From Apibacter adventoris (lineage in GTDB: Bacteria > Bacteroidota > Bacteroidia > Flavobacteriales > Weeksellaceae), in assembly GCF_002964975.1 (NCBI RefSeq), contig NZ_PSZM01000040.1, positions 1 through 64,000 of the forward strand: a stretch of 64,000 bases of DNA, given 5' to 3'. Under the pieces are notes generated by a model that saw nothing but the letters and a program-made list of their open reading frames with translations, was not told the DNA's origin and did no database searches. This document shows positions 1-64,000 of the stretch, in pieces. The position numbers and the translations under genes are program-made. Every line of letters begins with the position of its first letter. The stretch's first letter is position 1.

Positions 1-873
1 GACTATCTAAAGAAAAATATCCAGCGTTATAGCTATGAACCTTTATATCAGATAAAAGTAAGGACTGATTATAATTATCAAATACTAATCAATGATTTTC
101 CGGTGTTTACTAATTTTGATTATGAATTAAAGGGTGGTGCTATTATGTTTAATATAAATAAAGCAATTTTACAATCAGGAATACAAAAACTGGAAATTCG
201 AATTTATCCGGAATCTATTAATGAGATTACCCAAAAAGAATTTTTAGATTCCAAAGGATATTTTAAGTTGCAAATGACCCAAACTGCCTGGCGCAAAGAC
301 GGAGGAGGTTTGGAAGAACCGAAAACCATTCTGGAATATGAATTACCTAAGGAAAATAAACATATCGGGAATACGATCGATTATGCTAAATTAAAGAGCT
401 TTACCGACAGTTTATCTTTTGAAGCTACCGTGCCCTATCATTTGCAAGGCTGGACTAATGGAGAAGTTTTTAAAGAAGAAGATTCCCTTCAGCTCAAAGC
501 TCAGGTGGCTGCTTTTTATCAGGATATAATAAATGCCTACCAAAAGAAAGAATGGGATTATATACGAACACAATATTTACAAGCTGATAAGGAAAAATAT
601 CAGGCAGAATACATCACAGATGAGAATATTGAAAAATTTCAAAAAGGATTGGAGAATAGTAAGATAGATCGAAAATTTTTTCCATTAGAGAATTATAAGT
701 TGAGCGTCTATGGCAATGGACGTATTTTATGTCTGGGAACGATTTCCGGTGAAAATAAAGGGTATTCTGCTTTAGGTTATCATTATGAAACAAAAGAAAA
801 AATCGGGGATAGTTTTATAAGTTTATACCTGTACCGCCCCAAAGGCTCTTCTCAGTTTCAAATTATTCGGTAA
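1..873 (+). CDS. Array copy A: paralogous lipoprotein, 5' part outside window
   Basis: The frame is open from base 1, so the gene starts upstream of the window and the ATG at 103 is internal. The first visible residues correspond to residue 38 or so of the complete copies. The conserved core (AWRKDGGG, then LKSFTDSLSF and LQGWTNGEVF) and the invariant end RPKGSSQFQIIR are present. It has one residue more than its siblings in the GGAIMF segment. Its last 100 codons are almost identical to those of copy D, exactly three 984-bp units away, so these two share a recent origin or conversion event. Function is unknown; it is presumably a lipoprotein like its siblings, but the signal peptide is not visible. 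Confidence 0.85.
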   Translation, partial: DYLKKNIQRYSYEPLYQIKVRTDYNYQILINDFPVFTNFDYELKGGAIMFNINKAILQSGIQKLEIRIYPESINEITQKEFLDSKGYFKLQMTQTAWRKDGGGLEEPKTILEYELPKENKHIGNTIDYAKLKSFTDSLSFEATVPYHLQGWTNGEVFKEEDSLQLKAQVAAFYQDIINAYQKKEWDYIRTQYLQADKEKYQAEYITDENIEKFQKGLENSKIDRKFFPLENYKLSVYGNGRILCLGTISGENKGYSALGYHYETKEKIGDSFISLYLYRPKGSSQFQIIR

Positions 874-879
874 TAGAGA

Positions 880-1857
880 ATGAAAAAGAGTTTGTATATA
901 GCATTTTTATTTCTTTTTTTCCTGTACGGCTGTGCGCAGGAAAAAAAAGAACGAACCATGAATATACTCACTACTACGCAACGGATAGACTATCTAAAGA
1001 AAAATATTAAGCGATTTGATTATGAGCCGCTATATTATATGGAAGTTGAAACTAATTATAATTATCAGGTATTAGTTAATGATTTTCCGGTAAATGCCAA
1101 TTTTGATTATAAATTAAAAGGAAGTATGACATTTAATATTAATAATTCTATATTACAATCCGGAAAACAAAAATTGGAAATTCGTATTTATCCGGAATCT
1201 ATTAATGAGGTAACCCAAAAGGAATTTTTAGGTTCTAAAGGCTATTTTAAGTTGCAAATAACCCAAACCGCCTGGCGCAAAGACGGAGGAGGGCAGGAAG
1301 AACCGAAAATCATTTTGGAATATGAATTACCTAAGGAAAATAAGCAAACCGGGAATACGATCGATTATGCTAAATTAAAGAGCTTTACCGACAGTCTGTC
1401 TTTTGAGGGCAAGGTACCGTATATATTACAGGGCTGGACCAATGGAGAAGTTTTTAAAAAAGAAGATTTCCTTCAACTCAAAGCTCAGGTAGCCGCTTTT
1501 TATCAGGATATGATAAATGCCTATCAAAAGAAAGAATGGGATTATATACGAACACAATATTTACAATCAGATAAAGAAGTATATCAGGCAGAATATTTTC
1601 CGAATAATATTATTGAAGAATATCAAAAAGGGTTGGAGAATAATAAAATAGATCGAAAATTCTTTCCATTAGAGAATTATAAGTTGGGCATTTACGGCAA
1701 CGGAAGGATTTTATGTTTGGAAACAATTAGTGGAAAGAATAAAGGGAATTCAGCTTTTGGTTATACCTATGAAAATGAGGAAGAAAGGGGAATTATGTAT
1801 TTAGATTTATATCTTTATCGTCCCAAAGGCTCTTCCCGGTTTCAAATTATTCGGTAA
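880..1857 (+). CDS. Array copy B: paralogous lipoprotein of unknown function
   Basis: This is a 325-residue protein with a lipoprotein signal peptide: a charged MKKSLY start, a Phe/Leu core and a lipobox LYGC with Cys18 as lipidation site. It would be exported and anchored in a membrane; acidic/basic residues follow the Cys. I do not recognise the family. The first half looks like beta-strand-rich extracellular sequence (VNDFPV, then FNINNSILQSG). The second half holds the conserved core and a helical, lysine-rich stretch. Its N-terminal block matches copy F, whereas its C-terminal block (GYTYENEEERG) matches copy H, so it is a mosaic. The end reads SSRFQIIR where the others have SSQFQIIR. 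Confidence 0.85.
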   Translation: MKKSLYIAFLFLFFLYGCAQEKKERTMNILTTTQRIDYLKKNIKRFDYEPLYYMEVETNYNYQVLVNDFPVNANFDYKLKGSMTFNINNSILQSGKQKLEIRIYPESINEVTQKEFLGSKGYFKLQITQTAWRKDGGGQEEPKIILEYELPKENKQTGNTIDYAKLKSFTDSLSFEGKVPYILQGWTNGEVFKKEDFLQLKAQVAAFYQDMINAYQKKEWDYIRTQYLQSDKEVYQAEYFPNNIIEEYQKGLENNKIDRKFFPLENYKLGIYGNGRILCLETISGKNKGNSAFGYTYENEEERGIMYLDLYLYRPKGSSRFQIIR

Positions 1858-1863
1858 TAGAAA

Positions 1864-2841
1864 ATGAAAAAAAGTTTGTATATAGCATTTGGGTTTCTTT
1901 TTTTCCTGCACGGCTGTGCGCAGGAAAAAAAAGAACAAACCATGGATATACTGACTACTTCGCAACGGATTGACTATCTAAAGAAAAATATCCAACGTTA
2001 TAACTATGAACCCTTATATCAGATAGAAACAGAAACCAATTATAGTTATCAGGTATTGGTCAATGATTTTCCGGTATATACCCATTTTGGACCTTACGGA
2101 TCTATGAAGTTTAATATTAATTCTTCCATACTTCAATCAGGAAAACAAAAGTTAGAAATAAAAATTTATCCCCGATACATTAATAAGACCGATCAGAAAG
2201 AATATTTAGATAATCGGGGAACTTTTAAATTGTTTATAACCCAGACAGCTTGGCGTAAAGACGGAGGAGGTTTGGAAGAACCGAAAACCATTCTGGAATA
2301 TGAATTACCTAAGGAAAATAAGCAAACCGGGAATACGATCGATTATGCTAAATTAAAGAGCTTTACCGACAGTTTGTCTTTTGAGGCGAAGATACCGTAT
2401 ATGTTACAAGGCTGGACTGATGGAGAAGTTTTTAAAAAAGAAGATTCCCTTCAGCTCAAAGCTCAGGTAGCCGCTTTTTATCAGGATATAATAGATGCCT
2501 ACCAAAAGAAAGAATGGGATTATTTTAATACACAATATTTACAGGCAGAAAAAGAGTGGTATCAGTCAGAATATTTTCCGGATAATATTATTGAAGAATA
2601 TCAGAAAGGAGTAGAAGATAGTGATGGTAAATATAAAATAGTTTTTTTCCCTTTAGAAAATTATAAACTAAGTATTTATGGAAATGGACGTATTTTATGT
2701 CTGGAAACGATTTCCGGAAAGAATAAAGGAAAATCTGCTTTTGGTTATACCTATGAAAATGAAGAAAGAAAAGGAACGGTGTATTTAGATTTATACCTGT
2801 ATCGTCCCAAAGGCTCTTCTCAGTTTCAAATTATTCGGTAA
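1864..2841 (+). CDS. Array copy C: paralogous lipoprotein of unknown function
   Basis: This 325-residue copy has lipobox LHGC (Cys18). It carries the alternative N-terminal block THFGPYGSMKFNI, shared with copy E, in place of the TNFDYELKGG block. It has a distinct block around YLDNRGTFKLFITQ, whose YLDN and GTFKL elements are shared with copy G. The core from AWRKDGGG onward is as in the siblings. A local insertion, EDSDGKYKIVFFP, replaces the usual ENSKIDRKFFP. It starts six bases after the TAA of copy B, so translation is probably coupled. No enzymatic motif is visible; function unknown. Confidence 0.85.
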   Translation: MKKSLYIAFGFLFFLHGCAQEKKEQTMDILTTSQRIDYLKKNIQRYNYEPLYQIETETNYSYQVLVNDFPVYTHFGPYGSMKFNINSSILQSGKQKLEIKIYPRYINKTDQKEYLDNRGTFKLFITQTAWRKDGGGLEEPKTILEYELPKENKQTGNTIDYAKLKSFTDSLSFEAKIPYMLQGWTDGEVFKKEDSLQLKAQVAAFYQDIIDAYQKKEWDYFNTQYLQAEKEWYQSEYFPDNIIEEYQKGVEDSDGKYKIVFFPLENYKLSIYGNGRILCLETISGKNKGKSAFGYTYENEERKGTVYLDLYLYRPKGSSQFQIIR

Positions 2842-2847
2842 TAGAAA

Positions 2848-3825
2848 ATGGAAAAAAGTTTGTATATAGCATTTGGGTTTCTTTTTTTCCTGCACGGCTG
2901 TGCGCAGGAAAAAAAAGAACGAACCATGAATATACTGACTACTTCGCAACGGATTGAGTATTTAAAGAAAAATATCCAACGATATGATTATGAACCTCTA
3001 TATTATATAGAAACCATAACAAATTTAAATTATCAAATATTAGTTAATGATTTTCCTGTATATACTAATTTTGATTATGAATTAAAAGGGGGGATGATAT
3101 TTAATATAAATAAGGCTATATTACAATCCGGAAAACAGAAATTAGAAATTCGAATTTATCCGGAATCTATCAATGAGATTACCCAAAAAAAATTTTTAGA
3201 TTCTAAAGGCTATTTTAAGTTACAAATGACCCAAACCGCCTGGCGTAAAGACGGAGGAGGTTTGGAAGAACCGAAAACTATTTTGGAATATGAATTACCT
3301 AAAGAAGATAAGCAAACAGGGAATACGATCGATTATGCTAAATTAAAGAGCTTTACCGACAGTTTGTCTTTTGAGGCGAAGGTACCGTATGTATTACAGG
3401 GCTGGACTGATGGAGAAGTTTTTAAAGAAGAAGATTCCCTTCAACTCAAAGCTCAGGTAGCTGCTTTTTATCAGGATATAATAAATGCCTACCAAAAGAA
3501 AGAATGGGATTATATACGAACACAATATTTACAAACTGATAAGGAAAAATATCAGGCAGAATACATCACGGATGAGAATATTGAAAAATTTCAAAAAGGA
3601 TTGGAGAATAGTAAGATAGATCGAAAATTTTTTCCATTAGAGAATTATAAGTTGAGCGTCTATGGCAATGGACGTATTTTATGTCTGGGAACGATTTCCG
3701 GTGAAAATAAAGGGTATTCTGCTTTAGGTTATCATTATGAAACAAAAGAAAAAATCGGGGATAGTTTTATAAGTTTATACCTGTACCGCCCCAAAGGCTC
3801 TTCTCAGTTTCAAATTATTCGGTAA
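2848..3825 (+). CDS. Array copy D: paralogous lipoprotein of unknown function
   Basis: This 325-residue copy begins MEKSLY, an acidic residue at position 2 where siblings have Lys, but keeps the lipobox LHGC with Cys18. It uses the TNFDYELKGG block. From about residue 225 to the end it is nearly identical to copy A (ITDENIEKFQKGL, LGTISGENKG, GYHYETKEKIG), including silent sites, which suggests recent duplication or conversion over roughly 300 bp. The core region is the standard one. Function unknown. Confidence 0.85.
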   Translation: MEKSLYIAFGFLFFLHGCAQEKKERTMNILTTSQRIEYLKKNIQRYDYEPLYYIETITNLNYQILVNDFPVYTNFDYELKGGMIFNINKAILQSGKQKLEIRIYPESINEITQKKFLDSKGYFKLQMTQTAWRKDGGGLEEPKTILEYELPKEDKQTGNTIDYAKLKSFTDSLSFEAKVPYVLQGWTDGEVFKEEDSLQLKAQVAAFYQDIINAYQKKEWDYIRTQYLQTDKEKYQAEYITDENIEKFQKGLENSKIDRKFFPLENYKLSVYGNGRILCLGTISGENKGYSALGYHYETKEKIGDSFISLYLYRPKGSSQFQIIR

Positions 3826-3831
3826 TAGAAA

Positions 3832-4806
3832 ATGAAAAAGAATTTGTATATAGCATTTGGGTTTCTTTTTTTCCTGTACGGCTGTGCGCAGAAAAAAAAA
3901 GAACAAACCATGAATATACTGACTACTACGCAACGGATAGACTATCTAAAGAAAAATATTCAGCGCTATAACTATGAGCCTTTATATCAAATAGAAACAG
4001 AAACCAATTTTAGTTATCAGGTGTTGGTTAATGATTTTCCGGTATATACCCATTTTGGACCTTATGGATCTATGAAGTTTAATATAAATTCATCCATATT
4101 TCAGTCCGGAAAGCAGAAACTGGAAATAAAGGTTTATCCTCGTTATATTAATAAGACCGATCAGAAAGAATTTTTAGATTCCAAAGGATATTTTAAGTTG
4201 CAAATGACCCAAACTGCCTGGCGCAAAGACGGAGGAGGTTTGGAAGAACCGAAAACCATTCTGGAATACGAATTACCTAAGGAAAATAAGCATACCGGTT
4301 GGACTATTGATTATTCTAAATTAAAAAGTTTTACCGACAGTCTGTCTTTTGAGGCTGAGGTACCGTATACATTACAAGGCTGGACCAATGGAGAAGTTTT
4401 TAAAAAAGAAGATTCCCTTCAACTCAAAGCCCAGGTAGCTGCTTTTTATAAGGATATACGAGAAGCGTTTGAAAATGATGAAGAAAATTATCTAAGCACT
4501 AAATATTTAGAAGCCAATAAAGAATGGTATCAGTCAGAATATTTTCCGGATGATTTAATTCAACGTTTGCAGGATGGCTCTCATGTAAAAGAAAAATACA
4601 AAAAAAGATATTTTCCTTTGGAAAATTATAAGTTGAGCATTTATGGCGATGGTCGAGTTTTATGTCTGGAAACGATTTCCGGTGAAAATAAAGGGAATTC
4701 AGCCTTAGGCTATACCTACGAAAATGAAAATAGAGAGGGAATACGCTTTTTAGATTTATACCTGTATCGCCCCAAAGGCTCTTCCCAGTTTCAAATTATT
4801 CGGTAA
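3832..4806 (+). CDS. Array copy E: paralogous lipoprotein of unknown function
   Basis: This 324-residue copy has lipobox LYGC. Its N-terminal block THFGPYGSMKFNI matches copy C, but the following block (FLDSKGYFKLQMTQ) matches copies A and D, so a switch of sequence type occurs near residue 110. The region after the core is distinct: DIREAFENDEENYLSTKYL replaces the common DIINAYQKKEWDYIRTQYL, followed by DDLIQRLQDG. The terminal block is again standard. Expected to be an exported lipoprotein; function unknown. Confidence 0.85.
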   Translation: MKKNLYIAFGFLFFLYGCAQKKKEQTMNILTTTQRIDYLKKNIQRYNYEPLYQIETETNFSYQVLVNDFPVYTHFGPYGSMKFNINSSIFQSGKQKLEIKVYPRYINKTDQKEFLDSKGYFKLQMTQTAWRKDGGGLEEPKTILEYELPKENKHTGWTIDYSKLKSFTDSLSFEAEVPYTLQGWTNGEVFKKEDSLQLKAQVAAFYKDIREAFENDEENYLSTKYLEANKEWYQSEYFPDDLIQRLQDGSHVKEKYKKRYFPLENYKLSIYGDGRVLCLETISGENKGNSALGYTYENENREGIRFLDLYLYRPKGSSQFQIIR

Positions 4807-4812
4807 TAGAGT

Positions 4813-5790
4813 GTGAAAAAGAATTTGTATATAGCATTTGGGTTTGTTTTTTTCCTGCACGGTTGTGCGCAGGAAAAAAAAGAACGAACCATGAATATAC
4901 TCACTGCCTCGCAACGGATTGACTATCTAAAGAAAAATATTAAGCGATATGATTATGAGCCGCTATATTATATAGATGTTGAAACTAATTATAATTATCA
5001 GGTATTGGTTAATGATTTTCCGGTGTATACTAATTTTGATTATGAATTAAAAGGGGGTATGACATTTAATATTAATAATTCTATATTACAATCTGGGACA
5101 CAAAAACTGGAAATTCGTATTTATCCGGAATCTATTAATGAGGTTACCCAAAAGGAATTTTTAGGTTCTAAAGGCTATTTTAAGTTGCAAATGACCCAAA
5201 CCGCCTGGCGCAAAGACGGAGGCGGTTTGGAAGAACCGAAAACCATTCTGGAATATGAATTACCTAAAGAAGATAAGCAAACAGGGAATACGATCGATTA
5301 TGCTAAATTAAAGAGCTTTACCGACAGTCTGTCTTTTGAGGCCAAGGTACCGTATGTATTACAGGGCTGGACCAATGGAGAAGTTTTTAAAGAAGAAGAT
5401 TCCCTTCAACTCAAAGCTCAGGTAGCTGCTTTTTATCAGGATATAATAGATGCCTATCAAAAGAAAGAATGGGATTATATAAACACTTTATATTTAAAAT
5501 CGGATAATGCCAAGTACCAGGCAGAATATATCACAAATGAGAATATTGAAAAATTTCAGAAAGGGTTGGATAATAGTAAAAGAGAACGAAAGTTCTTTCC
5601 ATTAGAGAATTATAAGTTGGGCATTTATGGCAATAGTCGTATTTTATGCCTGGAAACAATTAGTGGACAAAATAAAGGATATTCTGCTTTAGGTTATCGT
5701 TATGAAACAAAAGAAAAAACTGGGGTTAGTTTTATAAGTTTATACCTGTACCGCCCCAAAGGCTCTTCTCAGTTTCAAATTATTCGGTAA
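4813..5790 (+). CDS. Array copy F: paralogous lipoprotein, GTG start
   Basis: This 325-residue copy starts with GTG at the position where all its visible siblings have ATG; the spacer before it is changed as well (TAGAGT). The start is fixed by the conserved six-base spacing and by the KKNLYIAF signal peptide that follows. The lipobox is LHGC. The N-terminal block (MTFNINNSILQSG) matches copy B, and the C-terminal block (GYRYETKEKTG) is a diverged form of the copy A/D type. A GTG start may lower its translation relative to neighbours. Function unknown. Confidence 0.83.
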   Translation: MKKNLYIAFGFVFFLHGCAQEKKERTMNILTASQRIDYLKKNIKRYDYEPLYYIDVETNYNYQVLVNDFPVYTNFDYELKGGMTFNINNSILQSGTQKLEIRIYPESINEVTQKEFLGSKGYFKLQMTQTAWRKDGGGLEEPKTILEYELPKEDKQTGNTIDYAKLKSFTDSLSFEAKVPYVLQGWTNGEVFKEEDSLQLKAQVAAFYQDIIDAYQKKEWDYINTLYLKSDNAKYQAEYITNENIEKFQKGLDNSKRERKFFPLENYKLGIYGNSRILCLETISGQNKGYSALGYRYETKEKTGVSFISLYLYRPKGSSQFQIIR

Positions 5791-5796
5791 TAGAGA

Positions 5797-6756
5797 ATGA
5801 AAAAGAATTTGTATATAGCATTTGGGTTTCTTTTTTTCCTGCAAGGCTATGCGCAGGAAAAAAAAGAAGAAAAGATGCAAAATATGTTATTAGATAGCTT
5901 AAAAAAATATGAATATGAGCCTTTATATCAAATTGAAATTTTTACAAATTATGCTTATAGAGTAAAAGTTAATGATATACCTGTAAAAAATAATTTTACA
6001 GAATTTCTAAAAAACACAAAGTTTAATATCAATTCAGCAATATTATATTCAGGAAAGCAAAATTTAAGTATTGAGATATATCCTGAATATATTGATAAAA
6101 ATAAACAAAAAGAATATTTAGATAATCAGGGAACTTTTAAATTGATTGTATCTCAGACAGCCTGGCGCAAAGACGGAGGAGGGCAGGAAGAACCGAAAAT
6201 CATTTTGGAATATGAATTACCTAAGGAAAATAAACATACCGGGAATACGATTGATTATGCTAAATTAAAGAGCTTTACCGATAGTCTGTCTTTTGAAGCT
6301 AGCGTACCCTATCATTTGCAGGGCTGGACCAATGGAGAAGTTTTTAAAGAAGAAGATTCTTTACAGTTGAAAGCGCAAGTAGTAGATTTTTATAAAAAAA
6401 TAATAAATTTATACAATACCCACAATTTTAAAGAATTATATCAATTGTCTAAATTACAAGAGTATGAATTAGCACAGTATAATTATTTTACAAAAGATTT
6501 AATTATAAGTAATAGAGAAAAATTTAACAATACTCTACCTAAGAATAGGTTAAAAATGCTGCCTTTAGAAAATTATAAATTAGAGTTTTATGCTAATAAT
6601 AGGGTGTTAGCTCTTGTGCGAGTAGATAATCCGTTTAAATATAAATCAGCTATAATTGGAGAAAAAGAAGATATATATGGTAATAATAAAATAGTGATTT
6701 TAAATAAGCTATTATATCGTCCCATAGGCTCTTCCCAGTTTCAAATTATTCGGTAA
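5797..6756 (+). CDS. Array copy G: divergent paralog that lost the lipobox cysteine
   Basis: This 319-residue copy is the most divergent. Its signal peptide ends FLQGYAQ: the lipidation Cys is replaced by Tyr, so it should be secreted or cleaved by signal peptidase I rather than lipidated. The segment after the signal peptide is shortened (MQNMLLDSLKKYEYEP). Residues before about 125 and after about 205 differ strongly from the siblings and are more AT-rich. The 75 to 80 residue core between them, and the last 14 residues (RPIGSSQFQIIR), are nearly identical. This patchwork is best explained by conversion of only the core and the ends. Function unknown. Confidence 0.83.
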   Translation: MKKNLYIAFGFLFFLQGYAQEKKEEKMQNMLLDSLKKYEYEPLYQIEIFTNYAYRVKVNDIPVKNNFTEFLKNTKFNINSAILYSGKQNLSIEIYPEYIDKNKQKEYLDNQGTFKLIVSQTAWRKDGGGQEEPKIILEYELPKENKHTGNTIDYAKLKSFTDSLSFEASVPYHLQGWTNGEVFKEEDSLQLKAQVVDFYKKIINLYNTHNFKELYQLSKLQEYELAQYNYFTKDLIISNREKFNNTLPKNRLKMLPLENYKLEFYANNRVLALVRVDNPFKYKSAIIGEKEDIYGNNKIVILNKLLYRPIGSSQFQIIR

Positions 6757-6762
6757 TAGAAA

Positions 6763-7734
6763 ATGAAAAAAAGTTTGTATATAGCATTTGGGTTTCTTTT
6801 TTTCCTGCAAGGCTGTGCGCAGGAAAAAAAAGAACGAACCATGAATATACTAACAGCCTCACAACGGATTGAGTATTTAAAGAAAAATATCCAGCGATAT
6901 GATTATGAGCCGCTATATTATATAGATGTTGAAACCAATTATAGTTATCAGGTATTGGTTAATGATTTTCCGGTATATACCCATTTTGGTACTTTTGGCT
7001 CACGTTTAATGAATATTAATTCCTATATACTCCAATCCGGGAAACAAAAACTGGAAATAAAGGTTTTTCCTCGTTATATTAATGAAACTACTCAGAATGA
7101 GTTTTTTGATGCTAAAGGATATTTAACCTTAACGCTTACCGAAACTTCTTGGCGCAAAGATGGAGGAGGACAGGAAGAACCGAAAATCATTCTGGAATAT
7201 GAATTACCTAAGGAAAATAAGCAAACCGGGAATACGATCGATTATGCTAAATTAAAGAGCTTTACCGACAGTTTGTCTTTTGAGGCGAAGGTACCGTATG
7301 TATTACAGGGCTGGACTGATGGAGAAGTTTTTAAAGAAGAAGATTCCCTTCAACTCAAAGCTCAGGTAGCTGCTTTTTATCAGGATATGATAAATGCCTA
7401 TCAAAAAAAGGAATGGAACTATATACGAACACAATATTTAAAATCCGATAAAGAAGTATATCAGGCAGAATATATCACAGATGAGAATATTGAAAAATTT
7501 CAAAAAGGATTGGAGAATAGTAAAATAGATCGAAAATTTTTTCCATTAGAGGATTATAAGTTGGGCATTTACGGAAACGGGAGGATTTTATGTTTGGAAA
7601 CAATTAGTGGAAAGAATAAAGGGAATTCAGCTTTTGGTTATACCTATGAAAATGAGGAAGAAAGGGGAATTATGTATTTAGATTTATATCTTTATCGCCC
7701 CAAAGGCTCTTCTCAGTTTCAAATTATTCGGTAA
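6763..7734 (+). CDS. Array copy H: paralogous lipoprotein of unknown function
   Basis: This 323-residue copy has lipobox LQGC. It carries a third version of the N-terminal block, THFGTFGSRLMNINS, followed by FFDAKGYLTLTLTETSW, shared only with copy I. The C-terminal block matches copy B (GYTYENEEERGIMYLDL). The core is standard apart from SWRKDGGG for AWRKDGGG. Probable membrane-anchored lipoprotein; function unknown. Confidence 0.85.
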   Translation: MKKSLYIAFGFLFFLQGCAQEKKERTMNILTASQRIEYLKKNIQRYDYEPLYYIDVETNYSYQVLVNDFPVYTHFGTFGSRLMNINSYILQSGKQKLEIKVFPRYINETTQNEFFDAKGYLTLTLTETSWRKDGGGQEEPKIILEYELPKENKQTGNTIDYAKLKSFTDSLSFEAKVPYVLQGWTDGEVFKEEDSLQLKAQVAAFYQDMINAYQKKEWNYIRTQYLKSDKEVYQAEYITDENIEKFQKGLENSKIDRKFFPLEDYKLGIYGNGRILCLETISGKNKGNSAFGYTYENEEERGIMYLDLYLYRPKGSSQFQIIR

Positions 7735-7740
7735 TAGAAA

Positions 7741-8712
7741 ATGAAAAAAAGTTTGTATATAGCATTTGGGTTTCTTTTTTTCCTGCAAGGCTGTGCGCAG
7801 GAAAAAAAAGAACAAACCATGAATATACTCACACCTTCGCAACGGATTGACTATCTAAAAAAAAATATTCAGCGTTATAATTATGAGCCTTTATTTGAAT
7901 TAAAAGTACAAACCAATTATAGTTATCAGGTATTGGTCAATGATTTTCCGGTATATACCCATTTTGGTACTTTTGGCACACGTTTAATGAATATTAATTC
8001 CTCTATACTTCAATCCGGAAAACAAAAACTGGAAATAAAGGTTTTTCCTCGTTATATTAATGAAACTACTCAGAATGAGTTTTTTGATGCTAAAGGATAT
8101 TTAACCTTAACGCTTACCGAAACTTCCTGGCGTAAAGATGGAGGCGGTTTGGAAGAACCAAAAACTATTTTGGAATATGAATTACCTAAGGAAAATAAGC
8201 AAACCGGGAATACGATCGATTATGCTAAATTAAAGAGCTTTACTGACAGTTTATCTTTTGAAGCTACTGTGCCCTATCATTTGCAAGGTTGGACCAATGG
8301 AGAAGTTTTTAAAAAAGAAGATTCCCTTCAGCTCAAAGCTCAGGTGGCTGCTTTTTATCAGGATATGATAAATGCCTACCAAAAGAAAGAATGGGATTAT
8401 ATACGAACACAATATTTACAAGCTGATAAGGAAAAATATCAGGCAGAATATATCACAGATGAGAATATTGAAAAATTTCAAAAAGGATTGGAGAATAGTA
8501 AGATAGATCGAAAATTTTTTCCATTAGAGAATTATAAGTTGAGCGTCTATGGCAATGGTCGTATTTTATGTTTGGAAACAATTTCCGGAAAGAATAAAGG
8601 AAAATCTTCATTTGGATATACCTATGAAAATAAAGATAGGAGAGGAATTTGGTTTATAGATTTATACCTGTATCGTCCCAAAGGCTCTTCCCAATTTCAG
8701 ATTATTCGGTAA
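7741..8712 (+). CDS. Array copy I: paralogous lipoprotein, last complete copy
   Basis: This 323-residue copy has lipobox LQGC and the THFGTFGTRLMNI block shared with copy H. The stretch after the core follows the A/D type (ITDENIEKFQKGLENSKIDRK), and the end has its own variant (GYTYENKDRRGIWFIDL). It closes the array: the next start codon opens only a seven-codon vestige. Function unknown. Confidence 0.85.
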   Translation: MKKSLYIAFGFLFFLQGCAQEKKEQTMNILTPSQRIDYLKKNIQRYNYEPLFELKVQTNYSYQVLVNDFPVYTHFGTFGTRLMNINSSILQSGKQKLEIKVFPRYINETTQNEFFDAKGYLTLTLTETSWRKDGGGLEEPKTILEYELPKENKQTGNTIDYAKLKSFTDSLSFEATVPYHLQGWTNGEVFKKEDSLQLKAQVAAFYQDMINAYQKKEWDYIRTQYLQADKEKYQAEYITDENIEKFQKGLENSKIDRKFFPLENYKLSVYGNGRILCLETISGKNKGKSSFGYTYENKDRRGIWFIDLYLYRPKGSSQFQIIR

Positions 8713-8718
8713 TAGAGA

Positions 8719-8742
8719 ATGAAAAGAATATATATAGAATAA
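8719..8742 (+). pseudogene. Vestigial start of a tenth array copy
   Basis: Six bases after the TAA of copy I there is another ATG in the standard junction context (TAA, TAG, AGA, ATG). It opens only MKRIYIE and then TAA. This aligns with the MKKSLYIAF start of the array genes and then loses all similarity. It is most simply the stump left when a further copy was deleted, or the original right boundary of the duplication unit. Confidence 0.6.
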
Positions 8743-8795
8743 AAATAATCACTGTAAGGTAGTATTTGTTTGCCCGTTAAAGATAACTATAACAT

Positions 8796-9218
8796 TTAGT
8801 TAAAAGAAGAATTGTTGCTTATTTTAATCAATCTTCCACTACTTGTTACCTCTTTTTTCCCGTCAAAATAAGAAGTTTTATAATACAAAACGTCATTTTC
8901 TATTTTCACCATTTTAACAATAATTCCACCATTATGGTTTATATATTTTTTAAAAGGGTCTTTTTTACTGTCTTTTTTAGAAAAAAATAGAGAATAATCA
9001 CAATCATTTAACCAATGAATTTTTTTGTAGGTATATTCTTGATTGGTAATCTCTAATTGTTTTTGTCCGTTTCTTATGATAATCGAACTTAAAGTAGCAT
9101 TATCGTCATTAATACTTTTAAACTCCCCTTTAGTAAAATCTAAACAGGTCAAGTTTTTATTTTGAGCATGTAAAATACACGAACAAATAAAAAATAAAAA
9201 AAATATAGTTTTATTCAT
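8796..9218 (-). CDS. Small secreted protein of unknown function
   Basis: This 140-residue protein has a clear signal peptide (MNKTIFFLFFICSCILHAQ) with a probable signal peptidase I site after HAQ, so it is likely periplasmic or outside. A lipobox is not convincing. The mature part is lysine- and asparagine-rich with mixed beta strands; no known domain is recognised. It faces the lipoprotein array and has a TAnnTTTG element only 5 bp before its ATG, implying a very short or absent untranslated leader. Codon use is like that of its neighbours. Confidence 0.7.
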   Translation of the reverse strand: MNKTIFFLFFICSCILHAQNKNLTCLDFTKGEFKSINDDNATLSSIIIRNGQKQLEITNQEYTYKKIHWLNDCDYSLFFSKKDSKKDPFKKYINHNGGIIVKMVKIENDVLYYKTSYFDGKKEVTSSGRLIKISNNSSFN

Positions 9219-9222
9219 GAAT

Positions 9223-9230
9223 CAAAGATA
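9223..9230 (-). promoter_or_regulatory. -7 promoter element of the 8796-9218 gene
   Basis: On the - strand this reads TATCTTTG, an exact match to the Bacteroidota -7 consensus TAnnTTTG. It ends 5 bases before the start codon at 9218, so transcription would begin at about the start codon. Confidence 0.5.
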
Positions 9231-9445
9231 GTAAAATAATTTATCCAATATAAAAATACTGTTAATAATTAAAATGATTATTTTTTATAATGTATAGAAT
9301 TGTTTAATATTTTATTTATAATATAAATTATTTCTTTTAAATTGTGATTAAATTAAATTATTTTAAATTTTTTATATTAATTATATAATAATAATTATGT
9401 TGAAAAGTTAAAAAGACCTCCAAATATATTTTTAGAGAAAAAAAT

Positions 9446-9453
9446 TACCTTTG
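9446..9453 (+). promoter_or_regulatory. -7 promoter element of nrdDG
   Basis: TACCTTTG fits TAnnTTTG exactly. Transcription should start near 9460, giving nrdD an untranslated leader of about 175 nt, unusually long for this window. No good -33 TTTG is seen at the expected distance. Confidence 0.55.
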
Positions 9454-9636
9454 TACAAGCATCTAAAATAAAGGAAAAAATAAAATTTCGCTATATTTTT
9501 TCGATATATATAGCTTGTAGGAAGGTTAGTCACGATAAGCAATACTACTTAAATAATTATCTGAAAGCAATCATTTTTTAAGTGATTAAAATTTCTTCCG
9601 TGGAGCATAAACGTTGTTAATAAAAAAATAAATAAC

Positions 9637-11844
9637 ATGATTCAGACAGTTGTTAAAAGAGATGGTCGCATTGTAGAATTTAATGAAGATAAAATTATTA
9701 GTGCAATTCGTAAAGCTATGCTGCAAACAGATGAGGGAGAAGACCTTTTCCTAATAAAAGCAATAGCAAAAAATATATCGTGTCAGGGTATAAAACAAAT
9801 GACTGTAGAGGATATTCAAGATATGGTAGAAATGGAACTCATGAAAAGTCCACGTAAAGAAGTTGCAAAAAAATATATAGCTTACAGAGATCAGCGAAAT
9901 ATAGCTCGTAAAGCAAAAACCGGAAATATGTTTTTGGAGATTATTGAAATCCAATCTAATGAAGTTACTCGGGAAAATGCAAACATGAATGCCGATACGC
10001 CTGCCGGAATGATGATGAAATTTGCCAGTGAAACCACTAAACCTTTTGTTGATGATTATTTATTAACCCCAGAAGTTCGAGAAAGTATACGTTTAAACTA
10101 TTTACATATTCATGATAAAGATTATTTTCCTACCAAAAGTCTTACCTGCGTTCAACATCCTTTAGATAAAATATTACATGATGGGTTTTATGCCGGGCAT
10201 GGAGAATCCCGTCCTGCAAAAAGAATAGAAACAGCAAGTATGCTTGCTTGTATTTCTCTCGAAACTGCTCAAAATGAAATGCATGGAGGACAGGCTATTC
10301 CTGCTTTTGATTATTACCTAGCTCCTTTTGTTCGTAAAAGTTTTATAGAAGAAATAAAAATTTTAGAACAAATTAACGGGAAAAGTTATGAATCTCTTTA
10401 TAACTCAGAAATAGATGATTATTTATATCATCCATTAGAACAGCTGGAAGGAGATAAACGCATTATACAACATGCTATTAATCGTACGGTCAGCAGGGTA
10501 CATCAATCCATGGAAGCATTTATACACAACATGAATACCATACACTCACGAGGAGGAAATCAGGTAGTATTTAGTTCTATAAATTACGGAACCGATACAA
10601 CAGCAGAAGGCAGATGTGTAATCAGAGAATTGCTTAAAAGTACTGAAGAAGGAGTAGGAAACGGAGGAACCGCTATATTTCCCATACAAATATGGAAGAA
10701 AAAACGCGGAATCAATTATCTTCCGGAAGATCGAAATTACGATTTATATCAATATGCATGTAAAGTAAGTGCCCATAGGTTTTTTCCTAATTTTTTGAAT
10801 TTAGATGCTACTTTTAATCAACATGAGGAATGGAAATCAGAAGATCCTGAACGTTATAACTACGAAGTGGCCACTATGGGATGCCGTACGCGTGTATTTG
10901 AAAATCGTTTTGGTAAAAAAACATCTGTGGGTAGAGGTAATATTTCTTTTTCCACCATAAATTTAGTACGCCTTGCCTTAGAATGTAGAAATATAGAAAA
11001 CAGAAAAGAAAGGTTAAACACATTTTATCAAAAACTGGATAAACTATTAAATATAATGGCTGTACAATTACATCAACGTTTTGAATTTCAAAAAACGGCA
11101 GCCCCCAAACAATTTCCTTTGCTTATGTCTGTATTATGGGAAGGAAGTCATGAACTCAGCAATGAAGATACCATAGAAAAAGTTATAAATCAAGGAACGT
11201 TAGGAATTGGTTTTATAGGTTTGGCAGAATCATTAATAGCTTTAATTGGTAAACATCATGGGGAAGATGAAGAAGCTCAAAAATTAGGTTTAGAAATAAT
11301 CACCTATATGAGAGATAAAGCCAATGAATTTTCAGAAAAATACCAACATAATTATAGTATATTAGCTACGCCGGCAGAAGGGCTCGCAGGCAGATTTACA
11401 CGTCAGGACAAAAAAGACTTTGGAATAATAGAAAATATTACAGATAAAGAATACTATACCAATTCTAACCATGTGCCGGTTTATTATAAATGCAGTGCTC
11501 ATCATAAAGCAAAAATAGAAGCCCCATATCATGAATTGACACGAGGTGGCCATATTTTTTATGTGGAAATAGACGGCGACGCAACCCATAACCCCGAAGC
11601 CATTATGACAGTAGTAGATATGATGGATAAATATAATATGGGATATGCCTCTGTGAATCATACCCGTAACAGATGTTTACACTGTGGATATGAAAATGCC
11701 TCTTCTCATATAGAAGAATGTCCAGAATGCGGAAGTGAAAATATTGATCGCTTACAACGTATTACCGGTTATTTAGTAGGAACCACAGATCGATGGAATA
11801 AGGCGAAACTTGCAGAGCTAAATGACCGTGTAACCCATGGGTAA
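9637..11844 (+). CDS. nrdD: Anaerobic ribonucleoside-triphosphate reductase (class III)
   Basis: NrdD reduces ribonucleoside triphosphates to deoxyribonucleotides without oxygen, using a glycyl radical. The 735-residue protein has an N-terminal ATP cone (about 1-92, starting IQTVVKRDGRIVEFNEDKI) and candidate active-site cysteines at Cys171 and Cys327. A C-terminal zinc site is formed by Cys680/Cys683 and Cys695/Cys698. The radical motif RITGYLVG has Gly711 as the probable radical residue. It overlaps the activase gene nrdG by 8 bp. Full length for the family; the presence of this pair indicates DNA synthesis under anoxic conditions. Confidence 0.96.
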   Translation: MIQTVVKRDGRIVEFNEDKIISAIRKAMLQTDEGEDLFLIKAIAKNISCQGIKQMTVEDIQDMVEMELMKSPRKEVAKKYIAYRDQRNIARKAKTGNMFLEIIEIQSNEVTRENANMNADTPAGMMMKFASETTKPFVDDYLLTPEVRESIRLNYLHIHDKDYFPTKSLTCVQHPLDKILHDGFYAGHGESRPAKRIETASMLACISLETAQNEMHGGQAIPAFDYYLAPFVRKSFIEEIKILEQINGKSYESLYNSEIDDYLYHPLEQLEGDKRIIQHAINRTVSRVHQSMEAFIHNMNTIHSRGGNQVVFSSINYGTDTTAEGRCVIRELLKSTEEGVGNGGTAIFPIQIWKKKRGINYLPEDRNYDLYQYACKVSAHRFFPNFLNLDATFNQHEEWKSEDPERYNYEVATMGCRTRVFENRFGKKTSVGRGNISFSTINLVRLALECRNIENRKERLNTFYQKLDKLLNIMAVQLHQRFEFQKTAAPKQFPLLMSVLWEGSHELSNEDTIEKVINQGTLGIGFIGLAESLIALIGKHHGEDEEAQKLGLEIITYMRDKANEFSEKYQHNYSILATPAEGLAGRFTRQDKKDFGIIENITDKEYYTNSNHVPVYYKCSAHHKAKIEAPYHELTRGGHIFYVEIDGDATHNPEAIMTVVDMMDKYNMGYASVNHTRNRCLHCGYENASSHIEECPECGSENIDRLQRITGYLVGTTDRWNKAKLAELNDRVTHG

Positions 11845-12340
11845 ATTATCTATATTAAATATAATACAAGATACTACTGTGGATGGTCCTGGTTTTAGGA
11901 CTTCCATTTATGCTGCCGGATGTATTCATAAATGTGAAGCCTGTCATAATCCGCAATCTTGGGACAAACATAATGGAAAACTTTATCATATAAATGAATT
12001 GTTGGAGGTTGTTAAAGAGGCAGATTTTGCAAATGTAACATTTACAGGCGGAGATCCTCTAATACAGGTCGAAGGATTTACAGAATTGGCTACTTTAATA
12101 AAGAAAGAAACACGCAAAAATATCTGGTGTTATACAGGTTTTACTTATGAACAAATATCCAAATCAAAAAAACTATCCCTAATATTGCCTTATATAGACG
12201 TCATTATAGATGGAAAATTTATAAGTTCACTACATAAAGAATCCTTACTATTTCGTGGTAGTTCCAATCAAAGGATAGTTGATGTGCAACAGTCAATACT
12301 TAACAAAAAGCTAACCTTATGGGGAAAGGAAAACTATTGA
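11837..12340 (+). CDS. nrdG: Anaerobic ribonucleotide reductase activating protein
   Basis: NrdG is the radical SAM activase that installs the glycyl radical on NrdD. It has 167 residues, with the radical SAM motif CIHKCEAC (Cys29, Cys33, Cys36) binding a 4Fe-4S cluster, then the SAM-binding FTGGDPL segment. The start at 11837 lies inside the end of nrdD (8-bp overlap), implying translational coupling. N-terminal LNIIQDTTVDGPGFRTSIY is typical of the family. No terminator was seen after it. Confidence 0.95.
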   Translation: MGKLSILNIIQDTTVDGPGFRTSIYAAGCIHKCEACHNPQSWDKHNGKLYHINELLEVVKEADFANVTFTGGDPLIQVEGFTELATLIKKETRKNIWCYTGFTYEQISKSKKLSLILPYIDVIIDGKFISSLHKESLLFRGSSNQRIVDVQQSILNKKLTLWGKENY

Positions 12341-12529
12341 ATATAAGTAAAATACTTTTGCTATGTATTTCCTAATTTTTTAATGGTTCTGACAAAAATA
12401 TTATAACTACTCATTTTTATTTTATAATAAGGGATGAAGCTCATTTGGTAAGAATTGTCTGTTCCATAAAAAATTATTAATTTTACAGAAATAATCATAT
12501 ACATATAAAGAAAAAATAAACACGAAAAT

Positions 12530-15082
12530 ATGACAGGAGAAGGGGAAAAATTGATTCCTATAAATATTGAAGATGAAATGAAATCTTCATATATAGATTA
12601 TTCCATGTCCGTAATAGTATCCAGAGCCTTACCAGATGTAAGAGATGGTTTGAAGCCGGTACACAGGAGGGTTTTATTTGGGATGTATGAATTGGGGGTA
12701 ACTTCAAGCAGTGCCTACAAAAAATCAGCAAGAATTGTAGGGGAGGTAATGGGAAAATACCACCCTCATGGAGATTCTTCCGTTTATGATACTATGGTTC
12801 GTTTAGCGCAAGAATGGTCTATGCGTTATCAATTAGTAGATGGACAAGGAAATTATGGTTCTGTAGATGGTGACCCACCTGCAGCTATGCGATATACAGA
12901 GGCTAGATTAAAGAAGATTTCAGAAGAAATTTTATCAGATATAGATAAAGATACTGTAGATACACAATTAAACTTTGATGATACTTTAGAAGAACCAGAG
13001 GTAATGCCTACACGCATTCCTATTTTGCTGGTTAACGGAGCTTCAGGTATAGCAGTGGGAATGGCTACGAATATGGCTCCTCATAATTTATCAGAATCCA
13101 TAGATGCCATTTGTGCCTACATAGATGATAATGAAATATCAGTAGAAGGCTTAATGAAGTATATAAAAGCTCCCGATTTTCCGACAGGTGGAACTATTTA
13201 TGGTTATGAAGGAGTGAAATCTGCTTTTGAAACCGGCAGAGGGCGAATTATAATTAGAGGAAAAGCTAATTTTGAAGAAGTTCACGGAAAAGATGCAATT
13301 GTTGTTACAGAAATTCCTTATCAGGTAAATAAAGCAGATATGATTGCCCGTACTGCAGAACTGGTTAAAGAAGATAAATTACAAGGTATTGCAGAGATTA
13401 GAGATGAATCTGACCGGAAAGGGATGAGAGTGGTTTATATACTTAAAAATGAAGCAATACCTAATGTAGTCTTAAATCTTTTATATAAATATACAGCCTT
13501 ACAAACCTCATTTAGTGTAAATAATATAGCGCTGGTCAAAGGAAAACCTGTGCAACTTAATTTAAAAGATATTATACATCATTTTGTAGATCACAGACAT
13601 GATGTTGTAGTTAGGCGTACCCAATACTTACTTAGAAAAGCTCAGGAAAGAGCTCATATCCTGGAAGGTTTTATGAAAGTAATAGCTACTCAGGATTCAT
13701 TAGATTTAGCCATAAAAATAATACGTGAAAGTGCAAGTCCGGCAGAAGCAAAAACCGGATTAATTCAAGAATTTGAACTTTCAGAAATACAAGCTCAGGC
13801 TATTTTGGATTTACGATTGGCTCGTTTAACAGGAATGGAGCTAGATAAAATTCGGGATGAGTATGAGGCTATAATGAAGGAGATTGAAAATTTAAATAAT
13901 ATTTTAAATGATAAAGGGCTTCGTTTTCAAATTATTAAAGACGAATTATTAGAAATTAAACAAAAATACGGAGACGAAAGAAGAACAGATATAGATTTTG
14001 CCGGTGGTGAAATGAGTATTGAAGATATTATCCCTGATGAAAAAGTGGTATTAACAATTTCTAAAATGGGTTATATTAAGCGAACTTCACTATCTGAATA
14101 TAGAACCCAATCTCGAGGAGGAGTAGGAAACCGTGCTGCATCTACAAGAGATGAAGATTTCTTAGAGTATGTAGTTTCTGCCACAGCGCATCAATATATG
14201 TTATTTTTTACTGAAAAAGGAAAATGTTTCTGGCTTCGTGTATTTGAAATACCGGAAGGTTCAAAAACTGCTAAGGGTAGAGCAATTCAAAATCTTATAA
14301 ATATAGAGACTGACGATAAAATTAAAGCCTATATTCTTACCCATGACTTAAAAAATGAAGAATATACCAGCAATACATTTTTAGTGATGGTAACCCAAAA
14401 GGGAACGGTTAAAAAAACCAGTTTAGAAGCATATTCACGTCCTAGGGCTAATGGTATTAATGCCATTAATGTTAAAGAAGGAGATACATTAGTTAGTGCC
14501 AGTCTTACCTCTGGAAAAGATGAAATAATGATAGCTACCAAATATGGAAAAGCGATCAGATTTCCTCAAGAGACTTTAAGACCTATTGGAAGAAATGCTT
14601 CAGGAGTTAGGGGTATAACTTTAGGAAGTGAGAATGATGAAGTGATAGGTATGGTTATTATTTCAGACCCAGAAAATGATACTATTTTAGTAGTTTCAGA
14701 AAAAGGTTATGGAAAAAGAACCCATGTAGATGCATATAGAATTACAAATCGTGGCGGAAAAGGAGTAATAACTTTAAATATTACCGATAAAACCGGAGAT
14801 TTGATAGCCATTCAAAAAGTAACAGATGAGAATGATTTAATGATTATTAATAAGTCTGGTGTTGCTATACGTATGTCAGTTGAAGAATTGAGGGTAATGA
14901 GCAGGAATACTCAAGGAGTAAGGTTGATTAATTTAAAGAAAAACGATGAAATTGCCGCAATTACAAAAATTGAAAAAGAAGAAGGAGTGGAAGAAGAGGA
15001 AAATTCGGAAACTATGAATTCAGATGAAACAACAAATAAAGATGAAAGATCACAAGATCCAAACATAGAAATTCAAGATTAA
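12530..15082 (+). CDS. gyrA: DNA gyrase subunit A
   Basis: GyrA is the DNA breakage-rejoining subunit of gyrase. The 850-residue protein has the catalytic tyrosine Tyr122 in AMRYTEARL. The quinolone-binding segment [10 protein letters not shown] has Ser83 and Asp87 in E. coli numbering, i.e. the residues expected for a quinolone-sensitive enzyme. The C-terminal half has six-bladed beta-pinwheel repeats; the GyrA box appears as TNRGGKG. It ends in an acidic tail (EEEENSE). A TPR gene follows after one base, so the two are probably cotranscribed. Confidence 0.97.
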
Positions 15083-15083
15083 G

Positions 15084-16463
15084 ATGAAAAAGATAACTTT
15101 ATCATTATTGACTTTATTTTCAATACTTTCTTTTGGACAAGAAAAAGAAATAAAAGAAGCCTTTAATTCTTTTGAAAATGGAAATAAAGCACAAGCGCAG
15201 ACCTTAATTCAACAGGTAGATCCTGTAGTGTTAGAAAAGGCTCAGGCTTTAGAACCCGATGTTTATGCTAAATTTTTATATATTAAAGGAAGTACCCTTT
15301 TAGAAAATGGAAAAAACTTAGAAGCTGCACAAACATTTTCAATTTTGTCTGCTTATGAGCAAGGTCCGGTATATTCATTGAAAAATAAAAGTAATAAACA
15401 AAAAGCTTTTACTTTGTCTAAACAAGAAGCTAATAACTTGCAGGCACAAGGATTTAGCGGTCTTAAAGAAACTAAATCAGGGACTAATTTTTTACAAAAA
15501 GTACTTCCAGTTATAGAACAAAAAAGACAAACCATAGCTAACCAAGCTACTGAAGAATACAACGCTAAAAATTATGCCGGCTCTGGCGATGATTTTTTAG
15601 AAGCGCATTATTTAACTAAAGCCGCTGGTAGCAATGATGAAATTTATATGTACTATGCTGCCATTTCTTATCATGCAGCCAAGAACAATGCTAAAGCTTT
15701 AGAATTATATAAAGAACTAATTAATACCGGGTATACAGGAAAGAAAACTTTATATACAGCTATACAAAATGGAGTAAGAGTAGGTTTGACGGAACAACAG
15801 TATAATTTATTTAAATCTACTCCAAATTCCGGATTTTCTGATTTTAAAACGGAAGAAACTCCCTCAGTAGAAGCAGAAATATACAGTTATGCTATAGCAA
15901 TATTATCAGCAGATAAAAAATATGATGAGGCCTTAACTATTGCAGAAAAAGGATTAGTTAAATTTCCTGGAGATAAAAATTTAAATAGTCAAATAGGGGA
16001 GCTTTATTATCAGACCGGACAAACAGATAAATATATAAATCAATTAAAAAGTGCGGTACAGAAAGATCCAAATGATTATATCTCTTTATTTAACTTAGGG
16101 GTAATCTATAGTAAAGATCCAAAAACTTATGATTTGGCTAAATCTTACTATAATAAGGTTATATCTATAAAACCCGATTATGCTGTTGCTTATCTTAATT
16201 TAGCTTCATTAAGTTTATCTCCTGATAAAGAAATTGTTGAAAAAATGAAAGCTTTAGGGGCTAATAAAGCGGATCAACAAAAATATGATGTATTATTATC
16301 TCAGAGAAAAAATATGTTTAAAGAAGCTCTTCCTTATATAGAAAAAGCTTACGAATTTGATAAAAAAGATATAGAAATTATTCAAGTACTTAAAGAAGCA
16401 TACAGAGTTTTAGGAATGAGAGATAAACTAGATGAGATAAGAAAAGCAGAAAATGCATTATAA
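15084..16463 (+). CDS. Secreted tetratricopeptide repeat protein
   Basis: This 459-residue protein starts with a signal peptide (MKKITLSLLTLFSILSFGQ, cleavage after FGQ). It then has helical repeats with TPR signatures, clearest at residues 325-385 (DPNDYISLFNLGVIYSKD, KPDYAVAYLNLASL). It should act as a periplasmic or surface-associated scaffold; partner unknown. It begins one base after the gyrA stop, a linkage found in other flavobacteria as far as I recall. A strong hairpin terminator follows at 16489. Confidence 0.85.
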   Translation: MKKITLSLLTLFSILSFGQEKEIKEAFNSFENGNKAQAQTLIQQVDPVVLEKAQALEPDVYAKFLYIKGSTLLENGKNLEAAQTFSILSAYEQGPVYSLKNKSNKQKAFTLSKQEANNLQAQGFSGLKETKSGTNFLQKVLPVIEQKRQTIANQATEEYNAKNYAGSGDDFLEAHYLTKAAGSNDEIYMYYAAISYHAAKNNAKALELYKELINTGYTGKKTLYTAIQNGVRVGLTEQQYNLFKSTPNSGFSDFKTEETPSVEAEIYSYAIAILSADKKYDEALTIAEKGLVKFPGDKNLNSQIGELYYQTGQTDKYINQLKSAVQKDPNDYISLFNLGVIYSKDPKTYDLAKSYYNKVISIKPDYAVAYLNLASLSLSPDKEIVEKMKALGANKADQQKYDVLLSQRKNMFKEALPYIEKAYEFDKKDIEIIQVLKEAYRVLGMRDKLDEIRKAENAL

Positions 16464-16488
16464 ATATAAAATTTTTTATAATAAAAAT

Positions 16489-16521
16489 AAAAAAAACTAT
16501 CTTTTTTGGGATAGTTTTTTT
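16489..16521 (+). terminator. Rho-independent terminator after gyrA-TPR operon
   Basis: An 11-bp stem with arms AAAAAACTATC (16491-16501) and GATAGTTTTTT (16510-16520) closes an 8-base loop and ends in a T tract. Confidence 0.85.
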
Positions 16522-16553
16522 ATTTTTCCTGTAAATTATATAATTAAATAGTC

Positions 16554-16561
16554 TATCTTTG
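16554..16561 (+). promoter_or_regulatory. -7 promoter element of the lemA/TPM cluster
   Basis: TATCTTTG matches TAnnTTTG exactly, 31 bases before the lemA start and just after the upstream terminator. Confidence 0.55.
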
Positions 16562-16591
16562 TAAGCAATAATAGTATAATATTTAAAGAAT

Positions 16592-17221
16592 ATGAAAAGT
16601 AAAGGATGTCTAATAGGAGGAGGTATATTTCTTATATTGTTTTTAATTTGTATTGGTATTTTCTTTTGGGGAGTATCTGTAAATAATAATTTGGTTCAGC
16701 TAAATAACGATGTAAATCTTAAATGGGGAAATGTAGAAAGTTCTTATCAAAGAAGGGCAGATTTAATACCTAATTTAGTAGGGACTGTTAACAAGGCTAC
16801 AAATTATGAAAAAGAAACTTTAACAGATGTTATAAATGCACGTGCTAAAGCTACGTCTGTACAAATAGATCCCTCTAATCTTTCTCCTGAAAAATTAGCA
16901 GAATTTCAACAAGCTCAATCCGGCTTGGGATCAGCATTGAGCCGATTATTAGTTTCAATTGAAAGATACCCGGATCTGAAAGCTAACCAAAATATATTAT
17001 CTCTTCAGAATCAATTAGAAGGAACTGAAAATAGAATTAAAATAGATCGTGATAATTTTAATCAATCTGCAACTACATATAATATAAAAATACAACAATT
17101 TCCTTCCAGTATTATAGCCGGATTAAGAGGATTTAAAGAAAAGGGATTATTTAAAGCAGATTCAGGAGCACAAAAGGCTCCAGATGTAAATACCCTATTA
17201 AACGGTACAGATAATAAATAA
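16592..17221 (+). CDS. lemA: LemA family protein
   Basis: This 209-residue protein has one N-terminal membrane segment (about 8-28, rich in Gly/Ile/Leu/Phe) and a helical LemA domain with the hallmark NNLVQLNNDVNLKWGNVE, RRADLIPNLV and ARAKATSV stretches. The helical domain is expected outside the cytoplasm with the N-terminus as anchor. The biochemical role of LemA is not established; it commonly accompanies TPM-domain proteins, exactly as here. The terminal residues (ALLNGTDNK-like) are polar. Confidence 0.92.
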   Translation: MKSKGCLIGGGIFLILFLICIGIFFWGVSVNNNLVQLNNDVNLKWGNVESSYQRRADLIPNLVGTVNKATNYEKETLTDVINARAKATSVQIDPSNLSPEKLAEFQQAQSGLGSALSRLLVSIERYPDLKANQNILSLQNQLEGTENRIKIDRDNFNQSATTYNIKIQQFPSSIIAGLRGFKEKGLFKADSGAQKAPDVNTLLNGTDNK

Positions 17222-17232
17222 AATAGAAAAAC

Positions 17233-17655
17233 ATGTTGTTTTCGTCAGAAGATGAAAAAGAAATTATAGAAGCTATTAGAAATGCTGAGCTATTATCTAC
17301 CGGAGAAATTCGGGTTCATTTGGATCAACATCTAAAAGGTGATGCTTTAGCTACAGCACAAGATATATTTTATAAAATTGGCATGCAAAAAACAAAGAAC
17401 AGAAACGGTGTTCTTTTTTATGTTTCCGAAAATTTGAGAAAAGTGGCGATAATTGGAGATGAAAATATACATAAGTTAGTAAGACAATCTTTTTGGAACG
17501 AAATTTTGGAAGAAATTATAGAATCTTTTAAAAAAGAAAAATATAAAGAAGGCTTGATTAATGCAATTTTTAAAACAGGAAATCAATTAAAAAAATATTT
17601 TCCCTCTGACGGAGACAATAATGAAAATGAACTAGCTAATGAGATTTCGCGTTAA
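17233..17655 (+). CDS. TPM domain protein, soluble
   Basis: This 140-residue protein is a single TPM (Psb32/YgcG-like) domain without signal peptide: STGEIRVHLDQHL, KNRNGVLFYVS, RKVAIIGDENIHKLV. It lies between lemA and a second, exported TPM protein and overlaps the latter by 17 bp. TPM domains have been proposed as phosphatases or assembly factors; the specific role here is unknown. Confidence 0.88.
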   Translation: MLFSSEDEKEIIEAIRNAELLSTGEIRVHLDQHLKGDALATAQDIFYKIGMQKTKNRNGVLFYVSENLRKVAIIGDENIHKLVRQSFWNEILEEIIESFKKEKYKEGLINAIFKTGNQLKKYFPSDGDNNENELANEISR

Positions 17656-18445
17656 GAATTTATTTATTTTATGCACTTTTCTTTTTGGATTTTTATCTTA
17701 TGCCCAAACAGAATTTAAAATTCCTGAAAGACCAAAAATTATATATCCTGTTAATGATTATGCAGGAATACTTACTACGCAACAAAAACAAGAGATAAAT
17801 CAAAAACTTATTTCTTATAGTGATTCTACTTCTACAGAAATTATAGTTTGCACAATAAAAACCTTAGATGGTGACGATATAAATTACGTTGGAGCCAAAT
17901 GGGGAACTCAATGGGGAATAGGGCAAAAAGATAAAAACAATGGTATTTTATTATTAATAGCAGTAAATGATCATAAGTTGGCAATTCAAAATGGAAAAGG
18001 AACAGAAGATGCAATGACAGATCTTTATTCTGGCATAATTATAAACCAGTATATGGTGCCTTATCTTAAAAATAATGATTTTTTTGGAGCTATAAATTCA
18101 GGAACAGATCAAATTATTAAAGTATTGCAAGGTAAGTTTAAAGCATCTCCGAAAACGGATGATACAGACGATGGTATGTCAGGATTTGTTGTAGCGTTGA
18201 TTCTTTTTTTCTTTATTTTATTTATAGTATTGATGAAAAAAAAATCAACAAGTAGTACCTACTACGATAGAAATGGAAAGAAGAAAAAGAAAGATGATGA
18301 TGATGATTTTTGGGGAGGTTTTGGCGGAGGTTTCTTAGGCGGAGGCTTTGGTGGTTTTGGCAGAGGAAGCTCAAGTGGTGGAGGTTTTGGAGGTTTTGGT
18401 GGCGGAGGAAGCTTTGGAGGTGGTGGAGCCAGTGGTAGTTGGTAA
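17639..18445 (+). CDS. TPM domain protein with membrane anchor and Gly-rich tail
   Basis: This 268-residue protein has a signal peptide (to about residue 23, FLSYAQ), then a TPM domain (VNDYAGILTTQQKQEINQKL, EIIVCTIKTL, KNNGILLLIAV). A transmembrane helix (about 183-201) is followed by a Lys/Asp-rich stretch and a long glycine/serine/phenylalanine-rich C-terminus of YgcG type. The TPM domain should face the periplasm with the glycine-rich tail in the cytoplasm. It ends the lemA-TPM-TPM operon. Confidence 0.9.
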   Translation: MRFRVKNLFILCTFLFGFLSYAQTEFKIPERPKIIYPVNDYAGILTTQQKQEINQKLISYSDSTSTEIIVCTIKTLDGDDINYVGAKWGTQWGIGQKDKNNGILLLIAVNDHKLAIQNGKGTEDAMTDLYSGIIINQYMVPYLKNNDFFGAINSGTDQIIKVLQGKFKASPKTDDTDDGMSGFVVALILFFFILFIVLMKKKSTSSTYYDRNGKKKKKDDDDDFWGGFGGGFLGGGFGGFGRGSSSGGGFGGFGGGGSFGGGGASGSW

Positions 18446-18548
18446 GAAAACAGTTATTATTATAAATTAAAAAAACTATAAATAAGGATTTTAAAATCCA
18501 AAAAATTGAGATTTATATTCATGTCTTAATTCAAATGAAAAAATCAAT

Positions 18549-18707
18549 ATGATTATAAATAGATTATTTTTATTATTTCTCTTACTTATGTGTTTAAGTA
18601 GTTGTAAAACATTAAACAATTCTCAATTAAATCCCTATGATCAAGATGATTACTATTATGATTTAGATTATGATTATTATGATTATGATGATTATGACCG
18701 AGGATAA
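18549..18707 (+). CDS. Tiny lipoprotein with Tyr/Asp-rich tail (52 aa)
   Basis: An ATG at 18549 opens 52 codons ending with TAA at 18705. The protein begins MIINRLFLLFLLLMC and has a canonical lipobox LSSC (Cys19). After a short KTLNNSQLNPYDQ linker the tail is made almost only of Tyr and Asp: 10 Tyr and 10 Asp in its last 22 residues or so. The lipobox makes coding likely despite the length. The mature peptide would be a strongly acidic, aromatic, surface-tethered tail. It may belong to the LemA/TPM transcript or stand alone; function unknown. Confidence 0.65.
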   Translation: MIINRLFLLFLLLMCLSSCKTLNNSQLNPYDQDDYYYDLDYDYYDYDDYDRG

Positions 18708-18727
18708 TCTCTGATTATATAATTTTT
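18704..18727 (+). terminator. Weak candidate terminator after the tiny lipoprotein
   Basis: ATAATC and GATTAT form a 6-bp stem with a 3-base loop, followed by an A/T-rich tract with five Ts. It overlaps the stop codon of the small gene and sits 6 bp before the end of sufS. Confidence 0.35.
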
Positions 18728-18732
18728 ATAAG

Positions 18733-19959
18733 CTATTGCAGCATTTTTTGTGCTAATGTAATTCCTTCAATCAAAAGATCTATTTCTTCTTTTGTATTAT
18801 ATATAGCTACAGAGGCTCTTACAGTGCCTGTTACTCCAAGATGTCTCATAAGAGGTTGTGCACAATGATGTCCCGTTCTTACTGCAATTCCTTGCTTATC
18901 CAAAATGAATCCAACATCTGAAGAATGTATGTTATTAATATCTAAATTAAAAGAAACCACTCCGGTTTTAGAAGTGCTATTTTTAGCATAAGTAGTAATA
19001 CCATCTAATTCCTCTAATTTTTTCGTAATATATTTTAAAATGCTATTTTCATATTTTTCAATATTTTCTAAACCAATATTCTGTATAAATTCAATAGCTT
19101 TTTTTAATACAATATTTCCTGCTATATTAGGAGTTCCTGCCTCAAATTTGAAAGGTAAATCTGCATAAGTCGTTTTCTCAAAAGTAACTTCTTTAATCAT
19201 TTCTCCTCCACCCTGATACGGTTTCATTCTCTCTAGTAATTTTTCTTTTCCATATAAAATACCCACCCCTGTAGGTCCATACATTTTATGTGCTGAAAAT
19301 ACATAAAAATCAACATTTAGCTTTTGAACATCTATTTTTTTATGAGAAATTGCTTGAGCTCCATCAATTAATACAAAAGCTTGTGCTTCATGAGCTTTTT
19401 TTATTATATGTTCTATAGAATTTACAACCCCTAAAGCATTTGAAATATGATTTATAGCAACAATTTTTGTTTTCTCTGTTATAAGTTTTTCAAATTCATT
19501 TAATAATAATTCTCCATTTTCATCAATGGGAATAACTTTTAATATTAAACCTTTTCTTTCTGCTAAAAATTGCCATGGAACTATATTAGAATGATGCTCT
19601 AAAGTCGATATTATGATTTCATCTCCTTTGTTTACCAAAGGCTCTATGCTTGAAGCTAATAAATTGATTCCATCAGTAGTGCCTTTGGTAAATATAATTT
19701 CATAATCTTTTTTTGCATTAATAAATTCTTTTACAGCTCCTCTAGTAGCTTCCATTTCAATAGTTGAGAGCTGGCTTAGTGTATGCACACCACGATGTAC
19801 ATTGGAATTAATAGTTTTATAATAAATATCTTCAGCCTCCAAAACGGGAAATGGTTTTTGGGTAGTAGCAGCATTATCCAGATAAATTAAAGGTTTCTGA
19901 TTAACAGTTTGAGTTAATATTGGGAATTGGCTGCGAATATATTTAAGGTCTATCTCCAT
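18733..19959 (-). CDS. sufS: Cysteine desulfurase SufS
   Basis: This PLP enzyme takes sulfur from cysteine for Fe-S cluster assembly. Its 408 residues match the family length. It has HHSNIVPW, the PLP lysine Lys225 in FSAHKMYGPTG, and the persulfide cysteine Cys366 in RTGHHCAQP, the group II (SufS) arrangement. It stands apart from other suf genes in this window; the scaffold and ATPase must be elsewhere. A -7 element lies 18 bp upstream. Confidence 0.95.
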   Translation of the reverse strand: MEIDLKYIRSQFPILTQTVNQKPLIYLDNAATTQKPFPVLEAEDIYYKTINSNVHRGVHTLSQLSTIEMEATRGAVKEFINAKKDYEIIFTKGTTDGINLLASSIEPLVNKGDEIIISTLEHHSNIVPWQFLAERKGLILKVIPIDENGELLLNEFEKLITEKTKIVAINHISNALGVVNSIEHIIKKAHEAQAFVLIDGAQAISHKKIDVQKLNVDFYVFSAHKMYGPTGVGILYGKEKLLERMKPYQGGGEMIKEVTFEKTTYADLPFKFEAGTPNIAGNIVLKKAIEFIQNIGLENIEKYENSILKYITKKLEELDGITTYAKNSTSKTGVVSFNLDINNIHSSDVGFILDKQGIAVRTGHHCAQPLMRHLGVTGTVRASVAIYNTKEEIDLLIEGITLAQKMLQ

Positions 19960-19976
19960 GAGGTAAATTATGTTTT

Positions 19977-19984
19977 CAAAGATA
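19977..19984 (-). promoter_or_regulatory. -7 promoter element of sufS
   Basis: The - strand reads TATCTTTG (TAnnTTTG consensus) about 18 bases before the sufS ATG, implying a leader of about 10 nt. Confidence 0.5.
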
Positions 19985-20033
19985 ATTATCTTTTAGTACA
20001 TATAAAAAATATAATTTTTGATACTAATAAAAC

Positions 20034-22718
20034 CTAATCTTTTTCAGAAAACGGAATATTAGGATTTGCAATTTCTTCTATGAGGGAAGTTACATTTTTA
20101 AATAATGTAATTACTTCAGAATAAGTAAAAACATCATTGTTATCCATAGATAGTATTTCTAAACCTTTGAAAGGTTTTTTAAAACTCCAGATGCCTACTT
20201 TTACAGTTTCAGACATTTTTTCATTTAAAATCATATAAGCATAAAATATTAATTGAATAAAAAATTTGTAATTATTATTCTCTCTTATTTTATCTATTTT
20301 TTCATATTTAAATTTTAAAGGATTTACAGAAGATGTTTTGTAGTCTATAATACGATTTTGACCATTAAAAATATCCCATCTGTCAACGAAACCTTTTAAG
20401 TGAATTTCGCCTATATGATCAAGGTTAATTTTTGAAAATAACCTTTTTTCAATATCTTTAATGAAAATCGTATTTCCATTTTTTATATCGGTAATATCTC
20501 TGAGAATTATCTTTTCAACAGTTTTTTCTGCTAATAATTTTTGTAAATAATTATGGCCTCTTTCAAATAGATCTTTATTTAAATTTTGATTTATGTATGT
20601 ATTTAATTTCAAAGGATATTCTTTTAACATTTGTTCTAAAATATCTATTGAAAGTTGTTTTTCTTTATAAGGAGAATAAAGAGATTCTAAGGTATGATGA
20701 ATTAAATTCCCATAATTAAGAGGGGAAATTTCTTCTTCTATTTCCTGTTCTTTCTCTAAATGTAATATTTTCTGTATATAAAAAATAATAGGATTATAAT
20801 GGTAATTTGTCAAATGAGTAGGCGAGATAGGTTCTTGTAGCCACTCATTTATTGCCTTCATTAATGCAGGAGTTTTAAGTATAGATAATTTTTTATTTTT
20901 TTGTAAATTTCCGGAATAGGTAGCTACAATTTCATTTATTTGATTACCGGATTCAAATTGTAGTTGACTAATAAACCTGCTTTTTTCACCGGAATTTATT
21001 CCCTCAGTATAATTATTATATAGTAAGGTTATATTTTCTGCATGTTGCAATAATCGGTAAAAATGATAGGCATAAATAGCGTCATTTTCTAAAAAAGTAT
21101 TGATATTATAATTTTTCTTTACATCAAAAGGAATAAAAGAATTGTCTGTTTTACCGGCAGGCAGAATTCCCTCATTAACCCCAAGCATAATGATATTTTT
21201 GAAGCTTAATAAACGAGATTCCAATAATCCCATAAGCTGAAGTCCCTCTAAAGGTTCTCCAATAAAATCAATTTTTTCATTGTTTAATACATGATGGTAA
21301 AAGGTTTGTAAAACAGAAAAACTATCTATAATTGGATTTTCTCCTAATTGAAAAATAAGTTGAGAAAAAATATTTTTAAATCTTAAAAAATTTTCTTTTA
21401 ATATCGGTTCTGTTTCCTTTGTTTCTTCATGCATAATTTCACAGAACTCTTTCAATTTTATTAATAAATGTATAGGGCTTGTATATTCTTTAAAAATAAA
21501 GAAAATATTGAGATTCGATAATTGTTTATAAATTAAATAATCAGATATAAACACACGGTTAGATTGCTTAATTTCATTAACAAAATTAGAAATAATAGGA
21601 TCGGAATTTATGATGGAGTGAGTTAGTATATTTATAACATCTTCAAAATAAAATCCTTTAGAATTATTTTTTTCTTTAAAAATATGAAGTTGAAATATTT
21701 GTTTAAAAAAAGAAGCCAAAAGAGAGTTTTTTAAAGAATAACCCATTGTTATATTAACCTTTTGTATATTTTTTGGAAGGCTTTCTATTACTGAAGGGAG
21801 TATTGTTTCATCACATAATATAAGGGCGGTATTTTTTAATTCTTTATTAGAAAAAGTGTTTAAAAGGTTTCCGGCATATTTAGCTTGTGTAACTTCTTGT
21901 GAAGTACTTATAACATTAATAATTTTTGGTTCTTTAAAATTATTTTGTATCCATTGAAAGTCTCTGCTAGCATAATAATTCCATTTTAAATAATTTCTTA
22001 AAAAATATCCGGCTTCCTGCGTAGGATTATTTAAATAATAACTATCAGCATCCCAATATAAAAAGGTGTTGAAATTTGAAATAAAATATTTAATTATTTT
22101 TTCCTCTTTAGGAGTTAGCGCATTAAAACCAACAAAAACAAAAGTTTCTTTTTGAGGTATAGAAATTGTTTTTAAATTTTCAACAACAGAAGTTATAAGC
22201 ATACCCTTAGTTCCTAGCCCTTTTTCTTTTAAGGATTGGGTTAATTTCTTATAAAGTATAAGATTATTTTCCCAAAATTTTATATTTTTAAAAAATAGTT
22301 TATCTTGATGTTGAGAGTTCAGTGATTCTCCCCAATTTTCTATTCTCTCAATTGAAGAAAGGTGTTCTATAATCTTTAATGGATGATCAGAAAAAGTTTC
22401 AATGTCATTAAAATCATTGAGAAGTGTAGGTATCCATTTTAAAAAATCTTCAAATTTTTCCTCAGGATTAATATATTCTTTTTGAATTTTGTAAGCTTCG
22501 AACCATAACGGAATATTTTCTATTTGAATTAAATCAGAATATTTTGATATAAAATCTTCTATTGTAAAAAATGCAGGAATAAAACCATTATATTTTTGTT
22601 CAGCAAAATATTTTTTAAAAAATATTATAGGTCTTTTACCGGGAAGTATTAGATTCGTTTTTGATAAATCTAAATTTTTATCAAGTAAAGCATTAATTAC
22701 ATTTTCTATAAAATTCAT
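20034..22718 (-). CDS. AddB-like PD-(D/E)XK nuclease/helicase-related protein
   Basis: About 894 residues. The C-terminal domain has a PD-(D/E)XK nuclease core (GFVDRWDIFNG, then IIDYKTSS) and the QLIFYAYMI helix that follows it in RecB-type nucleases. The N-terminal part begins like the inactivated helicase domain of AddB-type proteins (LILPGKRPIIFFKKYF), with no Walker A lysine. I chose the ATG at 22718 (MNFIENVINALL) over one 48 bp upstream: family members start there, and a promoter-like TATCTTTA lies between the two. It is probably the partner of an AddA/UvrD-type helicase in double-strand break repair, but no such gene is adjacent. Confidence 0.82.
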   Translation of the reverse strand: MNFIENVINALLDKNLDLSKTNLILPGKRPIIFFKKYFAEQKYNGFIPAFFTIEDFISKYSDLIQIENIPLWFEAYKIQKEYINPEEKFEDFLKWIPTLLNDFNDIETFSDHPLKIIEHLSSIERIENWGESLNSQHQDKLFFKNIKFWENNLILYKKLTQSLKEKGLGTKGMLITSVVENLKTISIPQKETFVFVGFNALTPKEEKIIKYFISNFNTFLYWDADSYYLNNPTQEAGYFLRNYLKWNYYASRDFQWIQNNFKEPKIINVISTSQEVTQAKYAGNLLNTFSNKELKNTALILCDETILPSVIESLPKNIQKVNITMGYSLKNSLLASFFKQIFQLHIFKEKNNSKGFYFEDVINILTHSIINSDPIISNFVNEIKQSNRVFISDYLIYKQLSNLNIFFIFKEYTSPIHLLIKLKEFCEIMHEETKETEPILKENFLRFKNIFSQLIFQLGENPIIDSFSVLQTFYHHVLNNEKIDFIGEPLEGLQLMGLLESRLLSFKNIIMLGVNEGILPAGKTDNSFIPFDVKKNYNINTFLENDAIYAYHFYRLLQHAENITLLYNNYTEGINSGEKSRFISQLQFESGNQINEIVATYSGNLQKNKKLSILKTPALMKAINEWLQEPISPTHLTNYHYNPIIFYIQKILHLEKEQEIEEEISPLNYGNLIHHTLESLYSPYKEKQLSIDILEQMLKEYPLKLNTYINQNLNKDLFERGHNYLQKLLAEKTVEKIILRDITDIKNGNTIFIKDIEKRLFSKINLDHIGEIHLKGFVDRWDIFNGQNRIIDYKTSSVNPLKFKYEKIDKIRENNNYKFFIQLIFYAYMILNEKMSETVKVGIWSFKKPFKGLEILSMDNNDVFTYSEVITLFKNVTSLIEEIANPNIPFSEKD

Positions 22719-22965
22719 TATTTGGAAAATTAATAAATAAAGATATGGATTTCTATTTAATCGCAAATGTTCTTATAATGTGTTTTATTATAAATAATAA
22801 CAGGGTCATTTATTTATAAATAATTTAATGGGGAATTTTAAAATTAATCTTATTTTTAGCTAAAAATTGTATTATTAATGAGGAAATTTAATTTATTTAT
22901 AACTATTCATAAAAAAATTATGTACCAAAAATATAAACCTAATTTTATAATATTTCTATTATTAA

Positions 22966-23550
22966 TTAATAGAAAAAATAGTAATAATAAAAACCTAAGA
23001 ATTCTCGTATAAATATTTTCGGATCGTGTTTTTTACTAAAATGTCTTGAACTTACAGATCCTATATTATAAAATCCTCGTTTATAATACATTAATTTTAT
23101 ACGTGAAATATGATAATACTGTGAAATAATAATTAATCTTTTATAATTATTATTTTTAATAATTTCAAGAGAGTTATCTACATTCTCTTTTGTATTTTTT
23201 GCTTTATTATCAATAATTATATCCCCTAAACGAACTCCTTTACTTATAAGAAAATCCTGCATTAAATCTGATTCACAGAATCCCTTATTGGCCATTCCGC
23301 CAGATAATAATATTTTTTGTATTCTTCCTTCCTGATATAGTTTTAAACCAATATTTAATCTTCTTAACATTGATTGTGAGAGAGAACCATCTTTTTTATT
23401 CTTGGTACCAAATATAACTCCAATATCAGCCGGTCTAGTATCTTCTTGGGTTCCGTCAGTTATAATTGTTAAAGTATGTAAAATAAACCAAAAGAAAATG
23501 AGAAAAATACACAAAAACATATATTTTAATATTTTCTTGTAGTAATACAT
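22966..23550 (-). CDS. DUF218 (SanA/YdcF-like) membrane protein
   Basis: This 194-residue protein has an N-terminal membrane segment (about 9-32), then a DUF218 domain: DIGVIFGTKN, KILLSGGMANKG, ENVDNSLEII, IISQYYHISRI. The family includes SanA and ElyC, implicated in envelope barrier functions, but the reaction is unknown. The domain would face the periplasm. It ends in an aromatic run (FYYYYFFY). An approximately 250-bp AT-rich gap without visible features separates it from the nuclease gene. Confidence 0.85.
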   Translation of the reverse strand: MYYYKKILKYMFLCIFLIFFWFILHTLTIITDGTQEDTRPADIGVIFGTKNKKDGSLSQSMLRRLNIGLKLYQEGRIQKILLSGGMANKGFCESDLMQDFLISKGVRLGDIIIDNKAKNTKENVDNSLEIIKNNNYKRLIIISQYYHISRIKLMYYKRGFYNIGSVSSRHFSKKHDPKIFIREFLGFYYYYFFY

Positions 23551-23631
23551 ATGTATTGTTTGATTTTTTTATTAATTATGCAAAAAAAATGCCATACAAG
23601 TTTTATTATTCTTATTTAAATGTTAAAAATA

Positions 23632-24612
23632 TTATAATAAAAGGAGACTACACCCTCTAATATCAGAATTATCCATTCTTCCCAATATTTCAAAATTATT
23701 ATCACTTTGACGCCCTAAATCTTGTGTAGAAATAAAAGAACAACTATAAATATTAGCCAAATCTATAATGCTTACTCCCCCCGATTTATTATTATCAACA
23801 TAAAAATGAAAGGGATCTTCTATATCTCGAATTAAAACTTTCATCCAAGGAGGCGTTTGATAAATATTATTTCCCATAGAATAAGCTTGCGATAATAATT
23901 CTGTCATACTATACTCAGAAAAAATATTCGATGTGTGGAAAGAATTCTGCAATTTTTTTAATAACTCTTCTTTGGTTATTTCTTCTTTCCTTCCTTTCAT
24001 ACCTCCAGTTTCTATTATTACCGAATTTTTGAGTGTTTGCGGGAACTTTTCAGAAAAATCTAATAATGCATAGGAAACCCCAAATAAAATAGTTTTTTTA
24101 TTATTTTTTTCTAATTTTTTTAATAAAGAATTTAATGCTTCCCAATTATTTAAGAAATATCCATTTTCCTCATGATTAGATTGTTGCATCAGATAATTAA
24201 CCATATATATTAGAGAAGAATTTTCTCTTTCCAAATAAGAAGGTAATAAACCTAAAAATACATATTGTGAGGGATCACCGAAAAAAAGTTTAAAAGAATT
24301 AATGATACTTTTCTGATATATGGATTCATCTGCAATATAATGTTTAGATAAATTCATAGATGTAGTTCCACTACTTTGAAAATATAATTGAGAATTATAA
24401 TTTTGATGGATTATTTTTTTTGTTTTGTAAAATTCTATAGGAATAAAAGGAATTTGAGTGTAATGAGTAATATTATTAATATCTATATTAAACAAATTAA
24501 CAAATTTCTTATAAATCAAAGTATTATTATATTGAAACTTGAAAATTTCTAGAGCTTTTTCATTAAAATCTTCTTCTGATTGTATTGAAAAAATATTAAA
24601 ATTCTTAAGCAT
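23632..24612 (-). CDS. LuxE/PaaK-like acyl-protein synthetase
   Basis: This 326-residue protein of the LuxE acyl-protein synthetase family is related to adenylate-forming enzymes. Visible motifs are IPFIPIEFYKT, the phosphate-loop-like FQSSGTTSMNLSKHY, and SEYSMTELLSQAYS. It presumably activates a carboxylate as acyl-adenylate; in flavobacteria such genes are usually unrelated to light production. It stands alone, with its own -7 element. Substrate unknown. Confidence 0.85.
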   Translation of the reverse strand: MLKNFNIFSIQSEEDFNEKALEIFKFQYNNTLIYKKFVNLFNIDINNITHYTQIPFIPIEFYKTKKIIHQNYNSQLYFQSSGTTSMNLSKHYIADESIYQKSIINSFKLFFGDPSQYVFLGLLPSYLERENSSLIYMVNYLMQQSNHEENGYFLNNWEALNSLLKKLEKNNKKTILFGVSYALLDFSEKFPQTLKNSVIIETGGMKGRKEEITKEELLKKLQNSFHTSNIFSEYSMTELLSQAYSMGNNIYQTPPWMKVLIRDIEDPFHFYVDNNKSGGVSIIDLANIYSCSFISTQDLGRQSDNNFEILGRMDNSDIRGCSLLLL

Positions 24613-24634
24613 AATTATTTCGTGTAGGCTTATG

Positions 24635-24642
24635 CAAATTTA
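24635..24642 (-). promoter_or_regulatory. -7 promoter element of the LuxE-like gene
   Basis: The - strand reads TAAATTTG (TAnnTTTG) 22 bases before the start codon. Confidence 0.45.
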
Positions 24643-24777
24643 ATAACTAGAATTTTAATTTTATGTATCACTATATATGTATCTATAATTTGTTATATGA
24701 CCCAGTCGATTTGACAGTTTAAATAAACATGGCAATAAAATTGATTAACATTAGGTAATTTTTTAAATAGAACAGCC

Positions 24778-25335
24778 ATGTCGAAACATAAAGATCAAGA
24801 AGAAAATGAGTTAATTGAAGAAAACAATAATCAAGAAAACTCAGTTAAAGAATCAGAAAGTACTGAAAATATGTCAGATAATAAGCAGGAACTTACTCCA
24901 GAAGAAAAACTGGCACAAGAGAAGGATAAATTTATTCGTCTTTTTGCAGAATTCGATAACTATAAAAAAAGAACTACAAAAGAACGACTAGACCAGATTA
25001 AATACTCTAATAAAGATATGGTTGAGGCTTTGTTACCAGTTTTAGATGATTTTGATAGAGCAATTAAAGAATTAGAAAAAGATGATAAAAGTGCTGATGC
25101 TTTAGAAGGGATTAAATTAATTTATAACAAGCTTTTTAATACTTTAAAAGAAAAAGGTGTATCTATAATAGAAGTAAACCCTGGTGACGATTTTAATATA
25201 GATTTACATGAAGCAATTACACAGATACCTGCTCCAGATCAAAATTTAAAAGATAAAATAGTAGATGTAGTACAACAAGGATATTTATTGCATGACAAAG
25301 TTATCCGATATGCAAAAGTAGTAGTAGGTAAATAA
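24778..25335 (+). CDS. grpE: Nucleotide exchange factor GrpE
   Basis: GrpE drives ADP release from DnaK. It has 185 residues: an acidic, Glu/Asn-rich N-terminal tail (to about 45), a long coiled coil (LAQEKDKFIRLFAEFDNYKK), and the C-terminal beta domain (GDDFNIDLHEAITQIP, KVVQQGYLL-type VVQQGYLLHDKVIRYAKV). dnaJ follows 24 bp downstream; dnaK is not in the window. No CIRCE element and no clear TAnnTTTG was found upstream. Confidence 0.95.
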   Translation: MSKHKDQEENELIEENNNQENSVKESESTENMSDNKQELTPEEKLAQEKDKFIRLFAEFDNYKKRTTKERLDQIKYSNKDMVEALLPVLDDFDRAIKELEKDDKSADALEGIKLIYNKLFNTLKEKGVSIIEVNPGDDFNIDLHEAITQIPAPDQNLKDKIVDVVQQGYLLHDKVIRYAKVVVGK

Positions 25336-25359
25336 AATTTTAATAGACTATTAAAAATC

Positions 25360-26484
25360 ATGTCAAAGAGAGATTATTACGAAATATTAGAAGTTTCAAA
25401 GAATGTTACTGAGGTAGAATTAAAAAAAGCATACAGAAAAAAGGCATTGAAATATCATCCAGATAAAAATCCGGGAGATAAAGAAGCCGAAGAAAAATTT
25501 AAAGAAGCAGCAGAAGCTTATGAAGTGTTAAGTGACCCACAGAAAAGAGCTAGATACGATCAATTCGGTCATGCTGGAGTAGGAGGTGCAGCTGGAGGAG
25601 GTTTTAGTGGTGGAGGAATGAATATGGAAGATATATTCTCTCACTTTGGTGATATTTTTGGAAGCGCTTTTGGAGGTGGTGGTTTTGGAGGATTTTCTTC
25701 AAGACCTCAACAAGTACAAGGATCTAATTTAAGAATACGTTTATCACTCACTTTAAAAGAAATTATTAATGGAGTTGAAAAAACTGTAAAAGTAAAGAGA
25801 TTTAAATTAGCTCCGGGTGCCACTTCAAAAACTTGTACAACTTGTAAAGGTTCTGGACAAACCCGAAGAGTGATGAATACTCCTTTTGGGCAAATGCAAA
25901 CCCAGACTGTATGTGGGACTTGCAACGGAACTGGGAAAATAGCAGATCATATTCCTCCCGGAGCCAATAATATGGGCTTGATAAAAGTTGAAGAAGAAGT
26001 TTCTATAAAAATACCTGCAGGGGTCAGAGAAGGAGTTCAACTTCAAGTAAGAGGTAAAGGAAATGATGCACCATTTGGAGGAATACCCGGAGATTTGATT
26101 GTCGTTATCGAAGAAATTGAAGATGAAAACCTAAAAAGAGAAGGAGACAATCTTCATTATGAATTATATATAACAGTTCCTGAAGCAATTTTAGGAATAA
26201 AAAAAGAAGTGCCTACTGTTGCAGGAAAAGTTAAAATAACTATTGAAGCAGGAACACAGTCTGGAAAAATTTTAAGATTAAAAGGAAAAGGCTTACCTCA
26301 GATGCAAGGATATGGGCACGGTGATTTGTTTATTCATGTAAATGTTTGGACGCCAAATCCCAATAAGTTAACTAAAATACAAAAAGACTTTTTTGAAGAA
26401 ATGATGAATGATGAACATTTTACACCCAAACCTACAAAAAATGATAAAACATTTTTTGAAAAAATAAAAGATATGTTTTCCTAA
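25360..26484 (+). CDS. dnaJ: Chaperone DnaJ lacking zinc site I
   Basis: DnaJ is the co-chaperone that delivers substrates to DnaK and stimulates its ATPase. The 374-residue protein has a J domain with HPD at 33-35, a Gly/Phe linker (about 70-115), the cysteine-rich region and the two C-terminal beta domains. The zinc region contains only two CxxCxGxG motifs, Cys159/Cys162 and Cys185/Cys188, where classical DnaJ has four. The outer two (first and fourth), which form zinc site I, are replaced by LAPGATSK and [11 protein letters not shown]; zinc site II is intact. The change is clean, so it looks like a lineage variant rather than decay. Confidence 0.95.
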
Positions 26485-26507
26485 TATTTACTATTTTTAT
26501 ATGTCAT

Positions 26508-26543
26508 AAAAAAATGCTAATACTTCATGTATTAGCATTTTTG
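26508..26543. terminator. Bidirectional terminator between dnaJ and ric
   Basis: A perfect 13-bp stem (AAAATGCTAATAC, 26511-26523; GTATTAGCATTTT, 26529-26541) with loop TTCAT has A and T tracts on the two sides. It can end both the grpE-dnaJ transcript and the convergent Rrf2-ric transcript. Confidence 0.85.
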
Positions 26544-26564
26544 TTTTAAGAAAGAGGTGTATAT

Positions 26565-27290
26565 TTATGATAAATGCATAGATTTTTCCATGATTATAGC
26601 TTTAGGAAAAAGAATATTATTTTCCAGATGAATATGTTTATGAAGTTTTTGCTCAAAGTCATCTAGCATTGCAAAAGAAACTTTATAAGTATTGCATGCT
26701 TCAGGGGGAGGAGTATATCCTTTAGAAAGTTCAGATATTCTTTTGAATCTTTCTCCTTCCACAGAATGGTCATCCATCATCATTCTTATAGGATTTTCTA
26801 CACTTCCGAAATGAGCATTTTCTAAAGGAATTTGTGTAATTTGAGCATGTACCATATTTCTTATGAAAGGAAATAATATCATTTCTTCCTTTTGTAAATG
26901 ATTTAATAAATCATTGGAAGATTTAGAAAACAAATCAAAAATTTCAAATAATTCAGGATGTCTTTCCCCATGAACTTTCTGTACTTTATTTAAAAATTGA
27001 GATAATGGTGGAATTTTTTCACGTATGTATCTATGAAATGTTTTTTCAATATAATCTGCTAGTAGATCTAAGGGCCAAGACTGATAATCAATATTTTCAT
27101 TTTTACTATCAGTAACAATTTCATTTAATTTATTCTTTAATTCATCAATATTAATGGATTTTCTTTCACAAGCCTGTTCTATTGTACGATCACCCTTACA
27201 ACAAAAATCAATTTTATATTTAGAGAAAACGGCAGCAGTTCTGAAGTCATCTGCAACAATGCTACCAATAGTTCCATCAAAGTTTTTCAT
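26565..27290 (-). CDS. ric: Iron-sulfur cluster repair di-iron protein (Ric/ScdA/YtfE)
   Basis: Ric proteins repair Fe-S clusters damaged by nitric oxide or oxidants. The 241-residue protein has the N-terminal ScdA domain (TIGSIVADDFRTAAVFSKYKIDFCCKG, split here only for description) with the CC pair at about residues 30-31. A hemerythrin-like four-helix bundle follows, with metal-ligand histidines in TFHRYI, NHLQKEEMILFPFI, MDDHSVEGE and LHKHIHLENNILFP. It lies 13 bp after an NsrR-like regulator, so both are probably one transcript that responds to nitrosative stress from the adjacent nitrate pathway. Confidence 0.93.
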   Translation of the reverse strand: MKNFDGTIGSIVADDFRTAAVFSKYKIDFCCKGDRTIEQACERKSINIDELKNKLNEIVTDSKNENIDYQSWPLDLLADYIEKTFHRYIREKIPPLSQFLNKVQKVHGERHPELFEIFDLFSKSSNDLLNHLQKEEMILFPFIRNMVHAQITQIPLENAHFGSVENPIRMMMDDHSVEGERFKRISELSKGYTPPPEACNTYKVSFAMLDDFEQKLHKHIHLENNILFPKAIIMEKSMHLS

Positions 27291-27303
27291 ACTATTATTT
27301 TTT

Positions 27304-27750
27304 TTAAATTAACTCTTTATATTTTAAAAATGTTATACCCTTATTTATATTCATTGCAAGTTCTTCAACGCTGATTGAAGTAAGCATATCTTTCAGTTGC
27401 TTCCTAATAGGTTTAAATTTATTATGTACAGGACAAGGGGAATGTTCAGAACATTTAGGAAGGCCAAGAATACAACCTTCATAAATAGAATCTCCATCTA
27501 TAGCTTTTACTATATCTAAAAGTTTTATGTTGGAGATATGTTCTTTTTTCACACTAAATCCGCCAGAAGGGCCCTTAGTAGAATTAATTATTTCATGCTT
27601 AACAAGTATTTGTAAAATTTTTGCTGTAAATGCTTCTGGTGAATTTATTTGATTAGAAATTTCTTTAATACCAGGTTTGTTTCCCTTGTAGTATTCTGAA
27701 ATAATAAATAATGTAGCACGTATTCCATATTCGCAACTTTTTGAAAACAT
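27304..27750 (-). CDS. Rrf2-family regulator, NsrR-like
   Basis: This 148-residue protein has an N-terminal winged helix (MFSKSCEYGIRATLFI, EISNQINSPEAFTAKILQIL, GPSGGFSV wing). A cysteine cluster, Cys93-x6-Cys100-x5-Cys106, would hold an Fe-S cluster as in NsrR/IscR proteins. The coupling to ric suggests sensing of nitric oxide. The divergent intergenic region has a 9-bp perfect inverted repeat over its own -33 region, fitting autoregulation. It could instead be an IscR-type sensor; the ric linkage makes NsrR-like more likely. Confidence 0.9.
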   Translation of the reverse strand: MFSKSCEYGIRATLFIISEYYKGNKPGIKEISNQINSPEAFTAKILQILVKHEIINSTKGPSGGFSVKKEHISNIKLLDIVKAIDGDSIYEGCILGLPKCSEHSPCPVHNKFKPIRKQLKDMLTSISVEELAMNINKGITFLKYKELI

Positions 27751-27769
27751 ATTTATATATATAATTTTT

Positions 27770-27777
27770 CAAAGTTA
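27770..27777 (-). promoter_or_regulatory. -7 promoter element of the Rrf2-ric operon
   Basis: The - strand reads TAACTTTG, an exact TAnnTTTG, 20 bases before the start codon at 27750. Confidence 0.6.
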
Positions 27778-27791
27778 GCAAATATTTCTCC

Positions 27792-27817
27792 AATAAAAGA
27801 CATAAATATCTTTTATT
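27792..27817. promoter_or_regulatory. Candidate operator: perfect 9-bp inverted repeat
   Basis: Arms AATAAAAGA (27792-27800) and TCTTTTATT (27809-27817) are exact reverse complements around an 8-base spacer. The site is centred about 31 bp upstream of the middle of the - strand -7 element, i.e. over the -33 region of the Rrf2-ric promoter. That is a typical place for repression by the gene product. Confidence 0.5.
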
Positions 27818-27975
27818 ATTTTTCTTGATTTTTCTTAAAATAAATTTATAAACACATAAAAAATAGTAATATAAAATATATTTATTTTTTTAAATAAAAA
27901 TAAATATATACTTAAATTTTTATTAAATTAATATTTATAATTTATTTCAAATAATTCTAAATTTGATTGTTATTT

Positions 27976-27999
27976 AAGATATTAACATGTTTATATCTT
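27976..27999. promoter_or_regulatory. Candidate NsrR-type operator: 24-bp near-perfect palindrome
   Basis: Outer arms AAGATAT (27976-27982) and ATATCTT (27993-27999) and an inner AACATGTT (27984-27991) share one centre; only one of twelve pairs mismatches. Outer AAGAT/ATCTT resembles the NsrR sites known from enterobacteria. It ends 20 bp before the -7 element of the second Rrf2 gene, so bound protein would cover the -33 region. Confidence 0.55.
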
Positions 28000-28019
28000 T
28001 TAATATTTGGAAAATTTTG

Positions 28020-28027
28020 TATATTTG
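28020..28027 (+). promoter_or_regulatory. -7 promoter element of the second Rrf2 gene
   Basis: TATATTTG matches TAnnTTTG exactly, 50 bases upstream of the ATG at 28078. It may also drive the nitrate operon by readthrough. Confidence 0.6.
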
Positions 28028-28077
28028 ACAAAAAAATCTAACAAAATTGGATAAATAAGAAATATATATAAAATTAG

Positions 28078-28499
28078 ATGTTTTCAAAAACCAGTGAATA
28101 TGCAATAAAAATTATGATATACTTAGGGACTCATAAAGAAAACGAAAAATTGCATGGTGTTAGAGAAATATGTGAAATGCTGAAATCTCCCGAAGCATTT
28201 ACAGCAAAAATTTTACAACAATTAGTAAAGGCTGAATTATTAAGCTCTATGAAAGGTAAAAATGGAGGTTTTAAAATAGAAAAAAAACTAAAGAAATAAC
28301 AATATTTGATATTGTTAAAGCCATAGACGGAGATAAATCATTCACAAGGTGTATATTAGGCTTAGCAGATTGTTCTGGCGAGAATCCTTGTCCGTTACAT
28401 CATAAATATTATAAAATTAAAAATGAAATCCAAAAAAATATATTAAATACAAATATTCAGGATTTAAAAGATAATTTAAGACATATTAAAATTCATTAA
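28078..28499 (+). pseudogene. Second Rrf2-family regulator, frameshifted at an A8 tract
   Basis: The first frame encodes 73 residues with the winged helix (MFSKTSEYAIKIMIYL, SPEAFTAKILQQLV, KGKNGGFKI) and stops at 28299. One base out of frame, the rest of the family follows without gap: IFDIVKAIDGD, a Cys-x6-Cys-x5-Cys cluster (CILGLADC, then C) and a helical tail, ending at 28499. The switch falls on eight As (about 28277-28284) where nine would restore a protein of about 140 residues. This may be a true mutation, an assembly error, or a site rescued by transcriptional or -1 ribosomal slippage. It stands directly before the nitrate genes and would be their natural regulator. Confidence 0.8.
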
Positions 28500-28588
28500 A
28501 AATTGTGAAAATCTAAATATGTTATAATTATTTGTTTAATTAATTAACAATTAAAAAACTATATATAATTATTAAAAGTACATTTTGT

Positions 28589-30064
28589 ATGGCTGCTAAT
28601 TTATTTCAATCTCACAAAATTTTATTTTTAAATACCTTAGCTTTTACTATTTGTTTTGCCTGTTGGACTCTTAATGGGGTTTTGGTAACTTATTTGGTAG
28701 ACAAAGGTATTTTTAACTTTACTGTAGTACAAACCGGATGGTTGTTAGGGATTCCTGTTTTAACAGGATCAATTTTAAGACTTCCGATAGGAATTATGAC
28801 AGACAAATTTGGAGGTAAATATGTTTTTTCAGGGTTACTACTTTTTTGTTCAATACCTTTATTCCTTTTACCTTTTGCACAAACATTTACCACATTTGCC
28901 ATATTAAGTTTCCTTTTTGGGATCATAGGTACCAGTTTTGCAATCGGGGTAGGATACACTTCAGTTTGGTATCCTAAAGAATGGCAGGGAAGAGCGTTAG
29001 GTATTTTTGGAATGGGAAATGCAGGGGCAGCTTTAACTACTTTTTTAGCTCCGACATTATTAAACTATTTTTCTAAAAGTGATCCTGAAAATGGATGGAA
29101 AATGCTTCCGGTTACCTATGGAAGTATTTTAGTAATTATTGGGGTTTTGTTTATATTATTTGCTAAAAATAAAAAACCTGCAAGTAGCTCCAAAACTATT
29201 GTACAATTATTAACACCTCTAAAAAAAGGTAGAGTATGGCGTTTTGGATTGTATTACTTATTGGTTTTTGGTTTTTTTGTAGCCTACTCTCAATGGTTAG
29301 TTCCAAATTTTATGAATGTGTACGGAATAAGTTTGGTAATGGCAGGAATGTTTGCCTCTTTCTTTAGTTTACCCTCAGGCGTTATACGTGCATTTGGAGG
29401 GTATCTTTCAGATAAATATGGAGCAAGAAAAGTTATGTATTGGGTTTTAGGATCTTCTATTGTACTGAGTTTTCTGCTTATGTTTCCTAAAATGGATATT
29501 TATACAGATGGACCGGGCGTTTTATCTTCTAATACAGGAATAGTTACACAAGCTACAGCTTCACACATATCAGTAGATAAAAGAGAATATTCAGTAAAAG
29601 AAAGACATTCACAAAAAGTAAACGAAACAAGTTTTCTGCCAGTTCAAACCTCCTGGCAGGAAGTAGTAGTGAAAGAAAATCAATCCATAAAAAAGAAAGA
29701 CCTCTTAGCCAAAGGAGTAACTGAAATAAAATTTGGAGCCAACATGTGGGTATATCTTACTTTGGTTATTTTAATCGGAATCTCTTGGGGAATAGGAAAA
29801 GCTGCTGTTTACAAACATATTCCCGAGTATTTTCCTAATGAAGTAGGAGTAGTAGGAGGTATGGTTGGACTTATTGGAGGCTTAGGAGGATTTATAGGGC
29901 CTATCGTATTTGGGTATTTATTGAATTATACAGGATTATGGACGAGTTCCTGGATGTTTATATTGATCATATCTTTAATTTGTCTTATTTACATGCATCG
30001 TGTAATAATAAAGATGTTACGTGAGAAAATGCCTGAAATATCCAGAGATATTGAAAAAAAATAA
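28589..30064 (+). CDS. narK: NarK-type nitrate/nitrite MFS transporter with extra loop domain
   Basis: This 491-residue member of the nitrate/nitrite porter family of MFS has about 12 membrane helices, with the MFS loop GIMTDKFGGK, a first signature GMGNAGAALTTFLAP and a second signature VGLIGGLGGFIGP. About 80 hydrophilic residues (roughly 305-385) interrupt the helices in the second half. They carry patterns of a small beta barrel (GIVTQATASHISV, then VVVKENQSIKKKDLLAKG). With the next gene it forms a NarK1/NarK2-like pair, presumably nitrate import and nitrate/nitrite exchange; the assignment of each is inference. Confidence 0.9.
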   Translation: MAANLFQSHKILFLNTLAFTICFACWTLNGVLVTYLVDKGIFNFTVVQTGWLLGIPVLTGSILRLPIGIMTDKFGGKYVFSGLLLFCSIPLFLLPFAQTFTTFAILSFLFGIIGTSFAIGVGYTSVWYPKEWQGRALGIFGMGNAGAALTTFLAPTLLNYFSKSDPENGWKMLPVTYGSILVIIGVLFILFAKNKKPASSSKTIVQLLTPLKKGRVWRFGLYYLLVFGFFVAYSQWLVPNFMNVYGISLVMAGMFASFFSLPSGVIRAFGGYLSDKYGARKVMYWVLGSSIVLSFLLMFPKMDIYTDGPGVLSSNTGIVTQATASHISVDKREYSVKERHSQKVNETSFLPVQTSWQEVVVKENQSIKKKDLLAKGVTEIKFGANMWVYLTLVILIGISWGIGKAAVYKHIPEYFPNEVGVVGGMVGLIGGLGGFIGPIVFGYLLNYTGLWTSSWMFILIISLICLIYMHRVIIKMLREKMPEISRDIEKK

Positions 30065-30104
30065 ATCGAAAAAATAAAATTAATTAAATATAAAGATTAT
30101 AATT

Positions 30105-31460
30105 ATGGCTACATGGCTTAAAGAATGGAAACCGGAAGATGCTAATTTTTGGGAATCTACAGGAAAAAAAATTGCCTGGAGAACACTTACAATAACTACC
30201 ATTTCATTAACACTGTCTTTTATAGTTTGGTATTTGATGAGCGGAATAGTAACTAAACTTCCTGGAGTAGGATTTAATTTCTCAGAAAAGGAATTGTTTT
30301 GGTTAGCATCCCTTCCAGGCTTAGCAGCAGGAACTTTAAGAATAATACATACCTTTTTAATTCCTATTTATGGTACAAGACATACCATAACTATATCAAC
30401 ACTTATAAAATTAATACCGGTTGTAGGAATTGTGTTGGCAGTAATGAATCCCAACACACCCTTTTGGGTATTTGCCATTTTAGCCTTTACTACAGGCTTT
30501 GGTGGAGGTGATTTTTCTTCCTTTATGCCTTCAACCAATATGTTTTTTCCAGCCCGATTAAAAGGAACCGCATTAGGTGTTCAGGCTGGTATAGGAAACT
30601 TTGGTGTAAGTATAGTACAGTTTTTAACTCCTGCATTATTAGGTATAGCCATTGTAGGAGCTCCGCAAATATTAAAAACTGTAGATCCTGTATCTCATGA
30701 AGTAATAACTAAACCTCTTTATTTACAAAGCCCTGTAATAATTTATATTCCAATATTAATTATTATGACCCTTGTTTGTTGGTTTGGATTAAAAAGTATT
30801 CCGTTAAAATCTTCTTTTAAAGAACAATTAGAAATTTTTAAAATTAAACATACCTGGTTTTGTACCATTACTTATTTTATGACATTTGGTACTTTTTCAG
30901 GATTATCAGCAGCCTTTCCTTTAATGATTAAGTCATTATATGGAGATTTTCCCGGAGCACCAGATCCTTTACAATATGCATTTTATGGACCTTTAATTGG
31001 TTCTGCTAGTAGAGTGTTGTTTGGATTCGTTGCCGATAAAGTAGGAGGAGCACTTTTAACCACTATTACTGGAATTGGATTTATTGGTTGTATTATAGTT
31101 ATGATTTCAATGGGGTTAGTAGCTCCAACATCAATTGATCAATTTCCTTATTTTCTTATTACTATGTTATTAATTTTCTTTTTTTCAGGAATAGGAAATG
31201 CAGGAACATTTAGACAATATCCGATTATATTTAAAGATAATCCTGTGCATGCAGCTGGTGTAATAGGCTGGACAGCTGCTATAGCTGCATATGGACCATT
31301 TATTTTTTCAATAATCATTGGAGCTGTTTTACATTCTTCCAAAGAATTAGGTATGAAAAATGCAAATAGCTTTTTTTGGGGATTATTGATCTTTTCTGTT
31401 GCTGCTACAATTATTAATTGGTATTACTATCAAAGAAAAGGAGCTGAAAGACCTAGTTAA
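30105..31460 (+). CDS. narK: NarK-type nitrate/nitrite MFS transporter, second
   Basis: This 451-residue MFS transporter of the nitrate/nitrite porter family has 12 predicted helices; the first signature reads GVQAGIGNFGVSIVQFLTP and the second lies near AAGVIGWTAAIAAYGPF. It lacks the extra loop of the preceding transporter. It starts 40 bp downstream of it and 17 bp before the cytochrome b gene, so it is in the same transcript. Likely the nitrate/nitrite antiporter type, which suits respiration in the cytoplasm. Confidence 0.9.
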   Translation: MATWLKEWKPEDANFWESTGKKIAWRTLTITTISLTLSFIVWYLMSGIVTKLPGVGFNFSEKELFWLASLPGLAAGTLRIIHTFLIPIYGTRHTITISTLIKLIPVVGIVLAVMNPNTPFWVFAILAFTTGFGGGDFSSFMPSTNMFFPARLKGTALGVQAGIGNFGVSIVQFLTPALLGIAIVGAPQILKTVDPVSHEVITKPLYLQSPVIIYIPILIIMTLVCWFGLKSIPLKSSFKEQLEIFKIKHTWFCTITYFMTFGTFSGLSAAFPLMIKSLYGDFPGAPDPLQYAFYGPLIGSASRVLFGFVADKVGGALLTTITGIGFIGCIIVMISMGLVAPTSIDQFPYFLITMLLIFFFSGIGNAGTFRQYPIIFKDNPVHAAGVIGWTAAIAAYGPFIFSIIIGAVLHSSKELGMKNANSFFWGLLIFSVAATIINWYYYQRKGAERPS

Positions 31461-31477
31461 CACTAACAGATTAAATT

Positions 31478-32533
31478 ATGTTTAAATTATTTCAGAATCT
31501 GAATAAAGATGCTTTACTAAAAGCGATTATAGTTTGTATTATTGCTATTATTTTGGTGATTGTAGGTTCAAGAGATTTACAGAATTTTGATGCAGCATTA
31601 ATAGCTTATCTTTTTGGAACTATTTTTTCCATATTCGGAGTTACGTATAGATATTCCATTTGGTTACAAAGACCACCCACTAAAATGTATTGGAAACGTT
31701 CTTGGCAATTTTTATTTAGTAAACATTTTCTTGAATATACAGGAAAAGGTATAAGCCTTTTTTTCCAAAATATATTATTTCAAAAATTTATCTATCCAAG
31801 AGGAAAAATCCGTTGGATTGGTCATTTTTTGTTAGCTACCGGATGTATGATCGCATTTTGTATAACCATACCTTTAACTTTTGGTTGGATACATTTTACT
31901 TTAGAATCTGGTACTCTTACAACTTATGAAGCACATATGTTTGGTTTTAAAGTTTTAAATTTTGAATTAGGGTCAATTATAGCTTTCATAACATTCCATG
32001 CCTTAGTATGGTGTTCTATATTAGTAATTTTAGGTTCCATAATGATGATGAAACGTAGAATGACTAACGGTGGGCTAATTTCTACTCAGACATTTGAAGG
32101 AGACTGGCTTCCATTAATTCTTCTTATAGCTATATCAGTAACCGGGATTGGAATATCTTTCGATTATACATATTTAGAAGGAAAAACTAATCAATTTATG
32201 TCTGTTGCCCATGCAATTACTGTTATATTATTCTTAGTGTGGATTCCGTTCGGAAAATTTTTTCACATTTTTCAAAGACCTGCACAGTTAGGAGCTAATA
32301 TCTATAAAACCGTAGGAATAAAAAATGGAATGGCAGTATGTCCACACACAGGAGAAGAGTTTGCTACTAAAATGCATATAGAAGATTTAAAAACTGTAAC
32401 AAATGAATTAGGGTTTGATTTTACTATGGATAATGGTGAAAGTCATTTAGACTACAGCCCTGAAGGAAAAAGATCAGCATTAGCCCAAGCACATTTAAAA
32501 GCAAGAGAAGAATCAGGAAGTTTTTTTGGTTAA
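31478..32533 (+). CDS. NarI-like membrane cytochrome b subunit (putative quinol oxidase)
   Basis: This 351-residue protein has about six membrane helices (near 15-35, 38-57, 115-137, 165-190, 211-227, 243-262) and a soluble C-terminal tail of about 80 residues. Four histidines lie in or at the ends of helices: His116, His174, His245 and His263. The last two are 18 residues apart, the same spacing as His187/His205 of E. coli NarI. I infer a di-heme b subunit that takes electrons from menaquinol for the adjacent reductase. It is not a clear member of a family I can name, and an alternative is a membrane anchor without heme. Confidence 0.65.
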   Translation: MFKLFQNLNKDALLKAIIVCIIAIILVIVGSRDLQNFDAALIAYLFGTIFSIFGVTYRYSIWLQRPPTKMYWKRSWQFLFSKHFLEYTGKGISLFFQNILFQKFIYPRGKIRWIGHFLLATGCMIAFCITIPLTFGWIHFTLESGTLTTYEAHMFGFKVLNFELGSIIAFITFHALVWCSILVILGSIMMMKRRMTNGGLISTQTFEGDWLPLILLIAISVTGIGISFDYTYLEGKTNQFMSVAHAITVILFLVWIPFGKFFHIFQRPAQLGANIYKTVGIKNGMAVCPHTGEEFATKMHIEDLKTVTNELGFDFTMDNGESHLDYSPEGKRSALAQAHLKAREESGSFFG

Positions 32534-32556
32534 AAAAATAAAAAGGAAAATAAGTA

Positions 32557-34779
32557 ATGGCTAAATTACCAGTACAAGACAATATAATTATAGAAAAATT
32601 TGGACCTCACAAACAATATACTCCAAAAAATGGTTTTAAAGGGGTATCAGAGCCAGATAAATTAGTGAAGACCCATTGTTGTTTTTGTGGAATGCAGTGC
32701 GGTATTCAGCTGAAAGTAAAAGATAATAAAGTAGTAGGTTTTGAACCTTGGAAAGAATTCCCTTTCAATCAAGGAAGACTTTGTCCAAAAGGAGTTCAAA
32801 GATATTTACAAAATAATCATCCTGATCGGTTACTTTCTCCACTAAAAAGAGTAGAAGGAGTAGGATTTGAACCTATTAATTGGGAAGAAGCTATAGATAC
32901 CACAGTGTCACAAATTCAGAAAATCCAAGAAAAATACGGAAGAGATGCTATGGCTATGTTATCAGGAGTCTCCCTTACCAATGAAAAAAGTTATATGATA
33001 GGTAAGTTTGCCAGAGTAGCGTTAAAAACTAAAAATTTGGATTATAACGGACGTTTATGTATGGTAAGTGCCGGTACAGGGAATAAAAAAGCGTTTGGAT
33101 TAGATCGAGCTTCCAATAACTGGTCTGATTTAAAACATGCAGAAGTAATTATTGTTACAGGAGCCAATGTAAGTGAAACATTTCCTACTTTAACTTATCC
33201 GATTTGGGAAGCAAGAGATAACGGAGCTAAGTTGATTGTTATAGATCCTAGAATAATTCCATTGGCAAGGACTGCAGATTTACATTTAGATTTACGCCCC
33301 GGTACAGATTCTGCCTTATATGGAGCTATGTTAAAAGTTTTATTTGATAATAATTGGGTAGATAAAGAATTTATAGAAAAATATACTTCGGGTTATGAAG
33401 AAACATTAGCTTCTGTTCAAGATCATACGTTAGAATGGGCTGAGAAAATAACAGGAGTTTCAGCAGAGAAAATATACAAGGCTGCAGAAATATGGGGAAA
33501 AGCTAAAACTAGTTTTTTATTACATGCAAGAGGAATTGAGCACCACACAAAAGGAGTAGATAACGTAGTAGGATGTATAAATTTAGTATTAGCTACCGGA
33601 AGAATAGGAAAGCCCTATTGCGGATATGCTACAATTACCGGTCAAGGTAATGGACAGGGAGGAAGAGAACATGGGCATAAATGCGATCAATTACCGGGAA
33701 ACAGAGACATAGAAAATCCTGAACATCGTAAATATATATCAGCAGTTTGGGGAATAGAGGAAAAAGATTTACCAGGAAAAGGATATAGTGCTTGGGAAAT
33801 TATTGAAGCTATACATAGAGGAGAAATTAAAGGACTTATATCTATTTGCTTTAATCCGTTAGTGTCACTTCCCAATAATAATTATGTACGTTCAGCTCTT
33901 GAAAAATTAGAATTTTATGTAGCTATAGATTTCTTTTTAAGTGAAACCGGAAGACATGCAGATATAATTTTAGCAGGATCTCTACAAGAAGAAGAAGAAG
34001 GAACGGTTACAACAGCAGAAGGTAGAGTTGTTCGTATCAATCAGGCTATAAATCCTCCGGGAAAAGCAAGGAAAGATAGTGAAATAATTAAAGAAATTGC
34101 AAGTCGTTTAGGAGCCGGAGATAAATTTAATTTTACAACAGCTGAAGATATATTTAATGAATTAAGAGTAGCATCTAAAGGCGGAACAGCAGATTATTAT
34201 GGAATTACTTATGAAAAGATAGAAAAAAATATGGGTGTATTTTGGCCTTGTCCAACATTAGACCATCCCGGAACACCAAGACTTTGGGAAAATTATAAAT
34301 TTAAAACACCCGATGGAAAAGCTCACTTTAATCCTGCTCCCTATAAAGATCCTTCAGAAGTAACTGATGAGGAATATCCGGTTACACTGACTACTGGAAG
34401 AGTAGTTTCACAATATTTGAGTGGATCACAAACCCGTAGAATAGGTAAATTAGTAGATCAATATCCAGAACCTTTATTAGAAATTCATCCAGAACTGGCA
34501 AATAAATATGGAATTATAGATCGGGATTTAATTAAAGTAGTAACTCGCAGAGGTGAAGCTATTTTTCCGGCAAATGTTGTGGAAACTATAAGAAAAGATA
34601 CTGTATTTATACCTTATCATTGGGGAGGAATTCATTCTGCTAATATATTAACCATTAGTAGCTTAGATCCTATGTCTAAAATTCCAGAGTTCAAAGTATG
34701 TGCCTGTAAATTAATAAATACAGGTGAAAAAGCCTCGAAATCAGATAAATCCAATGCATTTCAAAGTTTTGATGAATAA
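32557..34779 (+). CDS. Molybdopterin nitrate reductase, Nas/Nap-type catalytic subunit
   Basis: The 740-residue Mo-bisMGD oxidoreductase reduces nitrate to nitrite (inferred from family and context). The N-terminal 4Fe-4S motif is Cys41-x2-Cys44-x3-Cys48 and Cys76 in GRLCPKG. Cys168 in GRLCMVSAG is the expected molybdenum ligand, as in NapA and NarB and unlike the Asp of NarG. Further cofactor contacts are [13 protein letters not shown] and the C-terminal [17 protein letters not shown]. There is no Tat signal, so it should stay in the cytoplasm. It lies between a cytochrome b gene and a ferredoxin-type subunit, unlike typical assimilatory or periplasmic systems. Confidence 0.9.
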
Positions 34780-34796
34780 CTAAAGAAGAAAAGATT

Positions 34797-35366
34797 ATGA
34801 CAATTACAGAATATAATAAAAATATGGGTTTTTTTGTGGATATGCAAAGATGTATTGGTTGCCATGCATGTGAAATGGCTTGTGCGGAATGTGAAACAAA
34901 TGGACAGGAGAGTATGATCCATATTCATTATGTTGACAGAAAACACACAATACAAACTACCGTACAGGTATGTATGCATTGTGAGGATCCTGTCTGTGCT
35001 AATGTTTGTCCGGCAGATGCCATAACTAAAGATAACTTAGGGGTTGTCCATTCAGCAAATACAGCACGTTGTATAGGTTGCTCCAATTGTGTAATGGCAT
35101 GTCCATTTGGAGTACCTAATAAAAAAGAAGAAGCAGAATTAATGATGAAGTGCAATATGTGTTATGATCGAACCAGTGCAGGTTTAAAACCAATGTGTGC
35201 CACAGTTTGTCCAAGTGGAGCCTTATTTTACGGTACATTAGAAGAAATAGAAGAAAAACGTCCACATAGTACCCCTGTAAATAAGTTTATTTTTGGAAAA
35301 CAAGAAGTTATAACAAAAGTAAATGTTATGATGCCTAAAGGGAGTAAAGAATTAAAAGTTCATTAA
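34797..35366 (+). CDS. Four-cluster ferredoxin-type electron transfer subunit
   Basis: The 189-residue protein of the DmsB/NrfC/NarH-like family passes electrons between a membrane quinol oxidase and a molybdoenzyme. Cysteine groups are [35 protein letters not shown] and [20 protein letters not shown], sufficient for four clusters. It has no signal peptide, matching the signal-less catalytic subunit. Spacing to its neighbours is 17 and 23 bp. Confidence 0.9.
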
Positions 35367-35389
35367 TTAACATAAAAGACTATACAGAA

Positions 35390-35899
35390 ATGTCACATAA
35401 CAAAGAAAAAGAAACCCCGTTTTGGAAATCAGATTTTCCTATAAAACAAGAGGAATCTACTCATGTTTCCAGACGCGAGTTTGCTAAATTTTTATGCCTT
35501 TTGTCTGGAAGTTTAGCAGTAGGAAATGGAATGATAGCAGCCAAATCTCTTTTATTTTCAAAAGATAAAAAATATCAGGAACACTTAATTTGTTCAACTT
35601 CTGAAATACCTATTGGGGAAATGAAATCATTTGTAATTAATGATAATCATAAAGTGCCCTATATATTAATACATTTAGGAGAAGATAAATGGCGCTGCTT
35701 TGAACAGAAATGTACACATCTTTCCTGTGCAGTTTTGTATAAACATGAAATAAACAAAATAGTGTGTCCTTGTCATAAAGGTTTTTTTGATCCAGAAACA
35801 GGAGAAGTATTACAGGGGCCTCCACCAAGACCTTTACCCCAACTATCTGTAGTTATTAGAGATGGAAATGTTTATGTAACAGAAAAAGAAAAGAAATAA
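35390..35899 (+). CDS. Rieske 2Fe-2S protein with Tat-type signal anchor
   Basis: The 169-residue protein has an N-terminal twin-arginine motif SRREFAKFL (residues 27-35) and a hydrophobic segment to about 52. A Rieske domain follows, with Cys108-Thr-His110 and Cys126-x2-His129 as cluster ligands. Cys113 and Cys128 (CTHLSC, CPCH) are in the position of the disulfide found in high-potential Rieske proteins of bc-type complexes. The Tat-like start predicts the domain on the periplasmic side. How it connects to a cytoplasmic reductase is unclear; it may be an additional step from quinol. Confidence 0.88.
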   Translation: MSHNKEKETPFWKSDFPIKQEESTHVSRREFAKFLCLLSGSLAVGNGMIAAKSLLFSKDKKYQEHLICSTSEIPIGEMKSFVINDNHKVPYILIHLGEDKWRCFEQKCTHLSCAVLYKHEINKIVCPCHKGFFDPETGEVLQGPPPRPLPQLSVVIRDGNVYVTEKEKK

Positions 35900-35903
35900 A
35901 ATT

Positions 35904-36176
35904 ATGAGTAATTTTCGAGAAGCACAAAATACAGCACATCCCAGTAAAACTAATACATTAATGTCAGCTATTATAATAATACTTATTTTAATTCTGAGTA
36001 TACAAATATGGCTAATGTATGGTGCATTGAACAATGCCTTGGCTGATAATCAGCCTTTTGCATGGGCTACTTTTGGAGGATCTTTATTTCTTTTTATTTC
36101 AGCATTGTTTTTATTAAAATATTTGCCAGATGCTCGTAAAAGCGAAGCTAAAGATTCCGAAAATAAATATGAATAA
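35904..36176 (+). CDS. Small two-helix membrane protein of the nitrate operon
   Basis: This 90-residue protein has two hydrophobic helices (about 21-43 and 55-73), a polar N-terminus and a charged C-terminus. No cofactor residues are obvious. It follows the Rieske gene by 4 bp and overlaps the moaA start by 8 bp, so it is firmly in the operon. It may be a structural subunit of the membrane complex. I do not recognise the family. Confidence 0.75.
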   Translation: MSNFREAQNTAHPSKTNTLMSAIIIILILILSIQIWLMYGALNNALADNQPFAWATFGGSLFLFISALFLLKYLPDARKSEAKDSENKYE

Positions 36177-37152
36177 TTTACAGGATACATATAATAGAAT
36201 TCATAACTATTTAAGAATATCTCTTACGGATAGCTGTAATTTTCGTTGCTTATATTGTATGCCCGAAGAAAATATGCAATGTCTTTCCCAAAAAGATTTG
36301 ATGCATCCTCAAGAAATATTTACCATAGCACAGACCTTTGTAGATTATAATGTCAATAAAATTCGTCTTACCGGAGGAGAACCTTTGGTAAGACATGATT
36401 TTTCAGAAATAGTACAATGTCTAGCACAATTGCCTGTAAAACTAACTTTGACAACCAATGGAGTATTGATTCATAAATATGTAGATTTATTTAAAAATGT
36501 AGGTATTAAGTCTATAAATATTAGTATTGATAGTTTAAATGAAAGTACATTTAAATCAATTACTAAAAGAAATGCATTATCGCAAGTATGGAAAAATATA
36601 CATCTTTTAGTAAAAGAAAATTTTCACGTAAAACTTAATGTTGTAGCAATGAGAGGAATTAACGAACATGAAATTACAGATTTCGTGAATTTAACCTATA
36701 GTTTGCCTTTACAAGTTCGGTTCATAGAATTTATGCCTTTTAGCGGAAATCGGTGGGAAAAAAATAGGGTATTAACCACCACTGAAATGTTACATAATAT
36801 AGAAAAACATTTTTCTATTGTTAAATTACAAGATTCTATACACAATACTGCAAAAAAATATCAGGTATTAGGTTCTAAAGGCACCTTTGCTTTTATTACA
36901 ACTATGAGTCAACCTTTTTGTTCAGGTTGTAACCGCATGCGAATAACGGCAGATGGTAAAATGAAAAATTGTCTTTTCGGAAAAGAAGAATTTGATATTT
37001 TAGGAGAATTACGAGCAGGTAGAAATATAAAACCTGTCATAGAGAATTGTGTATATAAGAAACATAAAAAAATGGGGAGACAATTTCAAAATTTCAAAAA
37101 TTTAAATCCTAATCATTTAGAGAATAGAAGTATGATAAAGATAGGCGGATAA
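36169..37152 (+). CDS. moaA: GTP 3',8-cyclase MoaA
   Basis: This radical SAM enzyme catalyses the first step of molybdenum cofactor synthesis, together with MoaC. I place the start at 36169, 39 bp inside the longest frame: it gives the typical MoaA N-terminus and an ATGAATAA overlap with the previous stop. The 327-residue protein has Cys23-x3-Cys27-x2-Cys30 for the SAM cluster, RLTGGEPLVR, and a C-terminal cluster motif CSGCNRMRITADGKMKNC. It ends in Gly-Gly, conserved in this family and needed for the reaction in characterised members. Confidence 0.94.
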   Translation: MNNLQDTYNRIHNYLRISLTDSCNFRCLYCMPEENMQCLSQKDLMHPQEIFTIAQTFVDYNVNKIRLTGGEPLVRHDFSEIVQCLAQLPVKLTLTTNGVLIHKYVDLFKNVGIKSINISIDSLNESTFKSITKRNALSQVWKNIHLLVKENFHVKLNVVAMRGINEHEITDFVNLTYSLPLQVRFIEFMPFSGNRWEKNRVLTTTEMLHNIEKHFSIVKLQDSIHNTAKKYQVLGSKGTFAFITTMSQPFCSGCNRMRITADGKMKNCLFGKEEFDILGELRAGRNIKPVIENCVYKKHKKMGRQFQNFKNLNPNHLENRSMIKIGG

Positions 37153-37168
37153 TTTTTTTATAACCGTT

Positions 37169-38380
37169 ATGCTAAAAAAAACCTATTGGAATATGAACTT
37201 TATAACAGTAAAGAAAGCTAAAGAAATAATAGAAAAGGAAATTTTTAAAACTGTAGAAAATAAAATTTCACTTAAAGATTCCTTACATTATTATACAGCA
37301 CAAAATATATATGCTCCCTTAGATGTTCCAAATTTTGATAATTCAGCTATGGATGGGTATGCCTTTTCTTATAAAGATTATGAAGAATGTAAAAAAATAA
37401 AAGTATCATATACTATTCAGGCTGGCGATAGTAATATACCGAGTTTACGTTCGGGGGAAGCGGTCCGTATTTTTACAGGAGCTCCCATTCCTCATGGAGC
37501 AGATACAGTAATAATGCAGGAAAAAATATCTTTAAAAAATGATTATCTTATTTTTAATGATTCACAAATTAAAAAAGGACAAAACATACGTTTACGTGGT
37601 TCTCAATCAAAAAAAGGAGATCTATTGATTTCTTCAAATACAAAAATTACAGCTGGAGTTTTAGGTTTTTTAGCAGGGTTTGGTTTTACTCATTTATATG
37701 TTAATACTTATCCGAAAATAGGAATAATAGTAACTGGTAATGAATTAACAGAAGTAGGTAACCCCTTAGAATTTGGTCAAATTTATGAAACTAATTCATG
37801 GGCATTACAAGCAGCTTTACAAGAATTAAACATACTCCCGACAATTTTAATAAAAGTAAAAGACAATAATGAATTGACCTTACAAGCCATAAAAAAAGCG
37901 TGGGAAAAAGCAGATATTCTACTTATTACAGGAGGGATATCTGTAGGAGATTATGATTTTGTACAAGAGGCATTAGAAAATTTAGGTACTAAAAAACTCT
38001 TTTATAAAATTCAGCAAAAACCAGGGAAACCTATGTATTTTGGTAAAAAAGAAAATCAGTTTGTTTTTGCACTTCCCGGAAATCCGGCATCTGTTCTGAC
38101 TTGTTTTTATCAATATGTACAACCATTTATAGAAGGGATAAAAGGCAGAAAAAATTTTTATGAAGAAAAATATTTAGGGGCTTTGTCTTCAGATTTTGAA
38201 AAAAACAACAACTTAACTTTATTTTTAAAAGCATATGAAAAAGATGGGAATGTGAAAATTTTATCAGCTCAAGAATCTTATAAATTGGATAGTTTTTCTA
38301 AATCAAATTGTATAGCAGAAATAGATGGAGGACCTAGAATCTTGAAACAAGGAGAAAAAATATCATTATGGAAAATCTGA
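37169..38380 (+). CDS. moeA: Molybdopterin molybdenumtransferase MoeA
   Basis: MoeA inserts molybdate into adenylated molybdopterin. It has 403 residues with DVPNFDNSAMDGYAF, FTGAPIPHGADTVIMQE, TGNELTEVG, TGGISVGDYDF and QQKPGKPM followed by LPGNPAS. An alternative start nine codons in (MNFITVKKAKEII, 37193) fits the family better and cannot be excluded. The end overlaps the next gene by 13 bp. Confidence 0.94.
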   Translation: MLKKTYWNMNFITVKKAKEIIEKEIFKTVENKISLKDSLHYYTAQNIYAPLDVPNFDNSAMDGYAFSYKDYEECKKIKVSYTIQAGDSNIPSLRSGEAVRIFTGAPIPHGADTVIMQEKISLKNDYLIFNDSQIKKGQNIRLRGSQSKKGDLLISSNTKITAGVLGFLAGFGFTHLYVNTYPKIGIIVTGNELTEVGNPLEFGQIYETNSWALQAALQELNILPTILIKVKDNNELTLQAIKKAWEKADILLITGGISVGDYDFVQEALENLGTKKLFYKIQQKPGKPMYFGKKENQFVFALPGNPASVLTCFYQYVQPFIEGIKGRKNFYEEKYLGALSSDFEKNNNLTLFLKAYEKDGNVKILSAQESYKLDSFSKSNCIAEIDGGPRILKQGEKISLWKI

Positions 38381-38691
38381 AAATAGAAGGTTTTATATGG
38401 ATAGAAAGCTCAGAAGGGCTGAAGATAGGAAAAGGAAGAGCTATGTTATTAGAATATATTGAAAAAAGCGGCTCTATAGCTGAAGCAGCAAGACAAATAA
38501 AGATTCCATATCGAAAAGCTTGGAATATGATAAAAGAAATGAATAAAAATAATTCTGAAGCTTTAGTAATTAAAACAATTGGAGGAAAGGATGGAGGAAG
38601 TTCTGAATTAACTAAAGAAGGGAAACGGTTACTTTTAGAATATAAAAGGCTAAGTAATAAATTTATCCAATTTAAAAAAGAGCAGATATGA
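38368..38691 (+). CDS. ModE-type winged-helix regulator without molybdate-binding domain
   Basis: This 107-residue protein is only the DNA-binding domain of ModE-like proteins: KIGKGRAMLLEYIEKSGSIAEAARQ (helix-turn-helix), PYRKAWNMIKEMN, and a wing with GGKDGGSSELTKEGKRLL. The TOBE domains that bind molybdate in E. coli ModE are absent. It overlaps moeA by 13 bp and mobA by 4 bp. It may regulate the island, but how it would sense molybdate is open. Confidence 0.85.
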   Translation: MENLKIEGFIWIESSEGLKIGKGRAMLLEYIEKSGSIAEAARQIKIPYRKAWNMIKEMNKNNSEALVIKTIGGKDGGSSELTKEGKRLLLEYKRLSNKFIQFKKEQI

Positions 38692-39254
38692 TTGGGGATG
38701 CATATATATTAGCAGGTGGGAAAAGTTCCCGAATGGGAGAAGATAAAGGATTAAAATTACTTAATGGATTTCCTATTATACAATATGAAATAAATGTATT
38801 AACTACTTGCTTTTCTGAAGTAAAAATTAATACACAAAATTTAGAATATAAGAAATTTAATTTAGAAATAGTTCCCGATATTGTTTCTAATGCAGGTCCC
38901 ATAGGAGGAATTTATGCCTCACTTAAAAACTCTGGAAAGGATATATTTGTTATAGCTTGCGATATGCCTTTTATTACAAAAGAAGCAATTACTTATCTCA
39001 TAAAAAACCATACAGAAGCTTCTACTACTGTAGCTGGATATAACAAAAAAATACAACCTTTATTTGGAATATACAGCCAGCAAATACTTCCTTTATTAGA
39101 AGAAAAAATTAATAAAAAAAATTTTAAAATGAGAGAACTTATACAGGATATCCAAGGAGAAATTATAGAAATGAATCCTGTGTTTTCCTCAAAAGTATTT
39201 GTAAATATTAACAATCTGGAAGATTTTACTCAAATAGAAACAAAAAAGATATAA
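38688..39254 (+). CDS. mobA: Molybdenum cofactor guanylyltransferase MobA
   Basis: MobA attaches GMP to Moco, giving the bis-MGD form used by the nitrate reductase. It has 188 residues with the nucleotidyltransferase motif ILAGGKSSRMGEDKGL, then PDIVSNAGPIGGIYASL and IACDMPFI. The start overlaps the preceding stop by 4 bp, and its last base is the first of moaD. MobA in this operon fits a bis-MGD enzyme of the DMSO reductase family. Confidence 0.92.
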   Translation: MIGDAYILAGGKSSRMGEDKGLKLLNGFPIIQYEINVLTTCFSEVKINTQNLEYKKFNLEIVPDIVSNAGPIGGIYASLKNSGKDIFVIACDMPFITKEAITYLIKNHTEASTTVAGYNKKIQPLFGIYSQQILPLLEEKINKKNFKMRELIQDIQGEIIEMNPVFSSKVFVNINNLEDFTQIETKKI

Positions 39255-39487
39255 TGAAGAAAATTAAAATTTTTGGAAATTTAACAGATGTTTTCAAGAC
39301 AAACGAATATGTATTTAAAGAAGAGATAAATACAGTTTCCGAATTAAAAGAAAAATTAGTTATACAATTTCCAGAATTAGCCTCTAGTAAATTTTTAATA
39401 GTGGTTAATAATGAATATATAAATGATAAAAAAATTATAGAATCAGATGCAGAAATAGCTTTACTTCCCCCTTATTCGGGAGGATAA
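39254..39487 (+). CDS. moaD: Molybdopterin synthase small subunit MoaD
   Basis: MoaD is the sulfur carrier of molybdopterin synthase. The 77-residue ubiquitin-like fold ends ALLPPYSGG; the terminal Gly-Gly is adenylated by MoeB and then thiocarboxylated. It overlaps mobA by one base; moeB follows after 12 bp. Confidence 0.92.
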   Translation: MKKIKIFGNLTDVFKTNEYVFKEEINTVSELKEKLVIQFPELASSKFLIVVNNEYINDKKIIESDAEIALLPPYSGG

Positions 39488-39499
39488 AAAAATCAGAAA

Positions 39500-40588
39500 A
39501 TGAATACACATAGATATAATAGACAAATAATTTTACCTGAGTTTGGAGAAAATTCTCAACAGAAACTTATAAAATCGAAAGTTCTTGTCATAGGAGCAGG
39601 AGGTTTAGGCTGTCCGGTCTTGCAATTTTTAGCTACAGTAGGTGTAGGTCATATAGGAATTGCAGATGATGATAAGGTAGATATATCTAACTTACATCGG
39701 CAAATTTTATATAATGAAAATTCCATAGGAAAAATTAAAGCAAATGAAGCAAAAGAGAAACTTCATCAAATAAATTCCGAAATAGAAATTACAGCTTATT
39801 CGTATAAAATTACTCATGATAATATTTTACCCTTAATAGAACAATATGACATTATTGTAGATGGTACAGATAATTTTCAGATACGTTATTTACTTAACGA
39901 TGCTTGTAAATTGTTGAAAAAACCTTTGGTTCATGGAGCTATCTACCAATATGAAGGTCAGGTATCAGTTTTTAACATAGAAAAAAATGGACAAATAACT
40001 AATTATAGAGATTTATTTCCCGTTGCACCAAAATCCTTTGAAGTTCCAAACTGTAATCAATCAGGAGTATTAGGTACACTTTCTGGTTTAATAGGAACAG
40101 TTCAAGCTAATGAAGTAATTAAACTAATCACAGGAATAGGAGACCTATTAGTACATAAACTGTATCTCATAAATGTGCTTAATTATGAAACAAGAATCAT
40201 TAAATATAATAAATTAGAAATAGAGATGGGTCCTAAAAATAAAGAGGAATTTTTAACTATGAATTATGATACATTTTGTAATATATCCTCCTTTTCGAAA
40301 AAAGAAATTGCTAATAAGGAAGAATTGCGTTCTCTTTTAGCTAGGGAAAATTCAATATTAATTGATGTTCGGAATGAAGGAGAAATTCCAGTAATAAATA
40401 AATATGAATATATAAGAATTCCTTTAACGGAATTTTCACATAGACTAGAAGAATTAGAAAACTATACAACCATTATTTTTGTTTGTCAATCGGGAGTAAG
40501 GAGTGAACAAGCCTTTAAACTTGTACAACAAGAATATCCTCAAAAAGATATCTTCCATATTTATAAAGGAGTAAAAACCATACTATAG
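39500..40588 (+). CDS. moeB: MoaD adenylyltransferase MoeB with C-terminal rhodanese domain
   Basis: This 362-residue ThiF/MoeB-type E1-like enzyme activates the MoaD C-terminus. The nucleotide-binding GAGGLGCPVLQFLA, the DDDKVDISNLHRQILY stretch and the catalytic-region PNCNQSGVLGTL are present. A rhodanese domain (about 265-362) with active loop CQSGVRS would supply sulfur. The zinc cysteines of E. coli MoeB are lost: the CxxC before LFP reads NYRD here, and the second pair is also missing. The fusion makes MoaD charging self-contained. Confidence 0.92.
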   Translation: MNTHRYNRQIILPEFGENSQQKLIKSKVLVIGAGGLGCPVLQFLATVGVGHIGIADDDKVDISNLHRQILYNENSIGKIKANEAKEKLHQINSEIEITAYSYKITHDNILPLIEQYDIIVDGTDNFQIRYLLNDACKLLKKPLVHGAIYQYEGQVSVFNIEKNGQITNYRDLFPVAPKSFEVPNCNQSGVLGTLSGLIGTVQANEVIKLITGIGDLLVHKLYLINVLNYETRIIKYNKLEIEMGPKNKEEFLTMNYDTFCNISSFSKKEIANKEELRSLLARENSILIDVRNEGEIPVINKYEYIRIPLTEFSHRLEELENYTTIIFVCQSGVRSEQAFKLVQQEYPQKDIFHIYKGVKTIL

Positions 40589-40589
40589 A

Positions 40590-41039
40590 ATGAAAACAAT
40601 AAAAATAAAAAACCCATTTGTTGATGGTCCCGTTTCTCTTGGATTTATAGCTGAAAGTATTCAAAAACATAGTTCAAAAACCCAAATAGGAGGGCATAGT
40701 ATTTTCTTAGGGCAGGTAAGAAATGATAAAAAAGAGGGAAAAGAAGTTACAGCAATAGAATTTACCGCATATCAGGAAATGGCAATACAGAAATTAGTCC
40801 AGATACGAGAAGAAATTTTTGTTAAATACAACTTAGAGTGCATGCATGTATATCATAGTTTAGGAAAAATAAAAAAAGGAGGAATTTGTTTATTTGTATT
40901 TACTTCTTCTAAACATAGGAAACCTGCCATAAAAGCCTGTGATGAAATGGTGGAAAGAATAAAAAAAGAAATACCTATTTGGGGAAAAGAGATTTATAAT
41001 GATGATACCCATACATGGAAAGAAAATATATATGAGTAA
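40590..41039 (+). CDS. moaE: Molybdopterin synthase catalytic subunit MoaE
   Basis: MoaE inserts the dithiolene sulfurs into precursor Z using MoaD thiocarboxylate. It has 149 residues with GGHSIFLGQVRNDKKEGKEV, IEFTAYQEMA, HSLGKIKKGG, SSKHRKPAIKACDEMV and IPIWGKEIY carrying the conserved lysines. It follows moeB after one base. Confidence 0.92.
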   Translation: MKTIKIKNPFVDGPVSLGFIAESIQKHSSKTQIGGHSIFLGQVRNDKKEGKEVTAIEFTAYQEMAIQKLVQIREEIFVKYNLECMHVYHSLGKIKKGGICLFVFTSSKHRKPAIKACDEMVERIKKEIPIWGKEIYNDDTHTWKENIYE

Positions 41040-41227
41040 TTTAATTAAAGAAAAATAACACTATCTAGCTTTTTACATATAGGAAACATTAAATCAATAG
41101 TTATCCGTTAATATTCTGGCTTTAAGTTGGGAAAATTTACTTATAAAACGATTAGAAACAGAAATCGTTGAAAACTTACAAAGACGTTTATTTAAAAAAT
41201 AGTAAAATCTAAATTTTTATAAATATT
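41040..41227 (+). other. Gap inside the molybdenum island
   Basis: These 188 bases between moaE and the porin gene are the largest gap in the run from narK to modC. A stretch from about 41105 to 41202 is open without a start codon and reads ILALSWENLLIKRL, then more polar helical sequence, to a TAG. It may be a remnant of a lost gene. No TAnnTTTG element or terminator was found. Confidence 0.35.
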
Positions 41228-42490
41228 ATGAATTATAAAAGACTACTTTTAGTTCTCTTTACATACTCATTATTAATAAATGTAAATATTTATGGTCAAT
41301 CTATAAAAATAGAAGGAGAATTGCGAACAAGGGGAGAATTCCGGGATGGATTCCGAGCTCCTTTGGCAGATAGTTTAAATCCTGCATTTGTAAACAATAT
41401 GAGAGCCCGTTTAACAGCTTTATATGAAACTAAAGAATATCGCATAAAAGTAACTGTGCAAGATACAAAAACCTATGGGTCAACAGGAATAAATAATACA
41501 GGAAATTCATTAGGTCTGTATGAAGCATGGGCAGAATATTTTTTCTCACCAAAATTTTCGGGCATATTAGGCCGTCAGACTTTAGAATATGATGATAATC
41601 GTTTATTTTCTTCAACTAATTGGAGTAATACTCCAATTGCTCATGACCTTTTGAAACTGAAATATGAATCATCTAAATTTAAAGTTCACTTAGGAGGAGC
41701 CTGGAATAATGCCAGTGATGTTTTATATGAATCGGTTTATGATAAAGGTTATCAATCATTATTATATAGTTGGGTACAAAAAACTTTTGAAAATTTTACC
41801 ACCTCATTTATATGGGTAAATGAAGGATTTCAAAGAAAAAATGAAACACAAAATCCTAAGACCTCCATATATAGAAATACAACAGGAATAAATGTAGAAA
41901 TGAAAAATAAAGAAATACCAATTTCATTTTATACAACCGGCTATTATCAATTTGGTTATGATCGGGATGATCATAAATTAGATGCATTTTTATTGGCATT
42001 AAAATCGCACTATAAATTTTCAGATAAAATAACAGCTATTTTTGGAGGAGATTATTTTTCAGGTACTAAATACAATGCTTCCAAAAATAAAGATTATACC
42101 TTTAATAAATTATATGGAGCCAATCATGCCTTTAATGGATCTATAGAATACTGGACAACTCCCCCTAGACAGGGACTAATAGATTTATATGGAGGAATAG
42201 AAATTAAAACTAATTCAAAATTAAAATTTTTAGGAAATTTTCACACCTTTTCTACTTCTCAAAAAATGAAAAATAGAGAAAATAAAGATATTGGATCTGA
42301 ATTTGATCTGCAAGTAGACTATAAACTTTCTCCTTCTTTATCTATTCAGGGAGGATGGAGTACCTATTTGAAAAACAGAGGTACAGAAATTATAAAAAAA
42401 CAAGAAGAAATAAACACTCATTTTCCACAATGGGCATATATAATGATAACAATTAAACCGGTTTTCTTTTCAACAATAAAAGAAAAATAA
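41228..42490 (+). CDS. Outer-membrane beta-barrel porin, alginate-export-like
   Basis: This 420-residue protein has a signal peptide (to about residue 23, INVNIYGQ) and a series of amphipathic beta strands with aromatic ends, finishing in a strand before the C-terminus (WAYIMITIKPVFFS). Motifs such as GELRTRGEFRDGF, ARLTALYETKEYRIKVTVQD, EAWAEYFFS and LGRQTLEYDDNRLFS are those of the alginate-export porin family. Alginate genes are absent; its position between moaE and moaCB suggests uptake of nitrate, nitrite or molybdate across the outer membrane, as inference. Confidence 0.82.
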   Translation: MNYKRLLLVLFTYSLLINVNIYGQSIKIEGELRTRGEFRDGFRAPLADSLNPAFVNNMRARLTALYETKEYRIKVTVQDTKTYGSTGINNTGNSLGLYEAWAEYFFSPKFSGILGRQTLEYDDNRLFSSTNWSNTPIAHDLLKLKYESSKFKVHLGGAWNNASDVLYESVYDKGYQSLLYSWVQKTFENFTTSFIWVNEGFQRKNETQNPKTSIYRNTTGINVEMKNKEIPISFYTTGYYQFGYDRDDHKLDAFLLALKSHYKFSDKITAIFGGDYFSGTKYNASKNKDYTFNKLYGANHAFNGSIEYWTTPPRQGLIDLYGGIEIKTNSKLKFLGNFHTFSTSQKMKNRENKDIGSEFDLQVDYKLSPSLSIQGGWSTYLKNRGTEIIKKQEEINTHFPQWAYIMITIKPVFFSTIKEK

Positions 42491-42523
42491 AAAATCAAAG
42501 ATATATAATAAAAAATATAATCA

Positions 42524-43435
42524 ATGGTAGATATAACATATAAAAATAAAACATTAAGAAAAGCTATAGCGCAAGCTATAGTCAAAGTAAGTTTGCTTGA
42601 TACTATTACTGCAATAAAGGAGAATAATGTTCCTAAAGGAAATGTTTTTGAAATGGCAAAAACTGCCGGATTATTTGCGGCTAAACGTACCAGTGATATG
42701 ATTCCGGATTGTCATCCCCTTCCTATAGAATATACATCGGTAAATTATGAAATAAATGATTTGCAAATAATTATCACCGTAGAAATAAGGACAATTTATA
42801 AAACCGGGGTAGAAGTAGAAGCTATGCATGCCGCATCCATTGTTGCACTTACTTTTTACGATATGTTGAAACCTATAGATAAAAATATAGAAATTCAAAA
42901 TATCAGATTAATTGAAAAAAAGGGAGGAAAATCTGATAAAAAAGATAAATTTAATATTCCTTTAATAGCATCAGTGATTGTTTGTTCCGATAGCATTTCT
43001 TCTGGCAGAAAGGAAGATCGTGCAGGGAAAATAATTATTGATAAACTATCTAAGTTTGGAATTGAAAATTCAGAATATATAATTATTCCGGATGAAATAA
43101 CTAAAATACAAGAATTAATAAAAACATATTGCGAAAAGAAAATAGATATGATTCTGATTACTGGGGGTACAGGATTATCCAAACGAGATGTAACTCCGGA
43201 AGCTGTAAAACCATTATTAGAAAAAGAAATACCCGGAGTAGCTGAAGCTATGAGAAGCTACGGACAAGATAGAACTCCTTTATCTATGCTTTCTCGTAGT
43301 GTTGCCGGATTGATAGGGAATACTCTTATAATTACACTACCGGGCTCTACAAAAGGAGCTGAGGAATCGATGGATTCAATATTTCCGGCAATTTTGCATA
43401 TTTTTAAAATTATAAATGGAGGTCAACACGAATAA
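42524..43435 (+). CDS. moaCB: Bifunctional MoaC-MoaB/MogA fusion
   Basis: The 303-residue fusion has an N-terminal MoaC domain (about 1-140), cyclic pyranopterin monophosphate synthase, with DMIPDCHPLPIE and VEVEAMHAASIVALTFYDM. A C-terminal MoaB/MogA domain (about 148-303) adenylates molybdopterin and has VIVCSDSISSG, LITGGTGLSKRDVTPEA and LPGSTKGAEES. The N-terminus is somewhat short compared with stand-alone MoaC. This explains the absence of separate moaC and mogA genes. Confidence 0.93.
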   Translation: MVDITYKNKTLRKAIAQAIVKVSLLDTITAIKENNVPKGNVFEMAKTAGLFAAKRTSDMIPDCHPLPIEYTSVNYEINDLQIIITVEIRTIYKTGVEVEAMHAASIVALTFYDMLKPIDKNIEIQNIRLIEKKGGKSDKKDKFNIPLIASVIVCSDSISSGRKEDRAGKIIIDKLSKFGIENSEYIIIPDEITKIQELIKTYCEKKIDMILITGGTGLSKRDVTPEAVKPLLEKEIPGVAEAMRSYGQDRTPLSMLSRSVAGLIGNTLIITLPGSTKGAEESMDSIFPAILHIFKIINGGQHE

Positions 43436-43462
43436 TAATAAATATTGTAATAATTTAATTCT

Positions 43463-44230
43463 ATGAAACGTAAATTTTATCTAATATTGATACTATTGGC
43501 AGTGATATTAGCCATATTCTTACCTAGGTTTTTCACATATAATCATAAAGTAACCATAGCTGCAGCAGCGAATTTAAGGTATGTTTTAGAAGAAATAAAA
43601 AATCAATATAAAAAAGAATATCCTAAAGCAGAAATACAAATAACTTACGGATCTTCAGGAACCTTGACACAACAAATTTTAAATGGTGCCCCCTTTACTC
43701 TTTTTATGTCAGCAGATACTAAATTTCCTGAAAAAATTACTAAACAAGGTTTTGCTGCAAGTTCGATTAAAACCTATGCATACGGAAAAGTTGCTATGTG
43801 GAGTTCTTCTCAAGAGGTTTCTAAAGGTTTACATTTAGTATTTTCTCCAGAAGTGAAAAAAATTGCTATAGCCAATCCTGATAATGCTCCTTATGGTAGC
43901 AATACAGTTAAGGCTCTTGCCTCTCAACAGTTATATAATAAAATAACAAAAAAAATTGTATGGGGAGAAAATATTAATCAAACAGCACAATTTGCTTTTT
44001 CAGGAAATGCTGAAATAGGGTTTATAGCATTGTCTTTAGCATTATCTCCGGAAATGAAAAATAAAGGAAGATATTATGTATTGCCCCGTGAAATATGTCC
44101 TTGGGTAGAACAGGCGGCAGTTTTAATTAAAGGAGGTCAGGATGATGAAGAGACCCTTCGCTTTTTTAAATATATAAATAGCCCTGCTTGCAATTCTATA
44201 TGGGAAAAATATGGATATGGATTACCTTGA
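43463..44230 (+). CDS. modA: Molybdate ABC transporter substrate-binding protein ModA
   Basis: This 255-residue periplasmic binding protein has a hydrophobic N-terminal segment (about 5-25) without a clear signal peptidase site, so it may be an uncleaved anchor. The binding domain starts VTIAAAANLRYVLEEI. YGSSGTLTQQI and LFMSADTKFPEKI carry the oxyanion-binding serines typical of ModA. It is followed by modB after 19 bp. Confidence 0.92.
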   Translation: MKRKFYLILILLAVILAIFLPRFFTYNHKVTIAAAANLRYVLEEIKNQYKKEYPKAEIQITYGSSGTLTQQILNGAPFTLFMSADTKFPEKITKQGFAASSIKTYAYGKVAMWSSSQEVSKGLHLVFSPEVKKIAIANPDNAPYGSNTVKALASQQLYNKITKKIVWGENINQTAQFAFSGNAEIGFIALSLALSPEMKNKGRYYVLPREICPWVEQAAVLIKGGQDDEETLRFFKYINSPACNSIWEKYGYGLP

Positions 44231-44249
44231 GAAATAAATATAAAATAAA

Positions 44250-44927
44250 TTGGATTTAGATTTTTTTAATACACTTATTTTAACAGCTAAATTAGCAATA
44301 ATAACAACCTTATTACTACTAATTATAAGTTTGCCAGTAGCGTATCAGTTGGCTTATTCACATTTTAAAGGTAAAGCCTTTATTGAAGCACTAATTTGTA
44401 TGCCTATGGTTTTACCACCTACTGTAATGGGATATTATTTATTGGTAGCATTTAGCCCTCATAATGCTTTAGGAATTTTTTTTGAAAAATATTTTAATAC
44501 ACGATTAGCATTCACATTTAAAGGAATAGTAGTAGCCAGTGTCATAGCTGGACTTCCTTTTATGATTCAACCTCTTCAAAATGGTTTTACTTCATTACCT
44601 AATAGTTTTAGAGAAGCCTCTTATACTATGGGAAAATCAAAATGGGTTACCTTTTGGAGAGTATTGATTCCTAATATAAAACCATCATTAATCACAGGAA
44701 TAGCCTTAACTTTTGCACATTGCATAGGAGAATTCGGAATTGTTTTAATGGTAGGGGGAAATGTTCCAGGGCAAACTCGTATAGCATCCATAGCTATTTA
44801 CGATCAAGTTCAGGCACTTAATTATGAAGTAGCCAATCAGTATTCTATAATTTTATTTATAATTTCTTTTATTTTGCTAACGCTTATTTACAGTATAAAT
44901 AAAAGTTTTAGAATTAACACTTTGTAA
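44250..44927 (+). CDS. modB: Molybdate ABC transporter permease ModB
   Basis: The 225-residue permease has about five or six helices and the ABC contact loop EASYTMGKSKWVTFWRVLIPN. The likely start is TTG at 44250 (MDLDFFNTLILTAK); the next in-frame ATG is far inside the first conserved region. GEFGIVLMVGGNVPGQTRI is a ModB hallmark. Confidence 0.92.
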   Translation: MDLDFFNTLILTAKLAIITTLLLLIISLPVAYQLAYSHFKGKAFIEALICMPMVLPPTVMGYYLLVAFSPHNALGIFFEKYFNTRLAFTFKGIVVASVIAGLPFMIQPLQNGFTSLPNSFREASYTMGKSKWVTFWRVLIPNIKPSLITGIALTFAHCIGEFGIVLMVGGNVPGQTRIASIAIYDQVQALNYEVANQYSIILFIISFILLTLIYSINKSFRINTL

Positions 44928-44955
44928 TTCGTAAGAAAAGTATGAAAATTCATAT

Positions 44956-45612
44956 ATGATAGAAATAGATATAAAACATCACATACAAACTTCTGAAGGA
45001 AAAAGTATTCTAGATATAAAAGCAAAAATACCGGAAAATCAATTAGTATGTATTTCAGGTAAATCCGGAGCAGGAAAAACCACTTTACTTCGTATATTGG
45101 CCGGTTTAACTAAGCCTATGTTCGGACAAATAAAGTTTGGAGATATAATAGTTTTTGATTCAACCGAAAAAATTAATCTATCTCCACAAAAAAGAAATAT
45201 AGGTTTTATGTTTCAGGATTATGCTCTTTTTCCTAATTTGAATGTAGAAGAAAATATCTTTTTTGCACAGCCCTTAAACAAAGAGGGGGAATGGGCGGGT
45301 AAATTAATCAAAATATTTGATTTAGAAGGACTTAAAAAACAAAAAATAGAAAAACTTTCCGGAGGTCAAAAACAAAGAGTAGCTTTGGCTCGTGTTCTGG
45401 TTCAAAAAGCGCCTATTCTCCTCTTAGATGAGCCACTATCTGCTATTGATCGGGAAATGAGGATTGAATTACAAGATGAAATTATAAAATCACATCATCT
45501 TTTACATTCAACAACTTTTGTCGTAAGCCACGACGAAGATGAAATTAATAAGATGGCCTCATGCATTTTATATATTAAAAATGGAAAAGCAGAGTTAGTT
45601 TATATAAAATAA
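44956..45612 (+). CDS. modC: Molybdate ABC transporter ATPase ModC, short form
   Basis: The 218-residue ATPase has Walker A GKSGAGKTT, Q-loop MFQDYALFP, signature LSGGQKQR, Walker B ILLLDEPLSAID and switch His in VVSHDEDE. The C-terminal TOBE domain found in longer ModC proteins is missing, so molybdate feedback through it is not expected. It is the last gene of the island and converges with a - strand gene 11 bp away. Confidence 0.92.
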   Translation: MIEIDIKHHIQTSEGKSILDIKAKIPENQLVCISGKSGAGKTTLLRILAGLTKPMFGQIKFGDIIVFDSTEKINLSPQKRNIGFMFQDYALFPNLNVEENIFFAQPLNKEGEWAGKLIKIFDLEGLKKQKIEKLSGGQKQRVALARVLVQKAPILLLDEPLSAIDREMRIELQDEIIKSHHLLHSTTFVVSHDEDEINKMASCILYIKNGKAELVYIK

Positions 45613-45622
45613 ACAAGAACTT

Positions 45623-46276
45623 TTATCTATCTTTTTCATTATAATTTTTAACCACAATCCATCCGGTTAATTTTCTGCCATCAGTAATTTCAATTACATA
45701 CCAGTAGCTATCAGAAGGTAAAATTTTCCCCAGATGAGTACCATCCCAAACAAATCCATTGTTATCAATTTTAGTATTGACTAATATAATGCCGTATCGG
45801 TTAAATATTTTCACTGAACTTCCCGGATATAATTCCAATCCTTTCAGATTCCAAACATCATTGATTCCGTCTCCGTTAGGAGTGATTATGTTAGGAAGGT
45901 TTAAAATGCCGAAAGGAAAAGCATTAGATATACATCCATAAGCATTCCTTACATAAGCATTATATACCTCATTTTTTAAATTATGAAAAATTGGTGAATT
46001 TTGCCAATGAATATTATCCAGACTATATTGTAAAGGAGGATTTCCCACAGCAATTATTTCTGCTCTATAATTATTAACCTTTACCTCTTTAATGAAAAGA
46101 TTATTAATATTGACAGAAGAAGAGGAATTACATAAGTTTCTATCAGTTGTAGAATTTAAATATGTGTCGGAAGAATTAACCTTATGGAATTGAATGACAT
46201 CATTATTATTTTCTAGTTGAGCGCTTGCAAATGGAGATAATAATAGTATAGTTAGTGTTAAAAATAAGCTTTTCAT
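45623..46276 (-). CDS. Short protein with type IX secretion (type B) C-terminal domain
   Basis: This 217-residue protein has a signal peptide (to about 19, FASAQ), about 45 residues without domain, then the gliding motility-associated C-terminal domain: PNIITPNGDGINDVWNLKG, SSVKIFNRYGIILVNT, FVWDGTHLGK, YWYVIEITDGRKLTGWIVV. It is exported by the type IX system and likely cell-surface attached. Its C-terminal 150 residues match the end of the decayed gene next door, from the CNSSSSVNI position on. It therefore looks like a copy that has lost the whole middle (propeller-like and PKD parts). Confidence 0.85.
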   Translation of the reverse strand: MKSLFLTLTILLLSPFASAQLENNNDVIQFHKVNSSDTYLNSTTDRNLCNSSSSVNINNLFIKEVKVNNYRAEIIAVGNPPLQYSLDNIHWQNSPIFHNLKNEVYNAYVRNAYGCISNAFPFGILNLPNIITPNGDGINDVWNLKGLELYPGSSVKIFNRYGIILVNTKIDNNGFVWDGTHLGKILPSDSYWYVIEITDGRKLTGWIVVKNYNEKDR

Positions 46277-46314
46277 AAGACAGTAATAATAATTTTAATA
46301 AAAAAATAATAATG

Positions 46315-46322
46315 CAAAAATA
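46315..46322 (-). promoter_or_regulatory. -7 promoter element of the short type IX substrate
   Basis: The - strand reads TATTTTTG (TAnnTTTG), about 38 bases upstream of the start codon at 46276. Confidence 0.45.
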
Positions 46323-46491
46323 AACATTTTATTCTAATAATTATTATATAATTACTATATACAATTTATGAACTAATATGGTAACTTTTTATACTTATCT
46401 AAAGAAAATAAGAGAGAAGAAAATTATATTTTCAAATATTATTATTTAAAATTATGAAATATAGTCTTTTTATTCAACGCTTCGTAATTAC

Positions 46492-48546
46492 TTATTGATC
46501 TTTCTCATTATAATTTCTAACCATAATTTAACCAGTTAATTTTCTCCCATCCGTAAGTTCAATTATATACCAATAGCTTGCTGTAGCTACATTTTTTCCT
46601 AAATATTTACCATCCCAAACGAAACCTTTATCAATTTTAGTATTGACTAATAATTTGCCATATCGGTCAAAGATTTTCACAGAACTTCCCGGGTATAATT
46701 CCAATCCCTTTAGGTTCCATACATCATTTATTCCGTCTTTGTTAGGAGTAATTATATTGGGAACATTGAGCAAACCAAAAGGAAAAGGGGCAGAGATACA
46801 GCCGGAAGCATTTTTAACATAGGTATTATAAATTTTAAATTCCAGGTTATAAAAAACAGGAGAATACTGCCAGTGAATCATATCCCAGGCTGTATTGCAA
46901 AAGAGAGTTTTCTATCGCTACTATTTCCGCAGTATTCTTATTAACTTTAATCTCTTTAATAAAAGGATTAAGGAAATTAATAATCACTGAAGAAGAAACA
47001 CTACAATTGTTATAATCAGTCACAGTTACCGAATACGAGCCGGACTTAATAACGTTGATAGTTTGGGTAGTCTCACCGGTACTCCACAGATAAGAGGCTC
47101 CGGGGTTACCAGCATCCAAAGTTAAGGAAGCACCTTCACATAGGATTTTATCGGGACCTAAGTTGACGGATGGTTTGGGATGTATTGTAATAGTTTTATC
47201 GAATGTTATGTTTTGCTCATTTTCATACTGGTCTTTATATTTTAGGGTAACCTTAACTAGATAGGTTCCGAAAGTAGAGAAAGTATGAATAGGAGTATTA
47301 TTATTAATAACTGTATTTCCATCTCCAAAATCCCAGTTAGCAGTATAAGTAGAAAGGTTTGTATTTAAGGAAAAAGTAAGCGGTTCATTTAAGCAAAATT
47401 CAGACAGGTTTAAATTTCCATTAATAAGAATAGTTCCATTAAAAAAAGAGACAATAAAGGAGGAGAGTCCATAGGTGGAAATTTTTCCTCCTAGATCGAT
47501 AGAAAGAGGTTTAAAGTTTGCTCCTGATCCATATATATCAGGATTTTCAATTACAGATAGGGCTTTATCATTTATTGCAGTATGATAAATTTTTTTATCT
47601 AGACCTAATTGTAGAGCTCCAAAATAACTTTGATTATTACCTTTATATAAGAGAAATTTACTATTTGGTATAGAGATTGCAGTTAAATCATATTGATGTA
47701 TTGTGCTTTCAACGTTTTCAGACGAATAAAGTATTTTACTATTAGGAGAAAATTCTACTCCGTAAAAATGTTTGTTAGTATCTAAAATAACTTCATTACT
47801 AACACCACCAGTGAAAGAATTAAAATCATAGATAGCTAAAGCTTTTGAATAGTGGGCAATTGCTAGTTTTTTACTGTCAGGAGAAATTTTAATATAACCT
47901 AAACGACAATCATGGTCTAAAGGAACAGATATTCCAACTTTACTTATTACGGGAATGGTATTTAATCCTGAATTATCTATTTTAAAAGCATAAAATTTAT
48001 CAATAAATTGGGTAATAATCCAAATATCTTCTCCATTAGCATGTTTTACTGCAGTAATATTTTCAAAACTTTTTTGTACACCATTGAGAGGCAAAGGAAT
48101 ATTTTTTTTCCTGATATTACAGCTCCATTTCCGGAATCTAAAGTCATATCCACTAAAGAGTAGTGTATTCCTACAGAATTTGTTGGGCTAATATCATTTG
48201 TATGAACACTAAATATATAATAAAGAGTTGGGGTGTAAGGATCAGGAATTATAAGTCCTGATTGAGTACTGGAACTATTTCCTAATAAACCGGTATCATT
48301 AGACATAATGGAATGATTTTTATTGTAAACGGTTGAACCATCGGTATAAAATAATAAATTTCCATTTTTATCGGATATTGAAGAACAACATTCATGGGTG
48401 TACAAAGCGCCATTAGTATCGGCTATGGGGGATCTTGAAGTAAAATCTAGCCCTGCATGATTGCCAAAGAACCAATGAGCGGTTTCCAATTGTGCATATA
48501 TAAAATAGGATAATAATACGTAAATAATTAAAAAATATCTCTTCAT
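46492..48546 (-). pseudogene. Decayed type IX secretion substrate with propeller-like and PKD domains
   Basis: Three - strand pieces form one former gene of about 685 codons. Piece one (48546-48046) has a signal peptide and ends in the wrong frame at an A8 tract (48102-48109), where nine As would continue into piece two. Piece two (to 46847) has repeated WD/propeller-like segments, a PKD domain (ANWDFGDGNTVINNN) and an SYLWSTGETTQTI domain. Near 46880 an extra G (GGG for GG) shifts the frame. Piece three holds the type IX C-terminal domain (PNIITPNKDGINDVWNL), but a TAA replaces the Trp of DGRKLTGW, removing the last dozen residues. At least three lesions make it nonfunctional. Confidence 0.85.
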
Positions 48547-48652
48547 ATGTGGAATAATTAGTAATTAATTTATAAACATACAACTTTTATTTCGTATTGT
48601 GAAAATTATAGATAATGATCAATTATGACAGTTTTCTATAATAGAATTACCT

Positions 48653-48683
48653 TTTGTAAATTCAATTAAGTTTCTTATATTTG
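48653..48683 (+). promoter_or_regulatory. Promoter of rpsF-rpsR-rplI
   Basis: A textbook Bacteroidota promoter: -33 TTTG (48653-48656), 19-base spacer, -7 TATATTTG (48676-48683). The leader before rpsF would be about 25 nt. Confidence 0.75.
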
Positions 48684-48715
48684 CCGTTCGAAAAAATAAT
48701 TAAACAATTTGATTT

Positions 48716-49057
48716 ATGAATCATTATGAAACTGTTTTCATTTTAACTCCCGTTCTATCGGATTCTCAGGTAGAGGAAGCAGTTAAATCGTTTGAGAACT
48801 TACTCAAAGAAAACAACGCAACTATTGTAAACCAGGAAAACTGGGGATTAAAAAAATTAGCATACCCTATTCAATTAAAAAGAAATGGGTTTTATAACCT
48901 AATTGAATTTGAAGCTCCTGGTGATATTGTTAACATTCTAGAGTTAGCATTTAAAAGAGATGAAAGAGTATTAAGATTCTTAACTGTGAAGCTAGATAAA
49001 CACGGAGTAGAATGGGCTAGAAAGAGAGAAGAAAAAGTTAAATCATTAAAAAAATAA
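48716..49057 (+). CDS. rpsF: 30S ribosomal protein bS6
   Basis: The 113-residue bS6 ([41 protein letters not shown]) forms a dimer with bS18 on the small subunit platform. First gene of a three-gene ribosomal operon with a strong promoter. No ssb or priB gene lies between it and rpsR, the usual flavobacterial order. Confidence 0.97.
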
Positions 49058-49060
49058 GAC

Positions 49061-49366
49061 ATGGCAATAGATGAATTAGCAAAACAGGCAGCAGGAGGAA
49101 ATGCCAGTGAAGTAAAATTCTTAAGTCAGTTAGATATTGACACTAAGACAGAAAAGAAATATTGCCGTTTTAAAAAATACGGTATAAAATATGTTGATTA
49201 TAAAGATCCTGATTTCTTATTGAAATTTGTAAATGAGCAAGGTAAAATTCTTCCCAGAAGACTTACCGGTACATCTTTAAAATTCCAAAGAAAAGTATCT
49301 CAGGCAATTAAAAGAGCAAGACATTTAGCTTTATTGCCATATGTAGGAGATCAATTAAAACCTTAA
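49061..49366 (+). CDS. rpsR: 30S ribosomal protein bS18
   Basis: The 101-residue bS18 has [35 protein letters not shown] and [13 protein letters not shown] single cysteine replaces any zinc-type motif. It starts 3 bp after rpsF. Confidence 0.97.
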
Positions 49367-49384
49367 TTTTATAAAAAAGAGATC

Positions 49385-49843
49385 ATGGAAGTTATTCTTA
49401 AACAAGACGTAGAAAATTTAGGATTAGAGTTTGATGTGGTAAATGTAAAACCTGGTTATGCTCGTAATTATTTAATACCTAAAGGATGTGCTTTATTAGC
49501 AACCCCAAAAAATAAAGCTGCTTTAGAAGCTACTTTAAAAGAAAGAGAAGCAGAAGAAGCTGCCTTAGTAAAAACTGCTAATGATATAGTTGCGAAATTG
49601 AAAGAGGTAGTTGTAACTATTCCTGCAAAAGTTGGTGCTGGTGATAAGTTATTCGGTTCTGTTAATAATTCTGATTTAGCAGAAGCATTAGCAAAATCCG
49701 GAGTTGAAATAGATAAAAAATATATTAAAATTCCAGGTAACACGATTAAAAGATTAGGAAAATATACTGCAAAAGTTCGTTTACACAGAAATGTGGAGTA
49801 TGATTATTCTTTTGAAGTTGTTTCTGATGGTGTAACGGAATAA
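49385..49843 (+). CDS. rplI: 50S ribosomal protein bL9
   Basis: The 152-residue bL9 has the N-terminal RNA-binding signature VKPGYARNYLIPKGCAL, the long connecting helix and the C-terminal domain with GAGDKLFGSVNNSDLAEAL. It is the last gene of the operon; a strong terminator follows within 25 bp. Confidence 0.97.
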   Translation: MEVILKQDVENLGLEFDVVNVKPGYARNYLIPKGCALLATPKNKAALEATLKEREAEEAALVKTANDIVAKLKEVVVTIPAKVGAGDKLFGSVNNSDLAEALAKSGVEIDKKYIKIPGNTIKRLGKYTAKVRLHRNVEYDYSFEVVSDGVTE

Positions 49844-49866
49844 TCAAATAAAATATAAAATATATA

Positions 49867-49893
49867 AAAAAGCAGTTTTATAACTGCTTTTTT
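49867..49893 (+). terminator. Terminator of the rpsF operon
   Basis: An 11-bp perfect stem, AAAAAGCAGTT (49867-49877) with AACTGCTTTTT (49882-49892), loop TTAT, followed by Ts. Confidence 0.85.
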
Positions 49894-50082
49894 CTGTCTT
49901 ATCTAATTATTGGATTTAAGTTGAAAGTTTTTAGTATTTTATAAGATAAATTTAACTACTTATAAGAAAAATAGAGTACTAAAAATATAATTTTTTTGAT
50001 TTCTTAAAAAATAGATTTTTAAATCTAATTTTATAAACTACTACAATTCTAATCTAATTTTCGTGATTATTAGTTAAAATAT

Positions 50083-50090
50083 TACCTTTG
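50083..50090 (+). promoter_or_regulatory. -7 promoter element of the Nif3-like gene
   Basis: TACCTTTG (TAnnTTTG) with a partial -33 match TTCG 19 bases upstream, 24 bases before the start codon. Confidence 0.55.
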
Positions 50091-50113
50091 TTTATTTAGA
50101 TAAAGCATAAAAA

Positions 50114-51211
50114 ATGAAAGTAGGAAAAATAGCTTTAATGCTGGATAAATGGGTTCCTGAATCTAACGCCGAAAGTTTCGATAATGTAGGTTTATTAGTT
50201 GGAAATGTAGATGAAGAACTAACAGGGATTTTAGTAACTTTAGATTGTTTGGAAGAAGTAATTGAAGAGGCAATACATAAAAAATGTAATATGATTATTA
50301 CTTTTCATCCTATAATTTTTTCTGGATTAAAATCTTTTACATGTAATAATTATGTAGAAAAGGCTGTTGCTAAAGCTATAAAGCATGATATTGCAATTTA
50401 TGCAATACATACCAATTTGGATATTGCAAAAGAAGGGGTAAATTTTGAAATAGGGAATCGTTTAAATCTCAAGAATCTGCGTCCTCTAATAAGTAAAAAA
50501 CAATGTATAAAAAAACTTCATACCTATGTTCCTTTTGTTCATTTTTCTAGCATACAACAAGCTTTATTTAAAGCTGGAGCTGGTGAAATTGGAAATTATA
50601 AAAATTGTAGTTTTAGAATGGATGGAAGAGGAACATTTTTACCAACACAAAATGCCAATCCCTATTTAGGAAATATAAATAATTTAGAAGAAGTAGAAGA
50701 GGCTTTATTAAGTGTAATTTTTGAAGATTATAAATTGCCTGATGTTTTACAAGCGCTAAAAAAATCTCATCCATATGAAGAAGTGGCTTATGAAGTATAT
50801 ACATTGGATAATGAAAATCAAGATTTAGGAATGGGAAGGATCGGAGAATTAGAACAAGAAATTTCTGAAGAAGAATTTTTATTAAAATTAAAAAATAATT
50901 TTTTAACCCCATGTATAAGACATACTGTTTTAAGAAATAAGCCCATTAAAAAAGTAGCTGTATTAGGAGGATCCGGCAGTTTTGCAATAAAAAATGCTAT
51001 TTCACAGGAAGCCGATACCTTTGTTACAGCAGATATTACATATCATAAATTTTTTCAGGCAGAAGGCAAAATATTATTAATCGATATAGGACATTATGAA
51101 AGTGAACAATATACCAAAAATTTAATATATAATTATTTAACAGGGAATATTGGAAGTTTACCCATTTACATATCTGAGTACAATACTAATCCTGTGAATT
51201 ATTTTATTTAA
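50114..51211 (+). CDS. Nif3-like dinuclear metal centre protein
   Basis: The 365-residue protein belongs to the Nif3/YbgI family, with a putative dinuclear metal site: AESFDNVGLLVG, ITFHPIIFSGLKSF, YAIHTNLDIAKEGVN, and C-terminal TADITYHKFFQAEG and DIGHYESEQYTKNL. The middle third (about 130-235) is the inserted PII/CutA-like domain present in the longer form. The family has been linked to GTP cyclohydrolase-like folds, but its role is unsettled. It is probably followed by the coiled-coil gene in the same region, a linkage common in Bacteroidota. Confidence 0.9.
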   Translation: MKVGKIALMLDKWVPESNAESFDNVGLLVGNVDEELTGILVTLDCLEEVIEEAIHKKCNMIITFHPIIFSGLKSFTCNNYVEKAVAKAIKHDIAIYAIHTNLDIAKEGVNFEIGNRLNLKNLRPLISKKQCIKKLHTYVPFVHFSSIQQALFKAGAGEIGNYKNCSFRMDGRGTFLPTQNANPYLGNINNLEEVEEALLSVIFEDYKLPDVLQALKKSHPYEEVAYEVYTLDNENQDLGMGRIGELEQEISEEEFLLKLKNNFLTPCIRHTVLRNKPIKKVAVLGGSGSFAIKNAISQEADTFVTADITYHKFFQAEGKILLIDIGHYESEQYTKNLIYNYLTGNIGSLPIYISEYNTNPVNYFI

Positions 51212-51374
51212 AATAAGGAATTCATGGAGTCAGTATTAATAAAATAAATTACCTGTTACATAAAGTTTTAAAGTGTAAATGTTTGATTGGGTGTTAAACA
51301 TATTATAAAATTTAGTAATTTTACACTTTGATTAAACACAAAATAAAATTCCAAAAAAATAACTATAATAATTT

Positions 51375-52163
51375 ATGGCTACAAAGAAAAAAGCAGATAC
51401 TACTACAATTGAGGAGAAGCTAAGGGCATTGTATGATTTACAAATTATAGATTCTCGTTTAGATGAACTAAGAAACTTACGTGGTGAGTTGCCTATGGAA
51501 GTAGAAGATTTGGAAAATGAAATAGCAGGATTAGAAAAAAGAATAGGAAAGATTGAAGATGAAGTATTGAATTTTGTAAATGAAATTAAGATTAAGAATG
51601 AATTAAATAAAAATTCTGAAGCTCAAATAAAAAAATATAAATCCCAACAAGATAACGTAAGAAATAATAGAGAATTTGAAGCATTAGCAAAAGAAATAGA
51701 ATATCAGGAATTAGAAATTCAATTACAAAATAAAAAGATAAAAGAAATTAATGCTAAAATTGAATTTAAAAAATCTCAAATTGAAGAGCAACAAACAAAA
51801 TTATCAAGTTATCAGGAACATTTAAATCATAAAAAATCAGAATTAGAAAATTTAATTCGAGAAACTGAAAAAGAAGAAGATTTTTTAATAAAAAAATCTG
51901 AAGAGTTCGGTTCTAAAATTGATGAAAGATTATTAAATAGCTATCACAGAATCAGAAAAAGTTCTAAAAATGGTTTAGCTATTACCAGTATAGACAGAGG
52001 GGCTGTTGTTGGGTCATTCTTTACAGTTCCACCTCAAAAACAGGTGGAAATAGCTTCTAGAAAGAAAATTATATCTGATGAACATAGTGGGAAAATCCTT
52101 GTAGATGAGTTTTTAGCCAAAGAAGAACAAGAAAGAATGGAAGAATTACTAAAAGGTAATTAA
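51375..52163 (+). CDS. Coiled-coil protein with degenerate C4 zinc ribbon
   Basis: The 262-residue protein has a long alpha-helical hairpin (about 40-185, heptads of Leu/Ile with Lys/Glu) and a C-terminal zf-RING_7-like module. In this family the end normally has two CxxC pairs; here they read VVGS (in RGAVVGSFF) and DEHS (in ISDEHSGKILVDEF), and the whole protein contains no cysteine. The fold is kept, so loss of zinc appears tolerated. Function unknown; it lies next to the Nif3-like gene and ends at a strong terminator. Confidence 0.85.
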   Translation: MATKKKADTTTIEEKLRALYDLQIIDSRLDELRNLRGELPMEVEDLENEIAGLEKRIGKIEDEVLNFVNEIKIKNELNKNSEAQIKKYKSQQDNVRNNREFEALAKEIEYQELEIQLQNKKIKEINAKIEFKKSQIEEQQTKLSSYQEHLNHKKSELENLIRETEKEEDFLIKKSEEFGSKIDERLLNSYHRIRKSSKNGLAITSIDRGAVVGSFFTVPPQKQVEIASRKKIISDEHSGKILVDEFLAKEEQERMEELLKGN

Positions 52164-52184
52164 ATCAATAAAATTTATAAAATA

Positions 52185-52228
52185 AAAAACCGGAAGGCAA
52201 TTAATTTTAATTGCCTTCAGGTTTTTTA
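52185..52228 (+). terminator. Terminator after the coiled-coil gene
   Basis: A long hairpin pairs AAAAAACC with GGTTTTTT and GAAGGCAAT with ATTGCCTTC, one mismatch between them, and ends in a T tract. Confidence 0.85.
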
Positions 52229-52303
52229 TTTCAATTATACATTAGTTATCTCAAAAATAATGAAATTTATAAAAATATAAATACGTATGATATGAATATT
52301 TTC

Positions 52304-52311
52304 TAAATTTG
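52304..52311 (+). promoter_or_regulatory. -7 promoter element that fixes the cysE start
   Basis: TAAATTTG (TAnnTTTG) covers the TTG at 52309 that opens the longest cysE frame. The transcript would start near 52318, so translation must start further down. Confidence 0.5.
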
Positions 52312-52365
52312 CTTATAAAGAGGAAAAAAAATAAAAAGGTTTGCAAAAAATATTATAAATTCTAT

Positions 52366-53220
52366 ATGGATAAAGGTAAAAATAAACAAGAACAGGGTAT
52401 AGCTACAAAGATATCAGAATTAATAAATAAATTTAATTCTCAGCCAATTTATTTACCTATCAATAAAAAGGATCTAGAACAAGTAATAGATATATTTTTT
52501 TCCCAAATGTTTCCAATATGTCAAAAAACAAATAAGAAAAAATCAGAATTAGAACTAACTCAGGCATATAAAATACTTTTAAAAAATATTTCTAAATTAT
52601 TAAATAAAAAAGAAGCTGAATACAAGTTAGAACTATTTTTAAATAAATTATTAGATATACAATTAAGTTTAGAGAAAGATGCAAAAACGTTTTTAGCCAA
52701 CGATCCAGCCGCTGAATCTTTAGAAGAAGTAGTGTTGACATATCCCGGTTTTTATGCCATAACAGTTCACAGAATAGCTCATGAATTTTACAAATTAAAA
52801 TTTCCTATAATACCCCGTTTGTTTTCAGAATATGCACATACTCGTACAGGTATTGATATTCATCCAGGAGCAGTAATAGGAGAAAATTTTTTTCTTGATC
52901 ATGGGACAGGTACTGTAATAGGTGAAACTTGTATTATAGGCAATAATGTAAAAATTTACCAAGGTGTTACTTTAGGGGCACTCTATGTAGCAAAGAATCT
53001 GTCTAAAGTAAAAAGACATCCCACCGTAGAAGATAATGTAGTTATTTATGCAGGAGCTACCATTCTAGGCGGTGATACGATTATAGGACATGATTCAACT
53101 ATTGGAGGAAATGTTTGGCTTACTCAAAGTGTGTTACCCTATACTTTAGTTTATTACTCTTCAGAAATGAAAATTAAAACTATTAAAGATTTTAAGGAAC
53201 CTATTAATTATGTTATATAG
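52366..53220 (+). CDS. cysE: Serine O-acetyltransferase
   Basis: CysE makes O-acetylserine, the acceptor for cysteine synthesis. I place the start at the ATG 52366 ([11 protein letters not shown]), since a promoter element overlaps the more upstream frame opening; this gives 284 residues. The N-terminal helical domain is followed by a left-handed beta helix of hexapeptide repeats: [21 protein letters not shown] (His is catalytic), [38 protein letters not shown]. Being long and of the EpsC type, it fits Bacteroidota enzymes. cysK follows 29 bp downstream. Confidence 0.9.
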
Positions 53221-53249
53221 AAAATTTAAAAACAAATAAAAACAAATTT

Positions 53250-54158
53250 ATGAAAGCAAATAGTATATTAGAAGTTATTGGTAATACTCCACATGTACGG
53301 ATAAAAAAATTATTTCCTGATTACAAAGTCTATATCAAGCTAGAGAAACAAAACCCCGGAGGTAGTATTAAGGATCGTATTGCTTTAGCTATGATTGAGG
53401 ATGCTGAAAAAAAAGGTTTATTAAAAGCAGGTGGTACCATTATAGAACCTACTTCGGGAAATACAGGCGTAGGTTTAGCATGGATAGGAAAAGTAAAAGG
53501 GTATAAAGTTATGTTAACTATGCCTGAATCTATGTCAATTGAAAGAAGAAGATTAATGTCTGCTTATGGAGCAGAATTGGTATTAACTCCAAGGGAACAA
53601 GGAATGAAAGGAGCTATAGCAAAAGCTGAGGAATTAAACAAAAAAATACAAAATTCTTTTGTTCCTCAACAATTTAAAAACCCTGCAAATCCTAAAATAC
53701 ATGCAAAAACGACAGCTAAAGAAATCATAGATGATTTTCCTGAGGGAATAGATGCATTAATTTCCGGAGTAGGAACTGGTGGACATATAACAGGTGTTGG
53801 TGAAATGTTAAAAGAAAAATTTCCTACCATAAAAGTTTTTGCTGTAGAGCCTACAGATTCACCGGTAATATCAGGAGGAAAACCTGGACCTCATCCTCTT
53901 CAAGGCATTGGAGCAGGATTTATTCCTGATACTTTAAATGTAAAATTATTAGATGGGACTATTCAAATATCTAAAGATGAGGCATTTGAATATACTAAAA
54001 GATTAGCTTTTGAGGAAGGAATATTAGGAGGAATATCCACAGGAGCATCCTTAGCAGCAGTAGCCAAAAAAATAAAAGAGCTCCCTAAAGGGGCTACGGT
54101 TTTAACTTTTAATTATGATACAGGAGAAAGATATTTTTCAGTTGAAGGATTATTTTAA
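53250..54158 (+). CDS. cysK: Cysteine synthase (O-acetylserine sulfhydrylase)
   Basis: This PLP enzyme forms cysteine from O-acetylserine and sulfide. It has 302 residues with the PLP lysine Lys41 in [12 protein letters not shown], the substrate loop [13 protein letters not shown], the phosphate-binding [13 protein letters not shown] and the C-terminal [10 protein letters not shown]. It could equally be called CysM; the local cysE partner supports the cysteine route. The two genes give cysteine, which SufS would use. Confidence 0.93.
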
Positions 54159-54167
54159 AAACTTTAT

Positions 54168-54204
54168 AAAAAAAGAGATGTTATTTTATAACATCTCTTT
54201 TTTA
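54168..54204. terminator. Bidirectional terminator between cysK and the mutase gene
   Basis: A 16-bp stem, AAAAAAGAGATGTTAT with ATAACATCTCTTTTTT around a TTT loop, flanked by A/T tracts. It serves the convergent genes on both sides. Confidence 0.85.
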
Positions 54205-54219
54205 TTTATTAATGAAAAT

Positions 54220-55923
54220 TTATTTTAAAAATTCTTTAATTTTTTGAATTTTAATCTGAGCTTCAGAAATTTTTTCTGCAAATTCATCTTTAGTTGTTAA
54301 TGTACTTTGTACGGAAAAATAAAACTTAATTTTAGGTTCTGTCCCGGAAGGCCGGCAAGCTAATTTTGTTCCTTTGTTTGTATAGAAAATTAAAACATTG
54401 GACTTAGGAATATCAATGTTTGTTTTTTCACCTGTAGTTAAATTTAAGGAAATAGATGATTGATAGTCATCAGATTTGATTACATTTTCTCCAGCTATTT
54501 CTTTAGGAGGGTGAGCACGGAATTCTTCCATCATCTTTGAAATTTGACTTGCTCCATCTTTTCCAGTCTTTACGATTGAAACCAATTCTTCATAGTAAAA
54601 GCCTACTTTTTCATATATATCAATTAACTTTTCAAATAAGGTTTTTCCTTCATTTTTAGCTTCCTGCGCAGCTTCACAAGCTACAAGAATAGATGATATT
54701 GAATCTTTATCTCGAACATAATCACTCGGCATAAATCCAAAGCTTTCTTCGCCTCCGCAAATAAATTTTTCTTTTCCTTCTTCTTTTCTTATTAAGTCAG
54801 CAATCCATTTAAATCCTGTTAAACCTACTTTACAATCAACACCGTAATGATTAGCTAATGCAAAGAAAATATCAGAAGTAACTATAGTAGATCCAATAAA
54901 TTGTTTTCCGTCAATTTTTCCATTTTTTTTCCATTTCTGTAAAATATAATCTGTAAGTATAGTATTTGCTTGATTACCATTTAATAAAACCAATTTTCCG
55001 TTTATATCTCGAATTGCAATTCCTAATCTGTCAGCATCTGGATCTGTCCCGAAAACAATATCTGCATTTTGTTCTTCAGCATATTTTAATGCCAAAGATA
55101 AGGCTTCGGGTTCTTCCGGATTAGGGGATTTTACTGTAGGGAAATTTCCGTCAGGTATTTCTTGTTCTGGAACAATAAATACATTTTCATATCCTGCATT
55201 TTGTAAAGTTTGAGGTAATATTTTTATTGAAGTTCCATGAAGAGAAGTATAAACAATTTTAAGATCTTTTTTTCCTTTTAAAAACATAGTGTTTTCAATT
55301 GCAGCATCAATAAATTGATTATCTATCTCTTGATCTAAATAAGTAATTTTAGAATCATCACCATCAAATTTGATTTCAGCAAAATCTACTTTTCGTACTT
55401 CTTTGATAATTGCTGAATCGTGAGGAGGTACTATTTGAGCCCCATCATTCCAATATACTTTATATCCGTTATATTCGGGTGGATTGTGGGAAGCTGTTAA
55501 AACAATTCCGGCATCACATTTTAATTTACGTACAGTAAAAGATAATTCTGGTGTGGGCCTGAATTCTTTAAATAAATATACATAAATTCCATTGGCTGTA
55601 AGGACATTTGCTACAAGTTTTGCAAAAGTGTCACTATTATGTCGTACATCAAAGGCTATGGCAACTGTAATTTTTTTTCCAGTGAATTGTTGGTGTAAAT
55701 AATTGGCTAAACCTTGGGTAGCCTGTCCATATGTGTATTTATTTAGTCGATTGGTACCTACCCCCATGATTCCTCGCATTCCACCTGTACCAAATTCCAG
55801 ATTTTTGTAGAAAGCTTCATCTAACTCTTTAGGGTTGGTTTCAATTAACTTTTGAACTTCCTTTTGTGTATTTTCATCAAAAGGTGATTTTAGCCATGTT
55901 TTAGCAATTTCTAAGGAATTCAT
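54220..55923 (-). CDS. Phosphosugar mutase (phosphoglucomutase/phosphomannomutase)
   Basis: This 567-residue alpha-D-phosphohexomutase has the phosphoserine loop TASHNPPEYNGYKVYW (Ser145), the metal-binding DPDADRLG, the sugar-binding GGEESFG and the phosphate-binding CRPSGTEPKIKFY. It interconverts hexose 1- and 6-phosphates; exact sugar preference cannot be read. It is the last gene of a - strand run with a GIN-domain lipoprotein, a glycosyltransferase and DUF4199, which suggests a link to envelope sugars. Confidence 0.93.
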   Translation of the reverse strand: MNSLEIAKTWLKSPFDENTQKEVQKLIETNPKELDEAFYKNLEFGTGGMRGIMGVGTNRLNKYTYGQATQGLANYLHQQFTGKKITVAIAFDVRHNSDTFAKLVANVLTANGIYVYLFKEFRPTPELSFTVRKLKCDAGIVLTASHNPPEYNGYKVYWNDGAQIVPPHDSAIIKEVRKVDFAEIKFDGDDSKITYLDQEIDNQFIDAAIENTMFLKGKKDLKIVYTSLHGTSIKILPQTLQNAGYENVFIVPEQEIPDGNFPTVKSPNPEEPEALSLALKYAEEQNADIVFGTDPDADRLGIAIRDINGKLVLLNGNQANTILTDYILQKWKKNGKIDGKQFIGSTIVTSDIFFALANHYGVDCKVGLTGFKWIADLIRKEEGKEKFICGGEESFGFMPSDYVRDKDSISSILVACEAAQEAKNEGKTLFEKLIDIYEKVGFYYEELVSIVKTGKDGASQISKMMEEFRAHPPKEIAGENVIKSDDYQSSISLNLTTGEKTNIDIPKSNVLIFYTNKGTKLACRPSGTEPKIKFYFSVQSTLTTKDEFAEKISEAQIKIQKIKEFLK

Positions 55924-55941
55924 TTTATAAAGTAATTTTAG

Positions 55942-56655
55942 TTATTGTTTTTGTTTAATTTCAGCCATATCCACTTGTTTTAAATCTTTTTCAGGGTTTC
56001 CTATTAAAGTTAAAGTAGTATTATTTTTAATTTTACCGGTCAATTTACTTTTAATATTAAGTTCTGCAGTAGCTACATTAGCTAATTGTATATCTGCTAC
56101 AGAAATTTCAAAAAAAGGAGCTGAAAAATCACTATCGTTTTTAGCATTTAATTTTAGTTTATTGCCACTTCCTTGTAAATTAATTTTAGAGGCATTTTCT
56201 GTTTTTACGTTTAATTCATCAACAACAATATTGCTTGCTAATAATTTGGAATTATTATATAAAAAGATGGTTAATTTAGAAGTTCTAATTTGTGAGTTAA
56301 TATCTACATTTACGTTATTGTACAAATTAAATTGGGTTATTTCCGGATTATAAATATATATATTATATAAATCAGTATCTTTTACTTCTTTAGATTCGGA
56401 CAAACTTAGTAAGCCATCTTTATTTTTTATATTTAAATTATTTATTATATTATTATAAGATTCTATTATCATTCTCGGATTTTTATCGTCATATAAATAA
56501 ATAAGGCGGTAATTTCCTTTTGCTGAGATTTGTTTGATATTACTTAGTTTTATTTCTTTAGTAATAATATTTCCTTCACCTTTAATAGAAAAATTGCAGG
56601 ATATGCAAAACATTATTATCACTGGCATAAATGCAAGGTATATAAGTTTTTTCAT
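55942..56655 (-). CDS. GIN-domain (DUF2807) lipoprotein
   Basis: The 237-residue protein has a lipoprotein signal with lipobox CISC (Cys20) and a beta-helix-like auto-transporter adhesin head (GIN) domain: GNIITKEIKLSNIKQISAKGNYRLIYL, split families of NIKNKDGLLSLSE and LNVKTENASKINLQGSGNKL. Such proteins sit on the outer membrane or periplasm; role unknown. Its start overlaps the end of the glycosyltransferase by 4 bp. A lysine/glutamine tail closes it. Confidence 0.87.
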   Translation of the reverse strand: MKKLIYLAFMPVIIMFCISCNFSIKGEGNIITKEIKLSNIKQISAKGNYRLIYLYDDKNPRMIIESYNNIINNLNIKNKDGLLSLSESKEVKDTDLYNIYIYNPEITQFNLYNNVNVDINSQIRTSKLTIFLYNNSKLLASNIVVDELNVKTENASKINLQGSGNKLKLNAKNDSDFSAPFFEISVADIQLANVATAELNIKSKLTGKIKNNTTLTLIGNPEKDLKQVDMAEIKQKQ

Positions 56656-57617
56656 TCTTTTATATTTATATATTTGGAGATAGTATAATCTTCTTTTCTT
56701 CCTCTTTTTAATTCGACAATAAGCTCACCTAAAAATCCTGCAATAAACAAGAGGGTACCTAATACCATCATGATTAAAGAGATATAAAATAAAGGATCGG
56801 TAGTAATTAGTTTAGCAGGAATATTTTTCCATACTTTAATTAATTTGCTGATTCCCATCCATGCTGCTGAGAAAAAGCCCAAAATAAACATAAGAGTACC
56901 AATAAATCCAAAAAAATGCATAGGTCTAGATCCGAAACGAGACATAAACCATATGGTTATCAGATCGAGAAAGCCCCTGACAAAACGATTAGCTCCAAAT
57001 TTTGATTTTCCATATATACGAGCTTGATGTGGTACTTCTTTTTCGGTTATTTTAGTATATCCTTCATTTTTTGCTAAAACAGGAATGTATCTATGCATAT
57101 CTCCATAAACATCGATTGCTTTTATAACTTCATTTTTATAAGCTTTTAGTCCACAGTTAAAATCATGTAGTTTTACTCCCGAAGTACTTCTTGCAGCCCA
57201 ATTAAAAAGTTTTGAAGGAAGATTTTTGGTGATTACATTATCATAACGTTTTTTTTTCCACCCGGAAACCAAATCATAATTATCTTCTACTATCATTTTA
57301 TGTAGTGCAGGAATTTCTTCAGGAAAGTCTTGTAAATCTGCATCCATAGTGATAACAACTTCACCTTTAGCTATTTTGAATGCAGCATTTAGAGCTTGGG
57401 ATTTCCCATAGTTTCTTGCAAATTTAATTCCTTTTACTTGTGGATAAATTTTTGAAAGGTTATTAATTATAATCCAAGAATTATCTGTACTGCCATCATC
57501 TATAAAAATTACTTCATAGCAAAATTTTTCTTGAATACAAACATTATGTATACGATCAAAAAGCTCATTCAGTGAATCAGCTTCATTGAGTAGAGGAATA
57601 ATTATTGAGATTTGCAT
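56652..57617 (-). CDS. Glycosyltransferase family 2, polyprenyl-phosphate type
   Basis: The 321-residue membrane-bound GT2 enzyme of the DPM1/ArnC/GtrB type has SIIIPLLNEADSLNELFDRI, IDDGSTDNSW, the nucleotide-binding MDADLQDFPEEIP and FNCGLKAYKNEVI. Two C-terminal membrane helices follow (about 233-258 and 270-295). It would transfer a sugar from a nucleotide to a lipid phosphate carrier. It overlaps both neighbours (4 and 35 bp). Confidence 0.92.
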   Translation of the reverse strand: MQISIIIPLLNEADSLNELFDRIHNVCIQEKFCYEVIFIDDGSTDNSWIIINNLSKIYPQVKGIKFARNYGKSQALNAAFKIAKGEVVITMDADLQDFPEEIPALHKMIVEDNYDLVSGWKKKRYDNVITKNLPSKLFNWAARSTSGVKLHDFNCGLKAYKNEVIKAIDVYGDMHRYIPVLAKNEGYTKITEKEVPHQARIYGKSKFGANRFVRGFLDLITIWFMSRFGSRPMHFFGFIGTLMFILGFFSAAWMGISKLIKVWKNIPAKLITTDPLFYISLIMMVLGTLLFIAGFLGELIVELKRGRKEDYTISKYINIKE

Positions 57618-58170
57618 TGGATATTCGAGTTCTAAAAAATATTGACAAAAGTACGGATATTGTAAAGTAAAAAAGATACAGTATAATTAAAATAATAAAA
57701 GAATTTTTCAAATTAAACAAAGGTTCATTTTTTAAAGATTCAGAAGTTAAACTTTTATGGTGCATTTTATATTTAAATGTGTCCTCTTCAGTTGGGTTTT
57801 GTAAAGATTTATAATCTTTATTTAGTTCTTTTAAGCTCTGTTCAAGTCTTTGATTCCTTAATAATTTTTCTGAATTTTTATCTATAACGTTAAAAAAAAA
57901 GGCTATAAATAGATATGAGAGTGTTCCTCCTATTAATAATGTGCTAAATGAGTATTGTAAACATTTAAAAAAAGAAAGTTTTTTAACATTTGTTTTTTTA
58001 TATAATAAGATTATAGTAAGTAATGTATAGATAAATGGAAGAACAAAAAAATTAACTTTTGCACTAATCATATAATAATCAGAATTTATAAAAAAAAAGT
58101 AAACAGCAAAAAATATTACAAGAGTTATTGCTGTTAATAATAATCCATAATTAATAGGTTTACTTTTCAT
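57583..58170 (-). CDS. DUF4199 membrane protein
   Basis: The 195-residue protein has four predicted helices (about 9-29, 39-57, 72-95, 155-176), a charged loop between the third and fourth and an N-terminus typical of DUF4199 proteins. The family often precedes this type of glycosyltransferase gene in Bacteroidota, as here, with a 35-bp overlap. Function unknown. Confidence 0.82.
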   Translation of the reverse strand: MKSKPINYGLLLTAITLVIFFAVYFFFINSDYYMISAKVNFFVLPFIYTLLTIILLYKKTNVKKLSFFKCLQYSFSTLLIGGTLSYLFIAFFFNVIDKNSEKLLRNQRLEQSLKELNKDYKSLQNPTEEDTFKYKMHHKSLTSESLKNEPLFNLKNSFIILIILYLFYFTISVLLSIFFRTRISNANLNNYSSTQ

Positions 58171-58183
58171 AATATATTTAATG

Positions 58184-58191
58184 CAAATTTA
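58184..58191 (-). promoter_or_regulatory. -7 promoter element of the DUF4199-GT2-GIN-mutase operon
   Basis: The - strand reads TAAATTTG (TAnnTTTG) 13 bases before the DUF4199 start codon. Confidence 0.5.
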
Positions 58192-58337
58192 CTCTTTTTT
58201 GTGTGAATGTAAAAAGTACTAAATTATCAATAAATAATTATTTATGTAAATATTGTTATTTTTTTATTTCAATGATGATATAAAAATATTTAGGAGAGTA
58301 AATAACACAAATATTTATATTTAATTAGAATAGTATT

Positions 58338-59316
58338 ACCCGTAGTGCATTAATATTATAAGAAAATAAAAGTTGTTCATATCTAGTTAAATTACTATAT
58401 TTATTTAGCTACCAACTAAATAAATGAATGAACAACATTGAAGCAAGTTACGAAAAGATTCTAGAAGTCTTACAGTCAATAACAGTAGAAATGAATTTTT
58501 TGAATCAAAAACGTAAACCCCGACTATCAGATATTGAGTTAATCTCCATTGACTTGACTTCTATATACATGAGTATTGATTCAGAATATCAACTATTTAG
58601 AATATTACCTCATTCATTAAAGACAAGAATCGAACGTAGTGTTTACAATCGTAGAAAACGAGCTTTGTTTTATCATCGAGAGTCTTTGCGTAAAGTTTTA
58701 GCAAACAAGATAAGTACCCAAGATCATTTTATAGTAGACAGTATGTCATTGGAAGTGTGTAAATTAAGCAGAAGTTCACGTTCTTGCATCTGTAAGGAAG
58801 ATTATCAAACTGCTCCAGACAAGGGTTATTGTGCATCGCAATCGACTAACTACTACGGCTATAAACTTCATGCAGTTTGCACAATTGATGGCGTTTTTAC
58901 TGATTTTGATTTGACACAGGCTTCAGTACATGATATTCATTATTTGAAAGACATAAAATCAATTTATGAAAATTGTACTGTTTTAGCCGACAAAGGTTAC
59001 TTAAGTGTTGATTACCAAAGAGATTTATTCTCGTCCAATCAAATCCGGCTTGAAGTGCCAATGCGAAGAAATCAAAAGGATTATAAACCTCAAGCATATG
59101 TTTTTAGAAAATCAAGAAAACGTATCGAAACTCTTTTCTCACAGCTATGCGACCAGTTTATGATTCGCAGAAACTATGCTAAAAGTTTTGATGGTTTTAA
59201 AAATAGAATATTATCTAAAATAATGGCTCTTACCGTTATACAGTTCATAAACAAATTAAATAACCGAAATATTAACAATTTAAAAATTAGTATTGCATGA
59301 TTAATGTACTACGGGT
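58338..59316 (+). mobile_element. IS982-family insertion sequence, left copy
   Basis: The 979-bp element has terminal inverted repeats: left ACCCGTAGTGCATTAAT, right its reverse complement with one change (T at 59307, where the right copy has C). It contains one transposase gene. Confidence 0.9.
58428..59300 (+). CDS. IS982-family transposase, left copy
   Basis: The 290-residue DDE transposase has Asp104 in FIVDSMSLEVCKL, Asp188 in VLADKGYLS and Glu234 in KRIETLFSQL. The GYCASQSTNYYGYKLHAV segment is typical of IS982. At residue 107 it has Ser where the right copy and most IS982 enzymes have Pro (T at 58746), so activity might be reduced. The frame is intact. Its ATG lies 90 bp inside the left end. 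Confidence 0.93.
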   Translation: MNNIEASYEKILEVLQSITVEMNFLNQKRKPRLSDIELISIDLTSIYMSIDSEYQLFRILPHSLKTRIERSVYNRRKRALFYHRESLRKVLANKISTQDHFIVDSMSLEVCKLSRSSRSCICKEDYQTAPDKGYCASQSTNYYGYKLHAVCTIDGVFTDFDLTQASVHDIHYLKDIKSIYENCTVLADKGYLSVDYQRDLFSSNQIRLEVPMRRNQKDYKPQAYVFRKSRKRIETLFSQLCDQFMIRRNYAKSFDGFKNRILSKIMALTVIQFINKLNNRNINNLKISIA

Positions 59317-59391
59317 TAATATAGCTAAATTTATTGCGATAAATAGTCCTAATATATTTCTTTACATTCAAATAATAAAAGCTGAATAATT

Positions 59392-59979
59392 ATGAAACCA
59401 AGATTATTAACAATATTAATATTTTTATCCTTTCTGACTGCGAATGGACAAGAGATATTTTTAGATAAAGTTTCGCAAGATACCTGCTTGTTCATTGGCG
59501 GAATTAAATCCGAAAAAAATGATACCCTGAAAGTTTTTGAGGATAACAAAATCACATTCAAAAACTCTGAAGATTTAGAACAGGTTGGATTGTTAATCGG
59601 CAAGGAATTTACTAATAAACTTTTCAAGTCAGGGTTATGTTTCGAATTGAACGGATATGAACCTTTTTGGAATGCTATTATTTTTAAAGATAAAATAAAT
59701 ATCTACATCCCTGAAAAAGATAACTGGGAAGATTACAAAATCAATTTATACACCAATGAGGAAAGTTTAGATCCTATTTTTTTCGCAATGTTTTCAAGCA
59801 AATGTGGAAACATATTCGGAACAATCAACAATACAGGATCGCGAACAAAGGACAAATGTCATGTTTGCGAATACCTTATACCTGAATATAAAGATTCGCT
59901 TTACGAAGTTTACATAAACATTTATGGCAAGATTTATAAGGGATGTGGAACGATTCGTCAGTATGAAACAAAGAACTAA
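59392..59979 (+). CDS. Transposon cargo: secreted protein, COG3650-like
   Basis: The 195-residue protein has a signal peptide (to about 19, TANGQ) and lies alone between the two IS copies. Its middle reads FELNGYEPFWNAIIFKDKI and its end YEVYINIYGKIYKGCG. This spacing of a G-x-EPFW motif, a Cys-containing segment and a terminal GCG resembles the COG3650 (lipoprotein/lysozyme-inhibitor-like) fold; the match is by eye. Five or more cysteines in the second half could form disulfides. It looks less AT-rich than the surrounding genes, consistent with transfer. Possible envelope protection role, not shown. Confidence 0.7.
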   Translation: MKPRLLTILIFLSFLTANGQEIFLDKVSQDTCLFIGGIKSEKNDTLKVFEDNKITFKNSEDLEQVGLLIGKEFTNKLFKSGLCFELNGYEPFWNAIIFKDKINIYIPEKDNWEDYKINLYTNEESLDPIFFAMFSSKCGNIFGTINNTGSRTKDKCHVCEYLIPEYKDSLYEVYINIYGKIYKGCGTIRQYETKN

Positions 59980-59991
59980 CTTATTATATTA

Positions 59992-60970
59992 ACCCGTAGT
60001 GCATTAATATTATAAGAAAATAAAAGTTGTTCATATCTAGTTAAATTACTATATTTATTTAGCTACCAACTAAATAAATGAATGAACAACATTGAAGCAA
60101 GTTACGAAAAGATTCTAGAAGTCTTACAGTCAATAACAGTAGAAATGAATTTTTTGAATCAAAAACGTAAACCCCGACTATCAGATATTGAGTTAATCTC
60201 CATTGACTTGACTTCTATATACATGAGTATTGATTCAGAATATCAACTATTTAGAATATTACCTCATTCATTAAAGACAAGAATCGAACGTAGTGTTTAC
60301 AATCGTAGAAAACGAGCTTTGTTTTATCATCGAGAGTCTTTGCGTAAAGTTTTAGCAAACAAGATAAGTACCCAAGATCATTTTATAGTAGACAGTATGC
60401 CATTGGAAGTGTGTAAATTAAGCAGAAGTTCACGTTCTTGCATCTGTAAGGAAGATTATCAAACTGCTCCAGACAAGGGTTATTGTGCATCGCAATCGAC
60501 TAACTACTACGGCTATAAACTTCATGCAGTTTGCACAATTGATGGCGTTTTTACTGATTTTGATTTGACACAGGCTTCAGTACATGATATTCATTATTTG
60601 AAAGACATAAAATCAATTTATGAAAATTGTACTGTTTTAGCCGACAAAGGTTACTTAAGTGTTGATTACCAAAGAGATTTATTCTCGTCCAATCAAATCC
60701 GGCTTGAAGTGCCAATGCGAAGAAATCAAAAGGATTATAAACCTCAAGCATATGTTTTTAGAAAATCAAGAAAACGTATCGAAACTCTTTTCTCACAGCT
60801 ATGCGACCAGTTTATGATTCGCAGAAACTATGCTAAAAGTTTTGATGGTTTTAAAAATAGAATATTATCTAAAATAATGGCTCTTACCGTTATACAGTTC
60901 ATAAACAAATTAAATAACCGAAATATTAACAATTTAAAAATTAGTATTGCATGATTAATGCACTACGGGT
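59992..60970 (+). mobile_element. IS982-family insertion sequence, right copy
   Basis: The 979-bp copy is in the same orientation as the left one, with perfect 17-bp terminal inverted repeats (ACCCGTAGTGCATTAAT and its complement). By eye it differs from the left copy at only two bases, so the pair is very recent. Confidence 0.92.
60082..60954 (+). CDS. IS982-family transposase, right copy
   Basis: This 290-residue DDE transposase is identical to the left copy except for Pro107, the residue usual in the family (VDSMPLEVCK). Asp104, Asp188 and Glu234 are present, so this copy is the likelier active enzyme and could mobilise the whole composite element. Confidence 0.93.
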   Translation: MNNIEASYEKILEVLQSITVEMNFLNQKRKPRLSDIELISIDLTSIYMSIDSEYQLFRILPHSLKTRIERSVYNRRKRALFYHRESLRKVLANKISTQDHFIVDSMPLEVCKLSRSSRSCICKEDYQTAPDKGYCASQSTNYYGYKLHAVCTIDGVFTDFDLTQASVHDIHYLKDIKSIYENCTVLADKGYLSVDYQRDLFSSNQIRLEVPMRRNQKDYKPQAYVFRKSRKRIETLFSQLCDQFMIRRNYAKSFDGFKNRILSKIMALTVIQFINKLNNRNINNLKISIA

Positions 60971-61403
60971 AATAGTATTAATTTAAAATACAATGAACGA
61001 CAAATATTTATAATTATAAAGTTAACAATATGAGTATATCTTTTTTATTAAGATGTTTAATTAGTTTATTGTTCTAATAGAAATAAAAATTATTTTTAGA
61101 AAGATCTTATTAAGATTAAGGATAAAACAAAGTTATCCAAAAACAATATTTATTTAAATAAATGATACATGAATTAATTTGAAAATTATCATTTATTACA
61201 ATTCAAAAAATGAGGCTTATATTTTCTACGAAAAATATTTTTTTAAACAGTAAAGTTAGTGTGATAATATAATCATTCATTTGATTATTAATGTAGAATA
61301 AACTAGTTTGTATTTTATGTTAATGGGTAAGTTGATTATTGTTTTATTAATAAAATTTAATAAAATTTAAAATAATTGCGAAAAAATATATTTTTTTATT
61401 GTA

Positions 61404-61421
61404 ATTACGGATTTCCGTAAT
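61404..61421. promoter_or_regulatory. Palindrome ATTACGG/CCGTAAT
   Basis: Seven-base arms ATTACGG (61404-61410) and CCGTAAT (61415-61421) around ATTT form either a dyad-symmetric protein site or a tight hairpin. It is one of the few GC-containing words in this region. Confidence 0.4.
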
Positions 61422-61506
61422 GAAATTCTATCACTTAATCGTAATTTTATATCAGTTAATCAGAATAATAATTTCAAACATATTATTAAGCAACTAGTGT
61501 TAATTA

Positions 61507-61532
61507 AGCCTCTTTTTATAAGAGGCTTTTTC
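61507..61532 (+). terminator. Orphan intrinsic terminator
   Basis: Stem AAGCCTCTT (61507-61515) with AAGAGGCTT (61521-61529), loop TTTAT, followed by Ts. No + strand gene precedes it within this gap, so it could end an unannotated small RNA or a readthrough transcript from the transposon. On the - strand the flanking A-tract also gives Ts, so it could serve the frameshifted DUF2007 gene. Confidence 0.65.
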
Positions 61533-61599
61533 TTTTATAAATTAAATAGCTAAATTTTAGTATTTAATATTTTGTAATTAACTAATTATTAGATTTCAG

Positions 61600-62027
61600 T
61601 TAAATATCCTTCCATACATTTCCACAATAATAACAATGAAACTTAGAATTTTTTACTTTTATAGGAATAATATACTTAAACCAAAAATTCCGTTGAGGTT
61701 TTCATCTTGATATATATGATTTGAACCACACTTAGGACATGTTTTATCTCCATATTTAGAATTTTTAATTGTATATTCTACTTTTACATTATTTTCTGTA
61801 GTTTTTATTTGTTCTTCATGTAATTGAATAACAGATTTTGCTTTTTCCAAATCATTTTTAAATACCTGTAGTTCTATTCCCCCAATAGCTTGACTTAGCA
61901 ACCAATCAGATTGTACGGTATATTCATTTGCTATATATCCGTAAATTCCATATTCTTCTAGTAATTGAAGGGTTTGAGAAGCTTCAATATAGTTATCATA
62001 CTTCTTTAAGCTAACTAACTGATTCAT
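61600..62027 (-). pseudogene. DUF2007 / zinc-ribbon protein, frameshifted near its end
   Basis: The first frame gives 122 residues: a DUF2007 domain (SLKKYDNYIEASQTLQLLEEYG, GGIELQVFKNDLEKAKSVIQ) and the first half of a zinc ribbon (CPKCGSNHIYQDE). It then runs into FGLSILFL and stops at 61659. One base out of frame the ribbon continues FKYIIPIKVK and HCYYCGNVWKDI, stopping at 61600. A sixth base in the T5 run (61683-61687 as As on +) restores about 142 residues with both CxxC pairs. Either a recent mutation or a sequencing error; the truncated product would lose its zinc site. Confidence 0.75.
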
Positions 62028-62084
62028 ATTTTTATGGTTTATACAAAAAAGAATTTTTTGGCAAAAACCTGTTACATATAGAAT

Positions 62085-62657
62085 TTAATTTTTAATACCG
62101 GAAGAGATTTTGTTTATTGCTTCAATTAAAATTTTTTGTTCCGTATGCATAACCTTTTGTTGTAAATCTGTGACAGTATCTCCTTTTTCAACAGGGAAAT
62201 TTCCCTGTACAATAATATCTCCTTCATCTACTTCGGGCGTTACGTAATGAACTGTAGCTCCGGACTCTGTTTCTCCTGCATCTAAAACAGCCTGATGAAC
62301 TTTTGCTCCATACATTCCTTTTCCACCAAACTTAGGTAAAAGAGATGGGTGTATATTAATTATTTTTCCTTTCCATCTTTCACAAAAATTAGCAGATAAT
62401 ATAGATAAAAAACCAGCAAGTATTATTAAATCTATATTTTCAGAAGATAATAATATATCTATTTCGGAAGATAAGTCTTTGTTTCTTTCCACTAAGAACG
62501 TGTTTATATCCCTGTCTATAGATCTTTCTAGAGCATAACAATCCCTATCAGCAATTACAATACAAATTCTAGTATTTTGTAACTCCTTTGAATCTACAGC
62601 ATCTATAATACTTTGTAAGTTTGTTCCATTTCCGGAAACTAAAACAGCTAGATTCAT
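62085..62657 (-). CDS. purN: Phosphoribosylglycinamide formyltransferase PurN
   Basis: PurN carries out the third step of purine synthesis using formyl-tetrahydrofolate. The 190-residue protein has LVSGNGTNLQSIIDAV, the catalytic stretch IINIHPSLLPKFGGKGMYG (Asn-His) and ESGATVHYVTPEVDEGDIIVQ with the catalytic Asp. It lies 7 bp after purM in one transcript. Confidence 0.95.
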   Translation of the reverse strand: MNLAVLVSGNGTNLQSIIDAVDSKELQNTRICIVIADRDCYALERSIDRDINTFLVERNKDLSSEIDILLSSENIDLIILAGFLSILSANFCERWKGKIINIHPSLLPKFGGKGMYGAKVHQAVLDAGETESGATVHYVTPEVDEGDIIVQGNFPVEKGDTVTDLQQKVMHTEQKILIEAINKISSGIKN

Positions 62658-62664
62658 AGAATTA

Positions 62665-63651
62665 TTAAATTAGTGCAATTTTTTCTTTTCCATGTTTAAT
62701 AGAACCTAAAAACATACTACCCTCAATAAGTTGTAAAATATCTAAGACATTTTCAGGATTTACAATAATACACATACCTACTCCCATATTAAAAGTTCCA
62801 AACATTTCCATTTCTTTAATATTTCCTCTTCTTTGGAGTTCTTTCATTATAGGAGGTATATTTATTTTTGAAGTTTCTATTTTTGCACATAAACCTTCTG
62901 GAATAATTCGAGGAACATTTTCTAATAATCCACCACCGGTTATATGTGCAATTCCAAAAATAGGAAAATTTTCTTGTATTTTTAGAATGTCATTTTGATA
63001 AAGACGAGTAGGAGTGAGTAAAGTTTCATAAATAGGTTTATTGTCATAAATTTCATTAATATCGGTAAATATTTTTCTGATTAATGAAAATCCATTGCTG
63101 TGGAACCCGCTGGAAGGAAGACCTATGATAGCTTGGTCTTCAGTTATTTTTGAGCCATCAATAATTTCATTTCTTTCTACAACACCTACACAAAATCCAG
63201 CCAAATCGTAATCTCCTGTTTTATACATTCCTGGCATTTCGGCAGTTTCTCCTCCAATCAGAGCTGTTCCTGTTTCTTTACATGCTTTTACAATACCTAA
63301 AATTATTTCGGCGGCTATATCTGAATTTAATTTACCACATGCTAAATAATCCAGAAAAAAAAGAGGTTTTGCTCCATGGCAAAGAATATCATTAGCACAC
63401 ATAGCAAAACAATCAATTCCTACAGTATTATATATGTGAGAATCTAAAGCTATACGAAGCTTTGTACCTACTCCATCAGTCCCTGATACTAATATTGGAT
63501 TTTTATAACCAGATAATTCATAAAAAGCACCAAAACTACCAATTTCATTTAGTACATGAGTATTGTAAGTTTGACTTACAGCATTTTTAATTTTAGATAC
63601 AGTTTGGTATCCTTCTTCTTTATCTACTCCGGATTCTTTATACGTTACCAT
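62665..63651 (-). CDS. purM: Phosphoribosylformylglycinamidine cyclo-ligase PurM
   Basis: PurM closes the imidazole ring to give aminoimidazole ribonucleotide. It has 328 residues with SGTDGVGTKLRIAL, FAMCANDILCHGAKPLFFLDYLA, LIGGETAEMPGMY, GLPSSGFHSNGFSL and HITGGGLLENVPRI. It is shorter than E. coli PurM at the C-terminus but typical of Bacteroidota. A -7 element is 26 bp upstream. Confidence 0.95.
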   Translation of the reverse strand: MVTYKESGVDKEEGYQTVSKIKNAVSQTYNTHVLNEIGSFGAFYELSGYKNPILVSGTDGVGTKLRIALDSHIYNTVGIDCFAMCANDILCHGAKPLFFLDYLACGKLNSDIAAEIILGIVKACKETGTALIGGETAEMPGMYKTGDYDLAGFCVGVVERNEIIDGSKITEDQAIIGLPSSGFHSNGFSLIRKIFTDINEIYDNKPIYETLLTPTRLYQNDILKIQENFPIFGIAHITGGGLLENVPRIIPEGLCAKIETSKINIPPIMKELQRRGNIKEMEMFGTFNMGVGMCIIVNPENVLDILQLIEGSMFLGSIKHGKEKIALI

Positions 63652-63676
63652 ATAGTTTAATTTTTTAGTTGTATTA

Positions 63677-63684
63677 CAAAAATA
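63677..63684 (-). promoter_or_regulatory. -7 promoter element of purMN
   Basis: The - strand reads TATTTTTG (TAnnTTTG), 26 bases before the purM start codon. Confidence 0.5.
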
Positions 63685-63718
63685 TTAATTATAAATTATA
63701 ATTATATATTTTTATGAA

Positions 63719-63754
63719 AAATGCCCAAAAATTTATATTAATTTTTGGGCATTT
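63719..63754 (-). terminator. Terminator after the hemD-like gene
   Basis: A 15-bp perfect stem with arms AAATGCCCAAAAATT and AATTTTTGGGCATTT around a 6-base loop; on the - strand it ends in Ts. It separates hemD from purMN. Confidence 0.8.
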
Positions 63755-63772
63755 ATCTATCTATAGTTTAAT

Positions 63773-64000
63773 TTATTGATCGTTAAGAAAATCTTCCAAA
63801 GCTTTAGTCATAGAAGGTTTTTCTTTAGTAGGAGCAAAAAATTCTACTTTTAAACCGGCATCTTCAGCAGCTTGTTTAGTAGAATGTCCGAAAGTTCCTA
63901 TAATCAAATTTTCCTGTTTTAATCCAGGATAATTATCCAATAAAGATTTTATGCCTAAAGGACTAAAGAAAACTAAAACATCATATGTATGTATATCTTT
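63773..64000 (-). CDS. hemD: Uroporphyrinogen-III synthase, C-terminal part (cut by window edge)
   Basis: The - strand is open from the right edge to a TAA at 63775-63773, giving 76 codons. The sequence VLVFFSPLGIKSLLDNYP, then IIGTFGHSTKQAAEDAGLKVEFFAPTKE-like segments and PSMTKALEDFL, matches the second half of HemD, which cyclises hydroxymethylbilane in heme synthesis. The N-terminal half lies beyond the window. Heme supply would suit the cytochrome b of the nitrate system, but there is no genetic link here. Confidence 0.82.
   Translation of the reverse strand, partial: KDIHTYDVLVFFSPLGIKSLLDNYPGLKQENLIIGTFGHSTKQAAEDAGLKVEFFAPTKEKPSMTKALEDFLNDQ

Follow-up and report, generated by a model that had tools for sequence, protein, structure and literature searches.

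The clade of NasA/NasC, NapA, AioA and one formate dehydrogenase lineage has been characterized, in the available sections of PMC7331816, as containing no member with canonical four-cluster or membrane-anchor subunits, with assimilation as the only role of NasA/NasC; an exclusively assimilatory role of NasC is also given in the available part of PMC10100899. The haloarchaeal nar operon, as far as described in the available text of PMC2483277, encodes a Rieske protein (NarB), a cytochrome b (NarC), NarGH and NarJ, and a Q-cycle mechanism has been proposed for it. Here, analysis of a window of 64,000 nucleotides (the whole stretch of DNA under study) from Apibacter, a bee-gut bacterium, revealed a five-gene cassette that, with a probability of about 0.8, encodes a menaquinol:nitrate oxidoreductase bound to the membrane, with a catalytic subunit of the NasC lineage. 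Nitrate respiration in Apibacter itself has reportedly already been published by Zhang et al. in 2022, and what is probably new is a NasC-lineage catalytic subunit in a membrane set of respiratory type. The term "nitrate" does not occur in the available part of Kwong et al. 2018 (PMC5913662). No description of this five-gene complex was recognized among the papers listed in a literature search, nor was a paper mentioning DUF6755 found in it.

The cassette (31478-36176) comprises genes for a cytochrome b, a NasC-type molybdoenzyme, a four-cluster Fe-S protein, a Tat-type Rieske protein and the membrane protein DUF6755, and lies 3' of two NarK genes and 5' of molybdenum-cofactor genes (Table 1). 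All seven ORFs in 28589-36176 are open at the coordinates given initially. None of the NasC, DmsB and NarK scores reaches its curated cut-off, and narK2 rather than narK1 is the closer to Deinococcus NarK (54-57%). The molybdenum genes are arranged as moaA, moeA, modE-like, mobA, moeB-like, moaE-like, a porin-like gene, moaCB, modA, modB-like and modC-like, an order largely common to other cassette loci; moaA, moaCB and modA exceeded the NCBIfam cut-offs, the ModE-like and MoaE-like proteins fell below them, the porin-like gene had no NCBIfam match, and moeA, mobA, moeB, modB and modC were named by eye.

Table 1. Predicted genes in and around the cassette, with positions in the window.
Feature	Position	Strand	Remarks
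RIC (ScdA/YtfE-type) Fe-S repair protein and Rrf2-family regulator	26565..27750	-	divergent from cassette
narK1, NarK-family nitrate/nitrite transporter	28589..30064	+	TIGR00886, 196.8 bits, below cut-off of 311.7
narK2, second NarK-family transporter	30105..31460	+	TIGR00886, 257.8 bits, below cut-off of 311.7
Membrane cytochrome b, distantly NarI-like	31478..32533	+	about six hydrophobic stretches; predicted heme binding
nasC-type molybdopterin catalytic subunit	32557..34779	+	N-terminal Fe4S4 domain, Cys-Met Mo-ligand motif, predicted cytoplasmic
DmsB-like electron-transfer subunit, Cys for four [4Fe-4S] clusters	34797..35366	+	TIGR02951, 110.7 bits, below cut-off of 214.1
bc-type Rieske [2Fe-2S] protein, twin-arginine signal	35390..35899	+	
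DUF6755, small protein, two hydrophobic stretches	35904..36176	+	constant fifth cassette member
Molybdenum cofactor and molybdate genes	36130..45612	+	ORFs; names from NCBIfam or by eye

Judged by its sequence, the catalytic subunit belongs to the NasC lineage. Its best NCBIfam model was NasC (NF047855; 853 bits, below the cut-off of 1100), and the best NapA model and the narG model gave 282 and 62.9 bits, respectively. No hydrophobic stretch was found in the NasC protein of the window, and no twin-arginine start among the cassette NasC N-termini inspected. In a tree containing 18 cassette enzymes, for which warnings were raised about long branches (most of all that of E. coli NapA) and about deviating sequence composition in seven rows, the cassette enzymes formed one clade (support 100/100) and were joined with nirB-linked NasC enzymes in a larger one (100/100), whereas the six NasC rows outside the cassette held together at 92/82 only. 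The Mo-ligand motif is Cys-Met in all 18 cassette enzymes, with Cys in place of the Asp that serves as Mo ligand in NarG. The initial annotation of a Nas/Nap-type, Cys-ligated and non-exported enzyme is thus borne out by the best model, the ligand and the lack of a hydrophobic stretch.

The cytochrome b resembles NarI distantly. Pfam NarI matched it with 18.7 bits (cut-off 22.9), and a profile of 19 members retrieved from PDB only E. coli NarI chains (E 0.0012-0.0019), with nothing but NarI up to E 1; hhalign (83% probability) placed H245 on NarI H187 and H263 on NarI H205. Because of these profile matches and this alignment, the spacing of 18 residues between H245 and H263 is very probably homologous to that in NarI. 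The heme ligands of NarI are H56, H66, H187 and H205. H116, H245 and H263 are invariant in the 19 cassette members, giving an invariant His at three of these four positions, with H116 apparently opposite H56. The H66 position is occupied by Ala126 and has no His counterpart, and H174, a mere candidate for a ligand, is found in 18 of 19 members (Gly in G335); the cytochrome may therefore lack the outer heme. The initial annotation of a NarI-like di-heme cytochrome b therefore holds for the likeness and the spacing, while candidate ligands for two hemes occur at three of the four positions only. No bc-type cytochrome b family was found in Pfam scans of the 19 members at E 0.05. An AlphaFold2 model built with 6 sequences had a low mean pLDDT (46.5), and no reading was drawn from it; phmmer with the single cytochrome b matched only antibody chains, which were taken as chance.

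The Fe-S protein retains 17 Cys (16 cluster Cys and C32) in 19 of 19 members, in keeping with the DmsB-like protein proposed initially, although TIGR02951 stayed below its cut-off. The Rieske protein, of bc type, has a cytochrome b6-f iron-sulfur subunit as its best PDB match (E 2.4e-17) and is the sole Rieske match in the window's genome; the ligand residues, the two extra Cys and the GPP loop are invariant in 12 of 12 members. The Tat signal assigned to it agrees with the SRRxF twin-arginine motif in all 19 members and the presence of TatC in the genome. DUF6755 (PF20540), a fifth conserved subunit that supplements the initial annotation, was matched in all 11 members scanned; among the eight Bacteroidota genomes with DUF6755, that of the window scores 26.6 bits (cut-off 27) and the other seven are above the cut-off. 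As a single query it matched nothing in the plasmid collection, though Deinococcus members there match the Pfam model.

The order cytb-nasC-FeS-Rieske-DUF6755 was detected in 19 distinct loci, 15 from Bacteroidota and 4 on Deinococcus plasmids, and NarK homologs were present at 21 of 22 cassette loci, the exception being L013, where about 0.6 kb separates the cytochrome b from the end of the contig. DUF6755 occurred in 8 of 395 Bacteroidota genomes, the same 8 that have a full-length cytochrome b; weak cytochrome b matches in G095, G148, G284 and G315 (E 1e-6 to 6e-4), none of which has DUF6755, were left out, as was G023 (L041) from the alignments, a decayed remnant with stops. Cassette carriers are not rare: in one apparently Flavobacterium-like genus, the cytochrome b turned up in 37 of the 199 genomes sampled. 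Among nine genomes of the window's own genus, the window's genome included, three had no cytochrome b (G001, G004 and G005; completeness 93, 97 and 83%). This taxonomic range should be read as a minimum, since the one-protein scan of genome contigs reaches close relatives only (5 loci) and the plasmid collection does not sample all phyla. The idea of a "mosaic" in Azobacteroides is weakened, as two other subunit trees lend it no support.

Compared with E. coli NarGHI, the cassette shares a predicted cytoplasmic nitrate site, an Fe-S wire, a NarI-like cytochrome b with counterparts of H187 and H205, and NarK transport. It differs in that its genome has no NarG-type subunit, that NarJ was not found near it by tblastn (which could miss a distant homolog), that its ferredoxin has all 16 cluster Cys and its cytochrome b no H66 counterpart, and that extra Rieske and DUF6755 proteins are present. 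Like the haloarchaeal nar operon, it combines Rieske and cytochrome b genes with a nitrate reductase, but the haloarchaeal system has a NarG-type subunit, NarJ and a NarC of 486 aa, as opposed to the 351-aa NarI-like protein of the cassette (available text of PMC2483277). The bc-type Rieske protein is shared with Rieske/cytochrome b (bc) complexes, whereas the bc-type cytochrome b is lacking. E. coli Nap resembles the cassette in the Cys-Met motif; however, NapA is exported and scored 282 bits against 853 for NasC, and probes for NapB, NapC and NapD matched at none of 22 cassette loci. Outside the cassette clade, the closest catalytic subunits are the NasC proteins of Paenibacillus, Mycobacterium and Deinococcus plasmids, which also have Cys-Met; unlike the cassette, four annotated loci of this kind have nirB close to nasC and no annotated cytochrome b or four-cluster ferredoxin. 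In the Mycobacterium locus, a Rieske-domain gene 3' of nirB looks like NirD. In subunit set, the cassette corresponds to quinol-linked molybdoenzymes (catalytic subunit, 16-Cys ferredoxin and NarI-like anchor), and its putative complex has the MopB subunit, four-cluster ferredoxin and membrane anchor of the complex iron-sulfur molybdoenzymes.

The sequences themselves establish which parts are present, their order and co-occurrence, the conserved ligand residues, the clade and the Tat motif; from there we infer that the five proteins form one complex, together with quinol as its donor and the heme number, electron path, proton release and sidedness described here. Nitrate would enter via the NarK transporters and be reduced at the cytoplasmic Mo site, and nitrite would exit. 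The NarI-like cytochrome b would oxidize menaquinol at its outer face, with protons released outside, and electrons would cross the membrane via one or more hemes (H245 and a putative partner that may be H174 near the outer face; H116/H263 near the inner face), before passing to the four-cluster protein, the NasC Fe-S cluster and Mo. The net result would be a NarGHI-like redox loop made from different parts, in which DUF6755 may be a structural subunit and the Rieske protein on the outer face a further redox center near the quinol site. Such a loop needs no Rieske protein, which was counted against the menaquinol:nitrate reading, as were the scores below cut-off, the lack of an H66 counterpart, the Gly at H174 in G335, the sampled flanks of L033, L034 and L037, and a conceivable nitrite reduction by CysI. 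The separately assembled quinol-nitrate oxidoreductase of the initial annotation finds support in the tree, in the Cys-Met motif and in a gene set maintained in two phyla.

The superfamily offers other identities for such an enzyme, of which that of a formate dehydrogenase linked to quinone, or of some other molybdoenzyme, is barely credible. TIGR01591 (formate dehydrogenase alpha) gave 628 bits, near its cut-off of 666, and the best PDB matches are formate dehydrogenases, with no NasC or NarB among the 60 best of 64; but the phylogeny proposed at the outset as a check against this identity places five formate dehydrogenases outside (100/99), these carry His after the Cys (or after an in-frame stop that is presumably Sec) at the site of Cys-Met in the cassette enzymes, and NarK homologs accompany nearly all loci. 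Membership in Fdh, Nap and Nar was tested and rejected. The joint clade with NasC enzymes, four of which adjoin nirB in annotated loci, would also accommodate a membrane-tethered assimilatory NasC that supplies nitrite for biosynthesis, which is very unlikely. Assimilation is unlikely in the window's genome, because no NirB/NirA-type enzyme was found there (the only NIR_SIR match is the sulfite reductase CysI), NrfA was not found, NirK reached only 20.8 bits (cut-off 296.3), and NirB and NirD probes matched at none of 22 loci. Nitrite might in principle be a substrate of CysI as well. Of the 19 loci, five from Bacteroidota had their flanks sampled by hand, as did a single Deinococcus ORF. Denitrification surroundings were seen at two of these five loci: a NirK above the cut-off was found close to the cassette at L031 and at L036, the latter also having a NorQ-type ATPase together with a COX1-family protein and a small cytochrome c. 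L033, L034 and L037 showed no denitrification gene among 1, 5 and 1 flanking proteins scanned. A respiratory use of the cassette is therefore suggested by the lack of NirB/NirA-type enzyme and NrfA in the genome and by NirK in two of five loci. The initially reported absence of NarGHJ, NapBC and NirBD was also upheld: no NarG or NapA was found in the genome, its single PF00384 match being NasC itself; NarI and E. coli NarJ probes likewise matched at 0 of 22 loci, and the NarG (16/22) and NarH (22/22) probes matched weakly (20-37% identity in the rows inspected) at the NasC and Fe-S genes of the cassette. Since the NarI probe misses the cassette's own NarI-like protein, these tblastn results leave room for distant NarJ- or NapC-like proteins.

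The Rieske protein raises the further possibility, on balance unlikely, of a bifurcated quinol oxidation at the outer face, in which one electron goes inward through the NarI-like heme(s) to the NasC nitrate site and the other reaches periplasmic cytochrome c via the Rieske protein; this is a version of the menaquinol:nitrate reading, and their odds overlap. In its favor are the invariant bc-type features, the twin arginine in every member, the lack of another Rieske match in the genome, and cytochrome c genes or domains in the vicinity of the cassette at L031 and L036. However, neither a bc-type cytochrome b nor a cytochrome c gene is among the five cassette genes, Apibacter has no NirK above the cut-off, and its NrfD-family gene, compatible with an alternative complex III, could serve cytochrome c reduction. 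If such bifurcation occurred, the cassette would combine features of a respiratory nitrate reductase with those of a bc-type complex as a hybrid, one complex feeding nitrate reduction inside and nitrite/NO reduction (NirK, Nor) or an oxidase outside.

In the cassette, a NasC-lineage subunit is associated with four-cluster and anchor subunits, and this is conserved in two phyla; the menaquinol:nitrate reading would imply that an enzyme of this lineage was recruited into respiration. As the five genes recur in order in other Bacteroidota and on Deinococcus plasmids, the cassette looks like an overlooked respiratory nitrate reductase. Annotation as NasC would mislabel carriers as assimilators, and narG- or napA-based surveys would miss carriers that have no other nitrate reductase, as in the window's genome. 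With a Rieske protein on the outer face, the route by which electrons from quinol get to a nitrate site in the cytoplasm becomes a testable question. In addition, the RIC (TIGR03652, 246.3 bits) and Rrf2-family (TIGR00738, 78.2 bits) proteins both scored above cut-off, and a comparable pair was also observed close to the cassette at further Apibacter loci and at L037.

The five-gene cassette in the window most probably encodes a menaquinol:nitrate oxidoreductase acting in the manner of NarGHI, in which quinol would be oxidized on the outer side, electrons would pass inward via heme and then the Fe-S clusters, and nitrate would be reduced on the inner side. Menaquinol is the assumed donor, as menaquinone is the usual quinone of Bacteroidota. 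Nitrate respiration in Apibacter, reportedly described by Zhang et al. in 2022, is probably already known.

The seven reading frames at 28589-36176 are all open, and the window comes from contig C40 in a genome assembly of 47 contigs totalling 2.75 Mb. The molybdopterin oxidoreductase family PF00384 was matched at a single place in this genome, so the molybdenum-cofactor and molybdate genes probably serve the NasC-type enzyme. A RIC Fe-S repair protein and an Rrf2 regulator are encoded near the cassette in the window, in other Apibacter loci and in the Bacteroidota locus L037, which would fit a site of nitrite and NO formation. Immediately upstream of narK1, the gene for a second Rrf2-family regulator (28078-28500) is frameshifted in this assembly, representing either a real loss or an assembly error; in the other Apibacter loci (L010, L011, L012 and L026-L030) the frame at this position is open and encodes 129-140 aa.

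Features of the nitrate reductase locus in the window
Feature	Coordinates	Remark
NarK-family transporter 1	28589-30064	
NarK-family transporter 2	30105-31460	
Membrane cytochrome b	31478-32533	
NasC-type molybdopterin enzyme	32557-34779	
DmsB-like Fe-S protein	34797-35366	
Rieske protein	35390-35899	
Small DUF6755 protein	35904-36176	two hydrophobic stretches
Molybdenum-cofactor and molybdate-uptake genes	downstream of DUF6755, up to 45612	several named by eye

The gene order cytochrome b, nasC, Fe-S protein, Rieske protein and DUF6755 is common to 15 distinct Bacteroidota loci, comprising six from Apibacter (window included), five Flavobacterium-like ones, and those of Xanthovirga aplysinae, a Candidatus Azobacteroides MAG and genomes G329 and G335 (L010, L011 and L012 duplicate the contigs of L027, L030 and L028, so each pair was counted once). 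A tblastn search of plasmids with the cytochrome b matched four records, all from Deinococcus, which have the same five genes in the same order with a NarK homolog alongside in each, giving 19 cassette loci in two phyla; the last cassette gene of one plasmid (L057) is annotated as hypothetical, yet matches DUF6755. Among 395 evenly drawn Bacteroidota genomes, full-length cytochrome b and DUF6755 were found in the identical eight (seven above the DUF6755 family cut-off, the window's own just under it), and four more weak cytochrome b matches all fell outside the DUF6755 set. Cytochrome b was present in 6/9 genomes of the window's genus and in 37/199 of one Flavobacterium-like genus. Because of this shared order, co-occurrence and uneven presence, the cassette behaves as an evolutionary unit with a patchy distribution.

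Three Flavobacterium-like genomes (G478, G514 and G521) had two cytochrome b matches each, and a genome of the window's family (G023) has a decayed remnant of the cytochrome b, nasC and Fe-S genes with internal stops (L041 8506-10136). The Xanthovirga NasC (L013 1725-3942) has two interruptions in this assembly, the adjoining cassette genes being open. In the Azobacteroides MAG (L014 9001-12286), NasC shares 85% identity with that of the window and is placed among Apibacter, the Fe-S and Rieske proteins also group with Apibacter, and the cytochrome b (63% identity) has a long, unresolved branch; transfer between insect-gut Bacteroidota is likely, and the Fe-S and Rieske trees lend no support to a mosaic origin.

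The assignment of the catalytic subunit to the Nas type in the initial annotation was upheld. NasC was its top NCBIfam model (853 bits, below the cut-off of 1100), compared with 628 bits for the Fdh-alpha model. In a tree of 33 of 34 proteins, the interrupted Xanthovirga NasC being left out, the 18 cassette enzymes formed one clade (branch support 100/100), joined at 100/100 to six NasC proteins from Paenibacillus, Mycobacterium, Streptantibioticus, Nonomuraea and Deinococcus (two), whose own grouping had 92/82. The suggested phylogenetic comparison with formate dehydrogenase, now run, sets the cassette enzyme apart, with five such dehydrogenases outside cassette and NasC proteins at 100/99. 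Other joins are unsure because some rows are long-branched, E. coli NapA above all. Cys-Met occupies the Mo-ligand position in all 28 rows outside the formate dehydrogenase group; in the latter, His follows a Cys (three rows) or an in-frame stop that is presumably Sec (two rows).

The membrane subunit had been proposed as a NarI-like di-heme candidate. Searched against the PDB, a profile of the 19 cytochrome b proteins matched only E. coli NarI chains (E 0.0012 to 0.0019), and hhalign (83% probability) placed H245 on NarI H187 and H263 on H205. The heme ligands of NarI are H56, H66, H187 and H205. H116, H245 and H263 are invariant (19/19) and H174 is kept in 18/19; hydrophobic stretches and charged loops suggest that H116 and H263 lie close to the inner face, with H174 and H245 close to the outer one. 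Since Ala126 occupies the NarI H66 position in the window's protein (alignment read by eye), one heme is well supported by the sequence comparison, and a second is only possible. The Deinococcus proteins (L044 7774-8886; also L045, L046 and L057) are annotated as 'MFS transporter' and have a zinc ribbon-like C-x2-C ... C-x2-C pattern in the C-terminal tail, of which the Bacteroidota proteins retain one Cys (C288). A small ORF lies upstream of the Deinococcus gene; that of L044 (65 aa) had no Pfam family match.

Both remaining redox partners agree with their initial description as a DmsB-like four-cluster protein and a bc-type Rieske protein with a Tat signal. All 19 of the 19 Fe-S proteins retain 16 cluster Cys plus one extra Cys. 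In the Rieske alignment, 12/12 proteins have the ligand motifs C-x-H and C-P-C-H, the two additional Cys and the GPP loop, and bc/b6f-type Rieske proteins were the best PDB matches (2.4e-17), followed by those of arsenite oxidase (4.2e-10). Export is likely, as a twin-arginine SRRxF motif occurs in 19/19 and TatC is encoded in the window's genome; the following helix is only moderately hydrophobic (maxima 1.41 to 1.81) and could be either a cleaved signal or an anchor. A W-K-x-D-F stretch ahead of the motif is invariant and might link the Rieske protein with the inner subunits. Because its gene is present in every cassette locus and is the sole Rieske match in the window's genome, the protein is probably part of the cassette complex rather than of a bc1 complex; an NrfD-family gene in this genome is compatible with alternative complex III. 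The Rieske cluster may act as an electron relay, serve as a branch point for electrons towards cytochrome c, or only tune the site.

According to PMC7331816, NasA/NasC, AioA, NapA and one formate dehydrogenase lineage form a clade in which no member has canonical four-cluster or membrane-anchor partners, and NasA/NasC has a role in assimilation only; PMC10100899 assigns it the same role. If the five proteins work together, the cassette would be an exception to these statements. In the haloarchaeal nar operon, too, Rieske and cytochrome b genes accompany a nitrate reductase, which, unlike that of the cassette, is NarG (PMC2483277).

As for assimilation, nirB is near nasC in 4/4 annotated records of the six NasC proteins, the other two being unannotated there. 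NirB and NirD tblastn probes matched 0/22 cassette loci (duplicates L010, L011 and L012 included), consistent with the initial claim that NirBD is absent. A search of the window's genome gave no NrfA, its sole NIR_SIR protein is CysI, a sulfite reductase, and the Cu nitrite reductase search reached 20.8 bits, with the cut-off at 296.3; nitrite is therefore probably exported in Apibacter. Flanking proteins were scanned in five other Bacteroidota loci, and the surroundings fit denitrification in two (L031 and L036). No denitrification gene was detected in the 1, 5 and 1 flanking proteins scanned in L033, L034 and L037. Both L031 and L036 have NirK above the cut-off near the cassette, with a cytochrome c in L031. 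In L036 the neighbours also include a NorQ-type ATPase, a COX1-family protein, a Crp-family regulator and a small cytochrome c that matches the NorB cytochrome c-like domain below threshold. An FGE-sulfatase-domain protein also accompanies NirK near the cassette in both loci (L031 3799-4656; L036 5668-6447).
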